A DNA stretch of 64,000 bases from Pseudarthrobacter sp. W1I19 (lineage in GTDB: Bacteria > Actinomycetota > Actinomycetes > Actinomycetales > Micrococcaceae), in NCBI RefSeq assembly GCF_030817835.1, contig NZ_JAUSZR010000001.1, positions 3,224,001-3,288,000 of the forward strand, given 5' to 3'. The notes below the pieces were generated by a model, which searched no databases, was not told where the DNA came from, and saw nothing but the letters and a program-made list of their open reading frames with translations. Below, piece after piece: positions 1-64,000 of this stretch (its first letter is position 1; each line of letters opens with the position of its first letter). A program made the position numbers and the translations under genes.

Positions 1-40
1 AAGGATCCTGCTTCTGCAACTGCTCCATTACAGTCGTCAT

Positions 41-763
41 CTACTGCTCCTTGGTGAGGGTCGAACCGGACGGCGACCACGCTGCCGTATTGATGGGTGA
101 CCAGTCAGCCGGCTGGCCGTCCAGCCGTGCCATGCGCTGCTTGTGCTTGGACTGGAGGAGTTCGTCCTCAAGGGGTGTGGTGAACACGTTTTCAACCAGG
201 GTGTACTCCGCCGCCAACCGGCCGACGGCGGTGACCGCCGCAGTGTCGATCCGCCCCCGTTCCAGGTAAAGCTCGTCCTTGACATGGAAGCGGACAACTT
301 CACCCCAGACCACGTGATCGTTCATGTCGCCCACAGGAATGATGCGGTTAAGGATGCATTCCATGGCGATCGGGGCGTCTTTGATCCTGGGCGCTGTCAC
401 GGCGTCTGAAGCCTCTTTTTCGAGTCCCACCGCCTCAAACTCGTCGATACCCGACGGGAATTCGAAGGCGGAGGAGTGCAGGGCGTGAGCCTGTGGAAGC
501 GTGGCCACGTTGACCACGAAGTTCCCCGTTTCACGGATATTGACGAACGTGTCCTTGAGGGTTTCGCCGTCTGAGCGTGGCTGGAGCGAGATGGACACCA
601 TGGGCGGCTTGCGTCCCACCGCCGTGAAAAAGGAAATCGGTGCAAGGTTGGCCACTCCCTCCGGAGAGACGGTGCTTACCCAGGCGATCGCCCGGGGAAT
701 GATGCTTCCGATGAGGAGTTTGTAGGAGTCGACGGCGTCGAGATCTGCACTGTTGATGATCAT
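41..763 (-). CDS. Flavin reductase family protein (FMN-binding split barrel)
   Basis: A 240-residue protein of the flavin-reductase-like / DIM6-NTAB group, which bind FMN in a split-barrel fold and often supply reduced flavin to a partner monooxygenase. The N-terminal half carries the family pattern: RAIAWVST near residue 24, GVANLAPISFF near 36, then NFVVNVA near 81. Length is usual for the longer members of the family. It lies downstream of the thiolase gene on the same strand, separated by a 214-nt gap containing a hairpin, so co-transcription is plausible. The partner oxygenase is not in the window. The substrate is unknown; a role in the neighbouring acyl-CoA or aromatic catabolism is inferred from context only. 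Confidence 0.85.
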   Translation of the reverse strand: MIINSADLDAVDSYKLLIGSIIPRAIAWVSTVSPEGVANLAPISFFTAVGRKPPMVSISLQPRSDGETLKDTFVNIRETGNFVVNVATLPQAHALHSSAFEFPSGIDEFEAVGLEKEASDAVTAPRIKDAPIAMECILNRIIPVGDMNDHVVWGEVVRFHVKDELYLERGRIDTAAVTAVGRLAAEYTLVENVFTTPLEDELLQSKHKQRMARLDGQPADWSPINTAAWSPSGSTLTKEQ

Positions 764-798
764 GGAGGGCCTGTATCTTTCCCTGTGAATGAGTGGGG

Positions 799-818
799 GC
801 GTTCCCGAATGGGAACGC
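799..818. terminator. Small perfect hairpin between thiolase and flavin reductase genes
   Basis: Perfect 8-bp inverted repeat GCGTTCCC / GGGAACGC around a GAAT tetraloop, 36 nt upstream of the flavin reductase start on the minus strand. There is no clear T-run, so it could be a weak terminator, an attenuator or an operator. Confidence 0.35.
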
Positions 819-977
819 GGCCTGGGGCTGCATCGGCGCAGCCTGCGGCGGCTGGAAGTATTTGAGCTTTTGGAGAATCAGCTGAAGTAAGCGTACGCGT
901 TTTACTTATTTCGTTCAAGGGGTGGATCCATAAATTGCAGTCACGTCTCGGGTTGCTGCTGGGGTAGGGACTGCGGC

Positions 978-2147
978 CTAACGTTCCAGGACAACGGCGA
1001 GGCCTTGCCCCACTCCGATGCAAATGGCGGCAACTCCGACTCCTCCGCCGCGGCGTTTCAGCTCCCGCGCCAGGTGGATCAGGATGCGGGAGCCGGAGGC
1101 GCCCAGCGGGTGGCCCAGGGCCAGCGCGCCGCCGTGGATATTCACCTTCTCAGGATCCAGCTCTGGCCAAAGCTGCAGGCACGCGAGGCTTTGTGCTGCA
1201 AAGGCTTCGTTGAGCTCCACGACGTCGACGTCCGCCCAGGTCTTGCCTGCCCGGGCGAGCGCCCGGTTGGCGGCCTCGACGGGAGCAATGCCGAAGATGT
1301 TTGGGTCGTTGCCGGCCACGCCGCGGGAAACGATGCGTGCCAGGGGTTCGGTTTCCAGGGCGCCTTCACAGCCGATGAGCATGGCTGCCGCCCCGTCATT
1401 GAGTGGAGAGGAATTGCCTGCGGTGACGGAGCCGCCGTCACGGAATACCGGCTCCAGGCTGGACAAGGCGTCCATGGAGGTGGTGGCCCGGACGCCCTCG
1501 TCCGTAGTCAGCTGCGAATCCGGATGCGGCAGCACTTCGTCGTCGTAGATCCCCTCCGACCAGGCCTTGGCGGCTAATCTGTGGCTTTGAACGGCAAACT
1601 GGTCCTGCTCGGTCCTTGATATGCCGAACTTGTCGGCGAGGATTTCTGCCGTTTCGCCATTGGAGACGGTCCAGGCCTCGTTCATCTTCGGGTTGACCAT
1701 GCGCCAGCCGAGCGTCGAACTGTGCAGGGTTTCAGGACCGGCAGGATACGCCCGTTCGGGCTTTGCGAGGATCCAGGGCGCCCTGCTCATCGATTCGACG
1801 CCGCCGGCAACAATCAGGTGGCCATCGCCGGTTTCCACCGCTCGGCTCGCCTGGATGGCAGCCTCGAGGCCGGAGCCGCACAGTCGATTAACCGTGACGC
1901 CGGGCACCGAGGTGGGAAGCCCGGAAAGCAGCGCAGCCATTCGTGCCACATTGCGGTTATCCTCTCCGGCACCATTGGCGTTGCCCAGAATCACTTCATC
2001 AATCCTGTGCGTTTCCAGCCCCGGCTGCCTGTCCACCACCTCACGGATCACATGGGAGGCCAAATCATCGGGTCGGATGCCCGCCAATGACTTCCCGAAT
2101 TTTCCGAAGGGGGTGCGGATCCCGTCATAGATGAAGCTGCTTGCCAT
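978..2147 (-). CDS. Acetyl-CoA acyltransferase (thiolase)
   Basis: Degradative thiolase of 389 residues that cleaves 3-ketoacyl-CoA with CoA, giving acetyl-CoA. The nucleophilic cysteine is visible in VNRLCGSG (Cys90), followed by GGVESMSRAP, the NEAFAAQ motif, GGALALGHPLGASG with its catalytic His, and the second catalytic cysteine in AICIGVGQG. The start at 2147 (MASSFIYDG) is preferred over one about 100 nt upstream because GAAAGG lies just before it and family members begin at this point. It resembles beta-ketoadipyl-CoA thiolases, so a role in the end of aromatic or fatty-acyl degradation is likely, but the exact substrate cannot be read from sequence. It is divergent from the alpha/beta hydrolase gene across a 279-nt regulatory gap. 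Confidence 0.92.
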   Translation of the reverse strand: MASSFIYDGIRTPFGKFGKSLAGIRPDDLASHVIREVVDRQPGLETHRIDEVILGNANGAGEDNRNVARMAALLSGLPTSVPGVTVNRLCGSGLEAAIQASRAVETGDGHLIVAGGVESMSRAPWILAKPERAYPAGPETLHSSTLGWRMVNPKMNEAWTVSNGETAEILADKFGISRTEQDQFAVQSHRLAAKAWSEGIYDDEVLPHPDSQLTTDEGVRATTSMDALSSLEPVFRDGGSVTAGNSSPLNDGAAAMLIGCEGALETEPLARIVSRGVAGNDPNIFGIAPVEAANRALARAGKTWADVDVVELNEAFAAQSLACLQLWPELDPEKVNIHGGALALGHPLGASGSRILIHLARELKRRGGGVGVAAICIGVGQGLAVVLER

Positions 2148-2426
2148 GCTTCTGCCTTTCGTTGTGCATCGGTGAAGAAAATCAGGAATGGGGGGCCGGC
2201 CCGCGGCCGTGCAAGGAGCATACGTCAAAAAGTCGTTGCTGGACATAGCCTAACGCTGTACGCTTATTTCACACCTTACTCCTGTAAAAGTCTTGGGCTC
2301 CCCTTGGAAGCCAGGACGCGGGCCCTTCACCACGCAACTAATTCACGATTTCCCGCGCCACGCGGCGTGGCTCCCGCGGTTTTCACACCTACCCGGCCAT
2401 GAGCGCCGGAGAGAAAAGAGAGACTC

Positions 2427-3320
2427 ATGGCAGAACGACTCGATGTTGAATTCACGGCCGAAGGCGGCATCAAGCTTCGCGCTTGGCTCTACCTCCCGGA
2501 TGGTCCCGGACCCCATCCCGCCATCACCATGGCCCACGGATATGCCGGCACACGCGCCCACGGACTCGCCGCGTATGCCTCCCGCTTTGCAGCCAACGGA
2601 TTTGTGGTCCTGGTCCACGACCACCGGAATTTCGGAGCCAGCGAGGGGGAACCCCGCCACGACATCAACCCTTGGCAGCAGGTCAAGGACTGGCGCCGGG
2701 CACTGACCTACCTCGAGAGCCGGCCTGAAGTAGACGCATCCCGCATAGGTCTTTGGGGATCCAGCTACTCCGGCGGGCACGCCCTGGTTCTGGGAGCTAC
2801 GGAGCAGCGGCTCAAGGCGGTGGTGTCCCAGGTGCCCGCTATCAATGGCCATGTGGCGGGTTCCCGCCGCGCGGTAGGCGATGCCAAGACGGCCCTGGAA
2901 CAGTCCTTCATAGACGACGAACGGGACCAGGCCGCGGGTAAGGCACCCAGAATGATCGCGGTGGTGAGCAGTGACCCTAGCCAGCCTGCCGCGTACCGGC
3001 TGCCCTCCGCCGTCGCCTTCTACACACAGCCCGGCCCGGAAGAATACGGCTGGGACAACACCGTCACGTTGCAGTCCACCCGTGCCGCGCGGCTCTACGA
3101 GCCCGGGGTCTGGGCCTCAAGGGTGTCGCCGAAGCCGCTGCTCTTCATCGTCGCTGAAGACGATGAACTGACCGGCACGGACCTGGCCCTTGAAGCCTAC
3201 GAACAGGCCCAGGAGCCCAAATCCCTCGTGATGCTTCCGGGCGGCCACTTCGAGCCGTACGTCGAGAACTTCGAAGACTCAAGTTCGGCCGCCCTCACCT
3301 GGTTTCAGCAGCATCTCTAA
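2427..3320 (+). CDS. Alpha/beta hydrolase
   Basis: A 297-residue alpha/beta hydrolase. The oxyanion-side motif is MAHGYAGTRAHG (about 35-46), the nucleophile elbow is LWGSSYSGGH (about 109-118, probable nucleophile Ser113), the acid is probably in AEDDELT, and the catalytic His is in PGGHFEPY near residue 272. The Ser-Tyr-Ser elbow is like dienelactone-hydrolase and CocE-like members. It is divergent from the thiolase gene and 36 nt ahead of the metallo-hydrolase gene on the same strand, so the two hydrolases likely form an operon serving the same ester, lactone or thioester substrate. GAGAAAAGAGAG precedes the ATG. The specific substrate is unknown. Confidence 0.85.
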   Translation: MAERLDVEFTAEGGIKLRAWLYLPDGPGPHPAITMAHGYAGTRAHGLAAYASRFAANGFVVLVHDHRNFGASEGEPRHDINPWQQVKDWRRALTYLESRPEVDASRIGLWGSSYSGGHALVLGATEQRLKAVVSQVPAINGHVAGSRRAVGDAKTALEQSFIDDERDQAAGKAPRMIAVVSSDPSQPAAYRLPSAVAFYTQPGPEEYGWDNTVTLQSTRAARLYEPGVWASRVSPKPLLFIVAEDDELTGTDLALEAYEQAQEPKSLVMLPGGHFEPYVENFEDSSSAALTWFQQHL

Positions 3321-3356
3321 AACCCACACCAAAGTTCAGGGAAAGTGAAACAAACT

Positions 3357-4208
3357 ATGGCACCCACAACCGAGCTGGCTTACGACGTCTTTGTCTCCGG
3401 CACTCTGCCCCAAACCGGACGAGGGACACTCCCGAACGGGGAGCCCCGCATCTGGTCGCCGCTGTCCTCAACCCTGATCTCCGGACAGGAGAACGCCGTG
3501 CTGGTTGACCCGCCCATGACAGTCCACCAGACAAGGAGTGTCGGGGACTGGGTTGAGGCATCGGGAAAGAACCTCAGCCACATCTACATCACCCACGGCC
3601 ACGGTGACCACTGGTTCGGCGCAGGACCCCTCGTGGAGCGGTTTCCGGGGGTGACAGTTCTGGCAACCCCGGGAACGCTCCAGGAAATGGCGACGCACGG
3701 GTCCCCCGGGTTCCGATCCTCTTTCTGGGACTCGATTTTCCCTGACCAGATTCCGCCCACCACCACGGTGACCCAGCCCATCGAGGGTGGATCCTTTGAA
3801 CTGGAGGGACATGAACTGCGGATTGTTGAAGTAGGACATACTGACACCGACAACACCACCATGCTGTTCGTCCCCTCCACGGGGCTCCTGGTGGCCGGGG
3901 ACGCCGTCTACAACGGGGTCCACCCGTACCTGACGGAGTCGCAGGATGGGGGCATCGATTCGTGGCTGCGGGCGCTTGATATCGCCGAGAGTCTGGAGCC
4001 GCGTTTCGTGGTGGCCGGGCACAAGAACCCCGCATTACCGGACCTGCCCGCTCAGATCCAGGAAACGCGCGGCTACCTGCAGGACGCATCGAAGCTCCTG
4101 GCCGAGGAACCAACGCCGGAGGAGTTCTTCTCGGCAATGCTGGCGCTTCATCCTGATCGGATCAACCCCGGCGCGTTGTGGGGTGCGGCCCTGAAACTGC
4201 TGGGCTGA
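3357..4208 (+). CDS. MBL-fold metallo-hydrolase
   Basis: A metallo-beta-lactamase-fold hydrolase of about 283 residues. The metal-binding signature THGHGDHW is intact (near residue 80), followed by GHTDTDN, a VAGDAVYNGVHPY segment providing the bridging Asp, and VVAGHKN as the final His ligand, so both metal sites look complete. ATG 3357 was chosen over GTG 3345 because the AGGGAAA upstream lies too close to the GTG. It follows the alpha/beta hydrolase closely and probably acts in the same catabolic route. The long C-terminal helical tail is typical of soil members of the superfamily that cleave esters or lactones. Substrate unknown. Confidence 0.83.
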   Translation: MAPTTELAYDVFVSGTLPQTGRGTLPNGEPRIWSPLSSTLISGQENAVLVDPPMTVHQTRSVGDWVEASGKNLSHIYITHGHGDHWFGAGPLVERFPGVTVLATPGTLQEMATHGSPGFRSSFWDSIFPDQIPPTTTVTQPIEGGSFELEGHELRIVEVGHTDTDNTTMLFVPSTGLLVAGDAVYNGVHPYLTESQDGGIDSWLRALDIAESLEPRFVVAGHKNPALPDLPAQIQETRGYLQDASKLLAEEPTPEEFFSAMLALHPDRINPGALWGAALKLLG

Positions 4209-4307
4209 CCAGCCGCAGCGCAGCCCCGCGCGGCCGCGCCCAGGGCAACGCCCGACGTCGGGGGCTTGTGTGGGAAATGGTTGCGGTGTGCGACGGGAGA
4301 CATAAGG

Positions 4308-4362
4308 AAGACCTCCGGGTGGAGCGGGACTTGTTAAGAGTCCAACTCCACCCGGAGGTCTT
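4308..4362 (+). terminator. Perfect 17-bp inverted repeat downstream of hydrolase operon
   Basis: AAGACCTCCGGGTGGAG (4308-4324) is perfectly complementary to CTCCACCCGGAGGTCTT (4346-4362), with a 21-nt loop and a short T-rich tail. This is the likely terminator of the two-hydrolase operon. Confidence 0.7.
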
Positions 4363-4638
4363 TGTGTTGCCCCAGCACTTTCGTCGCATCGCAGGGCTGG
4401 ATCCGGCTGGCCAGGCCGCCGTCGACGGCGGCTACTCCCTCTGTGCCGGCAGCAGAACTTTCCTGCTTGGGTCAGGAAATGCCACTGCCTATGCGCCGCT
4501 GCTGCAGGCTTTCCCTTCGTTAAGTCTTCTGCCCCCTCGATGGAGCACCGACCCACTAACGCACGGTTCTGCACGGCCGTTGTGGGCCACCGTCCGGATG
4601 CATCCAGGAACCTGGCTGTCTCCGTCTGCCGCTGCCAA

Positions 4639-4684
4639 CAGCCGAGCCACCTTGCTCCCAGGTAGGCGCAAGGTGGCTCGGCTG
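4639..4684 (-). terminator. Perfect 16-bp inverted repeat downstream of MFS gene
   Basis: CAGCCGAGCCACCTTG (4639-4654) pairs perfectly with CAAGGTGGCTCGGCTG (4669-4684) over a 14-nt loop, about 60 nt past the stop of the MFS transporter gene. Likely terminator; there is no strong T-run. Confidence 0.65.
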
Positions 4685-4745
4685 ACTCTGTATCGCTGCC
4701 CTCAGGTGACCATGCGACTGTCAGGGGCGGTAAACGTTGGCCGCG

Positions 4746-6131
4746 TCATGCGGTTGCGCGCGAACGACGTGTGGTCATCGCCTTGACTGCACCCACGGCT
4801 GCAGCTCCAGCCAGGAGCGGGATGGCCAGGGCCAGGAAGATCTGGGCGACATCCCATCCTGCACCCAGCATCAATCCACCCAGTAAACCGCTGACGATCG
4901 AACCGGCCTTGCCGAAGCTGTGCATCCAGGACACACCGGTTGCGCGTGCCTCAGTGGGGAAAACCGAGGTGCTGAGTGCGTTCATGCCGCTGTTGGCTCC
5001 CACCAGCACGACGCCGATGCTGAAGCCCAGGACAAGCAGCAGGGGCAAGGTCAGATTGACGGAAGCAAGGATCCAGGCAGCTCCGGCGGCCAGTGTGAAG
5101 GCTGCTCCGAGGGATACAAATTTCCCGAGCTTCTCCATGGCGAAGCCGATGGCCAGGGCTCCAATGACGCCGCCGAGGCCGAACAGCGACACCACACTAC
5201 CTGCCCCCGCGGCGTCGATATTGAGTTGCTTGACGATGAGCGGCAGGTAGTTCAGGAACATGTAGACCACCGCGGCACAGATGAAGTAGCAAAGCCAGAT
5301 CAGCAGCGACACGACCACCAGTTTCCTGGAGAGCACGGCCCTCACGCCGCCAACCGGCTTGGCACCGGCGGTGGGAGGAACGCCTGCGAGGTCGATTGTC
5401 GTCATGTCGAAACCGGGGATGATTGCGCTCAATACCTTCGTCACGTTTTCTGTCCGTCCTCCCCGTCGAATCATGAAGACGGTGGATTCGGGCAGGCCCC
5501 ACAGCAATGCTGGCAGGAGAATCAAGGCCAGGAGTGTTCCGGTTCCGAGCAGCCAGTGCCAGCCCAAGATGGGCATAATGGCAGACGCCAGGAAGCCGGT
5601 GATCACTGTCCCTAATGGGAAACCGGTGAACGTGATGGCAACGATTGCCGCCTTCCGATTTTCAGGGGCGAACTCGGCTACCAAAGTGATGACGAGGGGC
5701 ATAACAGCTCCCAGGAACAGGCATGCCACTACGCGGAAGATTCCTAATGTCAGGTCGTTTTGTGCCAGCGCGCCCCCTAGGGTGGCGAGGCCGAACCCGG
5801 CCGTGCCCACGATGATTGGGAGCCTTCGGCCGATCTGGTCAGAGAGTGGCCCTGCGACCATCGAACCGACGGTAAGTCCCACCACTCCCAGTGTGACCAT
5901 GGTTGTGACTGTTGCCAGCGACGTACCCCATTGGGTGACGATCTGGGGGTAGACAAATCCCCATAAGCCGATTTCAACTCCCTCCAGGGTCATCGTCAGG
6001 AACCCGAGCAGGATGATCACCCGCCGCCTGTTGCCCAGCGGTGCTTGATTTAGTAGTTCCTGAACCGTCAAGCGGGAGAAATGTGAGGTCCGGAGGTCGG
6101 TCGTCTTTGACGCCTCATTGGCCATTGCCAT
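4746..6131 (-). CDS. MFS transporter, aromatic acid:H+ symporter (AAHS)-like
   Basis: A 461-residue twelve-helix major facilitator protein in the cytoplasmic membrane. The GPLSDQIGRRLPI motif between helices 2 and 3 and the early acidic GVEIGLWGFVYP segment in helix 1 are typical of the AAHS family, which imports benzoate-type and related organic acids by proton symport. ATG 6131 (MAMANEAS) is chosen because AGAAAGG lies about 9 nt upstream; the open frame extends further 5' but without family-like sequence. It is convergent with the hydrolase genes and probably supplies their substrate. The substrate cannot be stated. Confidence 0.85.
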   Translation of the reverse strand: MAMANEASKTTDLRTSHFSRLTVQELLNQAPLGNRRRVIILLGFLTMTLEGVEIGLWGFVYPQIVTQWGTSLATVTTMVTLGVVGLTVGSMVAGPLSDQIGRRLPIIVGTAGFGLATLGGALAQNDLTLGIFRVVACLFLGAVMPLVITLVAEFAPENRKAAIVAITFTGFPLGTVITGFLASAIMPILGWHWLLGTGTLLALILLPALLWGLPESTVFMIRRGGRTENVTKVLSAIIPGFDMTTIDLAGVPPTAGAKPVGGVRAVLSRKLVVVSLLIWLCYFICAAVVYMFLNYLPLIVKQLNIDAAGAGSVVSLFGLGGVIGALAIGFAMEKLGKFVSLGAAFTLAAGAAWILASVNLTLPLLLVLGFSIGVVLVGANSGMNALSTSVFPTEARATGVSWMHSFGKAGSIVSGLLGGLMLGAGWDVAQIFLALAIPLLAGAAAVGAVKAMTTRRSRATA

Positions 6132-6546
6132 GGTTGTTCGCCTTTCTGAGACACGCCGTCGTTGGCGTGCGTGAGCTGATGCGAAGCTCGTAGTGCTCGT
6201 GAATCCTGGCACGCAGCCTTCTTTGAGGGGTTGCCCGTCTAAGTTGTTCCCTTGCGCCTTGCTCTTAGCAACCGAAGCTTCAACTGTGATATCGGCTACA
6301 CAAGGGAACCCTGCGATTGAAAGAAGCTTAGGCTATACGTCTCTTTCGAGCAATGCTTTCCTCCAGATGGATCCACGTCTCGCTCCAAGGCAGCAGGCGG
6401 GGGCCTGAAACCAGGCAATGTTCACTATGAAACCGCCTAATTACTGACGCTTCTTTTTCTGAGCGCTCAAGGGCTTGCACGCCAGCTCTAGGCAACCCCG
6501 CGAGAATGGGCGTCGGGAGGCGGGGTTCGACAGGCTCAACCACGTG

Positions 6547-6577
6547 ATGCGCACAACAGTCTGCGTGTTGTGCGCAT
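6547..6577. promoter_or_regulatory. 12-bp perfect inverted repeat, probable operator
   Basis: ATGCGCACAACA (6547-6558) and TGTTGTGCGCAT (6566-6577) are perfect inverted arms with a 7-nt spacer, just upstream of the -35 box for the permease operon. This is the size and symmetry of a dimeric regulator site. The 8-bp palindrome CACTAGTG (6598-6605) sits inside the promoter spacer. The downstream DeoR protein is a candidate binder, but that is inference. Confidence 0.55.
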
Positions 6578-6583
6578 ACGGGG

Positions 6584-6613
6584 TTGCGCTAAACGCGCAC
6601 TAGTGTTTATGAT
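6584..6613 (+). promoter_or_regulatory. Putative housekeeping promoter of the threonate operon
   Basis: TTGCGC (6584-6589) and TATGAT (6608-6613) with an 18-nt spacer fit a primary-sigma promoter. Predicted transcription begins near 6620, about 55 nt before the permease start. The rest of the gap from 6132 to 6674 holds no recognisable gene. Confidence 0.5.
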
Positions 6614-6674
6614 CTTAATCATGCTTCGAGCAGAGCGCTCGACCCCTCTCCCCCAACAACAATGAGGTTGCAAC

Positions 6675-7664
6675 ATGTCTGTCCCCATCAAGGCCACCAT
6701 GGAAAAAGTCCCTGGCGGCATGATGCTGATCCCGCTGCTGATCGGCGCCCTTCTGGCCACCTTCGCACCGGACTCCGCTAAATTCTTCGGTTCGTTCACC
6801 GGCGCACTCTTCACCGGCGGCACCACCATCCTTGCCGTTTTCTACGTGTGCATGGGCGCAAGCATCGATATCAAAGCCACCCCCTACATCCTCAAAAAGG
6901 GCGGCGTCCTCTTCGGCAGCAAGGTCCTGTTCGCTGTGATCATCGGCGTCGTTGCCGGCCGGTTCCTGGGCGAACTTCCCATCGACGGCGGGCTGCTTAC
7001 AGGCCTGTCAGTCCTGGCCATCCTGGCAGCCCTCAATGACACCAACGGCGGAATGTACATGGCCCTCATGGGCCAGTACGGAAAGCCGAAGGACGTTGCT
7101 GCCTACTCCGTTATGACGCTCGAATCCGGGCCCTTCCTGACGATGGTCACCCTGGGCGTGGCCGGCTTGTCTGCCTTCCCGTGGCAGGCTCTTGTCGGCG
7201 CCATCATCCCCCTGCTCCTCGGAGTCCTGCTGGGCACCCTTGACCCGGCCATGCGCAAGTTCCTTTCCTCTGCAGCCCCCGTTCTTATTCCGTTCTTCGC
7301 CCTCGCCCTCGGCTTCGGCCTGAACCTGGGACAGGTGCTCAATGCGGGCCTGCTCGGCGTGGCTCTTGGCCTGTTCGTTCTCATCGTCGGCGGCGCTGTG
7401 CTGTTCTTCGCAGACAAGCTGACCGGAGGCTCAGGCATTGCCGGCCTGGCGGCGGCCACCACTGCAGGCAACGCGGCAACAGTCCCCATGCTGGTAGCCG
7501 CAGCCAACCCTGCTTACCTCCCCGCTGCCGGACCCGCCACCGTGCTGGTTGCCGCTTCCGTGGTAGTCACCGCCATCGGGTGCCCCCTGGTGGTGGCCTG
7601 GTACGCCAAGCGCCTCAAGAACAAAGAAGCCGCAGCATCACCCGAGGTGTCTGCAGCAGTATGA
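6675..7664 (+). CDS. 2-keto-3-deoxygluconate permease family transporter (KdgT-like)
   Basis: A 329-residue, very hydrophobic protein of the KdgT family of proton-coupled sugar-acid importers, with about ten membrane segments. It starts [24 protein letters not shown] and has the family pieces [29 protein letters not shown] (about 115-131) and [17 protein letters not shown] near 260. It is the first gene of a three-gene operon and overlaps the kinase gene by 4 nt (ATGA). Known relatives carry 2-keto-3-deoxygluconate. Here, next to a DUF1537 kinase and a PdxA2-like enzyme, a four-carbon acid such as D-threonate or erythronate is the more likely cargo; that reassignment is inference. Confidence 0.88.
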
Positions 7665-8863
7665 ACACCTCCGCAGCTCCGCGCTGGGCAATCATCGCCG
7701 ACGACCTCACGGGAGCGGCAGATGCTGCCGCAGCCTACGGACCCACACACACCAGTTCCGTAATCCTCGACGTCGACTGCACCTGGCCTGAGGCAGAGAT
7801 CCTTTCGGTCAACACGGAGAGCCGCTACCTGGCCGCGGAGGAGGCAGCCTCGGCTGTCACCTCCGCCGTGGGGCGCGCCCTGGGGCAGAACCGCCGGATC
7901 TTCAAAAAGATCGATTCGTTGCTTCGAGGCAATGTGGGCGCAGAGGTCGCGGCAACACTGGCGCAGCTTACACATGGCCACGGCAAGGGCCTCGCCGTTG
8001 TTGCTCCCGCCTTCCCGGCCACGGGCAGGACCACCGAGGGCGGCATCGTCCACGTGGGCGGCGTTCAGAACACTGAAGGAAGCTTTGGCGGCGACGTCGC
8101 CGGGGCGCTGGCTGCCGGTGGATTAACCGTCGAGGCAGCCGGCGTGGCCGGACGTAACCCCGAGGAACTGGCCTGGCACCTTCGCGAGGTGCAGGAACGG
8201 GGAACTGACGCCGTCGTACTGGACGCTGCTTCCGATGACGACCTGGAAACCATCGCGGCCGCTGCAGACCTGCTGGACTTTCCGGCACTCCTGGTGGGAT
8301 CCGGCGGACTGGCGGGGCACATTGCTGCGCGTGAAGACGGAACGGCTGCGCGGAATGCGCAGGAGCGGCACATAATCCGCACCCTGACCGTGATCGGCAG
8401 CTACTCGGGCCTTGCCCGGCAGCAAACCGAGGCACTTGTTGACGCCGGCGCTGAACACATCACGCTGGACCACGCCGCGCTGGACGATCCGGAAGTTCCC
8501 CGCCGGGTTGCCGAGGCGATGGCCTGGACGGACGTGGTACTGACGCCGGATCCGATGGCCACCGTGGACAAGTCGCAGGCATTTGTGGTGGCAGAGGCTC
8601 TGGCCCGCGCCACCGCTGCCGGCATCGGACACTGCGACGCCCTCGTCCTCACGGGCGGCGAAACGGCCACAGCGGTCCTGAAGGCCCTGGGCGCCGGCAG
8701 CTTCACCGTCCTCGGGGAGATTGAAGCCGGCGTCGTCATGAGCCTGCTGCCCGACCCCCTCCCCCTGCTGGTCACCAAGGCCGGCGCTTTCGGGGACGCC
8801 GGTACGCTGGCCCGGACCAAACAATTTCTTACTGGCACAACGACTGAAATGAGTATCAAATAA
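7661..8863 (+). CDS. dtnK: Four-carbon acid sugar kinase (DUF1537; DtnK/OtnK type)
   Basis: A 400-residue kinase of the DUF1537 family, which phosphorylates D-threonate, D-erythronate or L-threonate at the 4-hydroxyl with ATP. The N-terminal substrate-binding domain shows [13 protein letters not shown] (about 12-24), [11 protein letters not shown] (about 81-91) and [13 protein letters not shown] (about 121-133). The C-terminal nucleotide-binding domain shows the glycine-rich [17 protein letters not shown] near 330. The start at 7661 overlaps the permease stop as ATGA. The next gene is a PdxA2-type dehydrogenase and there is no threonate 2-dehydrogenase, aldolase or isomerase nearby. That fits the two-step D-threonate route better than the L-threonate or erythronate routes. 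Symbol given on context. Confidence 0.85.
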
Positions 8864-9867
8864 TGGGACGCCCGATTGTTGCCATCACCATGGGCGATGC
8901 GGCCGGCATCGGTCCGGAGATCATCGTCAAGGCCCTGGCTGACAACGAACTGCGGTCGAAAGCCCGCATGCTCGTCATCGGCGACCTCCGCCGGCTGAAG
9001 CTCGCCGCGGACATCGTCGCCAGCCCGCTGACCCTGCGCAAGGTCGCGGAACCGTCGGAGGCCCTGTTCGAGGAGGGCACCATCGACGTGCTGGACATCG
9101 ACTGCATCCCGGAGGACCTCGCGTGGGGCGAACTCTCCGCGGCAGCCGGACACGGTTCCTACCTCTTCATTGAGAAGGCTGTTCAGCTGGCCATGGACCG
9201 CCAGGTGGACGCCATCTGCACGGGCCCGCTGAACAAGGCCGCCCTGCACGCCGCCGGCCACAAGTACCCGGGCCACACCGAACTCCTCGCCGAACTGACC
9301 GGCACCGAGGAGGTTTCCATGATGCTGACCGCTCCGAAGATGCGCGTCATCCACGTGACCACCCACATTGGCCTGATCGATGCGATCGCCAAGATCAACG
9401 GTGACCTGGTCTACCGGACCATCAAGCGTGGACACGAACTGCTGCAGGCCTCCGGCATCGAAAACCCGAAGATCGCGGTGTGCGCCATCAACCCGCACGC
9501 CGGCGAGAACGGACTGTTCGGCTATGGCGAAGAGGCCGAGAAGATCCAGCCGGGCATCGAGAAGGCCCAGGCTGACGGCATCAACGCCTTCGGCCCGCTT
9601 CCGGCCGACACCCTGTTCTTCCTCGCCGGCCGCGGCGACTTCGACCTGGTGGTAGCCCAGTACCACGACCAGGGCCACGGCCCGGTCAAGGTCCTCGGCC
9701 TGGAGAACGGCGTCAACATCACCGTGGGCCTGCCCGTGGTGCGCACGTCCGTTGACCACGGCACCGCCTTCGACATCGCGGGCAAGAACATCGCCGACCA
9801 CGAGTCCCTTCTTGAGGCGCTGCGGCAGGCAGTGGACCTGGCGCCGGCGCGGGAAGAGGCGCACTAA
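8863..9867 (+). CDS. pdxA2: 4-hydroxythreonine-4-phosphate dehydrogenase family (PdxA2)
   Basis: A 334-residue metal-dependent, NAD-linked dehydrogenase of the PdxA family. Metal ligands equivalent to those of PdxA are visible as His168 (VTTHIG), His212 (INPHAGE) and His268 (QYHDQGH), with GHTE at 137-140 and DHGTAFDIAG near 298. PdxA2 members oxidise and decarboxylate 4-phospho-D-threonate to dihydroxyacetone phosphate. The operon position directly behind the DUF1537 kinase (TAATG overlap of one base) supports this over a role in vitamin B6 synthesis. The codons of this gene look especially GC-rich and regular. A strong terminator follows. Confidence 0.88.
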   Translation: MGRPIVAITMGDAAGIGPEIIVKALADNELRSKARMLVIGDLRRLKLAADIVASPLTLRKVAEPSEALFEEGTIDVLDIDCIPEDLAWGELSAAAGHGSYLFIEKAVQLAMDRQVDAICTGPLNKAALHAAGHKYPGHTELLAELTGTEEVSMMLTAPKMRVIHVTTHIGLIDAIAKINGDLVYRTIKRGHELLQASGIENPKIAVCAINPHAGENGLFGYGEEAEKIQPGIEKAQADGINAFGPLPADTLFFLAGRGDFDLVVAQYHDQGHGPVKVLGLENGVNITVGLPVVRTSVDHGTAFDIAGKNIADHESLLEALRQAVDLAPAREEAH

Positions 9868-9884
9868 GCACTCCGCAGGAGACA

Positions 9885-9920
9885 AACGGCCGGTCAGCGT
9901 AGAATTGCTGACCGGCCGTT
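9885..9920 (+). terminator. Terminator of the threonate operon
   Basis: AACGGCCGGTCAGC (9885-9898) and GCTGACCGGCCGTT (9907-9920) form a perfect 14-bp stem with an 8-nt loop, 18 nt after the dehydrogenase stop. Confidence 0.85.
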
Positions 9921-10061
9921 GCCGTCCCCGGCCGGTGGTTGAGCCTGGGCCCACGCCCGCAGGGTCCCCTGGCCGAGCTTGCGAGGTTAGGGTGCGGGTG
10001 GGGACGAAACCCCGGCCCGGAACTAGCATGGTTACCACTGCCACGGGAAGGAGACCGGGAA

Positions 10062-10838
10062 ATGCTGAGCGCAAACGCGCGGCGCGAGGAGATCTACCAC
10101 CTTGCCGTGACCACCGGCCTGGCCTCCGTGGAGGAGCTCTCCGCCCGGTTCGAGGTGACGGCGTCCACCATCCGGCGCGACCTGGCTTTGCTGAACGGGC
10201 AGGGCCGGCTGGCCCGCACCTACGGTGGGGCCATGGCCTTGGGCGCGCACCCGGAGGCGTCGCTGCGGCAGCGCACCGGCGAGGCGTTCGAGCAGAAGCA
10301 CGCCATCGCTAAGTGGGCGGCGTCCGTGATCCGGCCCGGGGAGAACATCCTGCTCGACGCCGGTTCCACCGTGGGTGCCCTGGCCCACGAACTGCGCGGG
10401 TTCGAGAAGCTGTCCGTGACCACCCCGGGTATCAACACCCTGCAGGAGCTCGCCGAGTCCGAGGGCGTCGAGGTGGACTGCCTGGGCGGCCGGCTGCGCA
10501 GCGTTTCGCAGAGCTTTGTGGGACCGCTGGCCGAGGCGGCACTGGAGCGGATGAGCTTCGACCGGGTGTTCCTGGGCGCCGACGCCGTCACCGCCGAGGA
10601 CGGCATCTGCGAGGCCGACCACGCCCAAACCCGCCTCAAGGAACTCATGGCCCGCCGCGGCAACGCTGTGTATGTCCTGGCGGACTCCTCCAAGCTCGGG
10701 TTGCGGCCGTTCCACGCCTGGGCCCGCTTGGGCCTCCCCTGGACGCTAGTGACGGACGACGGCGCCGACCCGGCCCAGGTGCAGAAGTTCCGGGACGCGG
10801 GAGTTGAGGTTGAGGTGGCCGCGGTCGTTACTGGGTAA
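10062..10838 (+). CDS. DeoR/GlpR family transcriptional regulator
   Basis: A 258-residue DeoR-type regulator. The N-terminal winged helix is visible as VEELSARFEVTASTIRRDLALL with the family hallmark GRLARTYGGA near residue 50. The C-terminal sugar-phosphate sensor domain has LLDAGSTVGALA near 100, SFVGPLAEAALE near 150 and LADSSKLG near 205. ATG 10062 is chosen because GGAAGGAG lies immediately upstream. It is separated from the threonate operon by a terminator but is the only local regulator, and may respond to a phosphorylated threonate-pathway intermediate (inference). The last third of this gene recurs twice downstream as decayed copies near 14.0-14.3 kb and 16.0-16.1 kb. Confidence 0.9.
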   Translation: MLSANARREEIYHLAVTTGLASVEELSARFEVTASTIRRDLALLNGQGRLARTYGGAMALGAHPEASLRQRTGEAFEQKHAIAKWAASVIRPGENILLDAGSTVGALAHELRGFEKLSVTTPGINTLQELAESEGVEVDCLGGRLRSVSQSFVGPLAEAALERMSFDRVFLGADAVTAEDGICEADHAQTRLKELMARRGNAVYVLADSSKLGLRPFHAWARLGLPWTLVTDDGADPAQVQKFRDAGVEVEVAAVVTG

Positions 10839-10919
10839 GCGTAGCCTTGGCCTACAAGCCACAAGGACAGCGTGCGCCTCGTGTCTCATATTGCAGCCGA
10901 ATCACAAAGATTTTAGAGC

Positions 10920-11921
10920 TTAGTCTTCCTGGACCAGCCGCTCATACAACGACACCAGAGCTATCGCTGCTCTTTCATGTGGCCGAGAGGCCGCCCATCG
11001 GGCAGCCTCGTCAGCCCTACGACTCCGAAGACCCTCGTCGTTACAGAGCGAACGTAGCTGCTCGGTGAAAGTGCTGTCCGTACCGAGAACATAGCTTGCG
11101 GTTGGGGCGCTCCGATAACATTCCAAGTCACGCAGAACGAGGGGTAGACCACTAGCAGCAGCTTCGAGGACGGCTACCGGGTCCAGCTCGTGGTAGCTGG
11201 GATGAAAGTAAACATCGGCTGCGGAATAGTAAGTCTTTACATACTCTCGAGGTAGATGCCCGGCGTGAACGACGTTTGCTGGCTTCGACTTCAACATGCG
11301 TCGCATCGTCCAATAGCTGGCTGTCAAAGGCCCAAAAGGAAAGGCCCCCACCCAAATGAACAGTGTCTCAGGCATGAGCCTAGCGCATCTATGGAATGTC
11401 CATATGCCTTTGCGCGGTTGCAATTGACCGACAGAAAGTACTATCTTTGTGTCCGGATCAACAGCAATGGCTTTTCTTGCATCCATACGCGAGATGGTGC
11501 GAGGCATTCTCGAATTGAAAATTGCATTGGGTATCACCGTGATTGGACTGGTCACTCCTAGATCATCCAACTGGTCGCGCATGTGTGCGCTCAGAGCTAT
11601 CACCGCGTCAGCTCTGCTGTAGAACCAACGTAGATAACGGCGCGCGATTCGCGCGAGCAGTCGGCCCGCCGCCAAACTGCCGACTAAAGAATCTGGAGTC
11701 AAGTGAGCTGTCACGACACTCCGAGTGGCGGAGTACCGCATCATCAATACGGCAACAGGCCCTGCAGTATGAAGATGAACGACGTCGGACTTTGCGAAAA
11801 TTTTGCTGAAAACATCAAGTCCAGGGGTTTCTCTGAGCGCTTTTAAATTGTCCTTGTATACGGAGTGAACGCCGTGTCCCTTTACCGTAAAGGACGACTC
11901 TGAAATCACATTAACGCGCAT
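10920..11921 (-). CDS. Glycosyltransferase family 4 protein
   Basis: A 333-residue GT-B-fold retaining glycosyltransferase. It has VHLHTAGP in the N-terminal acceptor domain (about 48-55), VVTAHLTPDS, IPNAIF near 128, the GT4 donor-site region VLSVGQLQPRKG (about 159-170) and the late PSYHELDPVAVLEAAASGLP motif (about 240-259) that holds the nucleotide-sugar-binding glutamate. It overlaps the end of the upstream glycosyltransferase gene by 11 nt, so the two are translated together. The DNA is visibly less GC-rich than the flanking genes, indicating acquisition. It probably builds a glycolipid or surface glycan; donor and acceptor are unknown. Confidence 0.85.
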   Translation of the reverse strand: MRVNVISESSFTVKGHGVHSVYKDNLKALRETPGLDVFSKIFAKSDVVHLHTAGPVAVLMMRYSATRSVVTAHLTPDSLVGSLAAGRLLARIARRYLRWFYSRADAVIALSAHMRDQLDDLGVTSPITVIPNAIFNSRMPRTISRMDARKAIAVDPDTKIVLSVGQLQPRKGIWTFHRCARLMPETLFIWVGAFPFGPLTASYWTMRRMLKSKPANVVHAGHLPREYVKTYYSAADVYFHPSYHELDPVAVLEAAASGLPLVLRDLECYRSAPTASYVLGTDSTFTEQLRSLCNDEGLRSRRADEAARWAASRPHERAAIALVSLYERLVQED

Positions 11922-13221
11922 GCGACTCTGCTCGCTTATGTCTATCTGGCTGACCGATTATTGACTTATATAGATCAATGGTCGCGGCGGCTTGCTGTTC
12001 CTTCGAGTACCGAAACGACATTGCCTTCCCCACTTTTGAGGCTTCATTCCTGTATGTGGAATCTGAACATAATGCCACCATCTCGGTCATAGCAACAGCC
12101 AATGACGCGGCAGTTGCATCACATATCAGCGCGTTCTTATTCTGCCGGAGGACCGCTAGCAGTTCTGTATCCACCGAGACGATAGGAAGTCCGGCTTGGG
12201 CGGCCTCATGTAGAACAAGAGCCTGCGTGTCAGAGGTTGAAGGGAATACGAATGAGTCGGCGTTGCTGTAGTACTCAGCAAGCGCGGTTCGTTCTACTTC
12301 CCCCACAAATGTGATGTTACTGTCGTTGAAAGCAGCCCTTAGCCGCTTCCTTAACCTTCTGGCATTTCTATAATCGCCAACAAGAACCATAGTGGCATTG
12401 GGCACTTTATGGCGAACTATCGAAAATGCGTCCAACAGGAGGGCGATTCCTTTTTCCGGCGTTATTCGTCCCACATACAGAAAACGGTGACCGTGTGATC
12501 TGCGCGGAGCATCAACCACGCGTGAACGAAGTACAGGTATACGAAGATCCGCTCCGGAGGGGATCATCTTTATGGGAGTCGTGACACCAAGATGCTTGAG
12601 CTGGTTAGCAACCTTTTCCGATGGAGCCGTCACATAGTCCGCAGCGTTCAATAAGATCATGGTTCCTATTGCCAAATCGCATTGCTGGCGGTCACTCCCA
12701 TACCTTCTGTCAGAATCTTCGCAATTCATTCTTTGATCAGGCTTATGGGTGCAAATGGTGGTGACGACATGTCGCCACAAACGAACCAGCGGGCGGAGGT
12801 AGCCATAATGCTGAAGATACGACGAAAGGTCCGTGTGCCAACTGACCACCAAGGGCAAGCTATTTTTTTGCGCGAAATATATCCCAAACAGACTGACTAG
12901 TCCGACACCGTGGACGTGCACGACATCCAGCCGCTCCTGGACGAGCAGACGTCGGCAACGAAATAGTCCCCAGCCCGTTGCTACGGGCGGATGCATACCC
13001 GGCAGCCGCAAAGAAGGAAGTGCATACCAAGACTTATCAGCTCTTCCCTTGCCCTTAGAGTCAGAAGGAGCCACGAATGCTACGAAATGTCCCCTTGCCC
13101 GCAACTCTTCATGAAGCTGCGCAACGGCGATGTTGACACCGTTGTAACCGGGACCGGCGCTGTCCGTGAAAAGTCCTACGCGCGGGAGCTGCACCCCGCA
13201 CTCAATCTGGATGTTGGTCAC
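11911..13221 (-). CDS. Glycosyltransferase family 4 protein (glycolipid-type)
   Basis: A 436-residue GT-B glycosyltransferase with a GTG start. The N-terminus VGLFTDSAGPGYNGVNIAV with VVHVHGVGLVSLFG and VVSWHTDLSSYL resembles the GT4 enzymes that glycosylate diacylglycerol or phosphatidylinositol-type lipids. The donor domain shows FLYVGRITPEKGIALLLDAF (about 248-267) and PSTSDTQALVLHEAAQAGLPIV (about 338-359). An unusual insertion near 165-185 (RMNCEDSDRRYGSDRQQC) is rich in charged residues. It is the second gene of an AT-richer three-gene block with a membrane protein upstream and a second GT4 downstream. A membrane-associated role in glycolipid synthesis is likely but not proven. Confidence 0.85.
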   Translation of the reverse strand: MTNIQIECGVQLPRVGLFTDSAGPGYNGVNIAVAQLHEELRARGHFVAFVAPSDSKGKGRADKSWYALPSLRLPGMHPPVATGWGLFRCRRLLVQERLDVVHVHGVGLVSLFGIYFAQKNSLPLVVSWHTDLSSYLQHYGYLRPLVRLWRHVVTTICTHKPDQRMNCEDSDRRYGSDRQQCDLAIGTMILLNAADYVTAPSEKVANQLKHLGVTTPIKMIPSGADLRIPVLRSRVVDAPRRSHGHRFLYVGRITPEKGIALLLDAFSIVRHKVPNATMVLVGDYRNARRLRKRLRAAFNDSNITFVGEVERTALAEYYSNADSFVFPSTSDTQALVLHEAAQAGLPIVSVDTELLAVLRQNKNALICDATAASLAVAMTEMVALCSDSTYRNEASKVGKAMSFRYSKEQQAAATIDLYKSIIGQPDRHKRAESHAR

Positions 13222-13242
13222 TCGATGCAGAACCCGCCTTAA

Positions 13243-13824
13243 TCAAAGCCAAGCGTCACTCGCAAGCTTTTCCGCCGCTTTTTCAGCGTTAACATTTTCT
13301 TTCACCGCAAGAAAAATTACAAAGAGCGCAAAAGCTATCAATGCAATGTATATAGCGAAATAAGCGGTATTCCAAGGTCCAAAAATCGCATACCAAGACC
13401 AAACAGTAATACCTCCCAGAGCTATTGTTCCTATCCAAACAATGAATATTAGGACAGGGGCTAGAGCGACACTCCTACGCCTGGCATGGCCGGTCGCTAC
13501 GCGGTTTTGGCCAACTAATACGACTTGGCCAAACTCCCTTTCCAGGTGCAACTCTAAGGCGCGACGGTGTCCGCTGTGCATACCTGCATCGGTATAAATT
13601 TGAACCATATACAGGATAATGATTGCTAGCCCTATGGGCAGCCCTACCAGGATTATGTCTAGGCGCTCTTTGAGTCCCAAAGTGAGTCCGACGCCAGCTA
13701 AGGCACCCGCAACGGCGATGAATCGCTCCGCGGCAGCATGTCTTTCGGCAATGGAATCTCCTAATCTCGACGCCTCGGACAACATGGCGTCGAGAACCAT
13801 CTTTCGTGTCTCGCTCTTATCCAT
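13243..13824 (-). CDS. Membrane protein of unknown function, first gene of the glycosyltransferase block
   Basis: A 193-residue protein I cannot assign to a family. The first 35 residues are a charged helix, then hydrophobic stretches near 34-50, 56-75, 117-143 and 150-170 suggest four membrane helices. A charged loop (about 78-110) lies in the middle and an Ala/Lys/Glu-rich helix at the C-terminus. The topology (paired helices with soluble helical ends) recalls SLATT-like membrane proteins, but I see no decisive motif. It lies 21 nt upstream of the first glycosyltransferase and shares its low GC content, so it is probably co-transcribed and acquired with it. Confidence 0.65.
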   Translation of the reverse strand: MDKSETRKMVLDAMLSEASRLGDSIAERHAAAERFIAVAGALAGVGLTLGLKERLDIILVGLPIGLAIIILYMVQIYTDAGMHSGHRRALELHLEREFGQVVLVGQNRVATGHARRRSVALAPVLIFIVWIGTIALGGITVWSWYAIFGPWNTAYFAIYIALIAFALFVIFLAVKENVNAEKAAEKLASDAWL

Positions 13825-14009
13825 TTTCCACTGTCCCGCCCTTCTCCCGATGCAGTGAAGTGATTGAAGTTTACGTCCGCAGACTCCTCGAACCCGTTAG
13901 ACGCGGCTGTTATCAAGAAAAGGCCTGCGCGCCTTGGCGTTTCGCATGCTGAGAAACGGGCCGTTTGCCGATATCAAATTTTTTTCAACTCGCGTGGTAC
14001 CGCCTATTC

Positions 14010-14338
14010 AGCAGAGCTTTGTGGGCCCGCTCGCCAAGGCGGTGCTGGAGCGGATGAGCTTTGACCGGGTGTTCCTGGGCGCCGACGCTGTCACCGCCGA
14101 GGACGGCACTGCGAAGCCGACCACGCCCAGACTCGCCTCAAAGAGCTTATGACCCGCCGCGGGAATGCTGTGCACGTGTTGGCGGATTCTTCCAAGCTCG
14201 GGTTGCGGCCGTTCCACGCCTGGGCACGGCTGGCCCTCCCCTGGACCCTGGTGACGGACGACGGCGCCGACCACGCCCAGGTGCAGAAGTTCCGGGACGC
14301 GGGGGTACAGGTCGAGGTGGCGGTAGTTGGGGGATAAG
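14010..14338 (+). pseudogene. Decayed second copy of the DeoR regulator 3' end
   Basis: This stretch aligns with the final 330 nt of the intact DeoR gene (about 10507-10838), starting abruptly at CAGAGCTTTGTGGG. One base is missing near 14108, where the intact gene reads GGCATCTGCGAG and this copy reads GGCACTGCGAAG, shifting the frame. The remainder still reads LADSSKLGLRPFHAWARL and ends at its own stop. It has no DNA-binding domain and no start, so it cannot make a regulator. It marks the left-hand boundary of the glycosyltransferase block together with the intact gene. Confidence 0.85.
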
Positions 14339-14398
14339 TACCACCGGCCGGGCAGGTGACGGAGCGCCTCAAACACCAAAGGCTGCAACTGCCAGCCG

Positions 14399-15889
14399 TT
14401 AGGGGAAGCCGCCAGATCTCACCGCGGTGACGCCCTCGAGCCATTCGGCAAAGTCCAACGCCAGCGCATCCGCGCCCGGGCGTGCAACAACCTGGACTGA
14501 CAGGGGCAGGCCCTCGGATGACAACGCGACGGGCAGCGAAACAACAGGTGCGCCAACCATGGTCACGGCCCTGCATTGGCCCATGATGTCCCAGCCAAAG
14601 ATGGATTGTCCGTCGATGTCCAGCTTTCCGGTCACGTCGCATGCAGGACCGCCGGCCACCGGCAGGAGGACGATGTCAGCGGTATTGAAGACTGCCAAGT
14701 CCTGGCTTCGTGCCTGTGCGGATTCGGCAAAAGCCGCTTCGAGTTCGCGAGCGTCAGTTTCCATGGAACGCCGGATGACGTCGAGATTCGCAGGGATAAC
14801 CAGGTGCTCCTGGCTGGCGACAGCCGCGGCATGATCAATCATCGGATCAAGAGGGCGGAGCCGGTTATAGGCCGCCAGTGATCCCGCAAAGAGATCCGGT
14901 ACGTGCGTCAATGTCCGGACCTCCGGCGAGATCTGCTCCGCCAGAGAAGCGATCATCGCTGACACTTCACGGCGTACCGGCCCCAAGGCCGAACCGTCAC
15001 TCCATGCCACCGCGATGTTGCCGGGGCCGGCCCCGGCCGCCAAGCTCTGAACGCCGGGACGTAGATCCGCAAGCACTGCGAGCGCTGTCCGCAGGTCCCG
15101 CACGGACCGCGCAAGCGGCCCTATGGCTTGAGTGGCGGTTTGAAGGCGGGCACCGGGCGGGGCCGGGTTGCCAACCCCGTACCAACCGCCCGCTCCCGGA
15201 ACGATTCCAAGGTCGGGCACGATGCGCGGGGTGGGCCGCAGGGCGGTGATACCCACGCATTGCGCCGGCCACCGCAGTGATCCGCCGTAGTCGGTGCCCA
15301 AGCCGAGTGCCGAAATGCCGGCAGCGACGACGGCAGCTTCTCCCCCGCTCGAACCTCCCGCCGTCGAGCCGGGAAACCGCGGGTTGAGCGTCCGGCCCCC
15401 TACGGCGCTCTCGGTGATGGCACCGAACGCAAACTCGGGGCAATTGGTCTTCCCGATCACCACTGCCCCCCGCCTCCTGCAGGCGCCGCACAGCAGTGGC
15501 AGTGAATGAGGCTATGTTTCCGGCGTAGGCGGCACTGCCGCCGGTCAGCTGCAGACCTGCCACGGCGATGACGTCTTTGACGCTGAGCGGGACACCGGCC
15601 AGCGGCCCCGGATCCTCCCACGGGCCCGGCGGCGGTCCACCTCCTTCGCGGCGATGGCGGCACCGTCCCAGTCCTCCTGGATAAACGCACAGAGAAAAGG
15701 AGCCGAATCGGCCCGTGACCGCGACTCTGCCAGGACATCTTCGGCGAAGGCTTCACCGGCGCGGACCGCGGCGGCGAGCGCGGTGGCGTCACGGAGCGGA
15801 GTCTCCAGTGAGCCAGCGGTCTGCAGGCTATCGTCCTGCACGCCTGCACCCGGCTGGTTTCGGGCCCGGCAGCCCGGTGTTATTGTCAC
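14399..15889 (-). pseudogene. Amidase-signature-family gene with two compensating frameshifts
   Basis: Reading across three segments gives a near full-length (about 496-residue) amidase-signature hydrolase. The N-terminal part starts at GTG 15889 behind a GGGGAG site. A middle part has GPLAGVPLSVKDV, holding the catalytic lysine. The last part has GKTNCPEFAFG, then the GSTAGGSSGGEAAVVAAG serine cluster and LGLGTDYGGSLRWPA. Between the first two parts one base is missing near 15623-15632. Between the last two one base is extra in a run of six C's (15466-15471). The shifts cancel, but the intervening frame contains a stop, so no complete enzyme can be made unless these are sequencing errors. 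Confidence 0.8.
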
Positions 15890-16000
15890 GTGCAGCGCTC
15901 CCCTTTGATCTCGATCGTCCCGCGCTTCATAGCCCTCGCAGGTCACGTACGGGTGGTTGAACCGAATGTATCAGGACGATGTCCGCCGGAAGACACTCCC

Positions 16001-16121
16001 CCGCTCGGGCACAGCTGCCGCTCCCGTGGACTTTGGTGACGGACGACGGCGCCGACCCCGCCCAAGTGCAGAAGTTCCGGGGCGCGGGGGTACAGGTTGA
16101 GGTGGCCCCAGCCGGCGGTTG
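16001..16121 (+). pseudogene. Third partial copy of the DeoR regulator 3' end
   Basis: About 100 nt matching the last codons of the intact DeoR gene, readable as PWTLVTDDGADPAQVQKF and ending at its own TGA, with a ragged left edge containing a short insertion. It shares AGVQVEV with the second copy where the intact gene has AGVEVEV, so the two fragments are closer to each other than to the intact gene. No coding function is expected. Confidence 0.75.
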
Positions 16122-16195
16122 AGCCTGTCGATACTAGTCCCGGTGGGTACGCTGCTCCTACAACGATTGAAACCCTGAACAAATCGGAGACCCCC

Positions 16196-16498
16196 ATGCA
16201 TGCCGTGCTCGAATACACCTACGAGGACAACTACCTTGAAACCCGTGAGAAGTACCGCGCCGACCATCTCAGGGCAGGGTGGGAAGCAGTCGAACGGGGC
16301 GAGCTTCTCCTGGGCGGGGCTGTTGGTGACGGCCCCTTGAAAGGGTTGCTGATCTTCACCGGAGAGAACGCGCTCGAGGCCGCAAGAACTTTTGCCGCCG
16401 CAGACCCCTACGTCATCAACGGCGTCGTCACGTCGTGGACTGCCAGCCCATGGACAACGGTGCTGGGAAACGAGGCGGCCACACCCGTTCGCCCCTAA
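16196..16498 (+). CDS. YciI-like family protein
   Basis: A 100-residue protein of the YciI-like dimeric alpha/beta-barrel group (ferredoxin-like fold). It has the usual pattern of a short N-terminal strand, R-x-x-H-L near residue 22 (YRADHLRAGW), a GELLLGGAVGDGP turn near 37-49, a strand LLIF, and AADPYVINGVV near 68-78. ATG 16196 is supported by GGAG six nt upstream. Members often act as small stand-alone enzymes or as domains of larger proteins; the exact reaction is unknown. It stands alone between a DeoR fragment and the convergent deaminase gene. Confidence 0.8.
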   Translation: MHAVLEYTYEDNYLETREKYRADHLRAGWEAVERGELLLGGAVGDGPLKGLLIFTGENALEAARTFAAADPYVINGVVTSWTASPWTTVLGNEAATPVRP

Positions 16499-16535
16499 AG
16501 CCCATCAACCCCGCGTCATCGCAGCAGGACCGAGG

Positions 16536-17015
16536 CTACTCGGCGATGTCCTCCGCCCACAGTTCCGGGTGCGCGTCTTGGAACCTGCCCATCATGTCCA
16601 CGCAACGCTGATCATCCAGGACCACCACGTCAACGCCGCGTGAGCGCAGAAGCTCCAGTTCGCCGTCGAACGTGCGTGCTTCCCCCACCACCACGCGCGG
16701 GATCTTGAACTGGATGATGGTTCCGGCGCACATGGCGCACGGGGCGAGGGTGGTGTACAGCGTCGTGTCGTGGTAGCGCTTCTGCCGGCCGGCCGCACGG
16801 AGCGCGGACATCTCCCCGTGCGCGATCGGATCGGCTTTTTGGACGCGTTCGTTGTGCCCGGTGGCAATCAACACGCCATCCCGTGCAAGTGCCGCCCCGA
16901 TGGGGATGCCGCCTTCGGCCAGGCTCTTTTGTGCGGCCTGATAGGCGGCTTCAAATGCTCGGAGGTGGGCGCTGTCCAGTTCCAGCTCGGCGGACTGAGG
17001 CTGCTCGTGGGTCAT
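16536..17015 (-). CDS. Cytosine deaminase, yeast (Fcy1) type
   Basis: A 159-residue zinc-dependent deaminase. The catalytic signature is AHGEMSALRAAG (His66, Glu68) and APCAMCAG (Cys93, Cys96). The HGE form, the stretch DTTLYTTLAPC and the C-terminal pattern VVVGEARTF...VVVLDDQRC...ELWAEDIAE closely follow fungal cytosine deaminase rather than the larger bacterial CodA or the HAE-type tRNA and guanine deaminases. It should convert cytosine to uracil for pyrimidine salvage. Start at 17015 (MTHEQPQSAE) is chosen because upstream codons show no family sequence. It is divergent from the HNH gene. Confidence 0.85.
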   Translation of the reverse strand: MTHEQPQSAELELDSAHLRAFEAAYQAAQKSLAEGGIPIGAALARDGVLIATGHNERVQKADPIAHGEMSALRAAGRQKRYHDTTLYTTLAPCAMCAGTIIQFKIPRVVVGEARTFDGELELLRSRGVDVVVLDDQRCVDMMGRFQDAHPELWAEDIAE

Positions 17016-17203
17016 GGCGTCATTGTTGCACAGCTGTTCCCACTGCCCTGAGCCGCCACAGCGCCTGACCCGGCCACCAATGGGGCAGGAAGAACTCGGC
17101 AAAAACTGAGCTAAACCTGGGACCACGGCCTCCGTCCGGCCTATACGATTCCCCTGGAGATCCGGGACGGGGCGCTTCCGGCCAACTGAAAATGGGGGAA
17201 TCG

Positions 17204-17779
17204 ATGCAGGAACTGGGCCGCATCTATTGGACACGACAGGGCCTTCGCCTGACCTACTCAGCGGTGATGTTGTGGCTCGCCGTCTCCGTGATGATGGCGC
17301 TTATGCCGCAGGGAACATCTGTCATCGGAACGGCACCGTCCTCCGCCGCTGAGGTTCTGCGCGGCATGGTGGGCAGTGTCGTGGCCGCGGCCACGCTCCC
17401 TGGCCTGGCCGTCGTCGCGCTGGGCGTTGTGGGTGCCGTCCTAAACCGCCGCGACACTAGGCGCCGGGACCCGGTTCGCCGCTTTACCCGCCAGCAGCGC
17501 CGCGAGGGGATGGCCCGGGCCGGTGGCCGGTGTGAGATGGAAAGCGGGTTCGGCCACCGCTGCGGCCGGCCCGCCGAGCACGGCGACCACTTCTATCCAT
17601 GGTCCAAAGGCGGCTCCACCAGCCTGCAAAACTTCGTCGCTGCGTGCGCCCGGTGCAACCGCACAAAGCGGGCCAGGATTCCGTCGCCGGCGCAGCAGCA
17701 ACGGATGGAACGACGACGGCGGGACTACGTGCCGCCGTCGTCCTCCGTCAGCGTCGGCGAACGGCAGCCGCTTCCCTAG
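17204..17779 (+). CDS. Membrane-anchored HNH endonuclease-domain protein
   Basis: A protein of about 191 residues with two hydrophobic segments in its first half (near 17-35 and 50-75), followed by an HNH domain. The domain shows paired cysteines (CEMESGFGHRC and CARC), the first His in HGDHFYPWSKGG, then Asn in NFVAAC and Arg/Lys-rich CNRTKRARIP. HNH proteins cut or nick DNA. A membrane anchor is uncommon and suggests action at the envelope, for example on incoming DNA (inference). ATG 17204 has GGGGGA just before it; an in-frame ATG lies 12 nt upstream. The last 35 codons lie inside a 145-bp repeat found again at 21.2 kb, so this tail may be recently acquired. Confidence 0.7.
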   Translation: MQELGRIYWTRQGLRLTYSAVMLWLAVSVMMALMPQGTSVIGTAPSSAAEVLRGMVGSVVAAATLPGLAVVALGVVGAVLNRRDTRRRDPVRRFTRQQRREGMARAGGRCEMESGFGHRCGRPAEHGDHFYPWSKGGSTSLQNFVAACARCNRTKRARIPSPAQQQRMERRRRDYVPPSSSVSVGERQPLP

Positions 17780-17816
17780 GCACCTGCTCTGCCGACGCAT
17801 CCACGCGGGTCATTCT
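17672..17816. repeat. 145-bp direct repeat, copy A
   Basis: An imperfect but clear match to 21161-21304 in the same orientation, starting GCCAGGATTCC and ending GGGTCATTCT. It contains the perfect hairpin GACGACGGCGG / CCGCCGTCGTC at 17712-17722 and 17732-17742 with a 9-nt loop. It lies between convergent gene ends (HNH and YVTN genes) and probably serves as a bidirectional terminator. Confidence 0.8.
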
Positions 17817-19175
17817 CACCGGACCTTCGCCTTGGCCACGGTGATCGTGATGCGGCCCGTCACCGCGTCGGGGCTGACCCCGTTGGTGGCGGTCACCCTG
17901 AACGTGAACTTGCCGGCCTTGGTGGGGGTTCCGGACAGCACTCCCGTGGCAGCGTCCAGGCTGAGGCCTGCAGGCAGTGCACCGGAGGACACCCGCGAAG
18001 GTCGGGGCAGGGGCACCCGTGGCGGCAAACGTGTAGCTGTAGGCTGCACCCGTTTTCGCCTTTGTGGGCGGTGTGGCGGCGGTGAACACCGGCCGCGCTG
18101 CGTCCACGGTGATGACGGACACCATGTTGGACGGGGTGTTAACGACGTAGACACGCGACCTGTCCGGGGCGACCGCAACACCGGTCGGAGACGTCCCGAC
18201 GGGGATGGTGGAGGTCTCCTTATGCAACGCCACATCGATGACCGACACCGTGTCCGCACCGGAGTTCGTGACGTAGGCTGTCGACCCGTCCGGGGCAATC
18301 GCAACACTGTCCGGGTCCCACCCGACCGGGATGGTGGAAGTCACCTTGCCCCTGGCGACATTGATGACCGACACAGAGCCGCCCTCGTTGTTGGTGACGT
18401 AGGCTGTGGACCCGTCCGGGGTGAACGCAACGCCTGTCGGAGACGACCCGACCGGGATCGTGGAAGTCATCTTGCCCTTGGCGACATTGATGACCGACAC
18501 CTGGTTGGAATCCTGCCCGTTGGTGACATAGGCCTTCGACCCGTCCGGGGTGAACGCTACGGCATTCGGAAGCGGCCCGACCGGAATTGAGGAGGTCATC
18601 CTGCGAGAGGCCACGTCGATGACCGACACGGTGTCGGACCTGGCGCTGGTGACGTAGGCCGTCGATCCATCCGGGGCGAACGCAACGGCGGTCGGAGCCG
18701 CCCCGACCGGGATGGTGGAAGCCACCATGCCCGACGCCACATCGATAACCGTCACAGTGTTGGAACTGGCGCTGGTGACGTAAGCAATCGACCCGTCCGG
18801 GGCGAACGCAACACCGATCGGAGACTCCCCGACCTGGATGGAAGTCACCGCGCTCGAGGCGACATTGATGACCGACACCGTGCTGGAATCGAAGTTGGTG
18901 ACGTAGGCTTTGGACCCGTCCGGGGTGAACGCAACATTCCTGGGGCTTGAACCGACCGGGATCGGGGAGGTCACCGTGGCTGCAGCGGTTGCGGGGATAT
19001 TGCCAACCAGCATGAGGGCCGCCAGGATCATACCGGGGATGGCCGCACGCCGGCCGCGAAGGCGGGCAGCGGACGAACGCATGGCAAACAGGCGTTTACC
19101 CGGGCGCAGTGCTTTGATGGCTTGGCTCGAAGATGGACCCTGGTATCGCCTGGACAATGTACTGATTAGCTGCAT
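17816..19175 (-). pseudogene. Secreted YVTN seven-bladed beta-propeller protein with C-terminal Ig-like domain, frameshifted
   Basis: The N-terminus has an Arg-rich stretch then a hydrophobic signal (ILAALMLVGNIPATAAA). It is followed by seven 42-residue repeats of the YVTN beta-propeller type (core VAFTPDGSKAYVTN, then TVSVINVA), spanning about 18075-18960. After them comes an Ig-like putative-bacterial (He_PIG) domain: LPAGLSLDAATGVLSGTPTKAG. One extra base in a CCC run near 17993 shifts that last domain out of frame, so the encoded protein instead runs on to 17748 with unrelated residues. The propeller itself is intact and could still be made. Start at 19175 has GGGGGAAA before it. Likely extracellular, ligand unknown. 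Confidence 0.75.
18075..18960 (-). repeat. Seven tandem 126-129-nt units encoding propeller blades
   Basis: Consecutive units each encode PVG-x2-P-x2-VA-x2-PDGS-x-AYVT-type blades. Nucleotide similarity between units is high, so slippage or recombination between blades is possible. Confidence 0.8.
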
Positions 19176-19519
19176 CACGTTTCCCCCTGTTTGAAGAGCG
19201 GATTCTGTTGTGGCGCGTTCCTGCGGCCTTCGGAAAATCACCTGTCGTCGCTGACGGCCGGAAAGGTTTCGGCTCAACCTTGCGCCGAAACCAACGGATG
19301 CCGGCAGACGACCCCTTTAACGGTGGACGACATAACGGCTTGAGCCGGAGTCTAGAGGCCACGCAAACCCACGATCACCGTGGCCGGTACCTGTCTTTTG
19401 GGATGGAACTACCTGTTTCCTCGACAGACCGTTCCCCCCCGCGGCAGTAACGCGCCAGTAACGCCTCCGGCGGTGTAATGCCCGCAGGGTCTGGGCTCGG
19501 TCGCAGAAGGTCGTGGGCA
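19176..19519. other. Divergent intergenic region, no gene seen
   Basis: This 344-nt gap separates the YVTN gene (minus) from the TIR gene (plus) and must contain both promoters. I could not identify convincing promoter boxes, hairpins or small genes in it. Confidence 0.5.
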
Positions 19520-20650
19520 ATGACTAGTTCTCTCCCGAACGCTACGGGCCGGATCTTCATCAGTTACCGGCGGGAAGAGACCGCCTACCCGGCCGGCTGG
19601 TTATATGACCGGCTTGCGGACCGTTACGGCGGCGGCCAGGTCTTCAAGGACGTCGACTCGATCCAGCTGGGCGACGACTTTGTCGAGTCAATCACCAGGG
19701 CCGTGGGGTCCTGCGACGTGGTGCTCGTGCTGATCGGCGATGAGTGGCTGACCATCACTGACGAGCATGGCCGGCGCCGGCTTGACGACCCTGACGACTT
19801 TGTACGCCTTGAGGTCCAGGCTGCCCTGACCCGGAACGTCCGGGTGATCCCCATCCTGGTGGACACGGCCAGGATGCCGCGCGCCGACGAGTTGCCCGAG
19901 AGCCTGGCCAGGCTGGTGCGCCGGCAGGCCCTGGAATTCAGCCCGGCCCGCTTCGAGTTCGACACCAGCCGGCTCTTCAAGGTCCTGGACAATACTCTTG
20001 CCGAGGTGCGGAGAACCCAGGACGACGGCGAGACTGCGGCAGCGGCAGCACCTCCTCCAGCCCCTGCAACGGACCGTACGCCCCTCCGCGAGCAAACTGC
20101 CCACACCGAAACATCGCGCCGCCGGCCCCTCTCCAGGCGCGCGCTTCTGCTAGGCGGGGCCGCCGCCGCCGTCGTAATCCTGCTGGTGGTCCTGGTGGTC
20201 GCCAATCTCCAGACGAGGCCATCGCCAAATGCCAACCCTGGTGATCGGCAGGCACCTGTCAAGGAAGGTGGCGGAATCGACGTCGACTCCTCCCCCGTCA
20301 CGAGCGAAGACGGGATTCAACTGACGGGGCTGCAGGCGGCCAGCCGGCGGGATCCCGATCCTCCCCGCGTCGGTGACACCATCACGGTGAGCTACGCCTT
20401 GACCAACACCACGGACCAGCGCCTGCAACTGGAGTACACGTTTGTTGGAGCCCGGGATGCGGAAGGGGAACACCACGATGCCGAGGAGATGAACGAAGGA
20501 AGAGCCCTCGAGCCCGGAGAAACCATCAATGCCCAGGGCAGGGTCCTGCTCACCAGCGCCGGCAGCTGGGAGATGTGGCCGTGCTACGTGCTGACCGGGG
20601 AACGCTTCTGCCCGGATAAGTGGCAGGTGTTCTTTGTCCTTGCCGAGTAG
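19520..20650 (+). CDS. TIR-domain membrane protein
   Basis: A 376-residue protein with an N-terminal cytoplasmic TIR domain (about 9-150): RIFISYRREE, then GQVFKDVDSIQLGDDF, VVLVLIGDEWL and DFVRLEVQAAL, whose Glu98 is at the position expected for the NADase glutamate. A linker of Ala/Pro/Thr follows, then one membrane helix (about 208-231), then an external domain of about 140 residues with two cysteines (MWPCYVLTGERFC) resembling small bacterial Ig-like or DUF4352-type domains. This is receptor-like topology: outside sensor, inside TIR. The DUF4231 membrane protein follows 25 nt later. NAD cleavage or signalling in an immune or stress response is inferred, not shown. Confidence 0.82.
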   Translation: MTSSLPNATGRIFISYRREETAYPAGWLYDRLADRYGGGQVFKDVDSIQLGDDFVESITRAVGSCDVVLVLIGDEWLTITDEHGRRRLDDPDDFVRLEVQAALTRNVRVIPILVDTARMPRADELPESLARLVRRQALEFSPARFEFDTSRLFKVLDNTLAEVRRTQDDGETAAAAAPPPAPATDRTPLREQTAHTETSRRRPLSRRALLLGGAAAAVVILLVVLVVANLQTRPSPNANPGDRQAPVKEGGGIDVDSSPVTSEDGIQLTGLQAASRRDPDPPRVGDTITVSYALTNTTDQRLQLEYTFVGARDAEGEHHDAEEMNEGRALEPGETINAQGRVLLTSAGSWEMWPCYVLTGERFCPDKWQVFFVLAE

Positions 20651-20675
20651 CTGACTTCAAGGGAAGGGAAAGCCC

Positions 20676-21161
20676 ATGGCGCGCCGCGAGGATGAACAGG
20701 AACCGGCACGGCCCATCACGGCAGTGCGCACTCCCGTCGCTGAGGATCCCACATGGGACCGGCTGGAGGACCAGATCAGCTGGTATGACGGCAAGAGCGC
20801 GGACAACCAGCGCTACTACAAGTGGCTCAAGCTGCTGGAACTCGCGGTCGCCGCGGCGCTGCCGGTGGTGGCCGGCATAGGCAGCCCTGTCCTGGTGACC
20901 GGCGCACTGGCCGCCGTCATCGTGGTCCTGGAGGGCGCCCAGCACCTCTATCAGTTCCAGGAGCGCTGGATTACCTACCGTTCCACCGCTGAGGCCCTCA
21001 AACACGAACGCTACCTGTACCTTGCCAAGGCAGGGCCGTACCTGCGTGCGGACCGACACCAGCAGTTGGCAGAGCGGATCGAGGGCCTGATCTCCCAGGA
21101 ACACGCGAAATGGACCAGCAGCCAGCAACAGACCCCGAGCCACTCGGAGGAAGCGCGGTAG
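20676..21161 (+). CDS. DUF4231 (SLATT-like) membrane protein
   Basis: A 161-residue protein matching the DUF4231 pattern: soluble helix with DQISWYDGKSADNQRYYKWLKLLELAVAAALPVVAG (about 31-66), a second hydrophobic segment VTGALAAVIVVLEG, then YQFQERWITYRSTAEALKHERYLYLAKAGPY (about 91-121). This two-helix architecture belongs to the SLATT superfamily, which others have proposed to form pores as effectors in nucleotide-dependent conflict systems. It sits 25 nt behind the TIR gene with its own ribosome site (AAGGGAAGGGAAAG), so a TIR-sensor/pore-effector pair is plausible. The stop codon coincides with the start of repeat copy B. Confidence 0.8.
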   Translation: MARREDEQEPARPITAVRTPVAEDPTWDRLEDQISWYDGKSADNQRYYKWLKLLELAVAAALPVVAGIGSPVLVTGALAAVIVVLEGAQHLYQFQERWITYRSTAEALKHERYLYLAKAGPYLRADRHQQLAERIEGLISQEHAKWTSSQQQTPSHSEEAR

Positions 21162-21304
21162 CCAGGATTCCCTCCCCGGGCCAGCAGCAAGGGACGGAAC
21201 GACGACGGCGGGACTGCGTTCCGCCGTCGTCCTCCGTCAGTGCCGGCGAACGGCAGCCGGTTCCCGAGGCAGGTGCTCTGCCGACGCGTCTGCCGGGTCA
21301 TTCT
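21161..21304. repeat. 145-bp direct repeat, copy B
   Basis: Matches copy A (17672-17816) in the same orientation. The hairpin GACGACGGCGG (21201-21211) / CCGCCGTCGTC (21221-21231) is perfectly kept while its 9-nt loop differs. It lies between the convergent DUF4231 and racemase-like genes and covers the last codons of the latter. Confidence 0.8.
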
Positions 21305-21977
21305 TGAAGCCCCGTTGTACCGCCGCGACGGCTTCGACGGCGGAGCGGGGGCTCGTGAGGACAGGTGTTTCGAGGCCGGCCAGCAGGGCGGCGGCAGGTT
21401 CCATGCTGGCCTGGGCGAGGACAACGACGTCGCAGCGGCCGGCGAGCCCACGAGCCGCCTGGGCGATGCGTGAGTGGTAAGCCTCCGCGTCTCCGGCCAG
21501 GAAGGCGTCCCACGCACCCTCCACCACGCTGACCTCAAGGGTTATGTCAGTTCCCGCGTCCGCGGCCTCCTCGGTGAGGACACCGGTGGTTGGCTCGATG
21601 GTGCTCGTGAGGGCCACGAGGACTCCAATTCGTGGGCCGAGGGTCACGGCCCGGCGAAGCATCGGCCGGTCGATCCTGATAACGGCCAGTCCGTCAGCCG
21701 ACAGGTCCTCCGCTACCTCGCCCAGCGTGGAGCAGGTGCACAAGACGATTCCGCATCCAGCATCGCGAAGTTCCGCCAGATGGGCGGCGACGACGGCACG
21801 TACCCTCTCCGAGGTCCCGTCCTGCCGGGCAAGCTCCAGGGCTTCGGGATCCACACGGTGAATCGTAGAGGCGGACGGCAGATGCTTACGGGACAGGGCG
21901 TCGAATGTCGCCACGTGGACCTGCGCCGTATGGAGGAAGCCGACCTTGCCAGCGGCGTCGGGTCTAAGTTCGGTCAT
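21237..21977 (-). CDS. Aspartate/glutamate racemase family protein
   Basis: A 246-residue member of the Asp/Glu/hydantoin racemase superfamily. The first catalytic cysteine is present in IVLCTCSTLGEV (Cys82). The position where the second catalytic cysteine is expected reads VVLAQASME, so it is probably not a two-base racemase. Single-cysteine members include decarboxylase- or isomerase-like enzymes, leaving the reaction open. The final codons (DASAEHLPREPAAVRRH) are encoded inside repeat copy B. The same peptide pattern is encoded by copy A, indicating that the repeat once carried, or donated, this gene end. Not in an operon. Confidence 0.75.
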   Translation of the reverse strand: MTELRPDAAGKVGFLHTAQVHVATFDALSRKHLPSASTIHRVDPEALELARQDGTSERVRAVVAAHLAELRDAGCGIVLCTCSTLGEVAEDLSADGLAVIRIDRPMLRRAVTLGPRIGVLVALTSTIEPTTGVLTEEAADAGTDITLEVSVVEGAWDAFLAGDAEAYHSRIAQAARGLAGRCDVVVLAQASMEPAAALLAGLETPVLTSPRSAVEAVAAVQRGFKNDPADASAEHLPREPAAVRRH

Positions 21978-22033
21978 GCAGCACGACTTTAACAGAGCGT
22001 GCGGCAGGGCGCCGATCCCAACCGGCGCGCTGG

Positions 22034-23287
22034 CTAGGGAAGCGGCGGCTTGACGGCGTTGTACGCGTTCACCCGGCCACGCGCCCAGTCGGTCCCGATG
22101 ACGCCAACTGGGTCCGTGCTGGATTCGACCTTCTCGCGAATGGCCGAGTTCGTCCAGCCAGGGTTGGCGCTGCGGGCGAGCGCAACGACGGCGGCGACGA
22201 TTGGTGAGGACATCGACGTGCCGCTGCCGATGTCATAGCCCCGGGAACGGTTGTACTCCCTGGCAAGGACAAATTTGTGGTTGGGGAAGGTGGAGTAGAC
22301 GCTGACCCCTGGCGCTGCGATGTCCACCCACGCGCCATACGTGGAGAACAACGCCTTGTTGTCGTTATTGTCGGTTGCCCCCACGGCAATGACGTTGGGG
22401 TAGGCGGCGGGGTAATTCATGCTGGTGTTTCCACCGTTGCCGGCTGCAGCAACGAGCACCACGCCAGCATTCCAGGCGTTGTTCACCGCAGTCTCCAGAG
22501 TGGTTGACGCCCCAACAACCAAGCTCATGTTGATGACCCGCGCACCATTCTGGACTGCCCAGTTGATGCCGTTCGCCAGGCCTGAGCTGGATCCCATCCC
22601 CGTGTCGCTGAGGATTTTTCCAGCCAGGATGGTGCATTCCGGGCAAACGCCGGCTACGCCCATGCCGTTGTTGGCGAAGGCAGCCACGATGCCGGCTACG
22701 TGTGTGCCGTGTCCGTAGTTGTCCTCGTTGTTTCTCGATGTGGTGAAGTTGGCCCGTGCAACCACTTTCGGGTTGATGTCGGGGTTGTCGGTTGCGACGC
22801 CGGAATCGAGGACGGCAACTTTGATCCCGCCGCCCTTCGTGACGTTCCAAGCTTCGACGGCGTCCACATCAGCGTCCTCCGCGCCAGCGTCTATTGTGAT
22901 CTTGCGGTCTGTGTTCTGGAACGATTGGCCAGTGTTTTCCAAGGCATACTGACGGTCAAAGTAGGTATCGTTTGTGGCCGGAGTGACCACGTAATCCGGT
23001 TCCGCATATTCAACGGCCGGGTTCCGGCTGAGTGCTTCAACGAGCTGCAATTCCTTTCCCGCCGGCACCGTGATGAGGTGCGCACCGGTGCTGCCGACGC
23101 CGGGCCCGTCACCGAGGCCGTGCGGGCGGAGGACTCCCGGGGCAGCGGCGCTGTCGCGGAACTTTACGAGGATCTGCCCCGCCGTGATCGAGGGGCCGGG
23201 CGCGGCATTGCCCGGGACGACGGCGCCCAGCAGGGTGCCAACAACCATAACAAGAGCGGTGAGACCGGCCAGCACGAGTTTTTTCAT
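22034..23287 (-). CDS. Secreted S8 family subtilisin-like serine protease
   Basis: A 417-residue subtilase. A Sec signal peptide occupies about 1-29 (MKKLVLAG...GNAAP), followed by an I9-like propeptide (about 35-105) and the catalytic domain. The triad is Asp161 (VAVLDSGV), His193 (YGHGTHVAG) and Ser358 (GTSMSSPI), with oxyanion Asn284 in AAAGNGG. The thermitase-like order and VINMSLVVG / GVNVYSTFP-type motifs are normal. ATG 23287 is preceded by GGAAGA. It is secreted and should be activated by removal of the propeptide. No dedicated regulator is adjacent; the LacI gene diverges from it. Confidence 0.92.
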   Translation of the reverse strand: MKKLVLAGLTALVMVVGTLLGAVVPGNAAPGPSITAGQILVKFRDSAAAPGVLRPHGLGDGPGVGSTGAHLITVPAGKELQLVEALSRNPAVEYAEPDYVVTPATNDTYFDRQYALENTGQSFQNTDRKITIDAGAEDADVDAVEAWNVTKGGGIKVAVLDSGVATDNPDINPKVVARANFTTSRNNEDNYGHGTHVAGIVAAFANNGMGVAGVCPECTILAGKILSDTGMGSSSGLANGINWAVQNGARVINMSLVVGASTTLETAVNNAWNAGVVLVAAAGNGGNTSMNYPAAYPNVIAVGATDNNDNKALFSTYGAWVDIAAPGVSVYSTFPNHKFVLAREYNRSRGYDIGSGTSMSSPIVAAVVALARSANPGWTNSAIREKVESSTDPVGVIGTDWARGRVNAYNAVKPPLP

Positions 23288-23486
23288 AGGGTCATCTTCC
23301 GCGCACGAGCACGTGGTGGATAGGGGGAAAGACCCTAATGTCCCGCAGCTGCAGAGTGGGGCGAGCGCCGCCGTCGTACTTCCACGTGGCAGGGCGGAGG
23401 ACGGCGGGAGCACCGCCCGCCGTCGTCCCGCCCCTACGGATGCACCAGCTACAAGAGGACAGACATACGACAGGAAAAGTGCTTGC

Positions 23487-23518
23487 AGAAAAGTTTCCTA
23501 TTGACAGGAAAAGTTTCC
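23487..23518. promoter_or_regulatory. Tandem operator-like sites for the LacI regulator
   Basis: AGAAAAGTTTCC (23487-23498) and GGAAAAGTTTCC (23507-23518) are near-palindromes (GGAAA-AG-TTTCC) spaced exactly 20 bp apart, i.e. two helical turns. A partial third GGAAAAGT begins at 23473. The second site lies in the promoter spacer, so binding would block transcription of the LacI gene and perhaps the operon behind it. Confidence 0.65.
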
Positions 23519-23530
23519 GCAACCTATGGT
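23501..23530 (+). promoter_or_regulatory. Promoter of the LacI gene / GH127 operon
   Basis: TTGACA (23501-23506) and TATGGT (23525-23530) with an 18-nt spacer. Transcription should start near 23537, leaving a leader of about 30 nt before the GTG start at 23568 and excluding the ATG at 23526 as a start. Confidence 0.7.
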
Positions 23531-23567
23531 GAATGTGTTGCACATCTCATCACTTCCAGGAGGATCC

Positions 23568-24563
23568 GTGAGCTTCACGTCCCGCAGGGTCACCATGGCC
23601 GACGTCGCCAGCGCCTCCGGCGTTTCCATCGGCACGGTCTCCAAGGCGCTCAACAAGCGGGGCCAGTTACGTGAAGATACCCGGGACCGTGTCCTCGCCG
23701 CGGCGAGGGAACTCGGTTTCGAGGCCCCTGCGGCGGAAGGCAACGCCAACGACGTCCTCACCATCGGGCTGGTGACCTCGGACGACATCGGACGATTCAG
23801 CATTCCCGTGATGTACGGGCTGGAGGATTCGTTCGGCCCGGAGCAGGCATCCGTGCTCATCAGCAACTCCCGGGGCGATCTGGTCCGCGAGCGCCACTGC
23901 GTGGAGACGCTGGCCTCCCGCAATGTGGATGCGATCGTGGTCATGACCAACCTCACCGGCCCGCGCACCCCACTGCCCCCGACATCGGTCCCGATCGTCT
24001 ATGTCATGGGACATTCTTCCGACCCCGAAGATATGTCCGTGGTGGTTGACCAGGTGCAGGGGATGCTCCTGGCACTCGAACACGCAGCCAACCTGGGCCA
24101 TAAGAACATCGCCTATGTAGCAGGGCCGCGCCAGGACTACTCCGCCCGAATCCGGGCCCAGGCCGTCCAGGAACATGCCGGAGCCTTCGGGCTGACCCTG
24201 GTGGGCGACCGTCCACTCTACGGAAACTGGTCCGAGGCCTGGGGCAGGCAAGCCGCACAGATGCTGCGCCAGCGGGTGGAACCGGTGGACATCGTGCTGT
24301 GCGGAAGTGACGAAATCGCTCGCGGCGTGGCAGACGGACTCCGCGAGGCAAACATTGTGGTGCCGCATGACGTCGCAATCATCGGCTTCGACAACTGGGC
24401 CGCAGCGGCCGTGAGCTGCCGGCCTTCCCTGACAACCATCGACATGAACCTTGAGGAACTGGGCCGCGCAGCAGGAACACGCGTCCTTGAAGCCATCGGC
24501 GGAAACAGCAGGCCCGGCGTCGAAGAACAGCCTTGCCAGCTGATCGTCCGCGATTCCACTTAA
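23568..24563 (+). CDS. LacI family transcriptional regulator
   Basis: A 331-residue LacI/GalR-type regulator with the N-terminal helix-turn-helix TMADVASASGVSIGTVSKALN and hinge helix TRDRVLAAARELGF. A periplasmic-binding-protein-like sensor domain ends in DVAIIGFDNWAAAA and PSLTTIDMNLEELGRAA. GTG 23568 is chosen because AGGAGG lies just upstream and because the strong promoter places the transcript start after the earlier ATG. It heads the ABC transporter and GH127 operon (next gene 42 nt downstream) and most likely represses it until an arabinose-containing oligosaccharide binds (inference). It is divergent from the protease gene. Confidence 0.9.
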   Translation: MSFTSRRVTMADVASASGVSIGTVSKALNKRGQLREDTRDRVLAAARELGFEAPAAEGNANDVLTIGLVTSDDIGRFSIPVMYGLEDSFGPEQASVLISNSRGDLVRERHCVETLASRNVDAIVVMTNLTGPRTPLPPTSVPIVYVMGHSSDPEDMSVVVDQVQGMLLALEHAANLGHKNIAYVAGPRQDYSARIRAQAVQEHAGAFGLTLVGDRPLYGNWSEAWGRQAAQMLRQRVEPVDIVLCGSDEIARGVADGLREANIVVPHDVAIIGFDNWAAAAVSCRPSLTTIDMNLEELGRAAGTRVLEAIGGNSRPGVEEQPCQLIVRDST

Positions 24564-24605
24564 ACACCCATCCAGCTCCACCAAGTCAACGACCACGAGG
24601 GACCA

Positions 24606-25982
24606 ATGATGCACTCCCCACCGGCCGGCCTTCGCCGCGCCAAAATTTCCCCCGACGGCGGCAGCCGGGACTTCAGCCGCCGCTCAGTACTTACGCTTGG
24701 AGCCGCAGCCGCGGCAGCGGCGTTCGGCCTGTCAGGATGCTCGGCTGTCCTGCCCGAAACCGATGTGGCTGCAGTGAACTTCGGGAAGAACCCGTCGGGC
24801 ACCATCCGCTTCTGGTGCCGGGCCACGGCCTTCAAGCCCGCCCAGCTCATCGTGGACAAGTACCACCGGGCCCAGCAGGCAGTGAGGATCCAGCTCACCG
24901 TCCTGCCGGAGGGCCAGATGACCACAAAGCTCGCCACCGCGATCCGGGGCGGCTCCGTGCCGGACGTCGTAGCCCCTGACTCTGTCACGACTCCCGTTTT
25001 CACCACCCGGGACGCCTTCACGGACCTCACACCGCTGATCAACGGGCTCCCCTACGCTGAGTACCTGAACAAGCCGCTCCTGGACGTGGCCTCCTTCGAC
25101 GGAAGAATCTACGGGCTCCCGGCCCTTTCCAACGTTTCCCAGCTGTTCTGGAACAAGGAACTCTACGAACAAGCTGGGCTAAACCCGGAAAAGGGCCCAG
25201 GCAACTACACCGAATACCTGGAGCACGCCGCGGCGGTTCAGTCCATCAACGGCGCCTCCGGAGTGACCTTCACCGGTAACTCCGCCGGCATCCTTGGCTA
25301 TGTGATCCAGCCGCATTTCTGGGCAGACCAGAGCCCGTTCTACACGGGACCGCTGGGCCGGCAGCAGGCGGCAGTGCTGGGCAACGAGCCGCTCCGCAGG
25401 ACGCTGGAGCTCTACCGCAGCTTCTACGCCCAAGGATTCGCCCAGCCAGGGGCCGAGGCAGACTCCGGTGCGGCGTGGGGGCAGGACTTCCTGAAAGGAA
25501 CTGTAGGGCTCTTCCCGGGGTCCTACGACCTGGTGGTAGGGGGTGCCACGCCTGATTTCCTGGACAAGCTCGGTGTCAGCGCCTTTCCGGGACCCGACGG
25601 AAACTTTTCCCAGTTTTCCGGCGGAGCCGTGTTGTCCATCCCCCGCGGCGCCGCGAATCCGGGCGCCGCCTGGGATTTCATCCGCTTCGTGGGCGAGCTT
25701 GAACAGCAGTCCGAACTGGCCGCCTTGGGCTGGTATCCGGTCCGCAGCGACATCCTCAAGACGGGCTTCACCGAGAAATTCCCACTTATGGTTCCGGGCA
25801 TGGAGCGCATGAACGAAGGCTTCGCTGCTCCTACAACGCTGTACACACAGCTCACCAACACCGTGCAGTCGCCTTGGCTTGCGATGTTCCGCGAAGCAGT
25901 CTTCAGCAAAGACGCCCTCGATGACGTTCTTCACCGGGCGCATGAAGAGACTGCCCGAGTTCTGAAGGTGAATCAGGCATGA
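24606..25982 (+). CDS. ABC transporter substrate-binding lipoprotein (sugar type)
   Basis: A 458-residue family 1 extracellular solute-binding protein. The signal is of the twin-arginine lipoprotein kind: RRSVLTLGAAAAAAAFGLSGC, with lipobox LSGC at Cys45. The mature part has typical sugar-binding features such as TIRFWCRATAFKPAQLIVDKYH, GSVPDVVAPD and FSGGAVLSIPRGAANPGAAWDFIRF. It captures an oligosaccharide outside the cell for the two permeases that follow (4-nt ATGA overlap with the first). With the GH127 enzyme in the same operon, a beta-L-arabinofuranosyl-containing ligand is the best guess. Confidence 0.9.
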   Translation: MMHSPPAGLRRAKISPDGGSRDFSRRSVLTLGAAAAAAAFGLSGCSAVLPETDVAAVNFGKNPSGTIRFWCRATAFKPAQLIVDKYHRAQQAVRIQLTVLPEGQMTTKLATAIRGGSVPDVVAPDSVTTPVFTTRDAFTDLTPLINGLPYAEYLNKPLLDVASFDGRIYGLPALSNVSQLFWNKELYEQAGLNPEKGPGNYTEYLEHAAAVQSINGASGVTFTGNSAGILGYVIQPHFWADQSPFYTGPLGRQQAAVLGNEPLRRTLELYRSFYAQGFAQPGAEADSGAAWGQDFLKGTVGLFPGSYDLVVGGATPDFLDKLGVSAFPGPDGNFSQFSGGAVLSIPRGAANPGAAWDFIRFVGELEQQSELAALGWYPVRSDILKTGFTEKFPLMVPGMERMNEGFAAPTTLYTQLTNTVQSPWLAMFREAVFSKDALDDVLHRAHEETARVLKVNQA

Positions 25983-26902
25983 AAACCGCAACCCCGTACC
26001 AGACCCAACCCCGTGCCGGTGAAAAGGCACCCCGGCGCGCATCGCGCCGCGATTCCTACACCGGCATGCTGATGCTCGCCCCGGCCGTGCTCCTCGTCGC
26101 TGTTTTCGTCATCGTTCCGCTGGTGTTTGCCGTGGTCATCTCCCTGACCAACTGGCCGCTGGTGGGCGAAGTGGAGTTCAACGGGATCGAGAACTACGTC
26201 ACCGCCTTCGCCGACACCGTGTTCTGGGGATCCATCCTCTACACGCTGGGTTTCGCCGTCATCTCCACAGCCCTGGGGATCACCGTGGGCTACCTGCTCG
26301 CCATGCTTGTCCGCTCCAACCGCAGAGGTGCCGGGCTCATCCGCACTGCAGTGTTCCTGCCCTACGTCATCGGCATCACCTCCTTAAGCTTCGTGGCCAT
26401 CCTGGAGTTCCGGCCGGACAGCGGCGCGCTGGACCAGCTGCTCCTTAACCTCGGCATCACCCCGGCGCCCACGGCCTGGCTCCTGGACGGCACCAGCGCC
26501 ACAGTGCTGATAGTCCTCCTGGGCGCCTACGTGGGCGCCGGCTTCACCATGATCATCCTTATGTCCGGCATGCAGAGCATCCCGGACGAACTCTACGAAT
26601 CCGCCCAGATAGACGGCGCCGGACGGTGGAAGCAGGAATTCCTGGTCACTGTGCCGCTGCTCAAGCGGTACCTCGGGCTGCTGACGGTGATGGGCTTCAT
26701 CGGCGCCATCCTCGCCTTCACCCAGTTCTTCATCATCACCGGCGGAGGCCCGGGAACAGACACCCTCACCACCATGCTCTACGTCTACAACAAGGCCTTC
26801 GGCGACCTGCAGGTGGGTTACGCAACCGCCTTGTCCTTCGTCGTCGTCGTCATCGCAGCAGGCCTCACCCTCATCCAGTTCCGCGTCATGCGCGAGGACT
26901 GA
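25979..26902 (+). CDS. ABC sugar permease (MalF/UgpA type)
   Basis: A 307-residue binding-protein-dependent transport inner-membrane component with six predicted helices. The conserved cytoplasmic EAA loop is visible as ELYESAQIDGAGRWKQEFLVTVPLLKR (about 203-229), which docks the ATPase. The N-terminus carries an Arg-rich tail before the first helix (MLMLAPAVLLVAVFVIV). It overlaps the substrate-binding protein gene by 4 nt and is followed by the second permease. No ATPase gene is present in the operon, so a shared MsiK/MalK-type ATPase encoded elsewhere is expected, as is common in actinobacteria. Confidence 0.9.
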   Translation: MKTATPYQTQPRAGEKAPRRASRRDSYTGMLMLAPAVLLVAVFVIVPLVFAVVISLTNWPLVGEVEFNGIENYVTAFADTVFWGSILYTLGFAVISTALGITVGYLLAMLVRSNRRGAGLIRTAVFLPYVIGITSLSFVAILEFRPDSGALDQLLLNLGITPAPTAWLLDGTSATVLIVLLGAYVGAGFTMIILMSGMQSIPDELYESAQIDGAGRWKQEFLVTVPLLKRYLGLLTVMGFIGAILAFTQFFIITGGGPGTDTLTTMLYVYNKAFGDLQVGYATALSFVVVVIAAGLTLIQFRVMRED

Positions 26903-26942
26903 CAAACACACTCTTCGTCCGGGTCCGATCAAAGGAGATATC

Positions 26943-27863
26943 GTGACAACTTCCATCCAAGCGCCGCCGCGGGTTACATCGCGGCTGGCCGGCACTCCCC
27001 CTAACGCCCCCCACGCGAAAAAAGCCACTGCATCGGCACGGTTCAGGACGGTACTGTACGCGCTCATCGGCACCGTGGTATCGGTACTCTTCGTTGCCCC
27101 GGTCCTCTGGTCAGTCCTCCGTTCCCTTCAGCCCGGAGACCAGATTGCGGGCCCTGCGGCGGGGCAATCGTTCACGGACCTGTCCCTGGACAACTACATC
27201 GGCCTCATCAACAACATCGGCGCCGGCTCCTACATCTGGAACAGCCTGACCATCGCGCTGGGCTCCGCGGTGCTGAGCGTGGTGGTCACTACCCTTGCCG
27301 CCTACGCCCTGGTCAACTACCCGTTCCGCGGCTCGAACCTGGCGTTCGCGCTCATCCTGCTGACCATGATGGTCCCCTTCCAGGCCATCCTGACGCCGCT
27401 CTTCCTGGAGATGAACGCCCTGGGCCTGACGGACTCGCTGGCCGGGATCATCGTTTTCCACCTCACCTTCAACCTCCCCTTCGGCGTCTTCCTGATGAGG
27501 AACTCCTTCGCCCAGATTCCGGCAGAGGTTGTGGAAGCGGCACGGATCGATGGCGCGGGTCCCCTCCGGATCCTGTTCTCCGTACTGAGGCCAATGATTG
27601 TCCCCGGAGCCGTGACCGTATTCCTCTTCGCGTTCCTCGGCGCCTGGGGAGACTTCATCGGTGCGCTGACTTTCCTGACCCGGCAGGAGCTCTTCACACT
27701 GCCCGTGGCGGTGGAAAATGTCGCGTCCGGCGCGTTCGGAACGGTGAATTACGGCTACGTCATCGCAGGCGCGGTATTGCTGATGCTCCCCTGCCTCATC
27801 CTCTACGCAGCCGTCCAGCGGTACTACGTGCGGGGCCTCGTCGCGGGGGCCGTCAAGGGCTAA
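26943..27863 (+). CDS. ABC sugar permease (MalG/UgpE type)
   Basis: A 306-residue second permease with a GTG start behind AAAGGAG (5-nt spacing). Six helices are predicted, and the EAA loop is VVEAARIDGAGPLRILFSVLRPM (about 198-220). It pairs with the preceding permease to form the membrane channel for the GH127-associated sugar. The first 35 residues are an unusually long Pro/Ala/Lys-rich cytoplasmic tail. The GH127 gene starts 52 nt downstream. Confidence 0.9.
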   Translation: MTTSIQAPPRVTSRLAGTPPNAPHAKKATASARFRTVLYALIGTVVSVLFVAPVLWSVLRSLQPGDQIAGPAAGQSFTDLSLDNYIGLINNIGAGSYIWNSLTIALGSAVLSVVVTTLAAYALVNYPFRGSNLAFALILLTMMVPFQAILTPLFLEMNALGLTDSLAGIIVFHLTFNLPFGVFLMRNSFAQIPAEVVEAARIDGAGPLRILFSVLRPMIVPGAVTVFLFAFLGAWGDFIGALTFLTRQELFTLPVAVENVASGAFGTVNYGYVIAGAVLLMLPCLILYAAVQRYYVRGLVAGAVKG

Positions 27864-27915
27864 GAACCCGCCGTCCCGCTCCTCACACACCCAAGCCAAG
27901 AAAGCCGCACTTCCC

Positions 27916-30237
27916 ATGCACCCCACCACCGCCTTCGCGGAAACTACCCTGCCGCCGTCGTCCTTCCCTTTGAGCAGCGTCCGGCTGCTGGCCGGCGACT
28001 TCAAGAACGCGCAGGACACCAGCATCCGCTATGTCCTGGCACTGGACGCCGACCGCCTCTGTGCGCCCTACCGCAGGGAAGCAGGACTTACGACGACGGC
28101 GGCTGCTTACGGCGGGTGGGAATCCGACGGCATGGGAGGACACATCGGCGGGCACTACCTCTCTGCCTGCGCGCAGCTGTTTGCGGCAACGGGCGATGCC
28201 CGTTTGCTCGAGCGGCTGCAATACGTCCTGGGCGTGTTCGAAGAGTGCCAGGACGCGGCCGGCACCGGGTACCTGGGCGGGGTTCCGGGCGGGCGCCGCC
28301 TCGGCGACGAACTCCGGGCAGGAGAGATTGATGCGGACATTTTCACGCTGAACGGGCGCTGGGTCCCGCTGTACAACCTGCACAAGACCTTTGCCGGGCT
28401 CCTCGATGCCTACACGTATGCCGGGGCGGAATCCGCCCTGCGGATGCTGACCCGTCTGGCGGACTGGTGGCTTACGGTTTCGGCCGGCCTGGACGATGCC
28501 TTGTTCGAGGAAGTCCTGGCCACTGAGTTTGGCGGCATGAACGACACCCTGACGTCCCTTGCCCAGCTGACGGGGCGGGAGGACTACCTGCGCGAGGCCG
28601 ATCGTTTTTCCCACCGGGCCGTCCTGGAGCCCCTGGCCGCGGGCCATGACCGGCTGGACGGGCTGCACGCTAACACGCAGATACCCAAAGTGGTGGGGTA
28701 CGAACGGTACGCGCAGGCCACGGGCAGCCACGAGCACCTCAAAGCGGCAGACTTCTTCTGGCACACCGTCACCCGTCAGCGGACTGTATCGATCGGGGGC
28801 AACAGCGTCCGGGAGCATTTCCACCCGTCGCGCGATTTCACCCCCATGATCCTGGACGTCCAGGGGCCGGAGACCTGCAACACCTACAACATGCTGAAGC
28901 TCGCCAAGCTGCGCTTCGAGCGGACCGGCCACCCCGCAGCGGTGGCGTTCTACGAGCGCGCCACCTTCAACCACATCCTCTCCTCCCAGCACCCGGAGCG
29001 CGGCGGGTTCGTGTACTTCACGCCGATGCGTCCGTCCCACTACCGGGTGTACTCCACCGTCCATGAGTCCATGTGGTGCTGTGTGGGCTCCGGCCTGGAA
29101 AACCATGCCCGCTACGGTGAGCTGATCTACAGCCACAGTGGCGGCGACCTGGCGGTGAACCTCTATATCGCCTCGGAGCTCACTTGGGCCGAACGAGGCG
29201 TGACGGTGCGAATGGAGACCGTTTTCCCGTACTCCGACACCGTCCGGCTGAGGGTCACGGCGGACAGTCCCACAGCCTTCACCCTGCAGCTGCGCCGCCC
29301 GGAATGGGCGACGGCCATGGAGATTCGTGTCCAAGACGCTGCCGGCGGGCGGCCGCATGCGCAGGCAGTGGAGGGGGACGCCGGCTTCGTCCATCGCGTG
29401 TGGGAGGGAACCACCACGGTCTCCGTCCGGCTGCGGGCCGACATCACTGCCGAAGCCTTGCCCGACGGTTCTCCCTGGGTTTCCTTCCTCTACGGCCCAG
29501 TGGTCCTCGCCGCCCGTGAGGGAACCACCGGTGTGGAATCTTTCGAGGCGCCGGACGAGCGGTTGGGCCATGTTGCCTCGGGTTCCCAGGATCCCTTGGC
29601 CGGGACACCAGTGGTGGTGGGAGTAGACCCAGCGGCCGCCGTCGAACTGTCCAACCGCGCGGACCTTACTGCGGAACTGACCGCCGTCCGGAATGGCGCA
29701 ACCGTTCGGCTCACGCTCGAACCGTTCGCCGGGATCCACGACGAGCGCTACACCGTGTACTGGCCCACGGGTGCCTCCGCCGCCGGGGTACGGACGGCCG
29801 AACTTGCCGCAGCTGATGCGGCCACGGCCACGAGTGGCGGTGTGATCGACGCCCTGACCGCCGGTGAGCAGCAGCCGGAGGCCGACCACTTCTTCGCCGG
29901 TGAAGCCACCCGGGCCGGCGGCCAGGACGGAGTGCACTGGCGCAACGCAACGGGCTGGTTCTCATATGTCCTCAGGGATCCCAACGGAAGGGCCGCCTCC
30001 TTGAGGGTGAGGATGCGGCCTGATACAGGACGCGGGCAGCGGATCAGCCTCAACGGTGTGCCGCTGACCGAGGCATTGAGTTCCGGCACGGATCAGGGCA
30101 CTGAGGTTATTGAATACGCCGTTCCGGCAGAGGCAAGGACTGAAGAGTCCGGGGCACTCGTGTTCGCCGTCCATGCCCTCTCCGGCACCGCCACCGGCGA
30201 CCTGCTCTCCGTCGAGTTGCTCGGGGAGGCGGGTTGA
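27916..30237 (+). CDS. Beta-L-arabinofuranosidase, glycoside hydrolase family 127
   Basis: A 773-residue GH127 enzyme (former DUF1680) with an N-terminal alpha/alpha barrel and C-terminal beta domains. The zinc/catalytic site known from HypBA1 is recognisable: Glu319 and Cys321 in GPETCNTYN, and Cys388-Cys389 in MWCCVGSG, one being the thiol nucleophile; Glu300 in NSVREHF is the probable acid/base. There is no signal peptide, so it should act in the cytoplasm on imported oligosaccharides, releasing L-arabinose. About 100 extra C-terminal residues (after about 660) form an additional beta-rich module. Last gene of the LacI-controlled operon. Confidence 0.92.
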   Translation: MHPTTAFAETTLPPSSFPLSSVRLLAGDFKNAQDTSIRYVLALDADRLCAPYRREAGLTTTAAAYGGWESDGMGGHIGGHYLSACAQLFAATGDARLLERLQYVLGVFEECQDAAGTGYLGGVPGGRRLGDELRAGEIDADIFTLNGRWVPLYNLHKTFAGLLDAYTYAGAESALRMLTRLADWWLTVSAGLDDALFEEVLATEFGGMNDTLTSLAQLTGREDYLREADRFSHRAVLEPLAAGHDRLDGLHANTQIPKVVGYERYAQATGSHEHLKAADFFWHTVTRQRTVSIGGNSVREHFHPSRDFTPMILDVQGPETCNTYNMLKLAKLRFERTGHPAAVAFYERATFNHILSSQHPERGGFVYFTPMRPSHYRVYSTVHESMWCCVGSGLENHARYGELIYSHSGGDLAVNLYIASELTWAERGVTVRMETVFPYSDTVRLRVTADSPTAFTLQLRRPEWATAMEIRVQDAAGGRPHAQAVEGDAGFVHRVWEGTTTVSVRLRADITAEALPDGSPWVSFLYGPVVLAAREGTTGVESFEAPDERLGHVASGSQDPLAGTPVVVGVDPAAAVELSNRADLTAELTAVRNGATVRLTLEPFAGIHDERYTVYWPTGASAAGVRTAELAAADAATATSGGVIDALTAGEQQPEADHFFAGEATRAGGQDGVHWRNATGWFSYVLRDPNGRAASLRVRMRPDTGRGQRISLNGVPLTEALSSGTDQGTEVIEYAVPAEARTEESGALVFAVHALSGTATGDLLSVELLGEAG

Positions 30238-30688
30238 TGGGGTTGCTTGGTCTTCCGCTTGGTCGGGTGCCAGCAACTGCCTTTTACAAGTAGGCCACTA
30301 GCAGGTGATCACACTCAAGGCAATGAAGGCTTGGCGAATGGACTCCTCGGAAAGCCGCGCCAGTGGGACACTCGACCGCCGGCTGGCAAACTGTGTGCGC
30401 CTCAGGTGGGAATGATCCGGATATGCCCCAGCCGGAGGTACTTCAGTGTGCGCTCTCCGCGAGCATTACATTAGACCTCGATAGCCGGGTATTCGTCAGT
30501 TTGGGCCAGCCGCGCCGAATTCTCAATGGCTTTTTAGGCCATCACCCTTACTGCGGCATTGTGCTTTCACCTGCCGATCCTGGCCTCAAGCTAAGTCCCC
30601 AATCGGACCTCTAGACCCTGCTGTTCGCTTGCCCTATCGTTGGGGAACCGATCACAGTCGACCGGAAGCTCCGTACTGGAGGTGCATG
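30238..30688. other. Intergenic region, no gene seen
   Basis: This 451-nt gap lies between the GH127 operon and the molybdoenzyme operon. Base use is less biased than in the genes. Several short open frames exist but none shows a family match or a ribosome site. No clear terminator hairpin was found. Confidence 0.5.
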
Positions 30689-31282
30689 ATGGGCATCATT
30701 TCGTCCGGTTTTCATGGAAAACGGCACTCCGGCAATCCAGCCTTACCTCCGGGCCAGTACGAGACGGCGAGTTTTCCGGTCCTGAGCGCCGGACCTGCAC
30801 CGCACATCCCCCAAGGTGACTGGGAATTCTTCATCACTACTGAAGCTGGTCTGCGGCATGCCTGGTCGTGGGAGGCGTTTATGGACCTTCCGCAGGTTGA
30901 CATCCCCACTGACATCCATTGCGTTACCAGCTGGTCCAAGCTGGGCACCACGTGGCGGGGCGTATCCATGGACACGTTGTTCGAGGATGTGGAAACGAGC
31001 TGCGGGTATACGACGGCCCTCTCTTATGGCGGCTACACCACCAATATTCCGCTGCCGGATCTCTTGGGCGGCCGGTCCTGGGTGGTTTGGGAATTCGACG
31101 GTGAGCCGTTGGAGCGCGCCCACGGCGGACCCGCCCGGCTGCTTGTGCCGCACTTGTACTTTTGGAAGAGTGCAAAGTGGGTCAACGGCCTTGAACTCAC
31201 GCCGACCGATATCCCGGGCTTCTGGGAATCCAACGGGTACCACCTCCACGGCGACCCGTGGCGCGAAGAGCGGTATTCATGA
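30689..31282 (+). CDS. Sulfite oxidase-like molybdopterin-dependent oxidoreductase
   Basis: A 197-residue single-domain protein of the sulfite oxidase/YedY molybdopterin-binding fold. The molybdenum-ligating cysteine is expected in DIHCVTSWSKLGTTWRGV (Cys78), and WEFDGEPLERAHGGPARLLVPHLYFWKSAKW (about 137-167) forms the cofactor pocket. There is no Tat signal, so it acts in the cytoplasm. ATG 30689 is chosen over the adjacent ATG for better spacing from GGAGG. The ferredoxin-reductase-like gene follows 10 nt later and a DUF6510 gene overlaps that. This trio recurs in actinobacteria and likely forms a small electron-transfer system with unknown substrate. Confidence 0.88.
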   Translation: MGIISSGFHGKRHSGNPALPPGQYETASFPVLSAGPAPHIPQGDWEFFITTEAGLRHAWSWEAFMDLPQVDIPTDIHCVTSWSKLGTTWRGVSMDTLFEDVETSCGYTTALSYGGYTTNIPLPDLLGGRSWVVWEFDGEPLERAHGGPARLLVPHLYFWKSAKWVNGLELTPTDIPGFWESNGYHLHGDPWREERYS

Positions 31283-31292
31283 GGCCGCAACA

Positions 31293-32030
31293 ATGACCGG
31301 GCTCTGGCGCGTCGCCGAAGTGGTCAGCGGCGTGCCCGAATCGGAAACGTCCAGAACCATCGGCCTGCGGGTTGACGGTTTGATGGGCAACCTCGCCGGA
31401 CAGCACATCGATATCCGGCTTACGGCGGACGACGGTTATTCGGCGGTCCGCTCCTACTCCGTGGCGACGGCCGGCACGGATGAGCTCCTGGAGATCACTG
31501 TTGACGAATTGCCTGACGGTGAAGTCTCCCCCTATCTGGTCAGGGATGTTGCCATCGGCGACCAGCTGGAGATCCGTGGCCCTGTGGGCGGCTGGTTCGT
31601 CTGGCGTCCGACGGATACGAACCCGGTGCAGCTGATCGCGGGCGGATCCGGCATCGTGCCGCTGATGTCCATGATCCGGGCGCATGAGGCCTCGGAAAAC
31701 CCATCCCAGTTCCGGCTGTTGTATTCACTCAAGTCACCCAAGGCGGGGTTCTACCGCGAAGAGCTGCTGACCTTGAGCCGGGAATCCCCCAAACTGACCG
31801 TGGACTATGTCTACACACGCGAAGCGCCACCGGGCTGGTCGGCGACTCCTCAACGGCTCACGGCGGAGGTGCTTCTGGCGAGTATCCTGCCGGCGGACCC
31901 TGCACCTGACATCTTTATTTGTGGCCAGACTGTCTTCGTCGAAACGGTCGCAGAATGGCTGGTCCAGGCAGGCTATCCCGCCGCCTCGATCAAGACCGAA
32001 CGCTTCGGCGGAACGGGAGGAACCCTGTGA
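31293..32030 (+). CDS. FAD-binding oxidoreductase (ferredoxin-NADP reductase-like)
   Basis: A 245-residue flavoprotein of the ferredoxin reductase family. RSYSVATA (about 53-60) is the FAD-binding R-x-Y-S motif, GDQLEIRGPVGGWF leads into the NAD(P) domain, GGSGIVPLMSMIR is the pyrophosphate-binding loop, and FICGQTVFVETVAEWL is the C-terminal CG motif. It lacks an iron-sulfur domain, so it likely passes electrons from NAD(P)H directly to the molybdoenzyme encoded just upstream. ATG 31293 follows a GAGG site. Its stop overlaps the GTG start of the next gene. Confidence 0.88.
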   Translation: MTGLWRVAEVVSGVPESETSRTIGLRVDGLMGNLAGQHIDIRLTADDGYSAVRSYSVATAGTDELLEITVDELPDGEVSPYLVRDVAIGDQLEIRGPVGGWFVWRPTDTNPVQLIAGGSGIVPLMSMIRAHEASENPSQFRLLYSLKSPKAGFYREELLTLSRESPKLTVDYVYTREAPPGWSATPQRLTAEVLLASILPADPAPDIFICGQTVFVETVAEWLVQAGYPAASIKTERFGGTGGTL

Positions 32031-32368
32031 GCGGCAAACACGCTATCCCCGGAGCTGAGAACCCGGGCGCTGAGGACCGGGACATCGCCGGTAGTGAGCA
32101 CAACCCGATACCCCATCTCGATGGAAACGCGGCGGCAGGACCCCTGTGGGAAGTGTTCCGCTTCGATATCGTCGCGGCGATCGGACGGTGCAAGCACTGC
32201 GGCGCGGTCCGGGCCTTCGCGGAGGCAAGGGTCTACGCTGACGCCCCGGGCATCGTGGTGCGCTGCAGTTCCTGCGAGGGCGTCCTGTTGCGCCTGGTGG
32301 AGACTCCCACCCAGTACTGGCTCGACCTCAGCGGACTCAGCTACCTGCAGATCGACCGCGAGGGCTAG
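32027..32368 (+). CDS. DUF6510 family protein (zinc-ribbon-like)
   Basis: A 113-residue protein with a GTG start overlapping the preceding stop by 4 nt. Residues about 47-85 contain two Cys pairs, GRCKHCGA and VRCSSCEGV, forming a likely zinc ribbon. The first 40 residues are acidic and probably disordered. The family has no established function, but its fixed place behind the molybdoenzyme and flavoprotein suggests an accessory or assembly role. Confidence 0.75.
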   Translation: MSGKHAIPGAENPGAEDRDIAGSEHNPIPHLDGNAAAGPLWEVFRFDIVAAIGRCKHCGAVRAFAEARVYADAPGIVVRCSSCEGVLLRLVETPTQYWLDLSGLSYLQIDREG

Positions 32369-32476
32369 GGTTCTACGACCATAGCGACGGGGCGATATTC
32401 GTCGACCAGGCACGACGCCGGGAATCACCGTGGTGTTCCAGCCCGCCGTGGCCAGCGGGCTGGCCCTCGTCCTCCA

Positions 32477-32807
32477 TCAGTGTGCCAAGTCGAGAAAGGC
32501 GGCGAGCGATTGCTCAACAGCAACCATGGTTTCGGAATCGATTCGGCCTATTCGCTGGCTGAGGTTAGCGCGTCGTACGGTTGTCAGCTTGGCCACCATG
32601 ATCTGACTGCTCGGTGCCAACCAACCCTGTCAAGGAACTGGGGTTCACCGTCAGCCGGAGCAATGGAGCGTCCGTGAGGTGCGAGGTCAGCGGGAGAAGG
32701 GTGATCGATTCTGATGCGGCAAACAGGTCATCCTGCATGATGAGCGCCGGCCGCGGTTTCTGCGCATACGTTCTGCCCCATACCGTCCAGAGCTCACCAC
32801 GATTCAC
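32477..32807 (-). pseudogene. MazF/PemK-type toxin gene, frameshifted
   Basis: The first 60 residues fit a MazF-type endoribonuclease toxin: RGELWTVWG, KPRPALIMQDD, and SITLLPLTSHLTDAPLLRLTV. Near 32618 one extra base throws the frame, and the protein as encoded ends early at 32565 (80 residues). The expected C-terminal half, SQIMVAKLTTVRRANLSQRIG, then IGRIDSETMVAVEQSLAAFL, is present in the next frame and ends at 32477. Restoring one base would give a toxin of normal length (about 109 residues). It overlaps the antitoxin gene by 4 nt. A broken toxin beside an intact antitoxin suggests inactivation. Confidence 0.8.
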
Positions 32808-33007
32808 TCCGGCAAGTCTTCCGAGATCTGCTCGATGAAGTCCTGATCGTCGCAGGCACGCTCGGCAGCGGCAACCTCCAGCGCCTGACGTTCAGCCTCC
32901 CGACTGAACTCGTCCGTGCGCGCGTCCGGCACCCACATCTGAATCTGCCGGAAGCCCCGTTCGCGCATTGCGGCACGGTGACGGGCAACTCGATCCCTAA
33001 CGCCCAT
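32804..33007 (-). CDS. MazE-like antitoxin (DUF3018)
   Basis: A 67-residue antitoxin with the DUF3018 pattern: RVARHRAAMRERGFRQIQMWVPDARTDEFSREAERQ. The N-terminal half is the DNA-binding part and the acidic C-terminal tail (DDQDFIEQISEDLPE) the toxin-neutralising part. It lies first in the pair, overlapping the toxin gene by 4 nt, and a perfect 14-bp palindrome sits 8 nt upstream of its start, consistent with autoregulation. The gene appears intact although its toxin is frameshifted. Confidence 0.8.
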   Translation of the reverse strand: MGVRDRVARHRAAMRERGFRQIQMWVPDARTDEFSREAERQALEVAAAERACDDQDFIEQISEDLPE

Positions 33008-33014
33008 TGCCCGA

Positions 33015-33028
33015 CGTTACATGTAACG
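33015..33028. promoter_or_regulatory. 14-bp perfect palindrome, probable antitoxin operator
   Basis: CGTTACATGTAACG reads identically on both strands and ends 8 nt before the antitoxin start. Position and symmetry fit a toxin-antitoxin autoregulatory operator. Confidence 0.6.
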
Positions 33029-33093
33029 CTTTGACCTGTCACTCATGTTGTTGCCATGCGGTGCTAAAACAAAAAGAGATTACGCCCAGCCGG

Positions 33094-34227
33094 TCAACGC
33101 CGTGTCGAAATTAGCGCTTTCATGGCAGTACTCCAGTCGATTCGTTCCTGTTCCAGGCGCACGTTGCCGCGTATTGCTAGCTGTTCCACTGTGGCAAGCT
33201 CTTCCGGCAGAAGGTGCTGCATGGTCCCAACGGCAGGCTGGGGCTCGTGCCCCCACAGGTCTTTGAATGCCTCCAAAGTGGCGACGTCCATCAACACAGT
33301 GCTGACTGCAATGTGTTGGGCCCGCAAGCGGTTCAAAATGCCAAAGCCGTGGCTGTCCAGGTCGCCCCAGTAGATCACGCCAACATCACGGATCCACGGG
33401 ATGCGGGCCAACCGGTCCACGGCGTAGCCGGAGCCATGGAACACCACAGCACCCCGTAGAGGTGGCATGGCCAATACGGACTCCAGATTCTCAAATACAT
33501 AGACCACTTCAGGGTTTAGGTCCATAGCGGCCAACTCCGTGACCGGTGCAGCCAGATCCGCCAATCCTCCCGGCGCCAGAGCGGGGTCGAGGAAACGGAC
33601 GCGGACCAGATCCGGTTTGTCCGCCAATCCCAATCCGCTTCTACCGGTGGCTGCTTCATGCAGTCGCGTGACGAGGGGCCTATACTTCTGGACCCATTTG
33701 GTGTCGACTCCGCGGATGGGCAACTGGCGGATATACAGTCCAGACGCCGGATGCACTCTGAGCCATTCCAGTACCCCGGCGAGGCGGGTGAAGTCTTCGG
33801 GAGCCAAAGCGACGAGTTCCACGGCGCTGCGGCCCACAGCGGTCGCAAACAGGTCCGTATGGGGCAGCGGCACCGAGTCGAGCAGCGCCTTGGCCCTAGA
33901 ATATGCCCGTTGCCAGTGGGTGCTTTTGCCGGCAAATGCCGCGACGGCCGCAGGGGTGTCGAGTTGCACACGGTCGGGAATCCTCTGCTGGCCCAGACTT
34001 GCCCACCGACGTTCTGTCCAGACCACGGAGTCAATCCCCTCCCATGACTTGGCCCAGTCGACGGCGGTGGACACGGAGGCCAAGGCCTGCGCTTCGGTGG
34101 GCGGATGCAAGGGGATGCCCAAGGGAAGCGACGCGTCGCCGCCTACCGACCACGGACCGACGTGACGGTTATATTTCTTGAGCGCCTGCGCGGTCGCCCC
34201 GGCAGGAGTCACAGGCGTAGGGCTCAA
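33094..34227 (-). CDS. jetD: Wadjet anti-plasmid system protein JetD (DUF3322/DUF2220, TOPRIM-like nuclease)
   Basis: A 377-residue nuclease subunit of the Wadjet system, which recognises and cleaves closed circular plasmid DNA. The N-terminal DUF3322 part includes IRQLPIRGVDTKWVQ (about 167-181), a family hallmark. The C-terminal DUF2220 TOPRIM-like part has Glu246 in YVFENLES and the acidic pair Asp289/Asp291 in YWGDLDSHGFGILNRLR, so the nuclease site looks intact. It is the last gene of jetABCD. The start is TTG 34227, overlapping the jetC stop; a GTG at 34212 is an alternative. Confidence 0.93.
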   Translation of the reverse strand: MSPTPVTPAGATAQALKKYNRHVGPWSVGGDASLPLGIPLHPPTEAQALASVSTAVDWAKSWEGIDSVVWTERRWASLGQQRIPDRVQLDTPAAVAAFAGKSTHWQRAYSRAKALLDSVPLPHTDLFATAVGRSAVELVALAPEDFTRLAGVLEWLRVHPASGLYIRQLPIRGVDTKWVQKYRPLVTRLHEAATGRSGLGLADKPDLVRVRFLDPALAPGGLADLAAPVTELAAMDLNPEVVYVFENLESVLAMPPLRGAVVFHGSGYAVDRLARIPWIRDVGVIYWGDLDSHGFGILNRLRAQHIAVSTVLMDVATLEAFKDLWGHEPQPAVGTMQHLLPEELATVEQLAIRGNVRLEQERIDWSTAMKALISTRR

Positions 34228-37200
34228 AACAAGGCACCCGTCTCGGCCGGGTCTTCAGCGTTCCCGGTGTCCGACAGCGCTGCGACGGCCGGCCTCTCCC
34301 GTGCCGGCACTTCGGCGCGCAGTGGAGCAGAATCCGGACCGTCATCGTCATCCATGGACAGGGAGCCGATGCGGGAGTCCTGGAAGTCCCGGCAGGTGAT
34401 CACGGCCATGCCCCCGATGTAGTCCTCCAGCGTTTGCAGGAGTTTCAACGGGGTGGCGAGCACCATGTGGAAACCGAATTCGGTGAAGACGTCCATGGCG
34501 ATCCGGGTGAAGTTGCTGTCCGCCTTATCGAACGCCTCGTCCATGATGACAGTTCCGTAGCGCGGCACGTCCTCGTCATCGCCGGCCAGCTGGTAGCGCA
34601 GGGCCGCGGCCAGGCAAAACGTGACAAGCTTTTGCCGCTGACCGCCCGAGAGACCCGCGCTGGAATCGTATACATTGAGCTGCCTGCCAGCGAAGTCCAC
34701 CTCCGTGGCGGTGAAGCGCACGTGCAGTCGGGTGTCCAGGCATTGGTTCCGCCAGGAGGTATCGCCGGGTTCGCTCGAGGCGAGTCTCTCCATGAGGCGC
34801 CGCATGACTTCGAACTTGGCTTCGGCCTCGTCGCGGTTCTTGGCCACCCATGATCCCGTACTGATGTCCTGCAGGTCGCTAAGGAACTTCCTACCCAGCT
34901 CGCCCCGGTTCTCCTTGACGACGATCTTCAGGAACCGCCCGGCGTCGAAGGCAGACCGTTTAAGGGAGCCGTTGATGGGGGCCACCCTGTCGCGCACTTC
35001 CAAGGGCGCGCGGCGGATCTCATTGGCCAATGTGGCCACATTTTGCTGCGACTGGCGTTCCACGAGTTCGAAGAACCGGGTCTCAAAGTCCGGCAGGCGG
35101 TCCGCGACAAGCTGCTCCAACAGAGCAAGATATCCGCCAGCATCCTCCACCTGGTCGGTCAAGTCCCCGGCTTTGGCGGCCCAAAGACGCCGGAACTCTC
35201 CCGCCAGCGAGGCGAAGGCAGTTCGGGCGGCTGCGGCCTGTGACGTGGCCAGCTTTTCCTCCGCGCCCAACCCCGTGGCCACTGTCAGTGCGACTTCGTC
35301 GATCACCTCGTGGACGATGCTGCGGCGCTGCCCCAGGAACCGTTCCCGGAGAAGATTGCCAAGCTCCTCAGGCACCTCTGTTGCCCCGGCAACGCGAGGC
35401 TCAAGCCCCAAGACAATACGGTTTAATCCCGCTAGTTCGGTTTTCACTTCAGCCAGTGTCTCCATGGCGGCTTGCTGGGCCTTCTGCGCGGCCTCCCATC
35501 GTGCCCCCGCCTCCATCGCGGCAGCTTCCGCTGCTCGAAGGTCGCCGCTTGCCGCCAGGATCTCTTCCAGCCGTTCCTTGTGGCGCTCCACCCTGCTGCT
35601 GGCCCGGGCAGAATCCAGTTGGTCCCATTTGTGGGTTTCAGTCAGTGCCAGTGCCTCAGCGCGCAGGCGTTCGGTCTCACGGCGATTCTCCGCAGCGTCG
35701 ACTTCGGCGGCGAGTTGGTCAGCCTTGACGCGGGCGGCCTGGAGGAGCGAACTCAGGTGCTCCAGTTTGTCAACGTTGTCGAATCCAAGCACCCATGTAG
35801 AGCGATCATCCACTCGTGACCGATCGTCTTTTTCATGACGGGTGCGGGAACGTTTGACCTGCCCGGCATGGGTTACGGCTTTCTCCGAACCGCTTAGTTC
35901 CGCGGGTGCATCCACGCATTCGTAGTCATAGTTGACGGACAAGACCGAGTGCAGCCACCCGGCCATAGGACCGTCCGCCACTTGCACCCGCGAGACTAGG
36001 GACCGCTCGGTCCTTGCTGGCCGCGGCAGTTCCGCCCGGCTCGGGACGGATTCAAAGACAAGCCGCGTACCCAGAAATAGCCTGTCGACGGCGTCGCGCA
36101 CTCGGTCAATGTGCGTCTCCGGGACGAGCATGACGGTGGCCAGGGGGCGCAGCACCCGCTCGATGGCTCCGGTCCAGTCGGCGAACTCCTTCCGGACCTC
36201 CAACAGCTCACCAGCGAACGGAAACGCGGACGCCGGTAGGCCCGCCGCTTCGGCTACGACGGACCTCGCGCTGACGAGCCTGTCGCCAAGATTGGACCGT
36301 CGACCGCGAAGGGATTTGAGCTCCGTTTCGAGGTCACGGACTTTCGCTTTGGCGGCGGCGCGGGCCTCATGGAGCTCATTGATCGCCCGTCGGCTGGCCA
36401 CTTGGGCGTCATGGAAGGCGCTGCGTTCAGTGCGGGCCGCAGCCCGAAGTTCCTCATACTCTTCAAAGCTGGCGGGAAAGGTGATACCCACCGCCTCAAG
36501 CTTCGAGGCCAGCTCGGCCCGCCGCCCCAGAACAACGCGATTGCGTTCCTGTGCGAGGTCCAACTGACCCTGTTGGTCGCGCAGGGCCTGGCCGCCATGG
36601 TCGACCACCAGTCGCCGGGCGGCCGAGTGAGCCTGGTCCAATTCTGCTGTGGTGGAGGTCGTCATATCGACGTCGTACTGTGCGGTCAGCGCAGCGGACT
36701 CGGCCGCCGTTTTGGCGTCCATGGCCAGCTTGAGCTTCCATTCATCTTTGAAGCTTGGCAGCGCCACGGCAAGTGCGGCGGCCTCGGCCGCACGGGCACT
36801 GCTGAGCCTAAAGCTGCGGGCCGGTTCCTCCATACTCCGCAGGTGTTCCACCTGCTCGCGCGCCTCCACCACCAGCCGGTGGGCCTCGGACAATTCGCCA
36901 AACTGCGCCACTGCGGTAGTGGCGATGTCGAACGTCTTCGGCTTGTCCAGCATGAATTGGCGGAATAGGTCATCAAGGCTGCCCAGCGACTTGGCCGATT
37001 GCGTCTTGTGCAGCAGAAGGACGGCATTCTCGCCGGAGATGCCCATCAGGCGGCAGAAGCGGCTGGCAAAGGCCGAATGCTTGTCGGTGACGTATGCGGC
37101 CGGCCAAGTGCTCTTGATGCGCCGGGTCTCGATGCCGTTGCGAAGGTAGTCGACAAAATCGGTGAGCGTCGCATCCTCCTGAAGGAGGATACTCAATTCG

Positions 37201-37658
37201 CTGACTTCAGCGGGCGTGTTGGAGCCTCGGCGCAGGTGGTACAGCTTGAGCAACAGCACGGGCTTAGCCCCTGTGTTGTCGTTGTAGCGCAGCAGGATGC
37301 CGCTAAACGTGGCGCCGGTACGCAGATATTCCGCACGCACTTCGCCCGTTTCGTCATCGGCGCTGCGCCGCCACGCGCCGCGGATGTAGCTCACAATCGT
37401 CCGGTCTTCCCCCCGGGCGGAGGTGTCCTGGGCGGCCGCGTTGAAATGCAGCTTTCCGCGAGGCGTCAGCACGGCTGAGATGGCGTCGACCAGCGAGGAC
37501 TTTCCCGAGCCGGAATGTCCAGTTAGCAGGAAGCCCTTTCGTGCAATGTCCAGGCGGTGGTGGCCTTGAAACGTCCCCCAGTTGAGCAGCTCTACCCGTT
37601 CCAGCCGCCACTGACCGGTCCGGGTGCCTGGTGCCGTGGCCGCCATCGTCATGCTCAT
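34224..37658 (-). CDS. jetC: Wadjet anti-plasmid system protein JetC (SMC-like ATPase)
   Basis: A 1,144-residue SMC/MukB-like ATPase. Walker A is GHSGSGKS (47-54), the ABC signature is GLSGGQRQK (near 1002-1010), and Walker B is GTVIMDEAFDKAD (near 1035-1047, Asp1040/Glu1041). The middle 700 residues are two long coiled coils flanking a hinge-like region (about 480-640). The head ATPase drives DNA loop extrusion in this family, allowing small circles to be sensed. It overlaps jetB by 4 nt (ATGA) upstream and jetD downstream. All ATPase motifs are intact. The acidic, Pro/Ala-rich C-terminal tail of about 50 residues is probably disordered. Confidence 0.95.
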   Translation of the reverse strand: MSMTMAATAPGTRTGQWRLERVELLNWGTFQGHHRLDIARKGFLLTGHSGSGKSSLVDAISAVLTPRGKLHFNAAAQDTSARGEDRTIVSYIRGAWRRSADDETGEVRAEYLRTGATFSGILLRYNDNTGAKPVLLLKLYHLRRGSNTPAEVSELSILLQEDATLTDFVDYLRNGIETRRIKSTWPAAYVTDKHSAFASRFCRLMGISGENAVLLLHKTQSAKSLGSLDDLFRQFMLDKPKTFDIATTAVAQFGELSEAHRLVVEAREQVEHLRSMEEPARSFRLSSARAAEAAALAVALPSFKDEWKLKLAMDAKTAAESAALTAQYDVDMTTSTTAELDQAHSAARRLVVDHGGQALRDQQGQLDLAQERNRVVLGRRAELASKLEAVGITFPASFEEYEELRAAARTERSAFHDAQVASRRAINELHEARAAAKAKVRDLETELKSLRGRRSNLGDRLVSARSVVAEAAGLPASAFPFAGELLEVRKEFADWTGAIERVLRPLATVMLVPETHIDRVRDAVDRLFLGTRLVFESVPSRAELPRPARTERSLVSRVQVADGPMAGWLHSVLSVNYDYECVDAPAELSGSEKAVTHAGQVKRSRTRHEKDDRSRVDDRSTWVLGFDNVDKLEHLSSLLQAARVKADQLAAEVDAAENRRETERLRAEALALTETHKWDQLDSARASSRVERHKERLEEILAASGDLRAAEAAAMEAGARWEAAQKAQQAAMETLAEVKTELAGLNRIVLGLEPRVAGATEVPEELGNLLRERFLGQRRSIVHEVIDEVALTVATGLGAEEKLATSQAAAARTAFASLAGEFRRLWAAKAGDLTDQVEDAGGYLALLEQLVADRLPDFETRFFELVERQSQQNVATLANEIRRAPLEVRDRVAPINGSLKRSAFDAGRFLKIVVKENRGELGRKFLSDLQDISTGSWVAKNRDEAEAKFEVMRRLMERLASSEPGDTSWRNQCLDTRLHVRFTATEVDFAGRQLNVYDSSAGLSGGQRQKLVTFCLAAALRYQLAGDDEDVPRYGTVIMDEAFDKADSNFTRIAMDVFTEFGFHMVLATPLKLLQTLEDYIGGMAVITCRDFQDSRIGSLSMDDDDGPDSAPLRAEVPARERPAVAALSDTGNAEDPAETGALF

Positions 37659-38329
37659 TCTGTCTCCTCATCGGTGTCGGGCAGTTCTGCGGAGCCGGGC
37701 TCTACCTCCGCAGCCAGCCGCCGGTACTCCGCCTGCACGGCTGCAATCTCCTCCGCACCGAAGACGAGCCTCAAGACGGGCGAAACCTCGAAACGGCCCT
37801 CCGTGCTGGTTGCAGCCAACAGCCCGTATTTGACCATTTTTTGCCAGGACGAGTTGATGCGTTTGGAGAATCCCGCGACGTCGGCGTTGTCTTTCCCTCG
37901 GTAAACCTGCAGTTGATCGGCCACCTCATCCGCGCCAACGATGGTTTTCCGACCGCCGCTTTCCTGCAGTAGCGTCTGCCGCAGGTGGAGCAGCAGCGCT
38001 GTGTCCAGGAACGTCAATGTGGCAGTGCGCATCACCTTCGGCGCGTCAACGTCCGCAGAGGTGTTGCGGACGAAGGCGACCTGTGCGGCGTGATCGGTGA
38101 CTAGGTCCAGGAACAGGTCTGCCAAGCTGGACCGGACGGCGTCCTCGTCGGACAAGAGAGCCGTCCATAGATTGCCGTGCCGGGAGGCGGAGAGATAGGG
38201 GCCGCGTAGAAGCTGGACGAGGACCCGGCGGGAGGGCTCCCGCAGGGTGCCGGTGTCGCCCTCCCACAGCGCGACGTCGGACAACGGTCCCTCGGCTCCG
38301 GCCGGTCCGGGTACGCCTGATTCGCTCAC
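37655..38329 (-). CDS. jetB: Wadjet anti-plasmid system protein JetB (DUF4194, MukE-like)
   Basis: A 224-residue DUF4194 protein, the KITE/MukE-like subunit that bridges the kleisin JetA and the JetC heads. It has a winged-helix pattern: PSRRVLVQLLRGPYLSASRHGNLWTALLSDE (about 32-62), then RTATLTFLDTALLLHLRQTLLQESGG with the characteristic LRQ. It starts with GTG and overlaps jetA by 4 nt. Acidic N- and C-termini are usual. Function follows from the clear jetABCD order. Confidence 0.92.
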   Translation of the reverse strand: MSESGVPGPAGAEGPLSDVALWEGDTGTLREPSRRVLVQLLRGPYLSASRHGNLWTALLSDEDAVRSSLADLFLDLVTDHAAQVAFVRNTSADVDAPKVMRTATLTFLDTALLLHLRQTLLQESGGRKTIVGADEVADQLQVYRGKDNADVAGFSKRINSSWQKMVKYGLLAATSTEGRFEVSPVLRLVFGAEEIAAVQAEYRRLAAEVEPGSAELPDTDEETE

Positions 38330-39786
38330 GGGTGAATCCTTTCGGTGAAGAGATAGCGGCCCACAGTGCCGCGGCGCGTGGTGCCGGAGCCTCCGGGGGG
38401 CCGCCAGGTGACGTCTTCACGGCCGCTCAGCGCGATGGCGTGCTCTTCGGCTAGAACTAGGAGTCCGACGACGCTCGCCACACCTTGGGTGGCCGGACGA
38501 TCAGCCAAAACGTCAGCAATGGTTGCAGAGCTTTGACGGCTCAGCACGGTATTTATATTGCCGGTCAATTCGATCATGTCGATCTCGGAGGCGCGGGCCA
38601 GAGCCCGGAGTTCCTCAATGTCCACTGTCTCGGCGGCATGCTCCGTGATCTCGCCAGCGGCTTCGAAGTCGGCCGGATTGTGCAGATTAAGGGCGGCCAC
38701 TGAATTGAGCGGAACACTGGTCAGGTCCAGTGACAATTCCGTCTTAGCATAGGGCTTTACCGACTGCGAGGTCTCTAAAGCTTGCCGCAATGCAGAACGC
38801 AGCCGCTGGTTGATCAACCGGTCCTGTTCGAGTTCCTGGGACTGGACGAAGCGGCGCAGGCTGCGGCTGAACGCAGTCATGACGGCATGGATTTCGGAGC
38901 TACGGTCTTGGAGCGTGGGCAGAATCCGGCGCAGAGTCCTCACTTGCGTTGCGGAGAGCCGGGACGTGAATTGCCTGTCCATGATGGTGTCGATGCTGTC
39001 CTCGAAATCACGTCCCTGTTCCGGGTCAAGCAGTAGAGCATAGAAGCCGGAAAAGCTCCGTCCAGCCTCGGACTCCGCCAAGAGATCAACACCGCGGAAG
39101 ATGTCATCCAGGACGCTGCCGCGCGGGCCATCCTGTTCGATCAGCCGTTCCCGCAGGTCCCTGTTGAGTTGCTCAAGCTCGGACCGGACCCGGGCAAAAT
39201 CACTGGGTATTTCTTCGATGAGCGATAGTACGTCGCGCAGCCGTTCAGCGGCCTGCTCGGCGGACAGCACGTCAATGTCCCCGCCGGCGGCCCGCTCAAT
39301 CTGGCCATCGATGCGGGCGCGTTCCTCATGCAGTGCGCGCAGCCGTGACGTACTGTCCGGGTCTGTTTCGCGGGCCAGTACGCGCACCCTGTCCAGGATT
39401 GTGGCAAGACGCGATTCGGTGGCGGCCTGCCGCGGCTGGGACAGCTCCGCGACAAAGCGAATGGCCTGCAGAGCTCCCAGCGACAATTCAAAGGTCTCCT
39501 CGCGGGATCCCTCTGCAGTGCGACGGATCAGGACGCCGTCATTGCGCCACGCTGTGCAATAGGCCTGAGCCGTCTGCGGCAGATCGAACCCGTTGCCCCG
39601 CAGCTCCTCCAGATCCTCCTCAACGTGCTCAAAAAGCGCCGGCGCCGCCAACCGACGTTGCTCGCCGCCCAGATGCTTGCTCAGCACAGCTACTGCAATC
39701 GCTGCGTTATTTGCCCGGAGCAGACGCCACGCTGGATCCTCGCTCAACAAGCGAGAAGCCGTGAGTGCGGCGCGGAGAACAGTCAT
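38326..39786 (-). CDS. jetA: Wadjet anti-plasmid system protein JetA (DUF3375, kleisin-like)
   Basis: A 486-residue DUF3375 protein, the MukF/kleisin-like subunit. Recognisable pieces include LLSEDPAWRLLRANNAAIAVAVLSKHL at the N-terminus, YCTAWRNDGVLIRR (near 71-84), a long charged coiled coil (about 130-225) and SFSGFYALLLDPEQGRDFEDSIDTIM (near 245-270). It is the first gene of the operon; the 149-nt gap upstream should contain the promoter. The whole set is unbroken with 4-nt overlaps, so an active type I Wadjet system is expected. Confidence 0.93.
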   Translation of the reverse strand: MTVLRAALTASRLLSEDPAWRLLRANNAAIAVAVLSKHLGGEQRRLAAPALFEHVEEDLEELRGNGFDLPQTAQAYCTAWRNDGVLIRRTAEGSREETFELSLGALQAIRFVAELSQPRQAATESRLATILDRVRVLARETDPDSTSRLRALHEERARIDGQIERAAGGDIDVLSAEQAAERLRDVLSLIEEIPSDFARVRSELEQLNRDLRERLIEQDGPRGSVLDDIFRGVDLLAESEAGRSFSGFYALLLDPEQGRDFEDSIDTIMDRQFTSRLSATQVRTLRRILPTLQDRSSEIHAVMTAFSRSLRRFVQSQELEQDRLINQRLRSALRQALETSQSVKPYAKTELSLDLTSVPLNSVAALNLHNPADFEAAGEITEHAAETVDIEELRALARASEIDMIELTGNINTVLSRQSSATIADVLADRPATQGVASVVGLLVLAEEHAIALSGREDVTWRPPGGSGTTRRGTVGRYLFTERIHP

Positions 39787-39935
39787 GGGTTCACACTAGC
39801 CAATGGCACTGACAATGATTCCTTGCCCGATAAGCCCGAAGTCGTCAACGGTGAGCGCCATCACCGCCCCTGTTGCTGCCAGCTAGCCGGGTGATACAGC
39901 AGCAAGTTTGAGCCAAACCGGTCGATCAGCATTAC

Positions 39936-40562
39936 CTAACTAGATGCGCCGCCCTCAAAGGTAACCTCGTATCCAAGCGACCCGAACAGACTGGTCAGCA
40001 TGCTCTTGGTATTTTCACCCGCTCGCTGCCGCAGCTCGGAGTTCTCAGCAGCGTGAGCCATATCCGATTCGGCGAGGAGATAGAGCTCCGCTTGCTGAGG
40101 GGCCGTGAACGCATCTACGACTCGGTCAGCGATACCCCGATCCTGGCTGTACACATAGGACCGGTCATGGTCGATATTGGGCTTGTCGAGCTGCGGCTCG
40201 GGAAGCCGCAGCGTCACCGATTTGCCGTCCGCTGACACCGTAAGGTCCTCTTCGGCGAGACCTGCAAGGTCGACATAGGCATTGACGGTTCCAGCGGCCA
40301 CAAAGAGCGTCCGTCGTCCTGCTATGAAATCGGGAAGCCCCCCGGTGCTTTCTTTCTCGTCCAACAAAAGTTCAAAATTACCGACCGCAGCATGGTACTG
40401 GCTTACGTTCTTCACGGACTTCAAAAGAGCGGTTTGGTTACGCTCGCTCTTGCTCGAAAACGGGCCGAACCCAAGCATGCTCGCTACAAGCAGTGCAGCC
40501 AGTAGCACCGCCACCGCAGATGCAGCGAGCGCGACCGGCTTGAATGATTTGGCTTCGGACAT
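39936..40562 (-). CDS. DUF4230 family membrane-anchored protein
   Basis: A 208-residue protein with one N-terminal membrane helix (about 10-32, VALAASAVAVLLAALLVASMLGFG) and an external domain of the DUF4230 type. The domain has LLKSVKNVSQYHAAVGNFELLLD, RRTLFVAAGTVNAYVDL and VTLRLPEPQLDKPNIDHDRSYVY near 115-138. The family is widespread but uncharacterised. It lies between the Wadjet operon and the divergent 440-residue gene. Whether it belongs to either system or is a housekeeping gene cannot be told from sequence. Confidence 0.75.
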   Translation of the reverse strand: MSEAKSFKPVALAASAVAVLLAALLVASMLGFGPFSSKSERNQTALLKSVKNVSQYHAAVGNFELLLDEKESTGGLPDFIAGRRTLFVAAGTVNAYVDLAGLAEEDLTVSADGKSVTLRLPEPQLDKPNIDHDRSYVYSQDRGIADRVVDAFTAPQQAELYLLAESDMAHAAENSELRQRAGENTKSMLTSLFGSLGYEVTFEGGASS

Positions 40563-40813
40563 TGGACCCCTTTTGCCTTGAAACGGCTCGGGTTCCGTTC
40601 CTCTTGGTTGCCTTCCAGAACTGCTGGATGGCTAATTCAGCACCAGTGTAGCGGGACCAACCTACGGGCGCGGCAACGACAGTTTCATAAATTTAGGTCT
40701 CAATATGGGACGATAACGACTGGTGACAATTGGGCAAGGATCACGTTCTTGGCTCCCCCAGGCGCCGTCGCTAGCACCGCCCACGGCGGCTTCACTTTAT
40801 CGAGGGGAAACAA

Positions 40814-42136
40814 GTGACTACTATTGACAGCAAGGCACTCGTGCCGGTATGGACACTGGCTACAGAGGCAGTCAGCGTTTCTGACGTCTTGGGCACCGAA
40901 GGTCTAACGCCGGCCCGCCTCGCAGAATTGAGAACGGTTTTGGCAGCACTTGCGGATTCTCCCATCGCAACACTCGAGATGCATGCCATGCCGCAGACCC
41001 GTGATCGCAAGGGCGGTCTGCCGCTTGACGTTGCAAGTCCACTCGCAAAGCAATTGGCGCAGCTCGTAACCCAAACAGCAAAATCCGCTCCCCCACAACT
41101 GAACGTGGCTGAAACCGGAGAAGTGCTGTACCGGATAGTGGTACCCGCCAAGCTTGCAGCGCAGGTGGGCAAGGGACTGGTTCGGCCTATGGCAGCCCAA
41201 GGACCTTCAGGAGCTGTGTACGGCGCTTTGGTGAACTCGACCGGGATAGTCGGGCAGGCCAAGCTCGTACCCGTCGTTGGTGGAGCCGCAGCTGCAGGCA
41301 CTGCCGGCGCTGCAACTGGCTCGGCAGCGACGGCTGGCGTTGCGGTAGCCAGCGCTGGAGCTCTGACGGTGGCCGCGCCACTCGTGCTGATGGCCGTGGC
41401 CGTCAGCGTCAGCGCATACGCCGAGCACCAGCGCCAGGAAGCAATCGAGCGGATCACTGACCTCTTGGAGCAGTTGCACGAGGACAACCTGGATAAAGAA
41501 CGCAACGAGTTGGACGGTTGCCGTGAAGCGATCGACAAGGCGACGTCGATCCTCCTTGACCAGGGCCGCATTGGCCTTTCGCTGGGTCTGGATTCCTCCG
41601 TGCACGGCATTAATACCGCTATCGCTGCAACTCGGCGGCGGCTGAAGAAGTGGGAAGCGGCATTGGATGCGTTGTCCGATGCCGCAGTCGAAGTAAGTGA
41701 ATTGAAAAAGCCGTTTCCCGGCATCACTGAGGAAGGCGGAACCTTCCGGGCGCACCTGGAGATTGCACGGCTGGCCATCGCTCTCAAACGGCGGGTGCTC
41801 GTGCTTCAGGCAGTCGAGCACGCCCAGCAGGACACCGGCAATTCCTTCAAGAGTTTCATCGGGACGCTCCACGACGACGGGCGCAGCACCGACGAGTTGG
41901 AGTCAGGTATCAACCAGGTGCTCCTTCGACTGTCTGCGCTCCAGGTGAAGCGCGACAGCGGTTTCCGTATTCCCGCGTTTACGGCCGGCGAGGTAGACCA
42001 ACTGCTTCAAGCCTCGTACCGACTTCGCGCTCTGGGAGACGGTCTCCACATGTCTGGCCACCGGGATGACGTTGCAATTGAAATTGAACGGAAGCGTGAC
42101 GGATCCCTCGTCGTATTCCCTGGAGTCGCAGCCTAA
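40814..42136 (+). CDS. Unknown 440-residue protein with Ala/Gly-rich membrane hairpin and coiled coil
   Basis: I do not recognise a family. GTG start behind GAGGGGAAA. The first 150 residues are mixed helix/strand. Residues about 151-203 form a long Ala/Gly/Val-rich hydrophobic stretch that could be a membrane hairpin of two helices (GGAAAAGTAGAATGS, then VAAPLVLMAVAVSVSAY). It is followed by a strongly charged helical region (about 204-310) with coiled-coil character and another helical domain to about 415. A C-terminal beta-like tail has IEIERKRDGSLVVFPG. The layout resembles pore- or membrane-active effectors such as colicin-like or GTPase-free hairpin proteins. A 75-residue gene follows 86 nt later. 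It lies between Wadjet and a giant helicase gene, so a defence role is suspected. Confidence 0.6.
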   Translation: MTTIDSKALVPVWTLATEAVSVSDVLGTEGLTPARLAELRTVLAALADSPIATLEMHAMPQTRDRKGGLPLDVASPLAKQLAQLVTQTAKSAPPQLNVAETGEVLYRIVVPAKLAAQVGKGLVRPMAAQGPSGAVYGALVNSTGIVGQAKLVPVVGGAAAAGTAGAATGSAATAGVAVASAGALTVAAPLVLMAVAVSVSAYAEHQRQEAIERITDLLEQLHEDNLDKERNELDGCREAIDKATSILLDQGRIGLSLGLDSSVHGINTAIAATRRRLKKWEAALDALSDAAVEVSELKKPFPGITEEGGTFRAHLEIARLAIALKRRVLVLQAVEHAQQDTGNSFKSFIGTLHDDGRSTDELESGINQVLLRLSALQVKRDSGFRIPAFTAGEVDQLLQASYRLRALGDGLHMSGHRDDVAIEIERKRDGSLVVFPGVAA

Positions 42137-42222
42137 TAAACTCGGGTGGGCAAAGCGCTTACTACCATCTGACGCTTACTCAGCTTGCTAACACAACCAG
42201 CCTACGATTTTACGGAGCAACT

Positions 42223-42450
42223 ATGGCCGGAAAAGCAGACAAAGCCGCTGCTGTCATGAAGGACGGCGGGCAGAAGGCCAAAGATGCCGCCGCAAAGCTT
42301 TACGCTCTCGCTCAAGATCCCGAAATGCAGGCGAAGGCAGGGAAGTTGCTTGAGGACGGCAAGAAGTTGTACCGGGCAGCAACAAGCCCCGAAGCCAAAG
42401 AGGCCTACCGCAAGGCAGCGGAAGTAATACACAAGATGCGGAAGACATAG
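42223..42450 (+). CDS. Small 75-residue helical protein, partner of the 440-residue gene
   Basis: An unassigned protein rich in Ala, Lys and Glu, predicted to be almost entirely amphipathic helix (KADKAAAVMKDGG near residue 4, then KLYALAQDPEMQAKAGKLLEDG). There is no signal peptide or membrane helix. ACGGAGCAACT precedes the ATG. It follows the 440-residue gene in the same direction with an 86-nt gap, so they may be co-transcribed. Its size and charge suggest a regulatory or immunity partner, but this is a guess. Confidence 0.55.
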   Translation: MAGKADKAAAVMKDGGQKAKDAAAKLYALAQDPEMQAKAGKLLEDGKKLYRAATSPEAKEAYRKAAEVIHKMRKT

Positions 42451-42490
42451 CCGAGGGTTGGATTCCCGCCAGGTCACCCAAGGCGGCGTT

Positions 42491-42517
42491 GATCCCGCCG
42501 ATCCCGCCGATCCCGCC
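42491..42517. repeat. Three tandem copies of a 9-bp unit
   Basis: GATCCCGCC occurs three times without spacing, preceded by a degenerate copy, in the gap between the 75-residue gene and the giant helicase gene. Likely a simple slippage repeat. Confidence 0.7.
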
Positions 42518-42530
42518 AATTGCCCGTGTT

Positions 42531-42692
42531 TTAAGGGGTACTTCGACAAGACCCGCGCGATCGGTGCTCCGAAATCACGAGCCACTCCACGAGTTCCTCC
42601 GCCCGTGCCTCGTCCAGTAATTCGCCGGGCCGCCTAATGACGAGCTTGTATGCTTTGCGGTCGGGCCAGTGACCGCCGTTGCCGCGCGGCAC
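42531..42692 (-). CDS. Possible 53-residue ORF or gene remnant
   Basis: A short minus-strand frame from GTG 42692 to TAA 42531 has plausible coding character (DRKAYKLVIRRPGELLDEA, then ARAEELVEWLVISEH) but no clear ribosome site. It lies just past the stop of the giant helicase gene. It could be a small partner gene or the remains of a larger one. Low confidence. Confidence 0.25.
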   Translation of the reverse strand: MPRGNGGHWPDRKAYKLVIRRPGELLDEARAEELVEWLVISEHRSRGSCRSTP

Positions 42693-42703
42693 CGTGCGGA
42701 TGG

Positions 42704-42723
42704 AAAGAGGTCAGGGCCTCTTT
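42704..42723 (-). terminator. Hairpin at the end of the giant helicase gene
   Basis: AAAGAGG (42704-42710) and CCTCTTT (42717-42723) form a perfect 7-bp stem with a 6-nt loop, touching the stop codon of the giant helicase gene. Possible terminator. Confidence 0.4.
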
Positions 42724-45700
42724 TAGGATTGAAACGATGTGGCCAGCCGCACAGTGTCGCCGCGCAGTTCCAGGTGCCCAGTGTCCACTCCATGCTGCAG
42801 CCCCTCATTCAGGCGAGCCGTGATGCCAGCAGTGCGCCGCCTCCCGCCGAAGGTCTGGATCGTTTCCCGATGCAGCTCACTCACTCCGATGCCGCCTGTC
42901 GCACTCACGATATCCACCATCGCATTCCGTAGTTCCACAACGCTGATGTGCTCGGGCTTACGAACGATCTCAGCGTCATTAGACCGAAAGATCCTCCAAG
43001 TGCGCCGATCCACCGTGGCATCCCAAACAAATCCGTCTTCATCAATAACCTGTGTCGACGGTTCGACCAGACGAAGCACGGAGTCCGCACGAGGACCGTT
43101 GACCTTATTGAGGCCGAATGCAGCACACACCAGTCTTGCCAGGCGATCCTTGTGCACGGGCCCTTCAGCCGCGACCACAACACCGATGGCGTCACGGACG
43201 GCAGCAATGGAACGACGTGAATGCAGGCTGTCAAGGACGTCGGTGCTACCAAATCTCTGGACAGTCCACGGTTCGTAAACCCCTGCATCAACACGTTCTG
43301 TCGACAGCGAGGCAAAAGGTTTCCGGATCTCCTCGAAAAGTGGCAAGGTCCCCAAGATGTCCGTGAAGCTGCCGTCCGCATCAGCGGGATCAGATTCGTC
43401 AAGGATTCCCGGGCCGGCGATCACCCAGGTGTCCGGCTCTGCCGTCAGTTCGTCCGAAACCTCGTCTGCGGCTTCCCGCAAGGAAAGTTCCAGCCGGTCG
43501 AGGACAGCCTCGCTGTCCGAAAGCCAGGCCGGCAACCAGACGCGCTCCACCGAAGGCCACCGCATCATCCGCGTCAGGACATCCCTGGGCAACCCGTCCC
43601 GGTCGCCCGCGGTCCGGCGTGCAGCCCAGGCCGGACCGTCCAACAATATGGCCATCAGCTGGCGGGACGGGTCTTCCGCCAACGCAACGCTCAAATCCAC
43701 CTTGAAATCGGACAATCCCACATCCGAGACAACCACGAACCCGCGGTCCCGCAACGCGTCGGCTATCTCTTCCCGGTGCAGGTCAATACTGGCGGCGCGG
43801 CGCCCGTCATATGGCAGCGCAGCGGTCCCCTGCTCGGCCAGATCGAGGTATGACCGCAAATGCTTGATGCCAACAGAGCTGGTTTCCTCGGAGCGCAGAT
43901 CGGCCGGGTTGAAGCTGGAGAAGACAATAACTTGCCGGCGTGCACGGGTGACAGCAACGTTGAGGCGCCGTTCCCCGCCAGACCGGTTCAAGGGACCAAA
44001 GTTCAGCGGCAGGTATCCCTTGTCATTCTTGCTGAACCCCGTCGAGAACAGGATGACGTCCCGCTCATCACCCTGCACGTTCTCGAGGTTCTTGACGAAC
44101 AGCCCCTCTGAATCCTCGTCCAGGGCAGCGACGATACGCGGATCCTCGGTGTCGCGCAGCAGCCCTTCGATCAGTGCACGTTGCTGCAGGTTGAACGTCA
44201 CCACACCTACGGAGGGAGTCCCCGCCGGATCAGCATCAAACCTGCGGCGGATCTCGGCCACCACGGCAGCGGCCTCCACCGGGTTGGTACGAAGGAACTT
44301 GGACGGTCCCGAGCGGTGGAACTGGCCATCCACGCGGACAAAGTTCACGCCATGCCCCCGGACACCCGCATTCGCAGCGCCGTGGGACGGGCCCGGGAAC
44401 GAGGAAAGCTTGCTGTCGTAGTACTGCTGGTTGCTAAAAGCAATCAGCGATTCGTCCTGGCTCCGGTAGTGCCAGGACAACCACTGCCGCGGCACCCGCG
44501 CTTCCACGCACTCGGAAAGGATCGACTCCATATCCTCCACCACGGAGATCTCGGCGTCGCCGTCGCTGCCGGCGTCGGAGGAGATTTCCGCAAACGACGT
44601 GGGCGGCATCTGCTTGCTGTCACCCACCACCACTACGGACGCACCGCGGCCCATGGCACCCACCGCGTCAGCTACCCGGATCTGTGAAGCTTCATCGAAC
44701 ACCACGATGTCAAACAGACCGGCCCTGGCCGGGAAGAACCGCGCCACTGAATCCGGGCTGACCAGCGTGCAGGGCATGATCCCCGTGATGAGATCTGCAT
44801 AGTGTTCCATCAGTTTTCGGACGGACAAGCCACCTCGTTGCCTGGTCAGTTGCCGCTGCAGCTCGCCCATGCGCCCGGAGGTCGACGACGACGAGACCGT
44901 ACGGGAGCGCAGGACCCCGGCGGCGAGGTTGGTTTTGAGCAGCTGACGTACCGTTTCCGCTCGGCTGGTGAACCGCTCGATGGTGCGCTCGTGCAGGATG
45001 GTGTCAAAGTCGCTCAACCCCGTAGCGATGCGCCGTTCGGCCAGCGACCCTTCGGCCAAACCGCGCTCAAAAGCTGCTGCTGCGTCATCGGCCTCCAGCT
45101 CGCCGTCGAGGATGGCACTACGGGCGTCCACCAGCCCCGCAGCACGCAGCGGCTCGACATGACGGACCAGCTCGAGCCACCGCGTCAGCGGCACCGACCC
45201 CGCCGTATCCAGTCGCCGCGCCACGGACGTTTCCCACCAGCGGGCCAGGAAGCCCCGCCCACCGGTCCACTTACGCAGGTCAGCAGCAACCACACCCTTG
45301 ATCTGCAGGAATTCTTCCCAGGCCTGCGAAAGCTCCCGCAGCCAGCCGACAACGTTCTGGTGGACGTCCGGGGCGTCCCTCAGGAACGTACGGAGCTCGC
45401 TCTGGAAGCTCACGACGTCAGGCTCCGGGGACGGCTGCACCGCCTGCGCGGCCCAGCGAAGCCAGGAAATGCGGTGCTGCAAGTCGGCTTGTGCGTCCGG
45501 CGTCAGCGGGTTCCATTGCTGATCCGCAGGAAGCCCAGGCAAAGAGCCCCGCGTCGCCCGCAGGCCGGAGACCTCGTGCTGAACGGCCACCAGTTTCTCC
45601 AGCAGCGGCACCAGCTCCTTGTGACGGACTTCAGCTCGAGAAACAAGCACGGGAGACAGTTCGGCGGCCACTGCCAACAGCCGCTTCTTGCGTCCCCAGA

Positions 45701-48700
45701 ACCCGGAAGCGGCGGCCTGCTGCGCGCGACCGAGGATTTCCGGCAGAGGAAGATCCATAGCCTCCGGCGCCACCTGCTCGAGGCCCGGATGTTGGACGGA
45801 TGCAAAGGCCGTCACCAGTTTCTCCAACTGTTCAGCGTTAACTGACCAGTCGCCGGAGCGGACCACATCCAGGGTCCCCAACGGAACGTTCCGGTCCTGC
45901 AACAGCGTAGCGAGAGTCTCGACGTCGGCCGGCGTCTGTGCTGCGTCCAGAACCGATGGCAGTCCGGGGGTTGGCCGCAAGGCGTTCAGCGCCTCGTTGA
46001 GGCGACGTCCCAGAGTCAGCAGCTGCTGTTCCTGCTGCTCGCCAACGGCAACAGTGGCGAACCGCCATGGGTGGTCAGGCCCCGGACGGACGGGGTCGGT
46101 GAACTCCGGAAGTTCCCGGAGCACCTGCCGGATCGAGTTCAGGGTGGAGTCATTCAAGGACGCTGTCAGTTCAGGGCTGAGCGGAACTGTTGCATGATCA
46201 GGTTCATAGGTCAGAGCCTTGGTCCGCGCGCTGTAGAGGGAAAGCTGCGCACCATTCTCTTCGTGGACGTTGTTGGCATAGCGGACCAGTCCACGCCGGG
46301 CTGCGGCAAGATCGGTGGAGGCAGTCTCAAGCTGCTGCTTATTTGCAGACAGGCTCAGCTCCAGGGCGTGTTTGATCTGCGCCCTGACCACCGCCGGCTT
46401 GCTGCCCTTGTCGTGCAGGTCAAGGGAGAACGGCCCCATCCCGACGTCGTCGAGCCGCCTCTGGACAACATCGAGTGCTGCCCGCTTCTCCGCAACGAAC
46501 AGAACCCGCTTGCCGTCAGCAATGGCGCGGGTCAGGAGGTTGGTGATGGTCTGTGACTTTCCGGTGCCCGGAGGGCCTTCCAGGACAAACGTCTGGCCGG
46601 CGACGGCAGACGCGACTGCCTCCAGCTGCGACGAGTCCGCTGGTATTGGACACTGCGCGGCAAGGGCGTCCAGGTCGACGTCGGACGTGACGGGAACGCC
46701 GTCAGAATAGAGCTCCGTCGGGGTGCTGATCAGGTGGTTGACCAGGCTGTTGGCCGTGAATTCCTTCCAGTTCTCGTCAAGGTCCTTCCACAGCCGGAAC
46801 TTGGCGAACTGCAACATGGACAGGTCCACGGTGTTTTCCACCCGGAAGGCAAGGCCCTTGGCCGAAACGGCCGCCCGGACTGCAGCGAACGCCGCGTCCA
46901 GATCGATTCCAGATCCGTCTTCGTCCGGCTCTGCGAGACCCGGGATGCGCAGGTCATGGGACTGCGCCAGCTTCTCAAGTAGACAATAGTTCGGCGTGGA
47001 CTGGCGCGTCTCATCAAGTGTGACCCGGTACAGACCGTTTTTCCCTGCAGAAGTCAGTTTGACGGGGACCAGAACCAGCGGGGACCGAAGCGCCCGGCCG
47101 TCCAGCTCCCACATCAGGCTGCCGATGGCCAGGTAGAGGTTGTTGGCTCCGGTTTCCTCCAACTGGGTCTTCGCCTTGTAGGCGAGCCCGCGCATCCTGG
47201 CGTTGTAGCCGTCTTCGCTGACCTCGGCGAACACGGACTTTTTGGAGCTGAGCAGCTCCGCGAGTTCGTCTTGCGGAAGGTCCCTGCCGAAGCGGACGCC
47301 GCGCTCCTGGTGGATGGCGCTGATCTGGTTGGACGGAAGCAGGCTGACGGACGTGCCCTTGCTGATGAGGTCCTCGAAGGCGCCCATCCATGCAGTAGGC
47401 ACTGCGAGTGGAAACCGGGCGGTGTCAGTGAAGTTGATGAGCCTGTTCCGCAGGCTCAGGTCCAGCAGGGCGTTCTTCCACTGGAGCACCCTGGGTGGAA
47501 CATCAGTTGTGGTCCTGGCCGGTCCCCCGCTTGAGGCTGCTTTCTTCGGCAGCGCCGGCGCAGTCTTGGTTTCCGGGACATAGTTGACCACGGTGTAGGT
47601 TCCGGCGTCGGACGTGGTCCGGGCCGGCAGCGGGTAGATGCCATCGAGGCGGGCGCGCCTGATGTCAGTCACCGCGTTGATCTCGTCATTGCCGCTCTCC
47701 ACATAACGGTTCAGCGGGCTGTTGCGGAGTGCACCCGCCGAGATCGGCTGACTGCCGGTGAGGAGCGTGGTTTCCACGAGGCCGATGAAGCCCCGCTGTA
47801 CGAGGCTGACCAGCTCGGGCACGTCGTCGGAGGCCGCAGTGCTGAGGCTGCCTTCCTCGCGCCAGTAGCCGAGGAAGGCGTGGCCGTCCACTAGCCAGAG
47901 CAGAGGCCTGATGCCGCAGAATTCCAGGGCGGCGGCCAGGACCAGCGTGGTGTCGAGGCACGTGCCAAGACGGTCGTCAAGGACCTGCGCCGGCGTGCGT
48001 ACCTGCTGGCCTTCAAGGCCCCAGCTGGCGGGTGGCATGCTGTAGCGGATGTCGCGGGCGCTCATGGCCTGGGCGATGGCGAACACGATCTGGTCAACCC
48101 GGTCCCCGTCCTCCAGGTACCCGTCGAAGCTGCCGCTGCCGCTTGTTTGCATGAGGATGTCGGCGGCCTCGGACATGAGCTTGGCAATGCTGGGATGGTG
48201 CGGTTGCACGTACGCGGCCAGGAACTCGTAGGAGACGAGTCCCCGTCCAGCGATCCACAACTGTGCGGGCAGGAGCGTCAGGTCTGTCTCTGCGCGGCCC
48301 AGCTCGGCGACGGCGGCATTGGCGCCGGCCGAGTGGACGGTCACCAGCACCTTTCCCATCTGGCGGTCAGCCAGTTCATACATGGTGGCAGCCTGAACCG
48401 GGACGTTGAGGTCATCGAGCGTGATGGTTTGGCCTGCGGCAAGATCCACATACTGCTGGAAGTCGCCGGAGATCCGGCCTGACTGCGCGGAGGCCTCCAC
48501 CTGGACCACTGCACCACGGATTTCCGCCCCCATGTTGGTGATCTTGACCTGCCTGACGAACCGGAAGCCGTTGTGCGCCATCGCATAGCTCAGGGCATCT
48601 GCTGTGGTCACCTCAACCACAACGTGGGCAGCGGATGCAGCCGGTCCAGGGACCGAGGGCTCACCCGGAAGGCTTTCCTCCGGGTGGTCGGACTGCGCGA

Positions 48701-49181
48701 CGGCGGCCGGCAGAGCCTGCTGGTCTTCTTCCGGTTGTTCCCGGTTCGGAGAGGACCGGTTCTGGTACTCGGTAAGAAGCGCAACCAACTTGCTGTGAGT
48801 TTGGTCCAGCCCGATCACTTTGACCAGCCGGCCTGCGGTGTCCAGGGCACGGAAGGTATCGGCGTCGTCGAAGGTCTCATTGTGGGCCCACCGGTTCCGT
48901 GCCTGGCGCAGCTCGGAGGTATGGCTGCGTGCGTCATGCGGAAGGTTGAAGGGGTAGCCAAGTGAGCCCATGGATTCAGTCATGATGCGCAGCTGCAGGC
49001 TGAGATCCGTGGCTGCGTAGGATTGCGCAGCGCGGCCTGCGTTCTCATCCTTGTGCTGAATGATCTTGGTCCATGCCACGCCGGGGGCTACCTCGGAGAG
49101 CACTGCTGCGATGTAGGGCTCAAGGCCAACCGCCAAGGCCTCAAGGGCCCGGCCCACATACTCGCGGTTGGACAGACTCAT
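42723..49181 (-). CDS. Giant defence-type protein: Swt1/HEPN, transglutaminase-like, DUF4011, SF1 helicase, Vsr-like nuclease, DUF3320
   Basis: A 2,152-residue single-gene system. Residues about 1-140 are a Swt1-like HEPN domain with the R-x4-H motif in ARNRWAHN (His near 100). A beta-rich segment follows (about 190-310), then a transglutaminase-like fold with Cys near 408 (RLGTCLDTT) and His near 434 (VDGHAFLGYW). DUF4011 begins near 565 (WKNALLDLSLRNRLINF). The helicase has Walker A GPPGTGKSQT (near 869), VFDEASQ (near 1494), GDSKQMPP (near 1520), WHYRSQDESL, NVQGDERDVI (near 1701) and VAVTRARR (near 1742). A Vsr/MTES-type nuclease region (about 1800-1900) and DUF3320 (about 1960-2060) follow. 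ATG 49181 has GGGGGA upstream. DUF4011-helicase-Vsr proteins are known antiphage candidates (hhe). Confidence 0.88.
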   Translation of the reverse strand: MSLSNREYVGRALEALAVGLEPYIAAVLSEVAPGVAWTKIIQHKDENAGRAAQSYAATDLSLQLRIMTESMGSLGYPFNLPHDARSHTSELRQARNRWAHNETFDDADTFRALDTAGRLVKVIGLDQTHSKLVALLTEYQNRSSPNREQPEEDQQALPAAVAQSDHPEESLPGEPSVPGPAASAAHVVVEVTTADALSYAMAHNGFRFVRQVKITNMGAEIRGAVVQVEASAQSGRISGDFQQYVDLAAGQTITLDDLNVPVQAATMYELADRQMGKVLVTVHSAGANAAVAELGRAETDLTLLPAQLWIAGRGLVSYEFLAAYVQPHHPSIAKLMSEAADILMQTSGSGSFDGYLEDGDRVDQIVFAIAQAMSARDIRYSMPPASWGLEGQQVRTPAQVLDDRLGTCLDTTLVLAAALEFCGIRPLLWLVDGHAFLGYWREEGSLSTAASDDVPELVSLVQRGFIGLVETTLLTGSQPISAGALRNSPLNRYVESGNDEINAVTDIRRARLDGIYPLPARTTSDAGTYTVVNYVPETKTAPALPKKAASSGGPARTTTDVPPRVLQWKNALLDLSLRNRLINFTDTARFPLAVPTAWMGAFEDLISKGTSVSLLPSNQISAIHQERGVRFGRDLPQDELAELLSSKKSVFAEVSEDGYNARMRGLAYKAKTQLEETGANNLYLAIGSLMWELDGRALRSPLVLVPVKLTSAGKNGLYRVTLDETRQSTPNYCLLEKLAQSHDLRIPGLAEPDEDGSGIDLDAAFAAVRAAVSAKGLAFRVENTVDLSMLQFAKFRLWKDLDENWKEFTANSLVNHLISTPTELYSDGVPVTSDVDLDALAAQCPIPADSSQLEAVASAVAGQTFVLEGPPGTGKSQTITNLLTRAIADGKRVLFVAEKRAALDVVQRRLDDVGMGPFSLDLHDKGSKPAVVRAQIKHALELSLSANKQQLETASTDLAAARRGLVRYANNVHEENGAQLSLYSARTKALTYEPDHATVPLSPELTASLNDSTLNSIRQVLRELPEFTDPVRPGPDHPWRFATVAVGEQQEQQLLTLGRRLNEALNALRPTPGLPSVLDAAQTPADVETLATLLQDRNVPLGTLDVVRSGDWSVNAEQLEKLVTAFASVQHPGLEQVAPEAMDLPLPEILGRAQQAAASGFWGRKKRLLAVAAELSPVLVSRAEVRHKELVPLLEKLVAVQHEVSGLRATRGSLPGLPADQQWNPLTPDAQADLQHRISWLRWAAQAVQPSPEPDVVSFQSELRTFLRDAPDVHQNVVGWLRELSQAWEEFLQIKGVVAADLRKWTGGRGFLARWWETSVARRLDTAGSVPLTRWLELVRHVEPLRAAGLVDARSAILDGELEADDAAAAFERGLAEGSLAERRIATGLSDFDTILHERTIERFTSRAETVRQLLKTNLAAGVLRSRTVSSSSTSGRMGELQRQLTRQRGGLSVRKLMEHYADLITGIMPCTLVSPDSVARFFPARAGLFDIVVFDEASQIRVADAVGAMGRGASVVVVGDSKQMPPTSFAEISSDAGSDGDAEISVVEDMESILSECVEARVPRQWLSWHYRSQDESLIAFSNQQYYDSKLSSFPGPSHGAANAGVRGHGVNFVRVDGQFHRSGPSKFLRTNPVEAAAVVAEIRRRFDADPAGTPSVGVVTFNLQQRALIEGLLRDTEDPRIVAALDEDSEGLFVKNLENVQGDERDVILFSTGFSKNDKGYLPLNFGPLNRSGGERRLNVAVTRARRQVIVFSSFNPADLRSEETSSVGIKHLRSYLDLAEQGTAALPYDGRRAASIDLHREEIADALRDRGFVVVSDVGLSDFKVDLSVALAEDPSRQLMAILLDGPAWAARRTAGDRDGLPRDVLTRMMRWPSVERVWLPAWLSDSEAVLDRLELSLREAADEVSDELTAEPDTWVIAGPGILDESDPADADGSFTDILGTLPLFEEIRKPFASLSTERVDAGVYEPWTVQRFGSTDVLDSLHSRRSIAAVRDAIGVVVAAEGPVHKDRLARLVCAAFGLNKVNGPRADSVLRLVEPSTQVIDEDGFVWDATVDRRTWRIFRSNDAEIVRKPEHISVVELRNAMVDIVSATGGIGVSELHRETIQTFGGRRRTAGITARLNEGLQHGVDTGHLELRGDTVRLATSFQS

Positions 49182-49337
49182 CAAATTCCCCCATCTACGG
49201 CACCGGCATCAGTACCGTTATTCAATCAATGCAACCAATCATGGCATCCGGCGCTGACAATCCTGCGTGTCTGCTGGTTCTGGCGCCGCTCAGCGGTCAT
49301 CAAGCCCGTTAGGTTACGGCCCGGACCAATTGAACCC

Positions 49338-49370
49338 GCCGGTGTGAGGCCCTTTCGGCCTCACACCGGC
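49338..49370 (-). terminator. Strong terminator hairpin
   Basis: GCCGGTGTGAGGCC (49338-49351) and GGCCTCACACCGGC (49357-49370) form a perfect 14-bp stem with a CTTTC loop, about 100 nt beyond the stop of the 229-residue gene to its right. Confidence 0.85.
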
Positions 49371-49470
49371 TACGGACACGAAGAAGCCGTGCGAACGGCC
49401 CAGCGAGCTTTGACCGCGGACGCCGCCGTTCCGCAGCGCCGGTGGGACTGCGACTAAGTGGACTTCCGGC

Positions 49471-50160
49471 TTACCGTGCGATCCGCCCTTGGAGTTCTTC
49501 GTCGATCCTGCGATTGCGCGCGCTGATGAAAGCGTTGCTGAGCCGTAGATACTCGAGGTATTCGTCACGGTCTTTCGGAACAGCCGGTGTGCTGAAGTCG
49601 GCGAACGGGTGGAAGAACCGGATTGTCTGGCCGTCATCCTCGACGAGGTCTTCGAGTAAGAAGAATTCGACGTAACCGACGAAATCCCCGAACAGTGCGA
49701 AGAAGTCCGCATACCTGAGCAGGACCTCTCCGAGGGGGCTCGGCTCACCGAAATAGTGGCGGCGGATGCACTCGAGAGTCAGATCGAAGCGATCGGCGAT
49801 CCTCGGGTGGAGCCCGCGTGCACCATTGATAGTCGGTTTTCTGCCGATCCTGTTGCCTGGAAACACGAGCGTGCTTCCGGGGGTGTAGCCGCGGTACTTG
49901 GGTAGGCCGTCTTCCGGTATGTCACGGATGACGTTCCAAGCCTTCTTTCGCAGCCTGGTGGTGATCGTGTCGCTGGCCAGGAAGAAAACACCGGACGAGG
50001 ATCGGTGCACGAGGTACCTGCGGGGTTCCATAGCCAGGTGGAAGTGCTGGCCGGTGGGCAACTCCTTGCTCCACAGCAGTTGGTGGTACTTCCGCAAGGC
50101 GGGGCTGAAGGAGTCAGGGTCTTTGCCGGCCGGAGTATCGGAGTGGAAGTCGAAGGTCAT
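49471..50160 (-). CDS. DUF6994-like protein of unknown function
   Basis: A 229-residue soluble protein. It resembles the DUF6994 family by its overall pattern: MTFDFHSDTPAGKDPDSFSP and LRKYHQLLWSKELPTG at the N-terminus, ISDTI/LASDTITTRL near 62, YTPGSTLVFPGNRI (near 92-105) and NGARGLHPRIADRFDLTLECIRRHY (near 112-136). No catalytic motif is evident and function is unknown. It stands alone and ends before a strong terminator. The family name is from memory and should be checked. Confidence 0.65.
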   Translation of the reverse strand: MTFDFHSDTPAGKDPDSFSPALRKYHQLLWSKELPTGQHFHLAMEPRRYLVHRSSSGVFFLASDTITTRLRKKAWNVIRDIPEDGLPKYRGYTPGSTLVFPGNRIGRKPTINGARGLHPRIADRFDLTLECIRRHYFGEPSPLGEVLLRYADFFALFGDFVGYVEFFLLEDLVEDDGQTIRFFHPFADFSTPAVPKDRDEYLEYLRLSNAFISARNRRIDEELQGRIAR

Positions 50161-50468
50161 CGGTGTCCCTCGAGTTCGATGCGGATTCCACGGCTGTGAC
50201 TTTCACCAGTCTGAGCGCCCGGAGGTTGCTCCGCGTGCCTCATGGCCACTTCAGTAGGCGCTGTGAGAGCAAGCGCCGGCAATAATCTTTTGTACTTCAC
50301 TGTTGGAGACCCCCAGATCGTGCATTGTGCGTGCATCGTCTCACGTGGATTCACGGGCAAAACCGGTCTTGATCCAATGCTTCCGTGTTCCTGCGCCAAT
50401 GCTGAGACATAGTCGCTGGGTCCCTGTAAGCGTTGGGCTGTTGCCTGACCACGGGCAGGCGTGGGGGT

Positions 50469-50498
50469 ACGACGGCGGCAATCGCCTCCCGCCGTCGT
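50469..50498. terminator. ACGACGGCGG hairpin, same core as the 145-bp repeats
   Basis: ACGACGGCGG (50469-50478) and CCGCCGTCGT (50489-50498) form a perfect 10-bp stem with a 10-nt loop. The stem core is the same as in the repeats at 17.7 and 21.2 kb, but flanking sequence is not shared. Confidence 0.6.
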
Positions 50499-50544
50499 CC
50501 TTCCTCACGGCCGCCCACCAGAACCTAGCGGCGCACCGGAACCT

Positions 50545-50680
50545 TCACCTCTTGTCCTTGTGGTTGAAAGTATCGAAGCCCTGCTCCACCAGGTCCTCCA
50601 ACTGGATCCGGCCCGTGATGCGCGTCCACCAGGATCTTCTCGCTCGGCCCTCCCCCGCCCCGCCGGACAGGTCACCGCGC
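50545..50680 (-). pseudogene. Decayed C-terminal tail resembling a zinc-dependent alcohol dehydrogenase
   Basis: Read in two frames, the minus strand gives SEKILVDA then ITGRIQLEDLVEQGFDTFNHKD before a stop at 50545. This is the pattern seen at the end of medium-chain alcohol dehydrogenases. One extra base separates the two pieces. No upstream part of the gene is present, so this is a remnant. Confidence 0.4.
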
Positions 50681-50694
50681 CGCTGGCCCCGTGA

Positions 50695-51432
50695 TCAGGG
50701 CACTCCCGCTGCTGCTTCCGCCGCCGCCAGCGCTTGGGAAAACCGGTCCACCGCGAGCCTGTACCCGCCCGGATTACCTGCGCTTCTCTCGTGGTCGGCG
50801 GCGCGCATGGCCCTGAGCATGGCCGAAGTGGCCGGAAGAGAAGTATCCGACATCGCGGGATAGTCGAACTGCAACTGCGGGTCCACCTCGTAGGTGAGCC
50901 ACCGCCGCTTCAGCAGGTCATGCCGGTCCGCGGTCCTTCCGTATTCCTGCAGATCCGTCAGCGAAAGATTCGCCAATAACATTTCGTCCACGCCTGAAAC
51001 TTGGGACGCTGTTCGAACTGCCTCACGCTGGCGGCCCAGGGCGTCTTCGGTCCCCAGAGCCAATGGTGTCACGCCCTTTTGGGCGAATTCTGCGTTGAAT
51101 TGGTAAGCCCGGATCTCCGCCGGGGTCATAAAGTCCATGTCGGCCGGGGATTTCTTGGCGAACTCCCTGACGCCGTAGGGGCTCGCGAAACTGCTGCGGG
51201 GCACCGGGTAAAAGTACCTTCCTCCGAAAAACCCCGCCACCGTTGCAAGCCAGAAAACAAGGTCGGGAGCATCGACCGACACTGCCCCGACCGCTGCGCC
51301 CACCGTGCAGGCCGCGTGGCCGGTTGTGAAGAGAATTTTGGTCCGGCCCAGCCGGTGTACACGACGGGGACGGTCCAGTTGCTTCTCATGGATTTTCTTG
51401 AGTCCCAATGCCCAATCACTGGCGTTGCTCAC
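50695..51432 (-). CDS. Unknown membrane protein, 245 residues
   Basis: I cannot assign a family. A charged N-terminus (about 1-33) is followed by two close hydrophobic stretches (about 34-50 and 55-72, LFTTGHAACTVGAAVGAVSV and LVFWLATVAGFFGG), giving a membrane hairpin. A soluble, mostly helical C-terminal domain of about 170 residues contains AYQFNAEFAQKG and LANLSLTDLQEYGRTADRHDLLKRRW. It has a GTG start with GAGGAG upstream. It is divergent from the truncated GAF-type gene. No function can be proposed from sequence. Confidence 0.55.
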   Translation of the reverse strand: MSNASDWALGLKKIHEKQLDRPRRVHRLGRTKILFTTGHAACTVGAAVGAVSVDAPDLVFWLATVAGFFGGRYFYPVPRSSFASPYGVREFAKKSPADMDFMTPAEIRAYQFNAEFAQKGVTPLALGTEDALGRQREAVRTASQVSGVDEMLLANLSLTDLQEYGRTADRHDLLKRRWLTYEVDPQLQFDYPAMSDTSLPATSAMLRAMRAADHERSAGNPGGYRLAVDRFSQALAAAEAAAGVP

Positions 51433-51601
51433 CAGTCACGCTCCTCAGTAATTCCGGACGGCGCCTGCACCGTCAACTCGGACCCCGGTGGCGTGCTGCT
51501 GCGCGACCTGCCGCGGTCAACCCGAACACCGGTGTAGGACTTGACCGTGTACGGTCCCCCTCGCCAAGAATACCTGGGCGGGCTGCCCAGGCTCGCGTGT
51601 C

Positions 51602-51997
51602 ATGTCCGGTGTCCCGCGCCCGGAGATCCCCACCGGCCTGGCTGATTCGTGGCGCCGCTCCATCGCCCTGGGAATCAGCCCGGACCACCACAGCCCGCGG
51701 CACCTGCACGACGTCGCCGACGTCCTGGAGCTTCGGCGGGAGCACCGGCTGCACCAGGTGATGCCGGCGCTGCACGACCTGCTGGCCGACGATTTCAGTT
51801 CCGGCCGGCACCTGCTGGTGCTGACCGACGCCCGCGGCGAGATCCTGTGGCGAGTGGGCAGCCCGGAGGTGCTGCGGCGGGCGGACCGGCTGGAGTTCAC
51901 CGAAGGGGCCGCCTGCCAGTATCACGGTCGTTTCGTCATCAACGGACGCAACAGCGGGTTCTCAATGCCCTCACGCGGCAAATGCCGATGTAGATGA
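51602..51997 (+). pseudogene. Truncated GAF-type transcriptional regulator (N-terminal fragment)
   Basis: The first about 105 residues match the beginning of actinobacterial GAF-domain regulators of the acetoin-activator kind: LADSWRRSIALGISPD, VMPALHDLLADDFSSGRHLLVLTDARGEIL and LEFTEGAAC. Normally several hundred residues follow. Here family similarity stops near 51918 and the frame closes after about 25 unrelated residues. The break marks the left junction of foreign DNA that continues to about 54.4 kb. Confidence 0.7.
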
Positions 51998-52130
51998 CCT
52001 GGCCGTTTATGATTCCTTGGGTGACTCGAAGTGAAAGCTCGGTTGCTCCTACCGCGGCATCACCAGCAAGCCTCGTCCGTTCCATGACGTTAATCTCGTT
52101 GAATGAGTCGATTCGAAGCGGTGTCGCCAT
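51985..52130 (-). pseudogene. Phage-like protein fragment at the junction
   Basis: A minus-strand frame starting at ATG 52130 reads MATPLRIDSFNEINV then ATELSLRVTQGIINGQVIYIG. This is reminiscent of N-termini of small phage structural proteins. Similarity to such a protein ends where the frame runs into the truncated regulator. Likely a fragment left by an integration or deletion. The phage assignment is from pattern memory only. Confidence 0.35.
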
Positions 52131-52174
52131 ATGTAATTAATTAAGCGCTTATGACGGGAATTTAAAAGAGCATC

Positions 52175-52837
52175 ATGGAGTTCTTGAACTGGCTTCGCGG
52201 GACACTGTCAGGACTTGCCGGGATACTGTCAGCTGAGAAGGCGTCGTGGTGGGGCATTCCGGCCGTCACCGCAGCAGCTACGATCTTGGGTGCCATCGTA
52301 GCCTTCACTTCGACTAGAGCCAGTGACAACCGTAAGCAGAAGGCGGAGGATGCCCGCCGCTATGACGAGGAAATTAAAGATCTCGGCAGCAAGTTTCTGA
52401 CGTACACCGATGAATACAAGAAGAATTCGCAGGATTACAACCGCCTCTCCAAGGCGGCGACATACAGGTCCGTAACTGATGCGAAGACTGGCAAGAGCAT
52501 GAAGCAAAGTGACATTGCCCTTCGCGACCAGTCCGTCGCACGTCACAAAGCGCATAAGGCCCTCAACAAGCTGTCCTTCGTAGCGCCTGAAAGTCTCCAC
52601 GGTGTGTGCCGAACGTTGATCGTTGCAGCTATACGGATAGACATGCTGGAAAAGAACGATAAAACCACAAATGATGAATATCGGTTTAGGCGGCGTGCTG
52701 TCCTCAACGAGTTGAGAAAGACTATAAAGCTGGAGCCCCTCCCTCATAAGGCACCACTGCGAGCACGTGTGAAACGGCGCATTAAGAACCCAAAGAGCTT
52801 CTGGACTGATTTCCAGCAGATCAAAGCAGAGCCGTGA
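52175..52837 (+). CDS. Unknown membrane-anchored helical protein (cassette gene 1)
   Basis: A 220-residue protein with a single membrane helix near 25-45 (SWWGIPAVTAAATILGAIVAF) and a long Lys/Glu/Asp-rich cytoplasmic domain, probably coiled coil from about 48 to 95. A helical C-terminal domain ends in a very basic tail (RARVKRRIKNPKSFW). There is no recognisable family. The DNA is less GC-rich than the chromosome core. Two further genes with the same topology follow on the same strand. AAAAGAGCATC precedes the ATG. Confidence 0.55.
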   Translation: MEFLNWLRGTLSGLAGILSAEKASWWGIPAVTAAATILGAIVAFTSTRASDNRKQKAEDARRYDEEIKDLGSKFLTYTDEYKKNSQDYNRLSKAATYRSVTDAKTGKSMKQSDIALRDQSVARHKAHKALNKLSFVAPESLHGVCRTLIVAAIRIDMLEKNDKTTNDEYRFRRRAVLNELRKTIKLEPLPHKAPLRARVKRRIKNPKSFWTDFQQIKAEP

Positions 52838-52990
52838 GAAGAAGGAAGCCAAGAAGCTGGCGAAAGAGGCCAAAAACAAGACAACCTAGTGGGACCTCTT
52901 CCTCGGTTGCAGGCTGCTACGTAGTCGGGCGCTTTCAGTCACGGTGTCCATGTTAAGTTCCCTGCATCCGACTCACGATGGGTGTTACGG

Positions 52991-53209
52991 ATGGCCGTAA
53001 AGAACGATCGTCGACCTGCCGAACAGGAACGTGACGAGAAGCAGCACAAGACGGCCTATGCAACAGCATTCATCACAGTTGTGGGCACGCTCGTTGCAGC
53101 CGGCATCGGGTTCGGTGGAGCGGGCTGGGGCGCCCATATCAGCCCCGAGGCGTCGGAAACCACGCAGCTTCGAGAAATCAAGCATCATCAAGGCACAAAA
53201 AGAAGGTAA
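52991..53209 (+). CDS. Small membrane protein (cassette gene 2)
   Basis: A 72-residue protein: charged N-terminus (AVKNDRRPAEQERDEKQHK), one Gly/Ala-rich membrane helix (about 22-44, ATAFITVVGTLVAAGIGFGGAGW) and a short polar tail. The next gene begins 9 nt after its stop, so they are surely co-transcribed. Function unknown; the Gly-rich helix would allow tight helix packing or pore formation. Confidence 0.5.
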   Translation: MAVKNDRRPAEQERDEKQHKTAYATAFITVVGTLVAAGIGFGGAGWGAHISPEASETTQLREIKHHQGTKRR

Positions 53210-53218
53210 AAGAGGCGC

Positions 53219-53824
53219 ATGGACCAGTTCATCCAGTTCCTGATGCAGGGAGAAGCGCCCTGGTGGTCCGCACTTGTCGGCACTGTCGTGGGTGGCCTCA
53301 TCACGTATCTAACGACCAAGCACAACGCCAACGAGCAGCGGTTAGCTGATCGCATCAAGGCTGACGATGATCGCTTGATAGCCGACAAGGAGAAATGGCG
53401 CACGGAGACTATCGCTCATGTCTCCGACATGCTGGTCGCAAACTATCGACTGCGAAACCACATCTTGGTGTCCCGGCGTGGCATTTTCAAGAAGTACCCA
53501 GGAGCACCTGTCGTGGCACCCGAGGAACTGAAGGCGTTTCAAACGGATTTGATGGACACCACTGAAACGACACTGCCAATATTGACCGACTTGCAGCGAC
53601 AGTGGGCCATACTTCAGATCACCTCAGACGGAGACTTAGCCGAAGCGGCAGGTAACCTCTTCCTTACGCTGAGCGATCACCATCCCGAACTCTCTAGTGC
53701 CGAGTTTGAGCTGACGCGGGACAAAGCGTCAAAGGCCGCAGCGCTACTCATGAACGTGGCGAAGCGAGAGCTGGGCTTCCCCTTCGGGTCTAGCACGGGC
53801 GTGGTGAAGCAGTTCGGCCAGTAG
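53219..53824 (+). CDS. Unknown membrane-anchored helical protein (cassette gene 3)
   Basis: A 201-residue protein repeating the plan of cassette gene 1. A short N-terminus with paired tryptophans (APWWSALVGTVVGGLITYL) forms one membrane helix at about 14-32. A charged coiled coil (about 36-70) and a helical cytoplasmic domain with DLQRQWAILQITSDGDLAEAAGNLF follow. No family is recognised. Nine nt separate it from gene 2 and a textbook terminator follows its stop, so the three genes form a closed transcription unit. Confidence 0.55.
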   Translation: MDQFIQFLMQGEAPWWSALVGTVVGGLITYLTTKHNANEQRLADRIKADDDRLIADKEKWRTETIAHVSDMLVANYRLRNHILVSRRGIFKKYPGAPVVAPEELKAFQTDLMDTTETTLPILTDLQRQWAILQITSDGDLAEAAGNLFLTLSDHHPELSSAEFELTRDKASKAAALLMNVAKRELGFPFGSSTGVVKQFGQ

Positions 53825-53831
53825 ACAAGTG

Positions 53832-53857
53832 AAAGAGCACCCAACCGGGTGCTCTTT
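53832..53857 (+). terminator. Intrinsic terminator of the three-gene membrane cassette
   Basis: AAAGAGCACCC (53832-53842) and GGGTGCTCTTT (53847-53857) form a perfect 11-bp stem with an AACC loop, 8 nt after the stop codon, ending in a T-tract. Confidence 0.9.
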
Positions 53858-54079
53858 GCATTGGTGCCGGTCGATTCTTTGCTGGATTGCTTCTTTGTTT
53901 CAGCCGCGGCCTTCGCAGCGTCATCCTTGGCTTTAGCCAGGACTATTTGCGGGAGTGCCGCTGCGTGGGTGCAGACTCCTAGTCTCGGCGGCGGCCGATG
54001 AGCGGCAACGAGCTGGAATTTCGACCCTTGCCTGTCAGGACGCGCAAATTGAAAGATTCCGGGCCTGTACGCTTCTACT

Positions 54080-54400
54080 GTGCACGATGCTCTCTTTAAC
54101 TTCGAACCAAGTGAACCGCCAGCTGAAAGCGCGGGTCCCGCTGACCCCTTAATCCGGGATGACCAGGTCGCAGCGATTCGCGAAGCCTTCGCCGCGGCTG
54201 GGATTGACGGCCAAGATCGGCGGCAGGAGATCGCCCAGAGCTGTGTGGTGCGGCCGCTAGCAGCCCTAAGGGACCTCACGGCTGCTGAAGCTCATCGGGT
54301 TCTGAAGCGAATCAAAGCAGCTGCGGAGGCAAAGCCGCGCCCGGAAGGCGCTTCCTCCTGGGACCTCAGAGAAGAAGATACCTGGATAGATAAGCTCTGA
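54080..54400 (+). CDS. Hypothetical protein, 106 residues
   Basis: A soluble protein with a GTG start and no recognised family. The N-terminus is acidic and Pro-rich (ALFNFEPSEPPAESAGPADP). A helical core (about 25-90) contains DQVAAIREAFAAAGIDGQDRRQ and LRDLTAAEAHRVLKRIKAAA, the latter like a ruler helix seen in small phage or plasmid proteins. The tail is acidic (SWDLREEDTWIDKL). It stands alone between the membrane cassette and the BREX locus, convergent with brxHI. Confidence 0.5.
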   Translation: MHDALFNFEPSEPPAESAGPADPLIRDDQVAAIREAFAAAGIDGQDRRQEIAQSCVVRPLAALRDLTAAEAHRVLKRIKAAAEAKPRPEGASSWDLREEDTWIDKL

Positions 54401-54555
54401 TGGCGCCATAAACGAGCATCAGACCGTTACTGACGTCCCGGCATGGGCACTTGTACGGCGAACGTTCGTCAAGTGCAGGCACCCGTTAAGTGCTGAGAAC
54501 CGGGGCAGCATCTAATCCGCTGCGAACAGGCATCATCGTCATTCACGGTGCTTCG

Positions 54556-56658
54556 CTATTCAGGACTCATCCTCCCGGTCGCGGGTATCAAACTCTCCGC
54601 CGCAACCGCTGCTGCACCCGCCCTATCGGCGAACCGCTCCGAGAGCGTCTTGACAGCTGTCGCTTCCGGCAGCGCAGCGGAAAACTTTAAGTTGTCGACC
54701 ATCTCCACAGGAATATGCGGCACTATGTCGTCAAACGAGATCTGCGCGAGCCGCGACAGGTCCACCGCCCCGCGCAGTACCATGACGTCGTTGTACGACT
54801 GTCCCTCCGCTCCTCCAAGGCCGGCACGTAGCGTCTCGTTCGCCTTGAGTCCCGCCCAAGTCCAGAAATGGACGTCTTGACCCGACTGTTCAACCACGAG
54901 CTCGCCTTTTGAGACCTGATCTGCCCGTGCCTCGCGGACGAGGTCCAGCCGCTCGGTCGCTCGCCGTGACAACGGCACTTCTGGAGTCTCGCCAAGAACC
55001 ACATCGCGTTGCGCTCGCATCATCTGAAATGACAGCGCCATCGCGTCGCTATGCCACCGGACGTCGCCCTTGTAGGTCGACGGACTGACAACGACTTCGA
55101 ACCGTTCCCAGTTCACGTGCTCGACACGCCAAGCCCGCCCATTCATGAGGATGGGCTTGGCGTCGAGCTTCTCGGAGCCTTCTCGTGGCAACGCGAGTGG
55201 TGAAATGAAGCCAAGTTCCTTGTTCCCGCTGACGACACGCAATTCTTTCTCAGCGTTGAATGAGCTGAGCAGGTCCATAAAGTGTCGGCGGCCGAACGCC
55301 TTCTCGGCGGCCGGCCCGATCATCAACAGTCCGCCGTCCTCTACGAGCAAGTCTTCGTCGCACAAGTACTTAAGTACTTCTTCGCCGTCGTCCATCAGTT
55401 CCAGGGTTCCCCACCATTCCCGCCAGGTGTTGGCTCCGTAGGCACCTTCCTGCAGCGCAAGCGCAAGCAGCTGCTGCGCGGTGAGGTGCCGCGGGTGTGG
55501 TGGTGGCGTGATGGGCTCAACAAAGCCGCGCTTCCACAGCAGCAGAAGCCCTGCGGCCTCGAGGAACGCGTCTGGGCTGGTGGCCAGGAACAATGTGTTT
55601 CGCGTCGACCCGGGGCGCCGTCCCGTTCGCCCCAACCTCTGGAGGAACGATGCGACGGTTCTGGGCGCATCGATCTGGACGACGCGGTCGAGGTCTCCTA
55701 TGTCAATGCCCAGCTCGAGGGTTGAGGTAGCGACAATGACGGTATTCTGAGCTTCGGCGAACGCCTGCTCGGATCTGCGCCTCTCCTCCGCGGAGAGAGA
55801 TGAGTGGGACACAAACGTCGCCACGCCAAGCGTACGGAGCTCGAAAGCAAGCTGCTCGCTGACGCGGCGTGATTCGCAGAAAACGAGCCGCTTCTCCCCC
55901 CGATGAAGTGCCGCAATGATCTTCGCTGCGTTAGCCACCGAGCCGACGTAGTCCAGCAGCACTTCGGGCTCTGGTGCAGATGCCGGGGTTTCCTCGAAGA
56001 CCACGCGTAGCTCCTGCTTCCCTGGTCCGGCAGCGGTCTCTCCTCCTTGTAACCAACGTCCGATTTCCTGTGGATTGCCAACTGTGGCCGACAAACCGAC
56101 CCTCTGGATCGGACGCCCAGCTATCCGTTCCAAACGAGCGAGAACTCCAAGCAGGTGCCATCCACGATCAGAGGCCGCGAATGAGTGCAGCTCGTCAACA
56201 ACGATGGCCTGCAGTCCGGTAAATAGTCTGTCGTGGTCGACCCTCCGCGACACGAGCATCGCTTCGAGCGACTCTGGCGTGGTTAGAAGGATATCCGGCG
56301 GATCAGCAAGGATGCGCTTCCGTGCGGTGTCGCCGACGTCGCCGTGCCAGAGCCCGACTCGTCGGCCGAGCCAGTCGCCGTATTTGGTAATACGTGGGTG
56401 GAGGTTGTTGAGCAGCGCTCGGAGCGGGGTCACGTAGAGGACGGACAGCCCGCTCCATTGCCTTTGCACCATGGAGGAGAGCAAGGGGAAGACAGCCGCC
56501 TCAGTCTTGCCTCCGGCCGTGGGTGCGATGAGCACGCAGTCACCGCCCGAGCGGATGGGCTCGACTGAGGCCGCCTGAAGAGGGCGCAGGCTGGACCATC
56601 CCAGAGAGTTGACGACATGGTATTCAATAGCCTCGTCCAGGCCCGAATCGCCTGCCAT
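54556..56658 (-). CDS. brxHI: BREX type 2 helicase BrxHI (Lhr-like DEAD/DEAH box)
   Basis: A 700-residue superfamily 2 helicase of the Lhr kind. The Q-region and Walker A are PLQAASVEPIRSGGDCVLIAPTAGGKTE (Lys51). Motif Ia is VTPLRALLNN, motif II is VVDELHSF (DELH 155-158), motif III is GLSATV, and motifs V and VI are VATSTLELGIDIGDLDRVVQ and FLQRLGRTGRR. The last 300 residues include a winged-helix and beta region. It is the last gene of the locus, 3 nt after brxD. In type 2 BREX this helicase accompanies PglW/X/Y/Z and BrxD in stopping phage DNA replication. All motifs are intact. Confidence 0.88.
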   Translation of the reverse strand: MAGDSGLDEAIEYHVVNSLGWSSLRPLQAASVEPIRSGGDCVLIAPTAGGKTEAAVFPLLSSMVQRQWSGLSVLYVTPLRALLNNLHPRITKYGDWLGRRVGLWHGDVGDTARKRILADPPDILLTTPESLEAMLVSRRVDHDRLFTGLQAIVVDELHSFAASDRGWHLLGVLARLERIAGRPIQRVGLSATVGNPQEIGRWLQGGETAAGPGKQELRVVFEETPASAPEPEVLLDYVGSVANAAKIIAALHRGEKRLVFCESRRVSEQLAFELRTLGVATFVSHSSLSAEERRRSEQAFAEAQNTVIVATSTLELGIDIGDLDRVVQIDAPRTVASFLQRLGRTGRRPGSTRNTLFLATSPDAFLEAAGLLLLWKRGFVEPITPPPHPRHLTAQQLLALALQEGAYGANTWREWWGTLELMDDGEEVLKYLCDEDLLVEDGGLLMIGPAAEKAFGRRHFMDLLSSFNAEKELRVVSGNKELGFISPLALPREGSEKLDAKPILMNGRAWRVEHVNWERFEVVVSPSTYKGDVRWHSDAMALSFQMMRAQRDVVLGETPEVPLSRRATERLDLVREARADQVSKGELVVEQSGQDVHFWTWAGLKANETLRAGLGGAEGQSYNDVMVLRGAVDLSRLAQISFDDIVPHIPVEMVDNLKFSAALPEATAVKTLSERFADRAGAAAVAAESLIPATGRMSPE

Positions 56659-56661
56659 TGG

Positions 56662-57999
56662 CTAGAAACCTATGTCGACGTCGTCGACCGAAGACGCGGC
56701 GCGCAGGTCACCGCGTGTCTGGGCTTCCCGCTCGACGTCAGTAAGTTCGGAGACGCTAAGAGTGAGCTCGTAATGTTTGCGCGGGTCAAATTCCGGGAAC
56801 TGATCGACGCGATCGAGTACATCTGCAACCAGCTTCTTGAGGAACACACGAGGAGCCACCCCCGTCCGGCCGCCCAGCTCCCCTGCTACCGCACCTGCAA
56901 GGTCAGCGACGTAAGCATCGTCAACAACAGCGTGAATGCGGTCGAACGTCGCGGTCCCCACTGCGTAAATGTCACGAACCCGGCTGCCGAGCTCTACTAG
57001 AGATTCCGGTGTGAACCCTTGCAGTCGGATCTGTGCTGCTCGCGGGTTGTCGAATCGCGCGTCGGTTGCGAAGTCCGTCTGCAGCCGCTGGGCGAGTGGA
57101 GCCAGCCGCTGGACTCCCTGTTGCCCGTCGTAGAACGCGGGCGTGCCCGTCATAAGGAGGTACAGGCCCGGGTAGCGTCCACTGTCAACTTCGTCCATGA
57201 GCTGGCGCAACGCGTTGAGCGACTTCTCGCGCACATCGGACCGCATCCTTTGCAGTGTCTCGACTTCATCCAGGACGAGAACGAGCCCGGCGTAGTCCGA
57301 GTCGCGCAGTACCGTCAGGAGCCCTTGAAGGAATCCGAGGGCGCCAAAATGGTCGAGCTCGCCTCGCACTCCAGCGGAACGGCGGGCACTGGCAGACACA
57401 TGGGGCTGACCACCAAGCCAGGCCAAAAGGGCATCCGCCTCGGCGTTTTCCGCGGCAGCACTCATCTGGCGGTAAGCACGCAGCGCCATGGCGAACGCGG
57501 GCGCTTCCTTCGACACCGATGCAAGGCGCTTTTCTAGCAACTCGTCAGTTCGACTCTCGAGGTCAGCGGCGTCAGCGGGGCCGGCTCCTTGAGCATCCTG
57601 CCCGAGCACGTACAGCCAACCATCAACGACATCGCCGAAAGCTCCGCTGGCGACAGTCGGCGTCGAAAGGTTTTCGACGACACGCCGGTACACCTTTTCC
57701 AGCTTGTACAGCGGCGTCTCGGTCTCTGAAATTTGAATCTCGGCAGTAGCGAAGTTCATCTTCTTCGCGCGCTCGGTGAGCCAACGGGAGAAGAACGTCT
57801 TACCGGAGCCGTATTCACCGCGCACCGCCTTAAACTGCGCTGCACCCTGCTTGACTGAACTCAGCTCTTCGTCAATTGCCGCCTTGAAGCTGCCGAGTCC
57901 TACGGCCATGACCTCAAGACCCTGTTGGGGCACGGTTCCGCGGCGCAAAGCGTCTATGATTTCACGACGACGTCGAGGACTGATCGCCACATCCGTCAT
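56662..57999 (-). CDS. brxD: BREX system ATP-binding protein BrxD
   Basis: A 445-residue AAA-type ATPase of the BrxD/DUF2791 kind. N-terminal RRREIIDALRRGTVPQQGLEVMAVGL is a family hallmark. Walker A is GEYGSGKT (61-68), Walker B is LVLVLDEVETLQRM (near 239-252), and LMTGTPAFYDGQQGVQRLAPLAQRL follows. BrxD is typical of type 2 (and some other) BREX loci. It overlaps pglZ by 4 nt upstream (ATGA) and is followed by brxHI after 3 nt, so all are translated from one message. Confidence 0.9.
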   Translation of the reverse strand: MTDVAISPRRRREIIDALRRGTVPQQGLEVMAVGLGSFKAAIDEELSSVKQGAAQFKAVRGEYGSGKTFFSRWLTERAKKMNFATAEIQISETETPLYKLEKVYRRVVENLSTPTVASGAFGDVVDGWLYVLGQDAQGAGPADAADLESRTDELLEKRLASVSKEAPAFAMALRAYRQMSAAAENAEADALLAWLGGQPHVSASARRSAGVRGELDHFGALGFLQGLLTVLRDSDYAGLVLVLDEVETLQRMRSDVREKSLNALRQLMDEVDSGRYPGLYLLMTGTPAFYDGQQGVQRLAPLAQRLQTDFATDARFDNPRAAQIRLQGFTPESLVELGSRVRDIYAVGTATFDRIHAVVDDAYVADLAGAVAGELGGRTGVAPRVFLKKLVADVLDRVDQFPEFDPRKHYELTLSVSELTDVEREAQTRGDLRAASSVDDVDIGF

Positions 58000-60683
58000 C
58001 CTGCGACTCCGAACTGATCCTTGAGCAGATCGACGTCGAGCCGCAGCGTCTCACCGTCACTGTCGTAGGACAAGATGTCGTAGCCCTCAACGTTCAACAA
58101 ACGTTTAACCACGGCCAGCCCTTGTCCTATTGAGGCGTAGGGCAGCCCGGCGGCGGACGCTACTGTCTCCTGGTGCGCTCGCCCACCTCGATCAATTAAG
58201 GTGCGCAGCACCGCCTCCACAAGCGGCGCTGCTCCTGCTGCTGCACGCCCGGCGAGCCTCATTTGGGCGCTGTACACCTTCGAAGCAAGTACTCGTTTAA
58301 GGAGGTCAGTCGCAGGCGCCACCTCGGGAGCTCTTGGCTCCTCCAATTCGAATAACGTGAACGCTGATTCCTTGGCCGCGGGCTTTTTGCGGGACTTCTT
58401 CGCGGGAGCGGCCGTAGGCGCCGGCAATGTCTCGAGGACCGGATCATTCCACCAGGCCGGCGCCTGAGGTGGGGCCGGCTCCCAGCCTTCCGGCGCGGTC
58501 TGCGCCAGTGACCGCTGGTACACCAGTACTGGGACGGTCAGCTCGGCCAGTGACGCACCGCCATGGTAGCCGGCCCTGGCAGGCCCGAACCGCGCGTCAT
58601 CACGCCACAGCAGTACTGCTTCGCCGGCGTCGAGCGCAACACGCGGTCCGCTGACCAGTACCTCGCCATCCCGAGGCGGACCTGATGCTGTCGGTCGCCA
58701 GCGAGCGTCACCACCCGCCAGCGTGGAAAGCATTTCGGTCTGCCGCTCCACGACGTGGCCATGGTCGGAAGTGAGCACTACGGCGCGTCCAGCGATTGAT
58801 GCGGCGTTCAGCAGTGCACGCAAGGGTTCCAGGTCTGCCATTACCCATGCCCGGCCAGCGGTGTCGTTCTTATGCGTCGCGTCGTCTATCGCATTGATGA
58901 CCACGCCGACTACAGGGACGCTTGGGTCTGCAATCGCCGAGGCGACACCTTCCTCTAATTGAGATCCCCCGGCAGCGCGCAACTCGCCCTTATGGAACAT
59001 CCTCGCGCCAGGGAATGCCATTGCGATGCCGGCCTTCTCCGTTGCCGAATTTCCGTTGCGAATTTCGCCGCACAACAGGCTTGTGCGCGAGATCCCCGTC
59101 ATCGACGGCAGCGCGGCCACGGCAGCAAGCCGGCGCTTCGACGAGGGTACCCATTCCACGAGACCCGAACGACCTACCTCGGTGGCGAGATCGATGGCTA
59201 CTGCGGCGCTCATCCCGTCCAATACCACTAGAAGCACCCCGCCGTGGGACTTCCAGGGGCCAACGACGGCGCGTAGAACATTTTCGATTCCAAGCGCTGG
59301 TCCATTGCTCAAGACTTCGGCGATGGAATGCTCGGCGGGCGAATCCCCCAGGTGTGCCGCGGCTACCTCATCACGCCGACGGCGGCGGGCGCGTGCCCGC
59401 TCAATTAGCCTCCCGTAGGCAGCGCCCACCTCGGCATCTGACGAGCCGCTCCACAACACGCCGATCGCGGCGTCCACCCACGCGCCATCGTCAAGTTGTC
59501 TCTGCAGATCTGCCGCGAGACTGTGCAGCTCTGACTCCGGCGATGCCAACCATCGGGAAAGCCGCACGGCCATCCGCGGCGCAAGATCCTGACCAGCTAG
59601 GGTGGCCTCACGGTGGTCAAGTACCGCCGCCAAGGCTTCCTCAGCACCGGAACCGTCATCGAGTGCCTTGCCAAGCGCCCGTAACCGACTGATGAATCCG
59701 GGACGCAGGATCGCCGACTGGTCAGCCCCGCCGGGCCAGCCAAGATTTTCGCGGAGCAGGGCCTCGGCCTGGTCTAGGACCACTCCCAGCCGCCCTTCAG
59801 GATCGCCCTCCCGCGACAGGCGTAGAACAGCAGCAGCCGAGGTGTTGGCAATTTCCCGTGCCTGCAGCGGGGTAATAGATCTGCCGCCCGCGTATCGCTC
59901 GAGCAACCGGGTGCGGGCTGCAACCTGCTCCTCAGTAAGATCCCCGGGGGGATGAGGCCACAGCACATCGATGGCCAGCCCGAGCGCGAGAGGCTTAACG
60001 AGCCCGGAAGGCGCTGCGGCGGTGCGCAGCGCGAACCCGGCGGCAGTGCCGTACTCCTGCTCAGCCCACTCGACCAGGTGGCCCTGCAATTTCTGATCCA
60101 CAGCAGCCCAGGATGCCCGGGACTCACTGCTCAACGCACTGAGGATGACAACCCCATCGAGGTCACCTGAGCCGATCTCCAGCAGGTGTGCGAGCAGGCC
60201 GCCGATGGCATGCCCGGCGCTCACGGCCAAGTCAGGCGACGGCGACCATCCTCCAACAGGCTCGTGGTCAAGCAGAGCCGTAGCTGCCCATTCCAGCCGG
60301 CGCAGCTCGCGACTGACTTCCCGCGCTCCGCCGAAGAGAGCCGGGATACTCCCCCACTCATCAGGGTCTTCGACTTGCTGCCGGTAGGCCCGGGCCAGCA
60401 CCGTGTCGCCAAGGTCGGCGCGCGGCCGGTCGGTCAGCACTACCAGGTACTCGTCGTCCGCTTGAGCAGCGTAGGCGTCAAGTATCGCGAGCTGGGAGAT
60501 ACCCTCAACGACCCTCACGCTCTGACCATCGACAGCCAAGGTACCGCCGTGCCAGCGCGGCTGAGCACGCATTACGAGCACCCGCGCGTCACCACCCTTG
60601 CTGATGAGCTCAGCAGCACGCGACCGCACCAACGCCTCAGAAACGGCAACGGCGCGGGTCGGCTCGCTTGCAATGCTGATCAC
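57996..60683 (-). CDS. pglZ: BREX type 2 alkaline-phosphatase-fold protein PglZ
   Basis: An 895-residue PglZ-domain protein. The alkaline-phosphatase-superfamily metal site is visible: Asp in VVLDGMSAA (near 489), [11 protein letters not shown] (near 597-607) and [11 protein letters not shown] (near 637-647). The N-terminal half is the helical region common to PglZ proteins. GTG 60683 is preferred: GGAGG lies 5 nt upstream and it overlaps the pglY stop by 4 nt; a TTG 12 nt earlier is possible. PglZ is the hallmark of all BREX systems. The C-terminal region has a Lys/Ala-rich linker ([14 protein letters not shown]) followed by a winged-helix-like tail. Confidence 0.93.
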
Positions 60684-63600
60684 TCCCACCTCCAACTCAC
60701 CCGTAGTTTCTTGCCCTCGACTGGATTGGCAAGTTCCTCGCTGATCTTCTGCCCAATCGCTTGAACCTCAACCACGCGGGCGACAACCTGGCTTTTTTCA
60801 CTGAGTCGCTGCCGTTCGCGTTCCTCCTCCTCAAGAAGGATTCGGTTGAGCTCGGCGAGTTTCCGGTGAATTTCGGCCTCTCGCTCCTCCTGCTCCCGAC
60901 GCTGGGCATCGAGAGACGCTTGCTCCTGCTGCAACTCTGCCTCACGAGCCGCGCGCTCTGCAGCCGCTTTGCGGTCAGCCTCGTCCCGCTGCCTTTGAGC
61001 TTCCTCCCGAGCATGCCGTTCTGCTTCCTCCCGACGGCACCGCTCAGCTTCATCCCGTTGGCGGCGCTCAATCTCGTCGGGGTCCTCAAGCAGAGCCTCT
61101 GTCGCTGCGTGCGCTGCAGCTTCAAGGGCCGGTTTGAGCGGGGCATGCAGCTCCGCTTGGGATGCGGCCTCGCGCAGCTGAGCCAGCGCCTGGGCGGCGC
61201 GCTCGCCACCCAGCGAGGGCAGCTTGTCGATGAGCCCCCAGTTCGCACCACGGATGGCAGCCACAATGTCACCCGCAGCGCTGATTGATTTCGCTATGGT
61301 TTGCGGCTCGGCTGGCAGGTCGAACTGGGCAAGGGCCTCGATCCTCGCCACCGGCCCGTTGGCCGCGGAAAGGACGGCGATTAAGTCCCGCGCGCGCTTA
61401 ATGCTCTGCCATCGCGGTGCAATTTCGGTGAGTCCAAGTGTCTCAAAGTGCGCGGTCAGCTCCGTCGCCGCGTTCTCGGTAGCCTGGACCGCCGGACGGA
61501 CCCTGCTCACTAGCCCGTCACTGACGCGTTCCACGGCTGCTGTCGATAGGTGATACTCGTCTGCGCCCACTCCGAAAAGTGTTTTAGCACGAGTAAGCGC
61601 GATTTGCCACTCCTCCTCCGACGGCAGCAGGGGCTCACGCAGCAGCATGTCCGGAGCCAGGCCACCGATTCCAGGCTCAGCCGTGCGTGCCCCGGCCCGG
61701 TGCCACTCGCGGTCGGTGATCTTGGCCCATGCCAGGACCAGGAGGTCCATGGTGTCCATCGTCATGCCACGCTCGGCCAGCAAACCGCGCAGGGTTCCGA
61801 CTGTCACATCGCCAGTGCCCGCGGCGCGGGTGAACTCATCAAAGAACGCAAAGTGCTGTGCATCAAGCGCGTAAGTGGTTTCGCGCAGTGCACCTATGCC
61901 ATAAGCGGTCACTAGGCGGCGTACACGGGTTCCGGCAGCCCGGTCGACATTGGGCAGCCGACCTCCGGCGTCCACGGCTTTGCGTGCCAGTTCCAGAACG
62001 GCGTTGAGCTCCGCTCTGCGGACCTCCTCCATGCCACGCTCAATCTCCGGGTGCTTGGGGTACCGGGCAGTCAACGCCGAGCCGAGCACGCTCGTGACGG
62101 CATCCCGCAAGGTCGCTACCGAGGGCTGGGTCGCTGTGAACCCGTCAGCAAGGGTGACAAAGTTGGGCCCGGAAACGAAGGTCCCAAGGTTCTCCTCATT
62201 TCTAGCGTCCACTCCATAGGCTTGGCGCAGCAGGGCGGCAAGCTGACTGCGCAGCGAGTCACGCTGCCCCGTCAGAAGCCGGCGGGCCGGCTCCCGGTCG
62301 CCGACCGGGAGGTTTGCGGCATATTGGTCGAACCGGTCACCGGTCAGCAAGTACTCGAGCTGGACGAGTTTGCCCACGTCCTCCATTCGCTGTGCCGTCA
62401 GAAAATGCGGGATCCACGCGATTGTGTCGCTGACCACACCGTCCTGCCGAAGCGTGTACATACGCTCGACATCATCCGACGGTCCGCGGTCATCCATGTC
62501 GTCAAAGGGGAAGTCGATCACGAGCTTCCATCGTCCGTCTGAGGCCTTGAGCGCCTCGACAGGGAGGGCGGCCTTGTCCCGGACGTTCCCGAAAACGACG
62601 TCGACCGTTCGTTTCTGGCCTCGCCAGATGTGGTCGAGCGCGTACTCGCCCGCGTACGACCCCGTGGTAACGGCGTTGATTTCAGCGATTACCGTGTCAC
62701 GGATAAGGCGGCGGCGGTTCGCGTGGGAGTCCTCCTGCGTGACATGTGCGAGGATCGCGTCGAAGTCCACGCCGGTCAGCTGAAGGCTGATCACCGGGTC
62801 CGCCGTTGAGCCGACCGTAATTTCCGAAAACTTGGCCTGCCATTCAGTGGCCAGGGTCACGACCTGCCCGGACACATTGCCGCCGAACATTGACACGACG
62901 CTGCCGAAGTTGAGCGCGGCGAGCTTGGATGCCGTCAGGTCCTTCAGCGACGTGGCCCCCGGGGCGATGGCCGCGACAAGAAGGGTCTTGGCGAGGCGGT
63001 CCTCGCGGCGGAACGAGTCGTTGCGGTCGAGGTTTCGGGCGTCCGCGTCGCTGACTTGGTGTTTGTCCAGCAGGTATGGGCGCATCTTTCCACGGTAGAA
63101 GGACGATGCGGCCTCAAAGACCTTGACCATGTCGTCGGTCAGAGGCTTGGCGTCGCCGAGCACGATGGCGTCGAACAGGTCACCGACCGGGATGACGTCT
63201 CCGACAGTCAGCTCATCACGCCCGCGGTACAGCAGCTCGCTCATGATTTTCAGCGCGGTGCGTTCGCGTTGCATGATCGCCGACAGCGCGACCATGGCGT
63301 CCACGAGCGCCGGGGAGAACGGATAAACCTTTTCGAAGTCCACGGCTCCCGAGCCGACTGAATCCGTCAGCAGGTGCTTCCAGTCTGTCGGATTTGCCCG
63401 CACCCTTGCAACGGCGGCGGCCAGCGACATTTTGCCGGTCTCGGACGCCGGCGACAGCAGGCGTTTGTTGACGATCTCTGGAAGGTCCGCGGCGGCAAGG
63501 GTAATTTTGTCGAATCGATCTTCCCACCACTGAAACGAATCTTCCAGGGCGACTTGCTCTGCGCCGACGTTGCCGCCGCCCAGGAACTCCTTCAGTGCTC

Positions 63601-64000
63601 GCTGCCGCGCGACGAACGAGATCATCGGGATCGCCATCTGCCCCGAACCGGTTTCGACAAGCTTGGCTACCTTGGAGGTCTCGTTTTGGATGAAAGCCGA
63701 GTCGCGCAGGTGGTTGGCGAGCCACAGCACCAGTTCATCAAGAAACAGCACTAAGCCGTCATAGCCGAGCCCTTTGGCATGCTCCGTCATGATCCGGAGC
63801 CCCTGATCGATCGGAAGCCAGGCCGAGGTGGAGGTGTAGGCCTCGAAATAAGTCTCTACCAACGTGGCGGCCACCGCCTGCCGGTCCCGTTCGCTTGCGG
63901 TGCCAGCGGCCGCCGCGTCCAGCTCCGCCGCCGTCAGCCCTCCCCCGCTCAGGGTCCCCAGCACCGGGTCGAGGTCAGAGGCAAACTTCGAGAAGAACAG
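60680..64000 (-). CDS. pglY: BREX type 2 P-loop ATPase PglY, 5' end outside the window
   Basis: The frame is open from the right edge of the window to the stop at 60680 (over 1,105 residues), so the start and probably the Walker A region are missing. Visible are [38 protein letters not shown], a Walker B-like segment, then [13 protein letters not shown], and [31 protein letters not shown]. These are typical of the large BREX ATPase (BrxC/PglY). The last 120 residues are a dense Glu/Arg/Gln coiled coil. It is the most upstream BREX gene here; pglX and pglW are expected beyond the edge. Overlaps pglZ by 4 nt. Confidence 0.88.

What the first reader, a model, noticed from the sequence alone, without database searches (positions are those of the whole stretch)
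42723..49181. Composite HEPN-transglutaminase-helicase-Vsr protein of 2,152 residues
The core DUF4011-SF1-Vsr-DUF3320 matches the hhe-like architecture, but it is fused to an N-terminal Swt1-type HEPN domain (R-x4-H present) and a transglutaminase-like domain with Cys and His in place. One polypeptide would combine possible RNase, peptidase or cross-linking, helicase and DNase activities, which suggests a multi-step response with built-in activation by proteolysis.
Basis: partly seen in the sequence, partly recalled or inferred. Interest (0 to 1): 0.7.

Follow-up and report, generated by a model that had tools for sequence, protein, structure and literature searches.

The report
Giant multi-enzyme antiphage protein ProA
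This is one very large bacterial defence protein that carries an RNA-cutting, a protease-like, a DNA-motor and a DNA-cutting part; the design was already described in 2013 and has a family name, but comparing relatives shows that the RNA-cutting part is an optional add-on that is often missing and in a few relatives is joined or replaced by another DNA-trimming enzyme.

Summary
In detail: one minus-strand gene (42723-49181, 2,152 aa) encodes Swt1-type HEPN, disordered linker, Ig-like domain, transglutaminase-like (TGase) domain, DUF4011-SF1 helicase, Vsr-like MTES_1575 nuclease and winged helices. The architecture is not new: PMC3710099 (2013) describes it and proposes suicidal RNase plus protein cleavage; NCBIfam names the family ProA (1729 bits, cut-off 1500). 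It is not Hhe (608 bits, cut-off 2000). Activation by proteolysis is possible, unproven. The gene lies between Wadjet and BREX genes.

The parts
42723..49181 (-). ProA gene, 2,152 aa
   Evidence: NCBIfam NF058533 1729 bits over cut-off 1500, residues 198-2115; PADLOC PDC-S37 935 bits, residues 561-2145
48756..49169 (-). Swt1-type HEPN domain, residues 5-142, motif R95-N-x3-H100
   Evidence: Pfam HEPN_Swt1 82.1 bits, cut-off 27.5; all-helical in the model; in 30 rows chosen by the motif itself E90, R92, D45, D59, G49 are also invariant
48624..48755 (-). Disordered linker, residues 143-186
   Evidence: pLDDT under 50 for 145-182; length 38-87 in 35 HEPN-live rows
48270..48623 (-). Ig-like beta-sandwich, residues 187-304
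47586..48239 (-). Transglutaminase-like domain, residues 315-532; candidate triad Cys408, His434, Glu470
   Evidence: Cys at N-cap of helix 408-421, His at start of strand 434-440, Glu just after strand 466-469; Cys in 87, His in 91, acidic residue in 96 of 96 rows; Foldseek top hit 3kd4 E 1.7e-4; A4 profile meets 3kd4 alone, E 0.38, where 3kd4 has Pro in the Cys column and keeps the His; DUF553 in 36 and Transglut_core in 25 of 47 rows, best E 0.0013 and 0.0038
46968..47468 (-). DUF4011, residues 572-738
   Evidence: 111.6 bits, cut-off 22.2
43917..46637 (-). SF1 helicase, residues 849-1755; Walker A GPPGTGKS (Lys875), FDE at 1495-1497
   Evidence: AAA_11 67.1 and AAA_12 69.9 bits, cut-offs 27; Walker A G/K/S and FDE in 87 of 87 rows; nearest solved structure by sequence SMUBP-2 4b3f E 4.1e-13
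43440..43805 (-). Vsr-like REase (MTES_1575 type), residues 1793-1914; Asp1829, Asp1848
42729..43244 (-). Two C-terminal winged-helix-like domains (the first overlaps DUF3320), about residues 1980-2055 and 2080-2151
49471..50160 (-). DUF6994 gene upstream, unknown role
   Evidence: Pfam 285 bits; also upstream of ProA in 7 of 16 other own-genus loci (L002, L005, L006, L011, L012, L013, L026), some of them the same genome twice and some with short flanks

Best explanation
A ProA-family antiphage protein that probably works alone. Shown by sequence or model: a core of Ig-like domain, TGase-like domain, DUF4011-SF1 helicase, Vsr-like nuclease and winged helices, with an accessory Swt1-type HEPN tied on by a disordered linker. 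Inferred: the winged helices and helicase engage invading DNA, ATP-driven movement brings the nuclease to it and the DNA is cut; the TGase-like domain is a protease or transamidase that regulates the machine or attacks a phage or host protein; when DNA cutting fails, the HEPN domain cleaves RNA and stops the cell. In this member the motifs of HEPN, TGase, helicase and nuclease all look intact.
For: NF058533 over its cut-off; PDC-S37 935 bits. Walker A, FDE and Asp1848 in 87 of 87 rows, Asp1829 in 84 with 3 Glu, against Cys408 in 87 and His434 in 91 of 96 and a live HEPN in 35 of 96: the helicase-nuclease pair is the part never lost in rows that hold it. HEPN-less relatives pass the ProA cut-off (L023 1771.5 bits). 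HEPN live in 7 of 38 family-model loci of 1200 bits or more (one is the window itself), decayed in 5, absent or undetected in 26; at least 7 changes of HEPN state on a quick tree of 87 rows. No methyltransferase among the window ORFs that I scanned, all right of 27916. ProA lies 3 kb from Wadjet JetA and 5 kb from BREX BrxHI.
Against: No activity was measured. The paper behind the name ProA was not found, so I cannot say what was tested in the reference protein or whether it carried HEPN; the ProA model begins at residue 198, after the HEPN. That DNA is the target, and the order of steps, is inference from domain types. Some relatives do have restriction-modification genes close by (type I R subunit in L051, methylase and endonuclease in L156), so independence of modification is not general.
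Confidence: 0.5

Rival explanations
1. Proteolytic release: on infection the TGase-like domain cuts the linker and frees the HEPN RNase.
For: HEPN is joined by a disordered linker, with the Ig-like domain between it and the TGase. All 35 HEPN-live rows keep Cys408 and His434; 9 of 61 rows without a live HEPN lost one or both (Fisher p 0.024). In one Arthrobacter protein (L010 and L028) the frame breaks near the linker and HEPN is a separate 203-aa frame.
Against: 52 of 61 rows without a live HEPN still keep Cys and His. In tree-aware independent pairs HEPN goes the same way in about 1 of 6 pairs, never the other way, median p 1. No motif seen in the linker. The split protein has a second break in the helicase part, so it may be decaying.
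Confidence: 0.2
2. The TGase-like domain is a second effector that cleaves or cross-links phage or host proteins, independent of HEPN (the idea of PMC3710099).
For: The TGase stays intact in most members without a live HEPN (52 of 61) and its key columns are nearly invariant.
Against: No substrate known; support for the fold is modest. Cys or His was lost in 9 of 96 rows that keep the helicase-nuclease core, so it is not indispensable everywhere.
Confidence: 0.3
3. HEPN is a nucleic-acid-sensing or regulatory module rather than an RNase.
For: PMC3710099 infers a binding role for the HEPN of eukaryotic Swt1, which lost the motif; HEPN matches without the motif persist here in 7 of 96 rows.
Against: The R-N-x3-H motif is intact in the window; PMC3710099 lists MTES_1575 as active by motif.
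Confidence: 0.1
4. A broken or silent gene.
For: Related copies are broken: G054 and G053 are spread over several frames.
Against: The window copy is open throughout, has a ribosome-binding-like sequence and its motifs, and 7 of 61 own-genus genomes (the window's included) hold a full-length match.
Confidence: 0.04

Closest known systems
ProA (NCBIfam NF058533) / PADLOC PDC-S37
   Same: Over the curated cut-off (1729 against 1500 bits) over the whole model, from the Ig-like domain to the C-terminal winged helices
   Different: The model does not include the N-terminal HEPN that this member carries
HEPN-transglutaminase-SF1 helicase-Vsr-wHTH giants MTES_1575 (Microbacterium testaceum) and gi 380301041 (Brachybacterium squillarum), PMC3710099
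   Same: Same set of domains, HEPN N-terminal and wHTH C-terminal (passages read)
   Different: I did not fetch those two sequences; an Ig-like domain before the TGase is seen here in the model and is not mentioned in the passages read
Hhe (NF042953)
   Same: DUF4011-type anti-phage protein; local similarity over residues 1281-1907, 608 bits
   Different: Far under its cut-off of 2000 bits
PDC-S48, DEDDh exonuclease-TerB-like-BRCT
   Same: This kind of protein is fused to ProA in L057, L063, L064 and L125 and lies near it in others
   Different: Absent from the window's genome at E 1e-40

Membership tests
ProA (NF058533) | Score over the curated cut-off of 1500 bits | tested here: met
   1729 bits, model positions 1-1903
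ProA (NF058533) | Protection against phage | not testable with these tools
   Needs an experiment; the paper behind the name was not found
Hhe (NF042953) | Score over the curated cut-off of 2000 bits | tested here: not met
   608.5 bits
HEPN, Swt1 type (PF18731) | Profile score over cut-off and R-x4-H motif | tested here: met
   82.1 bits, cut-off 27.5; R95-NRWA-H100
HEPN, Swt1 type (PF18731) | RNase activity | not testable with these tools
   -
Transglutaminase-like superfamily | Profile score over a Pfam cut-off | tested here: not met
   No hit for this protein at E 10; relatives hit DUF553 and Transglut_core only weakly, best E 0.0013 and 0.0038. I therefore write transglutaminase-like as a description, not as confirmed membership
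Transglutaminase-like superfamily | Cys-His-acid on helix N-cap, strand, strand (recalled) | tested here: met
   Cys408, His434, Glu470 positions in the model, conserved; distances in the model were not measured
Transglutaminase-like superfamily | Fold match to a solved member | tested here: inconclusive
   3kd4 Foldseek E 1.7e-4 but TM under 0.2 over the whole model; the VIA rows mainly covered the Ig-like domain
REase MTES_1575, Vsr-like fold | Profile score and fold | tested here: met
SF1 helicase | AAA_11/AAA_12 with Walker A and B | tested here: met

The most novel reading that the evidence does not exclude
ProA is a chassis with exchangeable warheads. The helicase-nuclease core with its TGase senses DNA and can carry an RNase (HEPN), a DEDDh exonuclease-BRCT unit (PDC-S48), or both in one chain of about 2,660 residues, and the TGase-like enzyme is what licenses or restrains the toxic N-terminal parts. 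This predicts that HEPN is toxic or idle without an intact Cys408, and that two PADLOC candidates (PDC-S37 and PDC-S48) act as one system where they are fused.
Probability: 0.2. Interest if true: 0.65.

Novelty: new member of a known kind. Interest (0 to 1): 0.33.

Why it matters
The architecture itself adds little to a 2013 description. The relatives are more useful: they show which parts are never lost (helicase, nuclease), which are nearly always kept (TGase) and which are attachments (HEPN, exonuclease), and they supply natural comparisons, such as HEPN-less, HEPN-decayed and TGase-dead versions, with which the role of a transglutaminase-like domain in antiphage defence could be tested directly.

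Tried and rejected
Protein database search could not be made: the shared database was switched off; I used the search for related loci and the genome search instead.

Name ProA: four paper searches (listings and starts of abstracts seen) gave no paper that describes it; searched for the architecture and the PADLOC names. PMC3710099 was the only listed paper in which I found the architecture (passages); PMC10250203 and PMC4012209 were seen in passages, which hold nothing on it. Other listed papers were not opened.

An early regular expression misread L079 as TGase-dead; the alignment shows its Cys intact, and my notebook entry 2 repeats that mistake. A trans-acting HEPN gene beside HEPN-less ProA: of 37 frames hit by my HEPN profile in loci L001-L073 only the split copies L010 and L028 were outside a main ProA frame; the profile is built from ProA HEPNs, so other HEPN types would be missed. 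A conserved companion gene: the widest neighbour family spans 7 loci. PDC-S48 as an obligate partner: rejected. In the 396 genomes of the order (taken to be the same set, counted by hand) its profile matches at E 1e-40 in 10 of 35 genomes with a ProA-like match and 79 of 361 without; many of those cover the exonuclease part alone. Matches over nearly the whole profile: 3 of 35 against 28 of 361. It sits beside other defence-type genes elsewhere (16 stretches looked at). L113 as a fused exonuclease: Pfam finds nothing, so it is left open. L058's neighbour has the exonuclease domain but no BRCT hit. HEPN profile against the PDB: nothing useful, best E 0.18. Plasmids: 23 records, only short pieces of the query.

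Sampling limits: one search used patterns that include a HEPN peptide, so its HEPN share is inflated; 7 of 38 from the family model is fairer, but holds the window itself, near-identical genomes and some cut or split frames. L114 has a divergent R-N-R-L-A-H HEPN that my profile missed and is counted as none. In some searches six of 69 rows were dropped (five as duplicates, one partial); rows under 800 residues or without readable Cys and His columns were dropped, leaving 96, of which 87 of 1700 residues or more went into the tree. The trees are quick ones with several long branches that meet.
Full report
WHAT IS THERE. The gene lies on the minus strand, 42723-49181, ATG at 49181 with GGGGGA five bases before it; 2,152 residues. 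Pfam finds HEPN_Swt1, DUF4011, AAA_11, AAA_12, MTES_1575 REase and DUF3320 over their cut-offs. AlphaFold2 models of residues 1-560 (47-row alignment, pLDDT 85.1, pTM 0.63) and 1780-2152 (40 rows, pLDDT 83.3, pTM 0.55) give: helical HEPN 5-142, disordered linker 145-182, Ig-like sandwich 187-304, alpha/beta TGase-like domain 315-532, nuclease domain about 1793-1914, a second disordered stretch, and two winged-helix-like domains. Relative placement of domains is not reliable at these pTM values. Residues 561-1779 were not modelled.

IS THE TRANSGLUTAMINASE REAL? This protein alone has no Pfam hit at E 10. Of 47 rows scanned (the window's included), 36 hit DUF553 (transglutaminase-like) and 25 hit Transglut_core, best E 0.0013 and 0.0038. 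Foldseek's first PDB match of the N-terminal model is 3kd4, a putative protease, E 1.7e-4, with a low TM over the whole model. A 51-row profile of the domain meets the same 3kd4 alone, E 0.38, in the stretch that holds Cys408 and His434; 3kd4 has Pro in the Cys column and keeps the His, and Pro is also what replaces the Cys in L029, L058 and L127. Cys408 caps a helix, His434 begins the next strand but one element and Glu470 follows the strand 466-469, the usual order in this superfamily (recalled). Of 96 rows Cys is kept in 87, His in 91, an acidic residue at 470 in 96. I take the fold as likely and the activity as open.

FAMILY. NCBIfam NF058533, anti-phage protein ProA: 1729 bits, cut-off 1500, residues 198-2115. 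PADLOC PDC-S37: 935 bits. Hhe: 608 bits against 2000, so the Hhe-like label is true only as kinship. ProA over cut-off occurs in 18 of 396 genomes of the order, 11 of 394 of the class and 7 of 396 of the phylum (the samples overlap and hold the window's genome). In the own genus 7 of 61 genomes, the window's included, hold a full-length match and 2 more hold it in several frames. Named close relatives are Pseudarthrobacter and Arthrobacter.

ALREADY IN PRINT. PMC3710099 (2013; [quoted passage not shown] That covers the finding's architecture and most of its interpretation; activation by proteolysis is the finding's own addition. In relatives seen here restriction-modification genes can lie near ProA (type I R subunit in L051; methylase and endonuclease in L156).

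THE DNA ENGINE IS THE PART NEVER LOST. In 87 rows Walker A (G869, P870, G872, G874, K875, S876), FDE at 1495-1497 and Asp1848 are invariant and Asp1829 is Asp in 84 and Glu in 3. TGase and HEPN vary.

HEPN IS AN ATTACHMENT. Among 38 loci found with the ProA model at 1200 bits or more, 7 carry a live HEPN (the window is one), 5 a decayed one and 26 none detected (L114, with a divergent motif, is counted as none). In the larger but biased set of 96 rows: 35 live, 7 decayed, 54 none. On a quick tree of 87 rows built without the N-terminal part HEPN status changes at least 7 times (5 times on 63 rows). Remnants without the motif (for example L027 and L066) point to loss in place; the tree itself cannot tell gain from loss. 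HEPN-less members pass the ProA cut-off (L023, 1771.5 bits).

DOES HEPN NEED THE TGASE? All 35 HEPN-live rows keep Cys408 and His434. Of the 61 others 52 keep both and 9 lost one or both (L110, L081, L119, L029, L058, L127, L046 and the second copies in L041 and L070). Fisher p 0.024 ignores kinship; in independent pairs on the tree the two traits go the same way in about 1 of 6 pairs and never the other way, which is not significant. The linker varies from 38 to 87 residues in 35 rows with no motif that I could see. So dependence of HEPN on TGase is allowed, not shown, and TGase seems to have work to do without HEPN.

A FURTHER WARHEAD IN RELATIVES. In Curtobacterium L057, L063 and L064 one open frame runs DEDDh exonuclease, TerB-like, BRCT, then HEPN and the ProA core (about 2,660 aa in L057; ProA 1635.3 bits there; RNase_T 90.1 and TerB 25.1 bits over their cut-offs, BRCT just under). 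Among the 63 loci a separate gene of this kind lies 47 to 6,001 bases from the ProA frame in L022, L031, L040, L051, L052 and L060; L058 has an exonuclease without a BRCT hit 99 bases away. In G006 of the own genus it precedes ProA on the same strand. PADLOC calls the L031 protein PDC-S48 (491.7 bits). Against a tight partnership: ProA-like carriers hold a profile match no more clearly (10 of 35) than others (79 of 361), nor a near-full-length one (3 of 35 against 28 of 361), and elsewhere it sits beside other defence-type genes. The window's genome has none at E 1e-40.

SURROUNDINGS. Downstream lies Wadjet JetA, JetB, JetC, JetD (33094-39786), upstream BREX-type BrxHI, BrxD, PglZ and BrxC (54556-63964). 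DUF6994 (49471-50160) precedes ProA here and in 7 of 16 other own-genus loci. The window left of 27916 was not scanned for families.

VERDICT. A well-formed member of a known, named family whose architecture was published in 2013. The multi-enzyme reading is sound as a hypothesis; the order of steps, the TGase substrate and proteolytic activation remain untested.

Noticed in passing
window 33094-39786: Wadjet-type JetA, JetB, JetC and JetD genes on the minus strand.
   Followed up: partly
window 54556-63964: BREX-type genes BrxHI, BrxD, PglZ, BrxC on the minus strand; no other BREX gene was looked for.
   Followed up: partly
L057:6609-14606, L063, L064, L125: DEDDh exonuclease-TerB-like-BRCT unit (PDC-S48 kind) fused in front of ProA; in Curtobacterium together with HEPN.
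   Followed up: partly
L041:7931-21405 and L070:7931-21401: Two ProA genes in tandem in Paeniglutamicibacter; the second has lost the HEPN motif and TGase Cys and His but keeps the nuclease aspartates.
   Followed up: partly
L010 and L028: One Arthrobacter ProA is spread over three frames, with breaks near the HEPN linker and inside the helicase part.
   Followed up: no
window 49471-50160: DUF6994 gene upstream of ProA here and in 7 of 16 other own-genus loci; in L004/L156 the gene upstream is the exonuclease instead.
   Followed up: partly
L063:14603-16588 and relatives in L064, L041, L070, L052, L057, L017: A 640-840 aa protein family without Pfam hit (tested on L063) recurs near ProA; weak PADLOC HEC-07 and NsnC hits.
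   Followed up: no
L034, L036, L037, L038, L043, L049, L053, L061: Cryobacterium and Glaciihabitans ProA frames end 9-19 residues after the position of residue 1905, just past the nuclease domain, so they lack the C-terminal winged helices.
   Followed up: no
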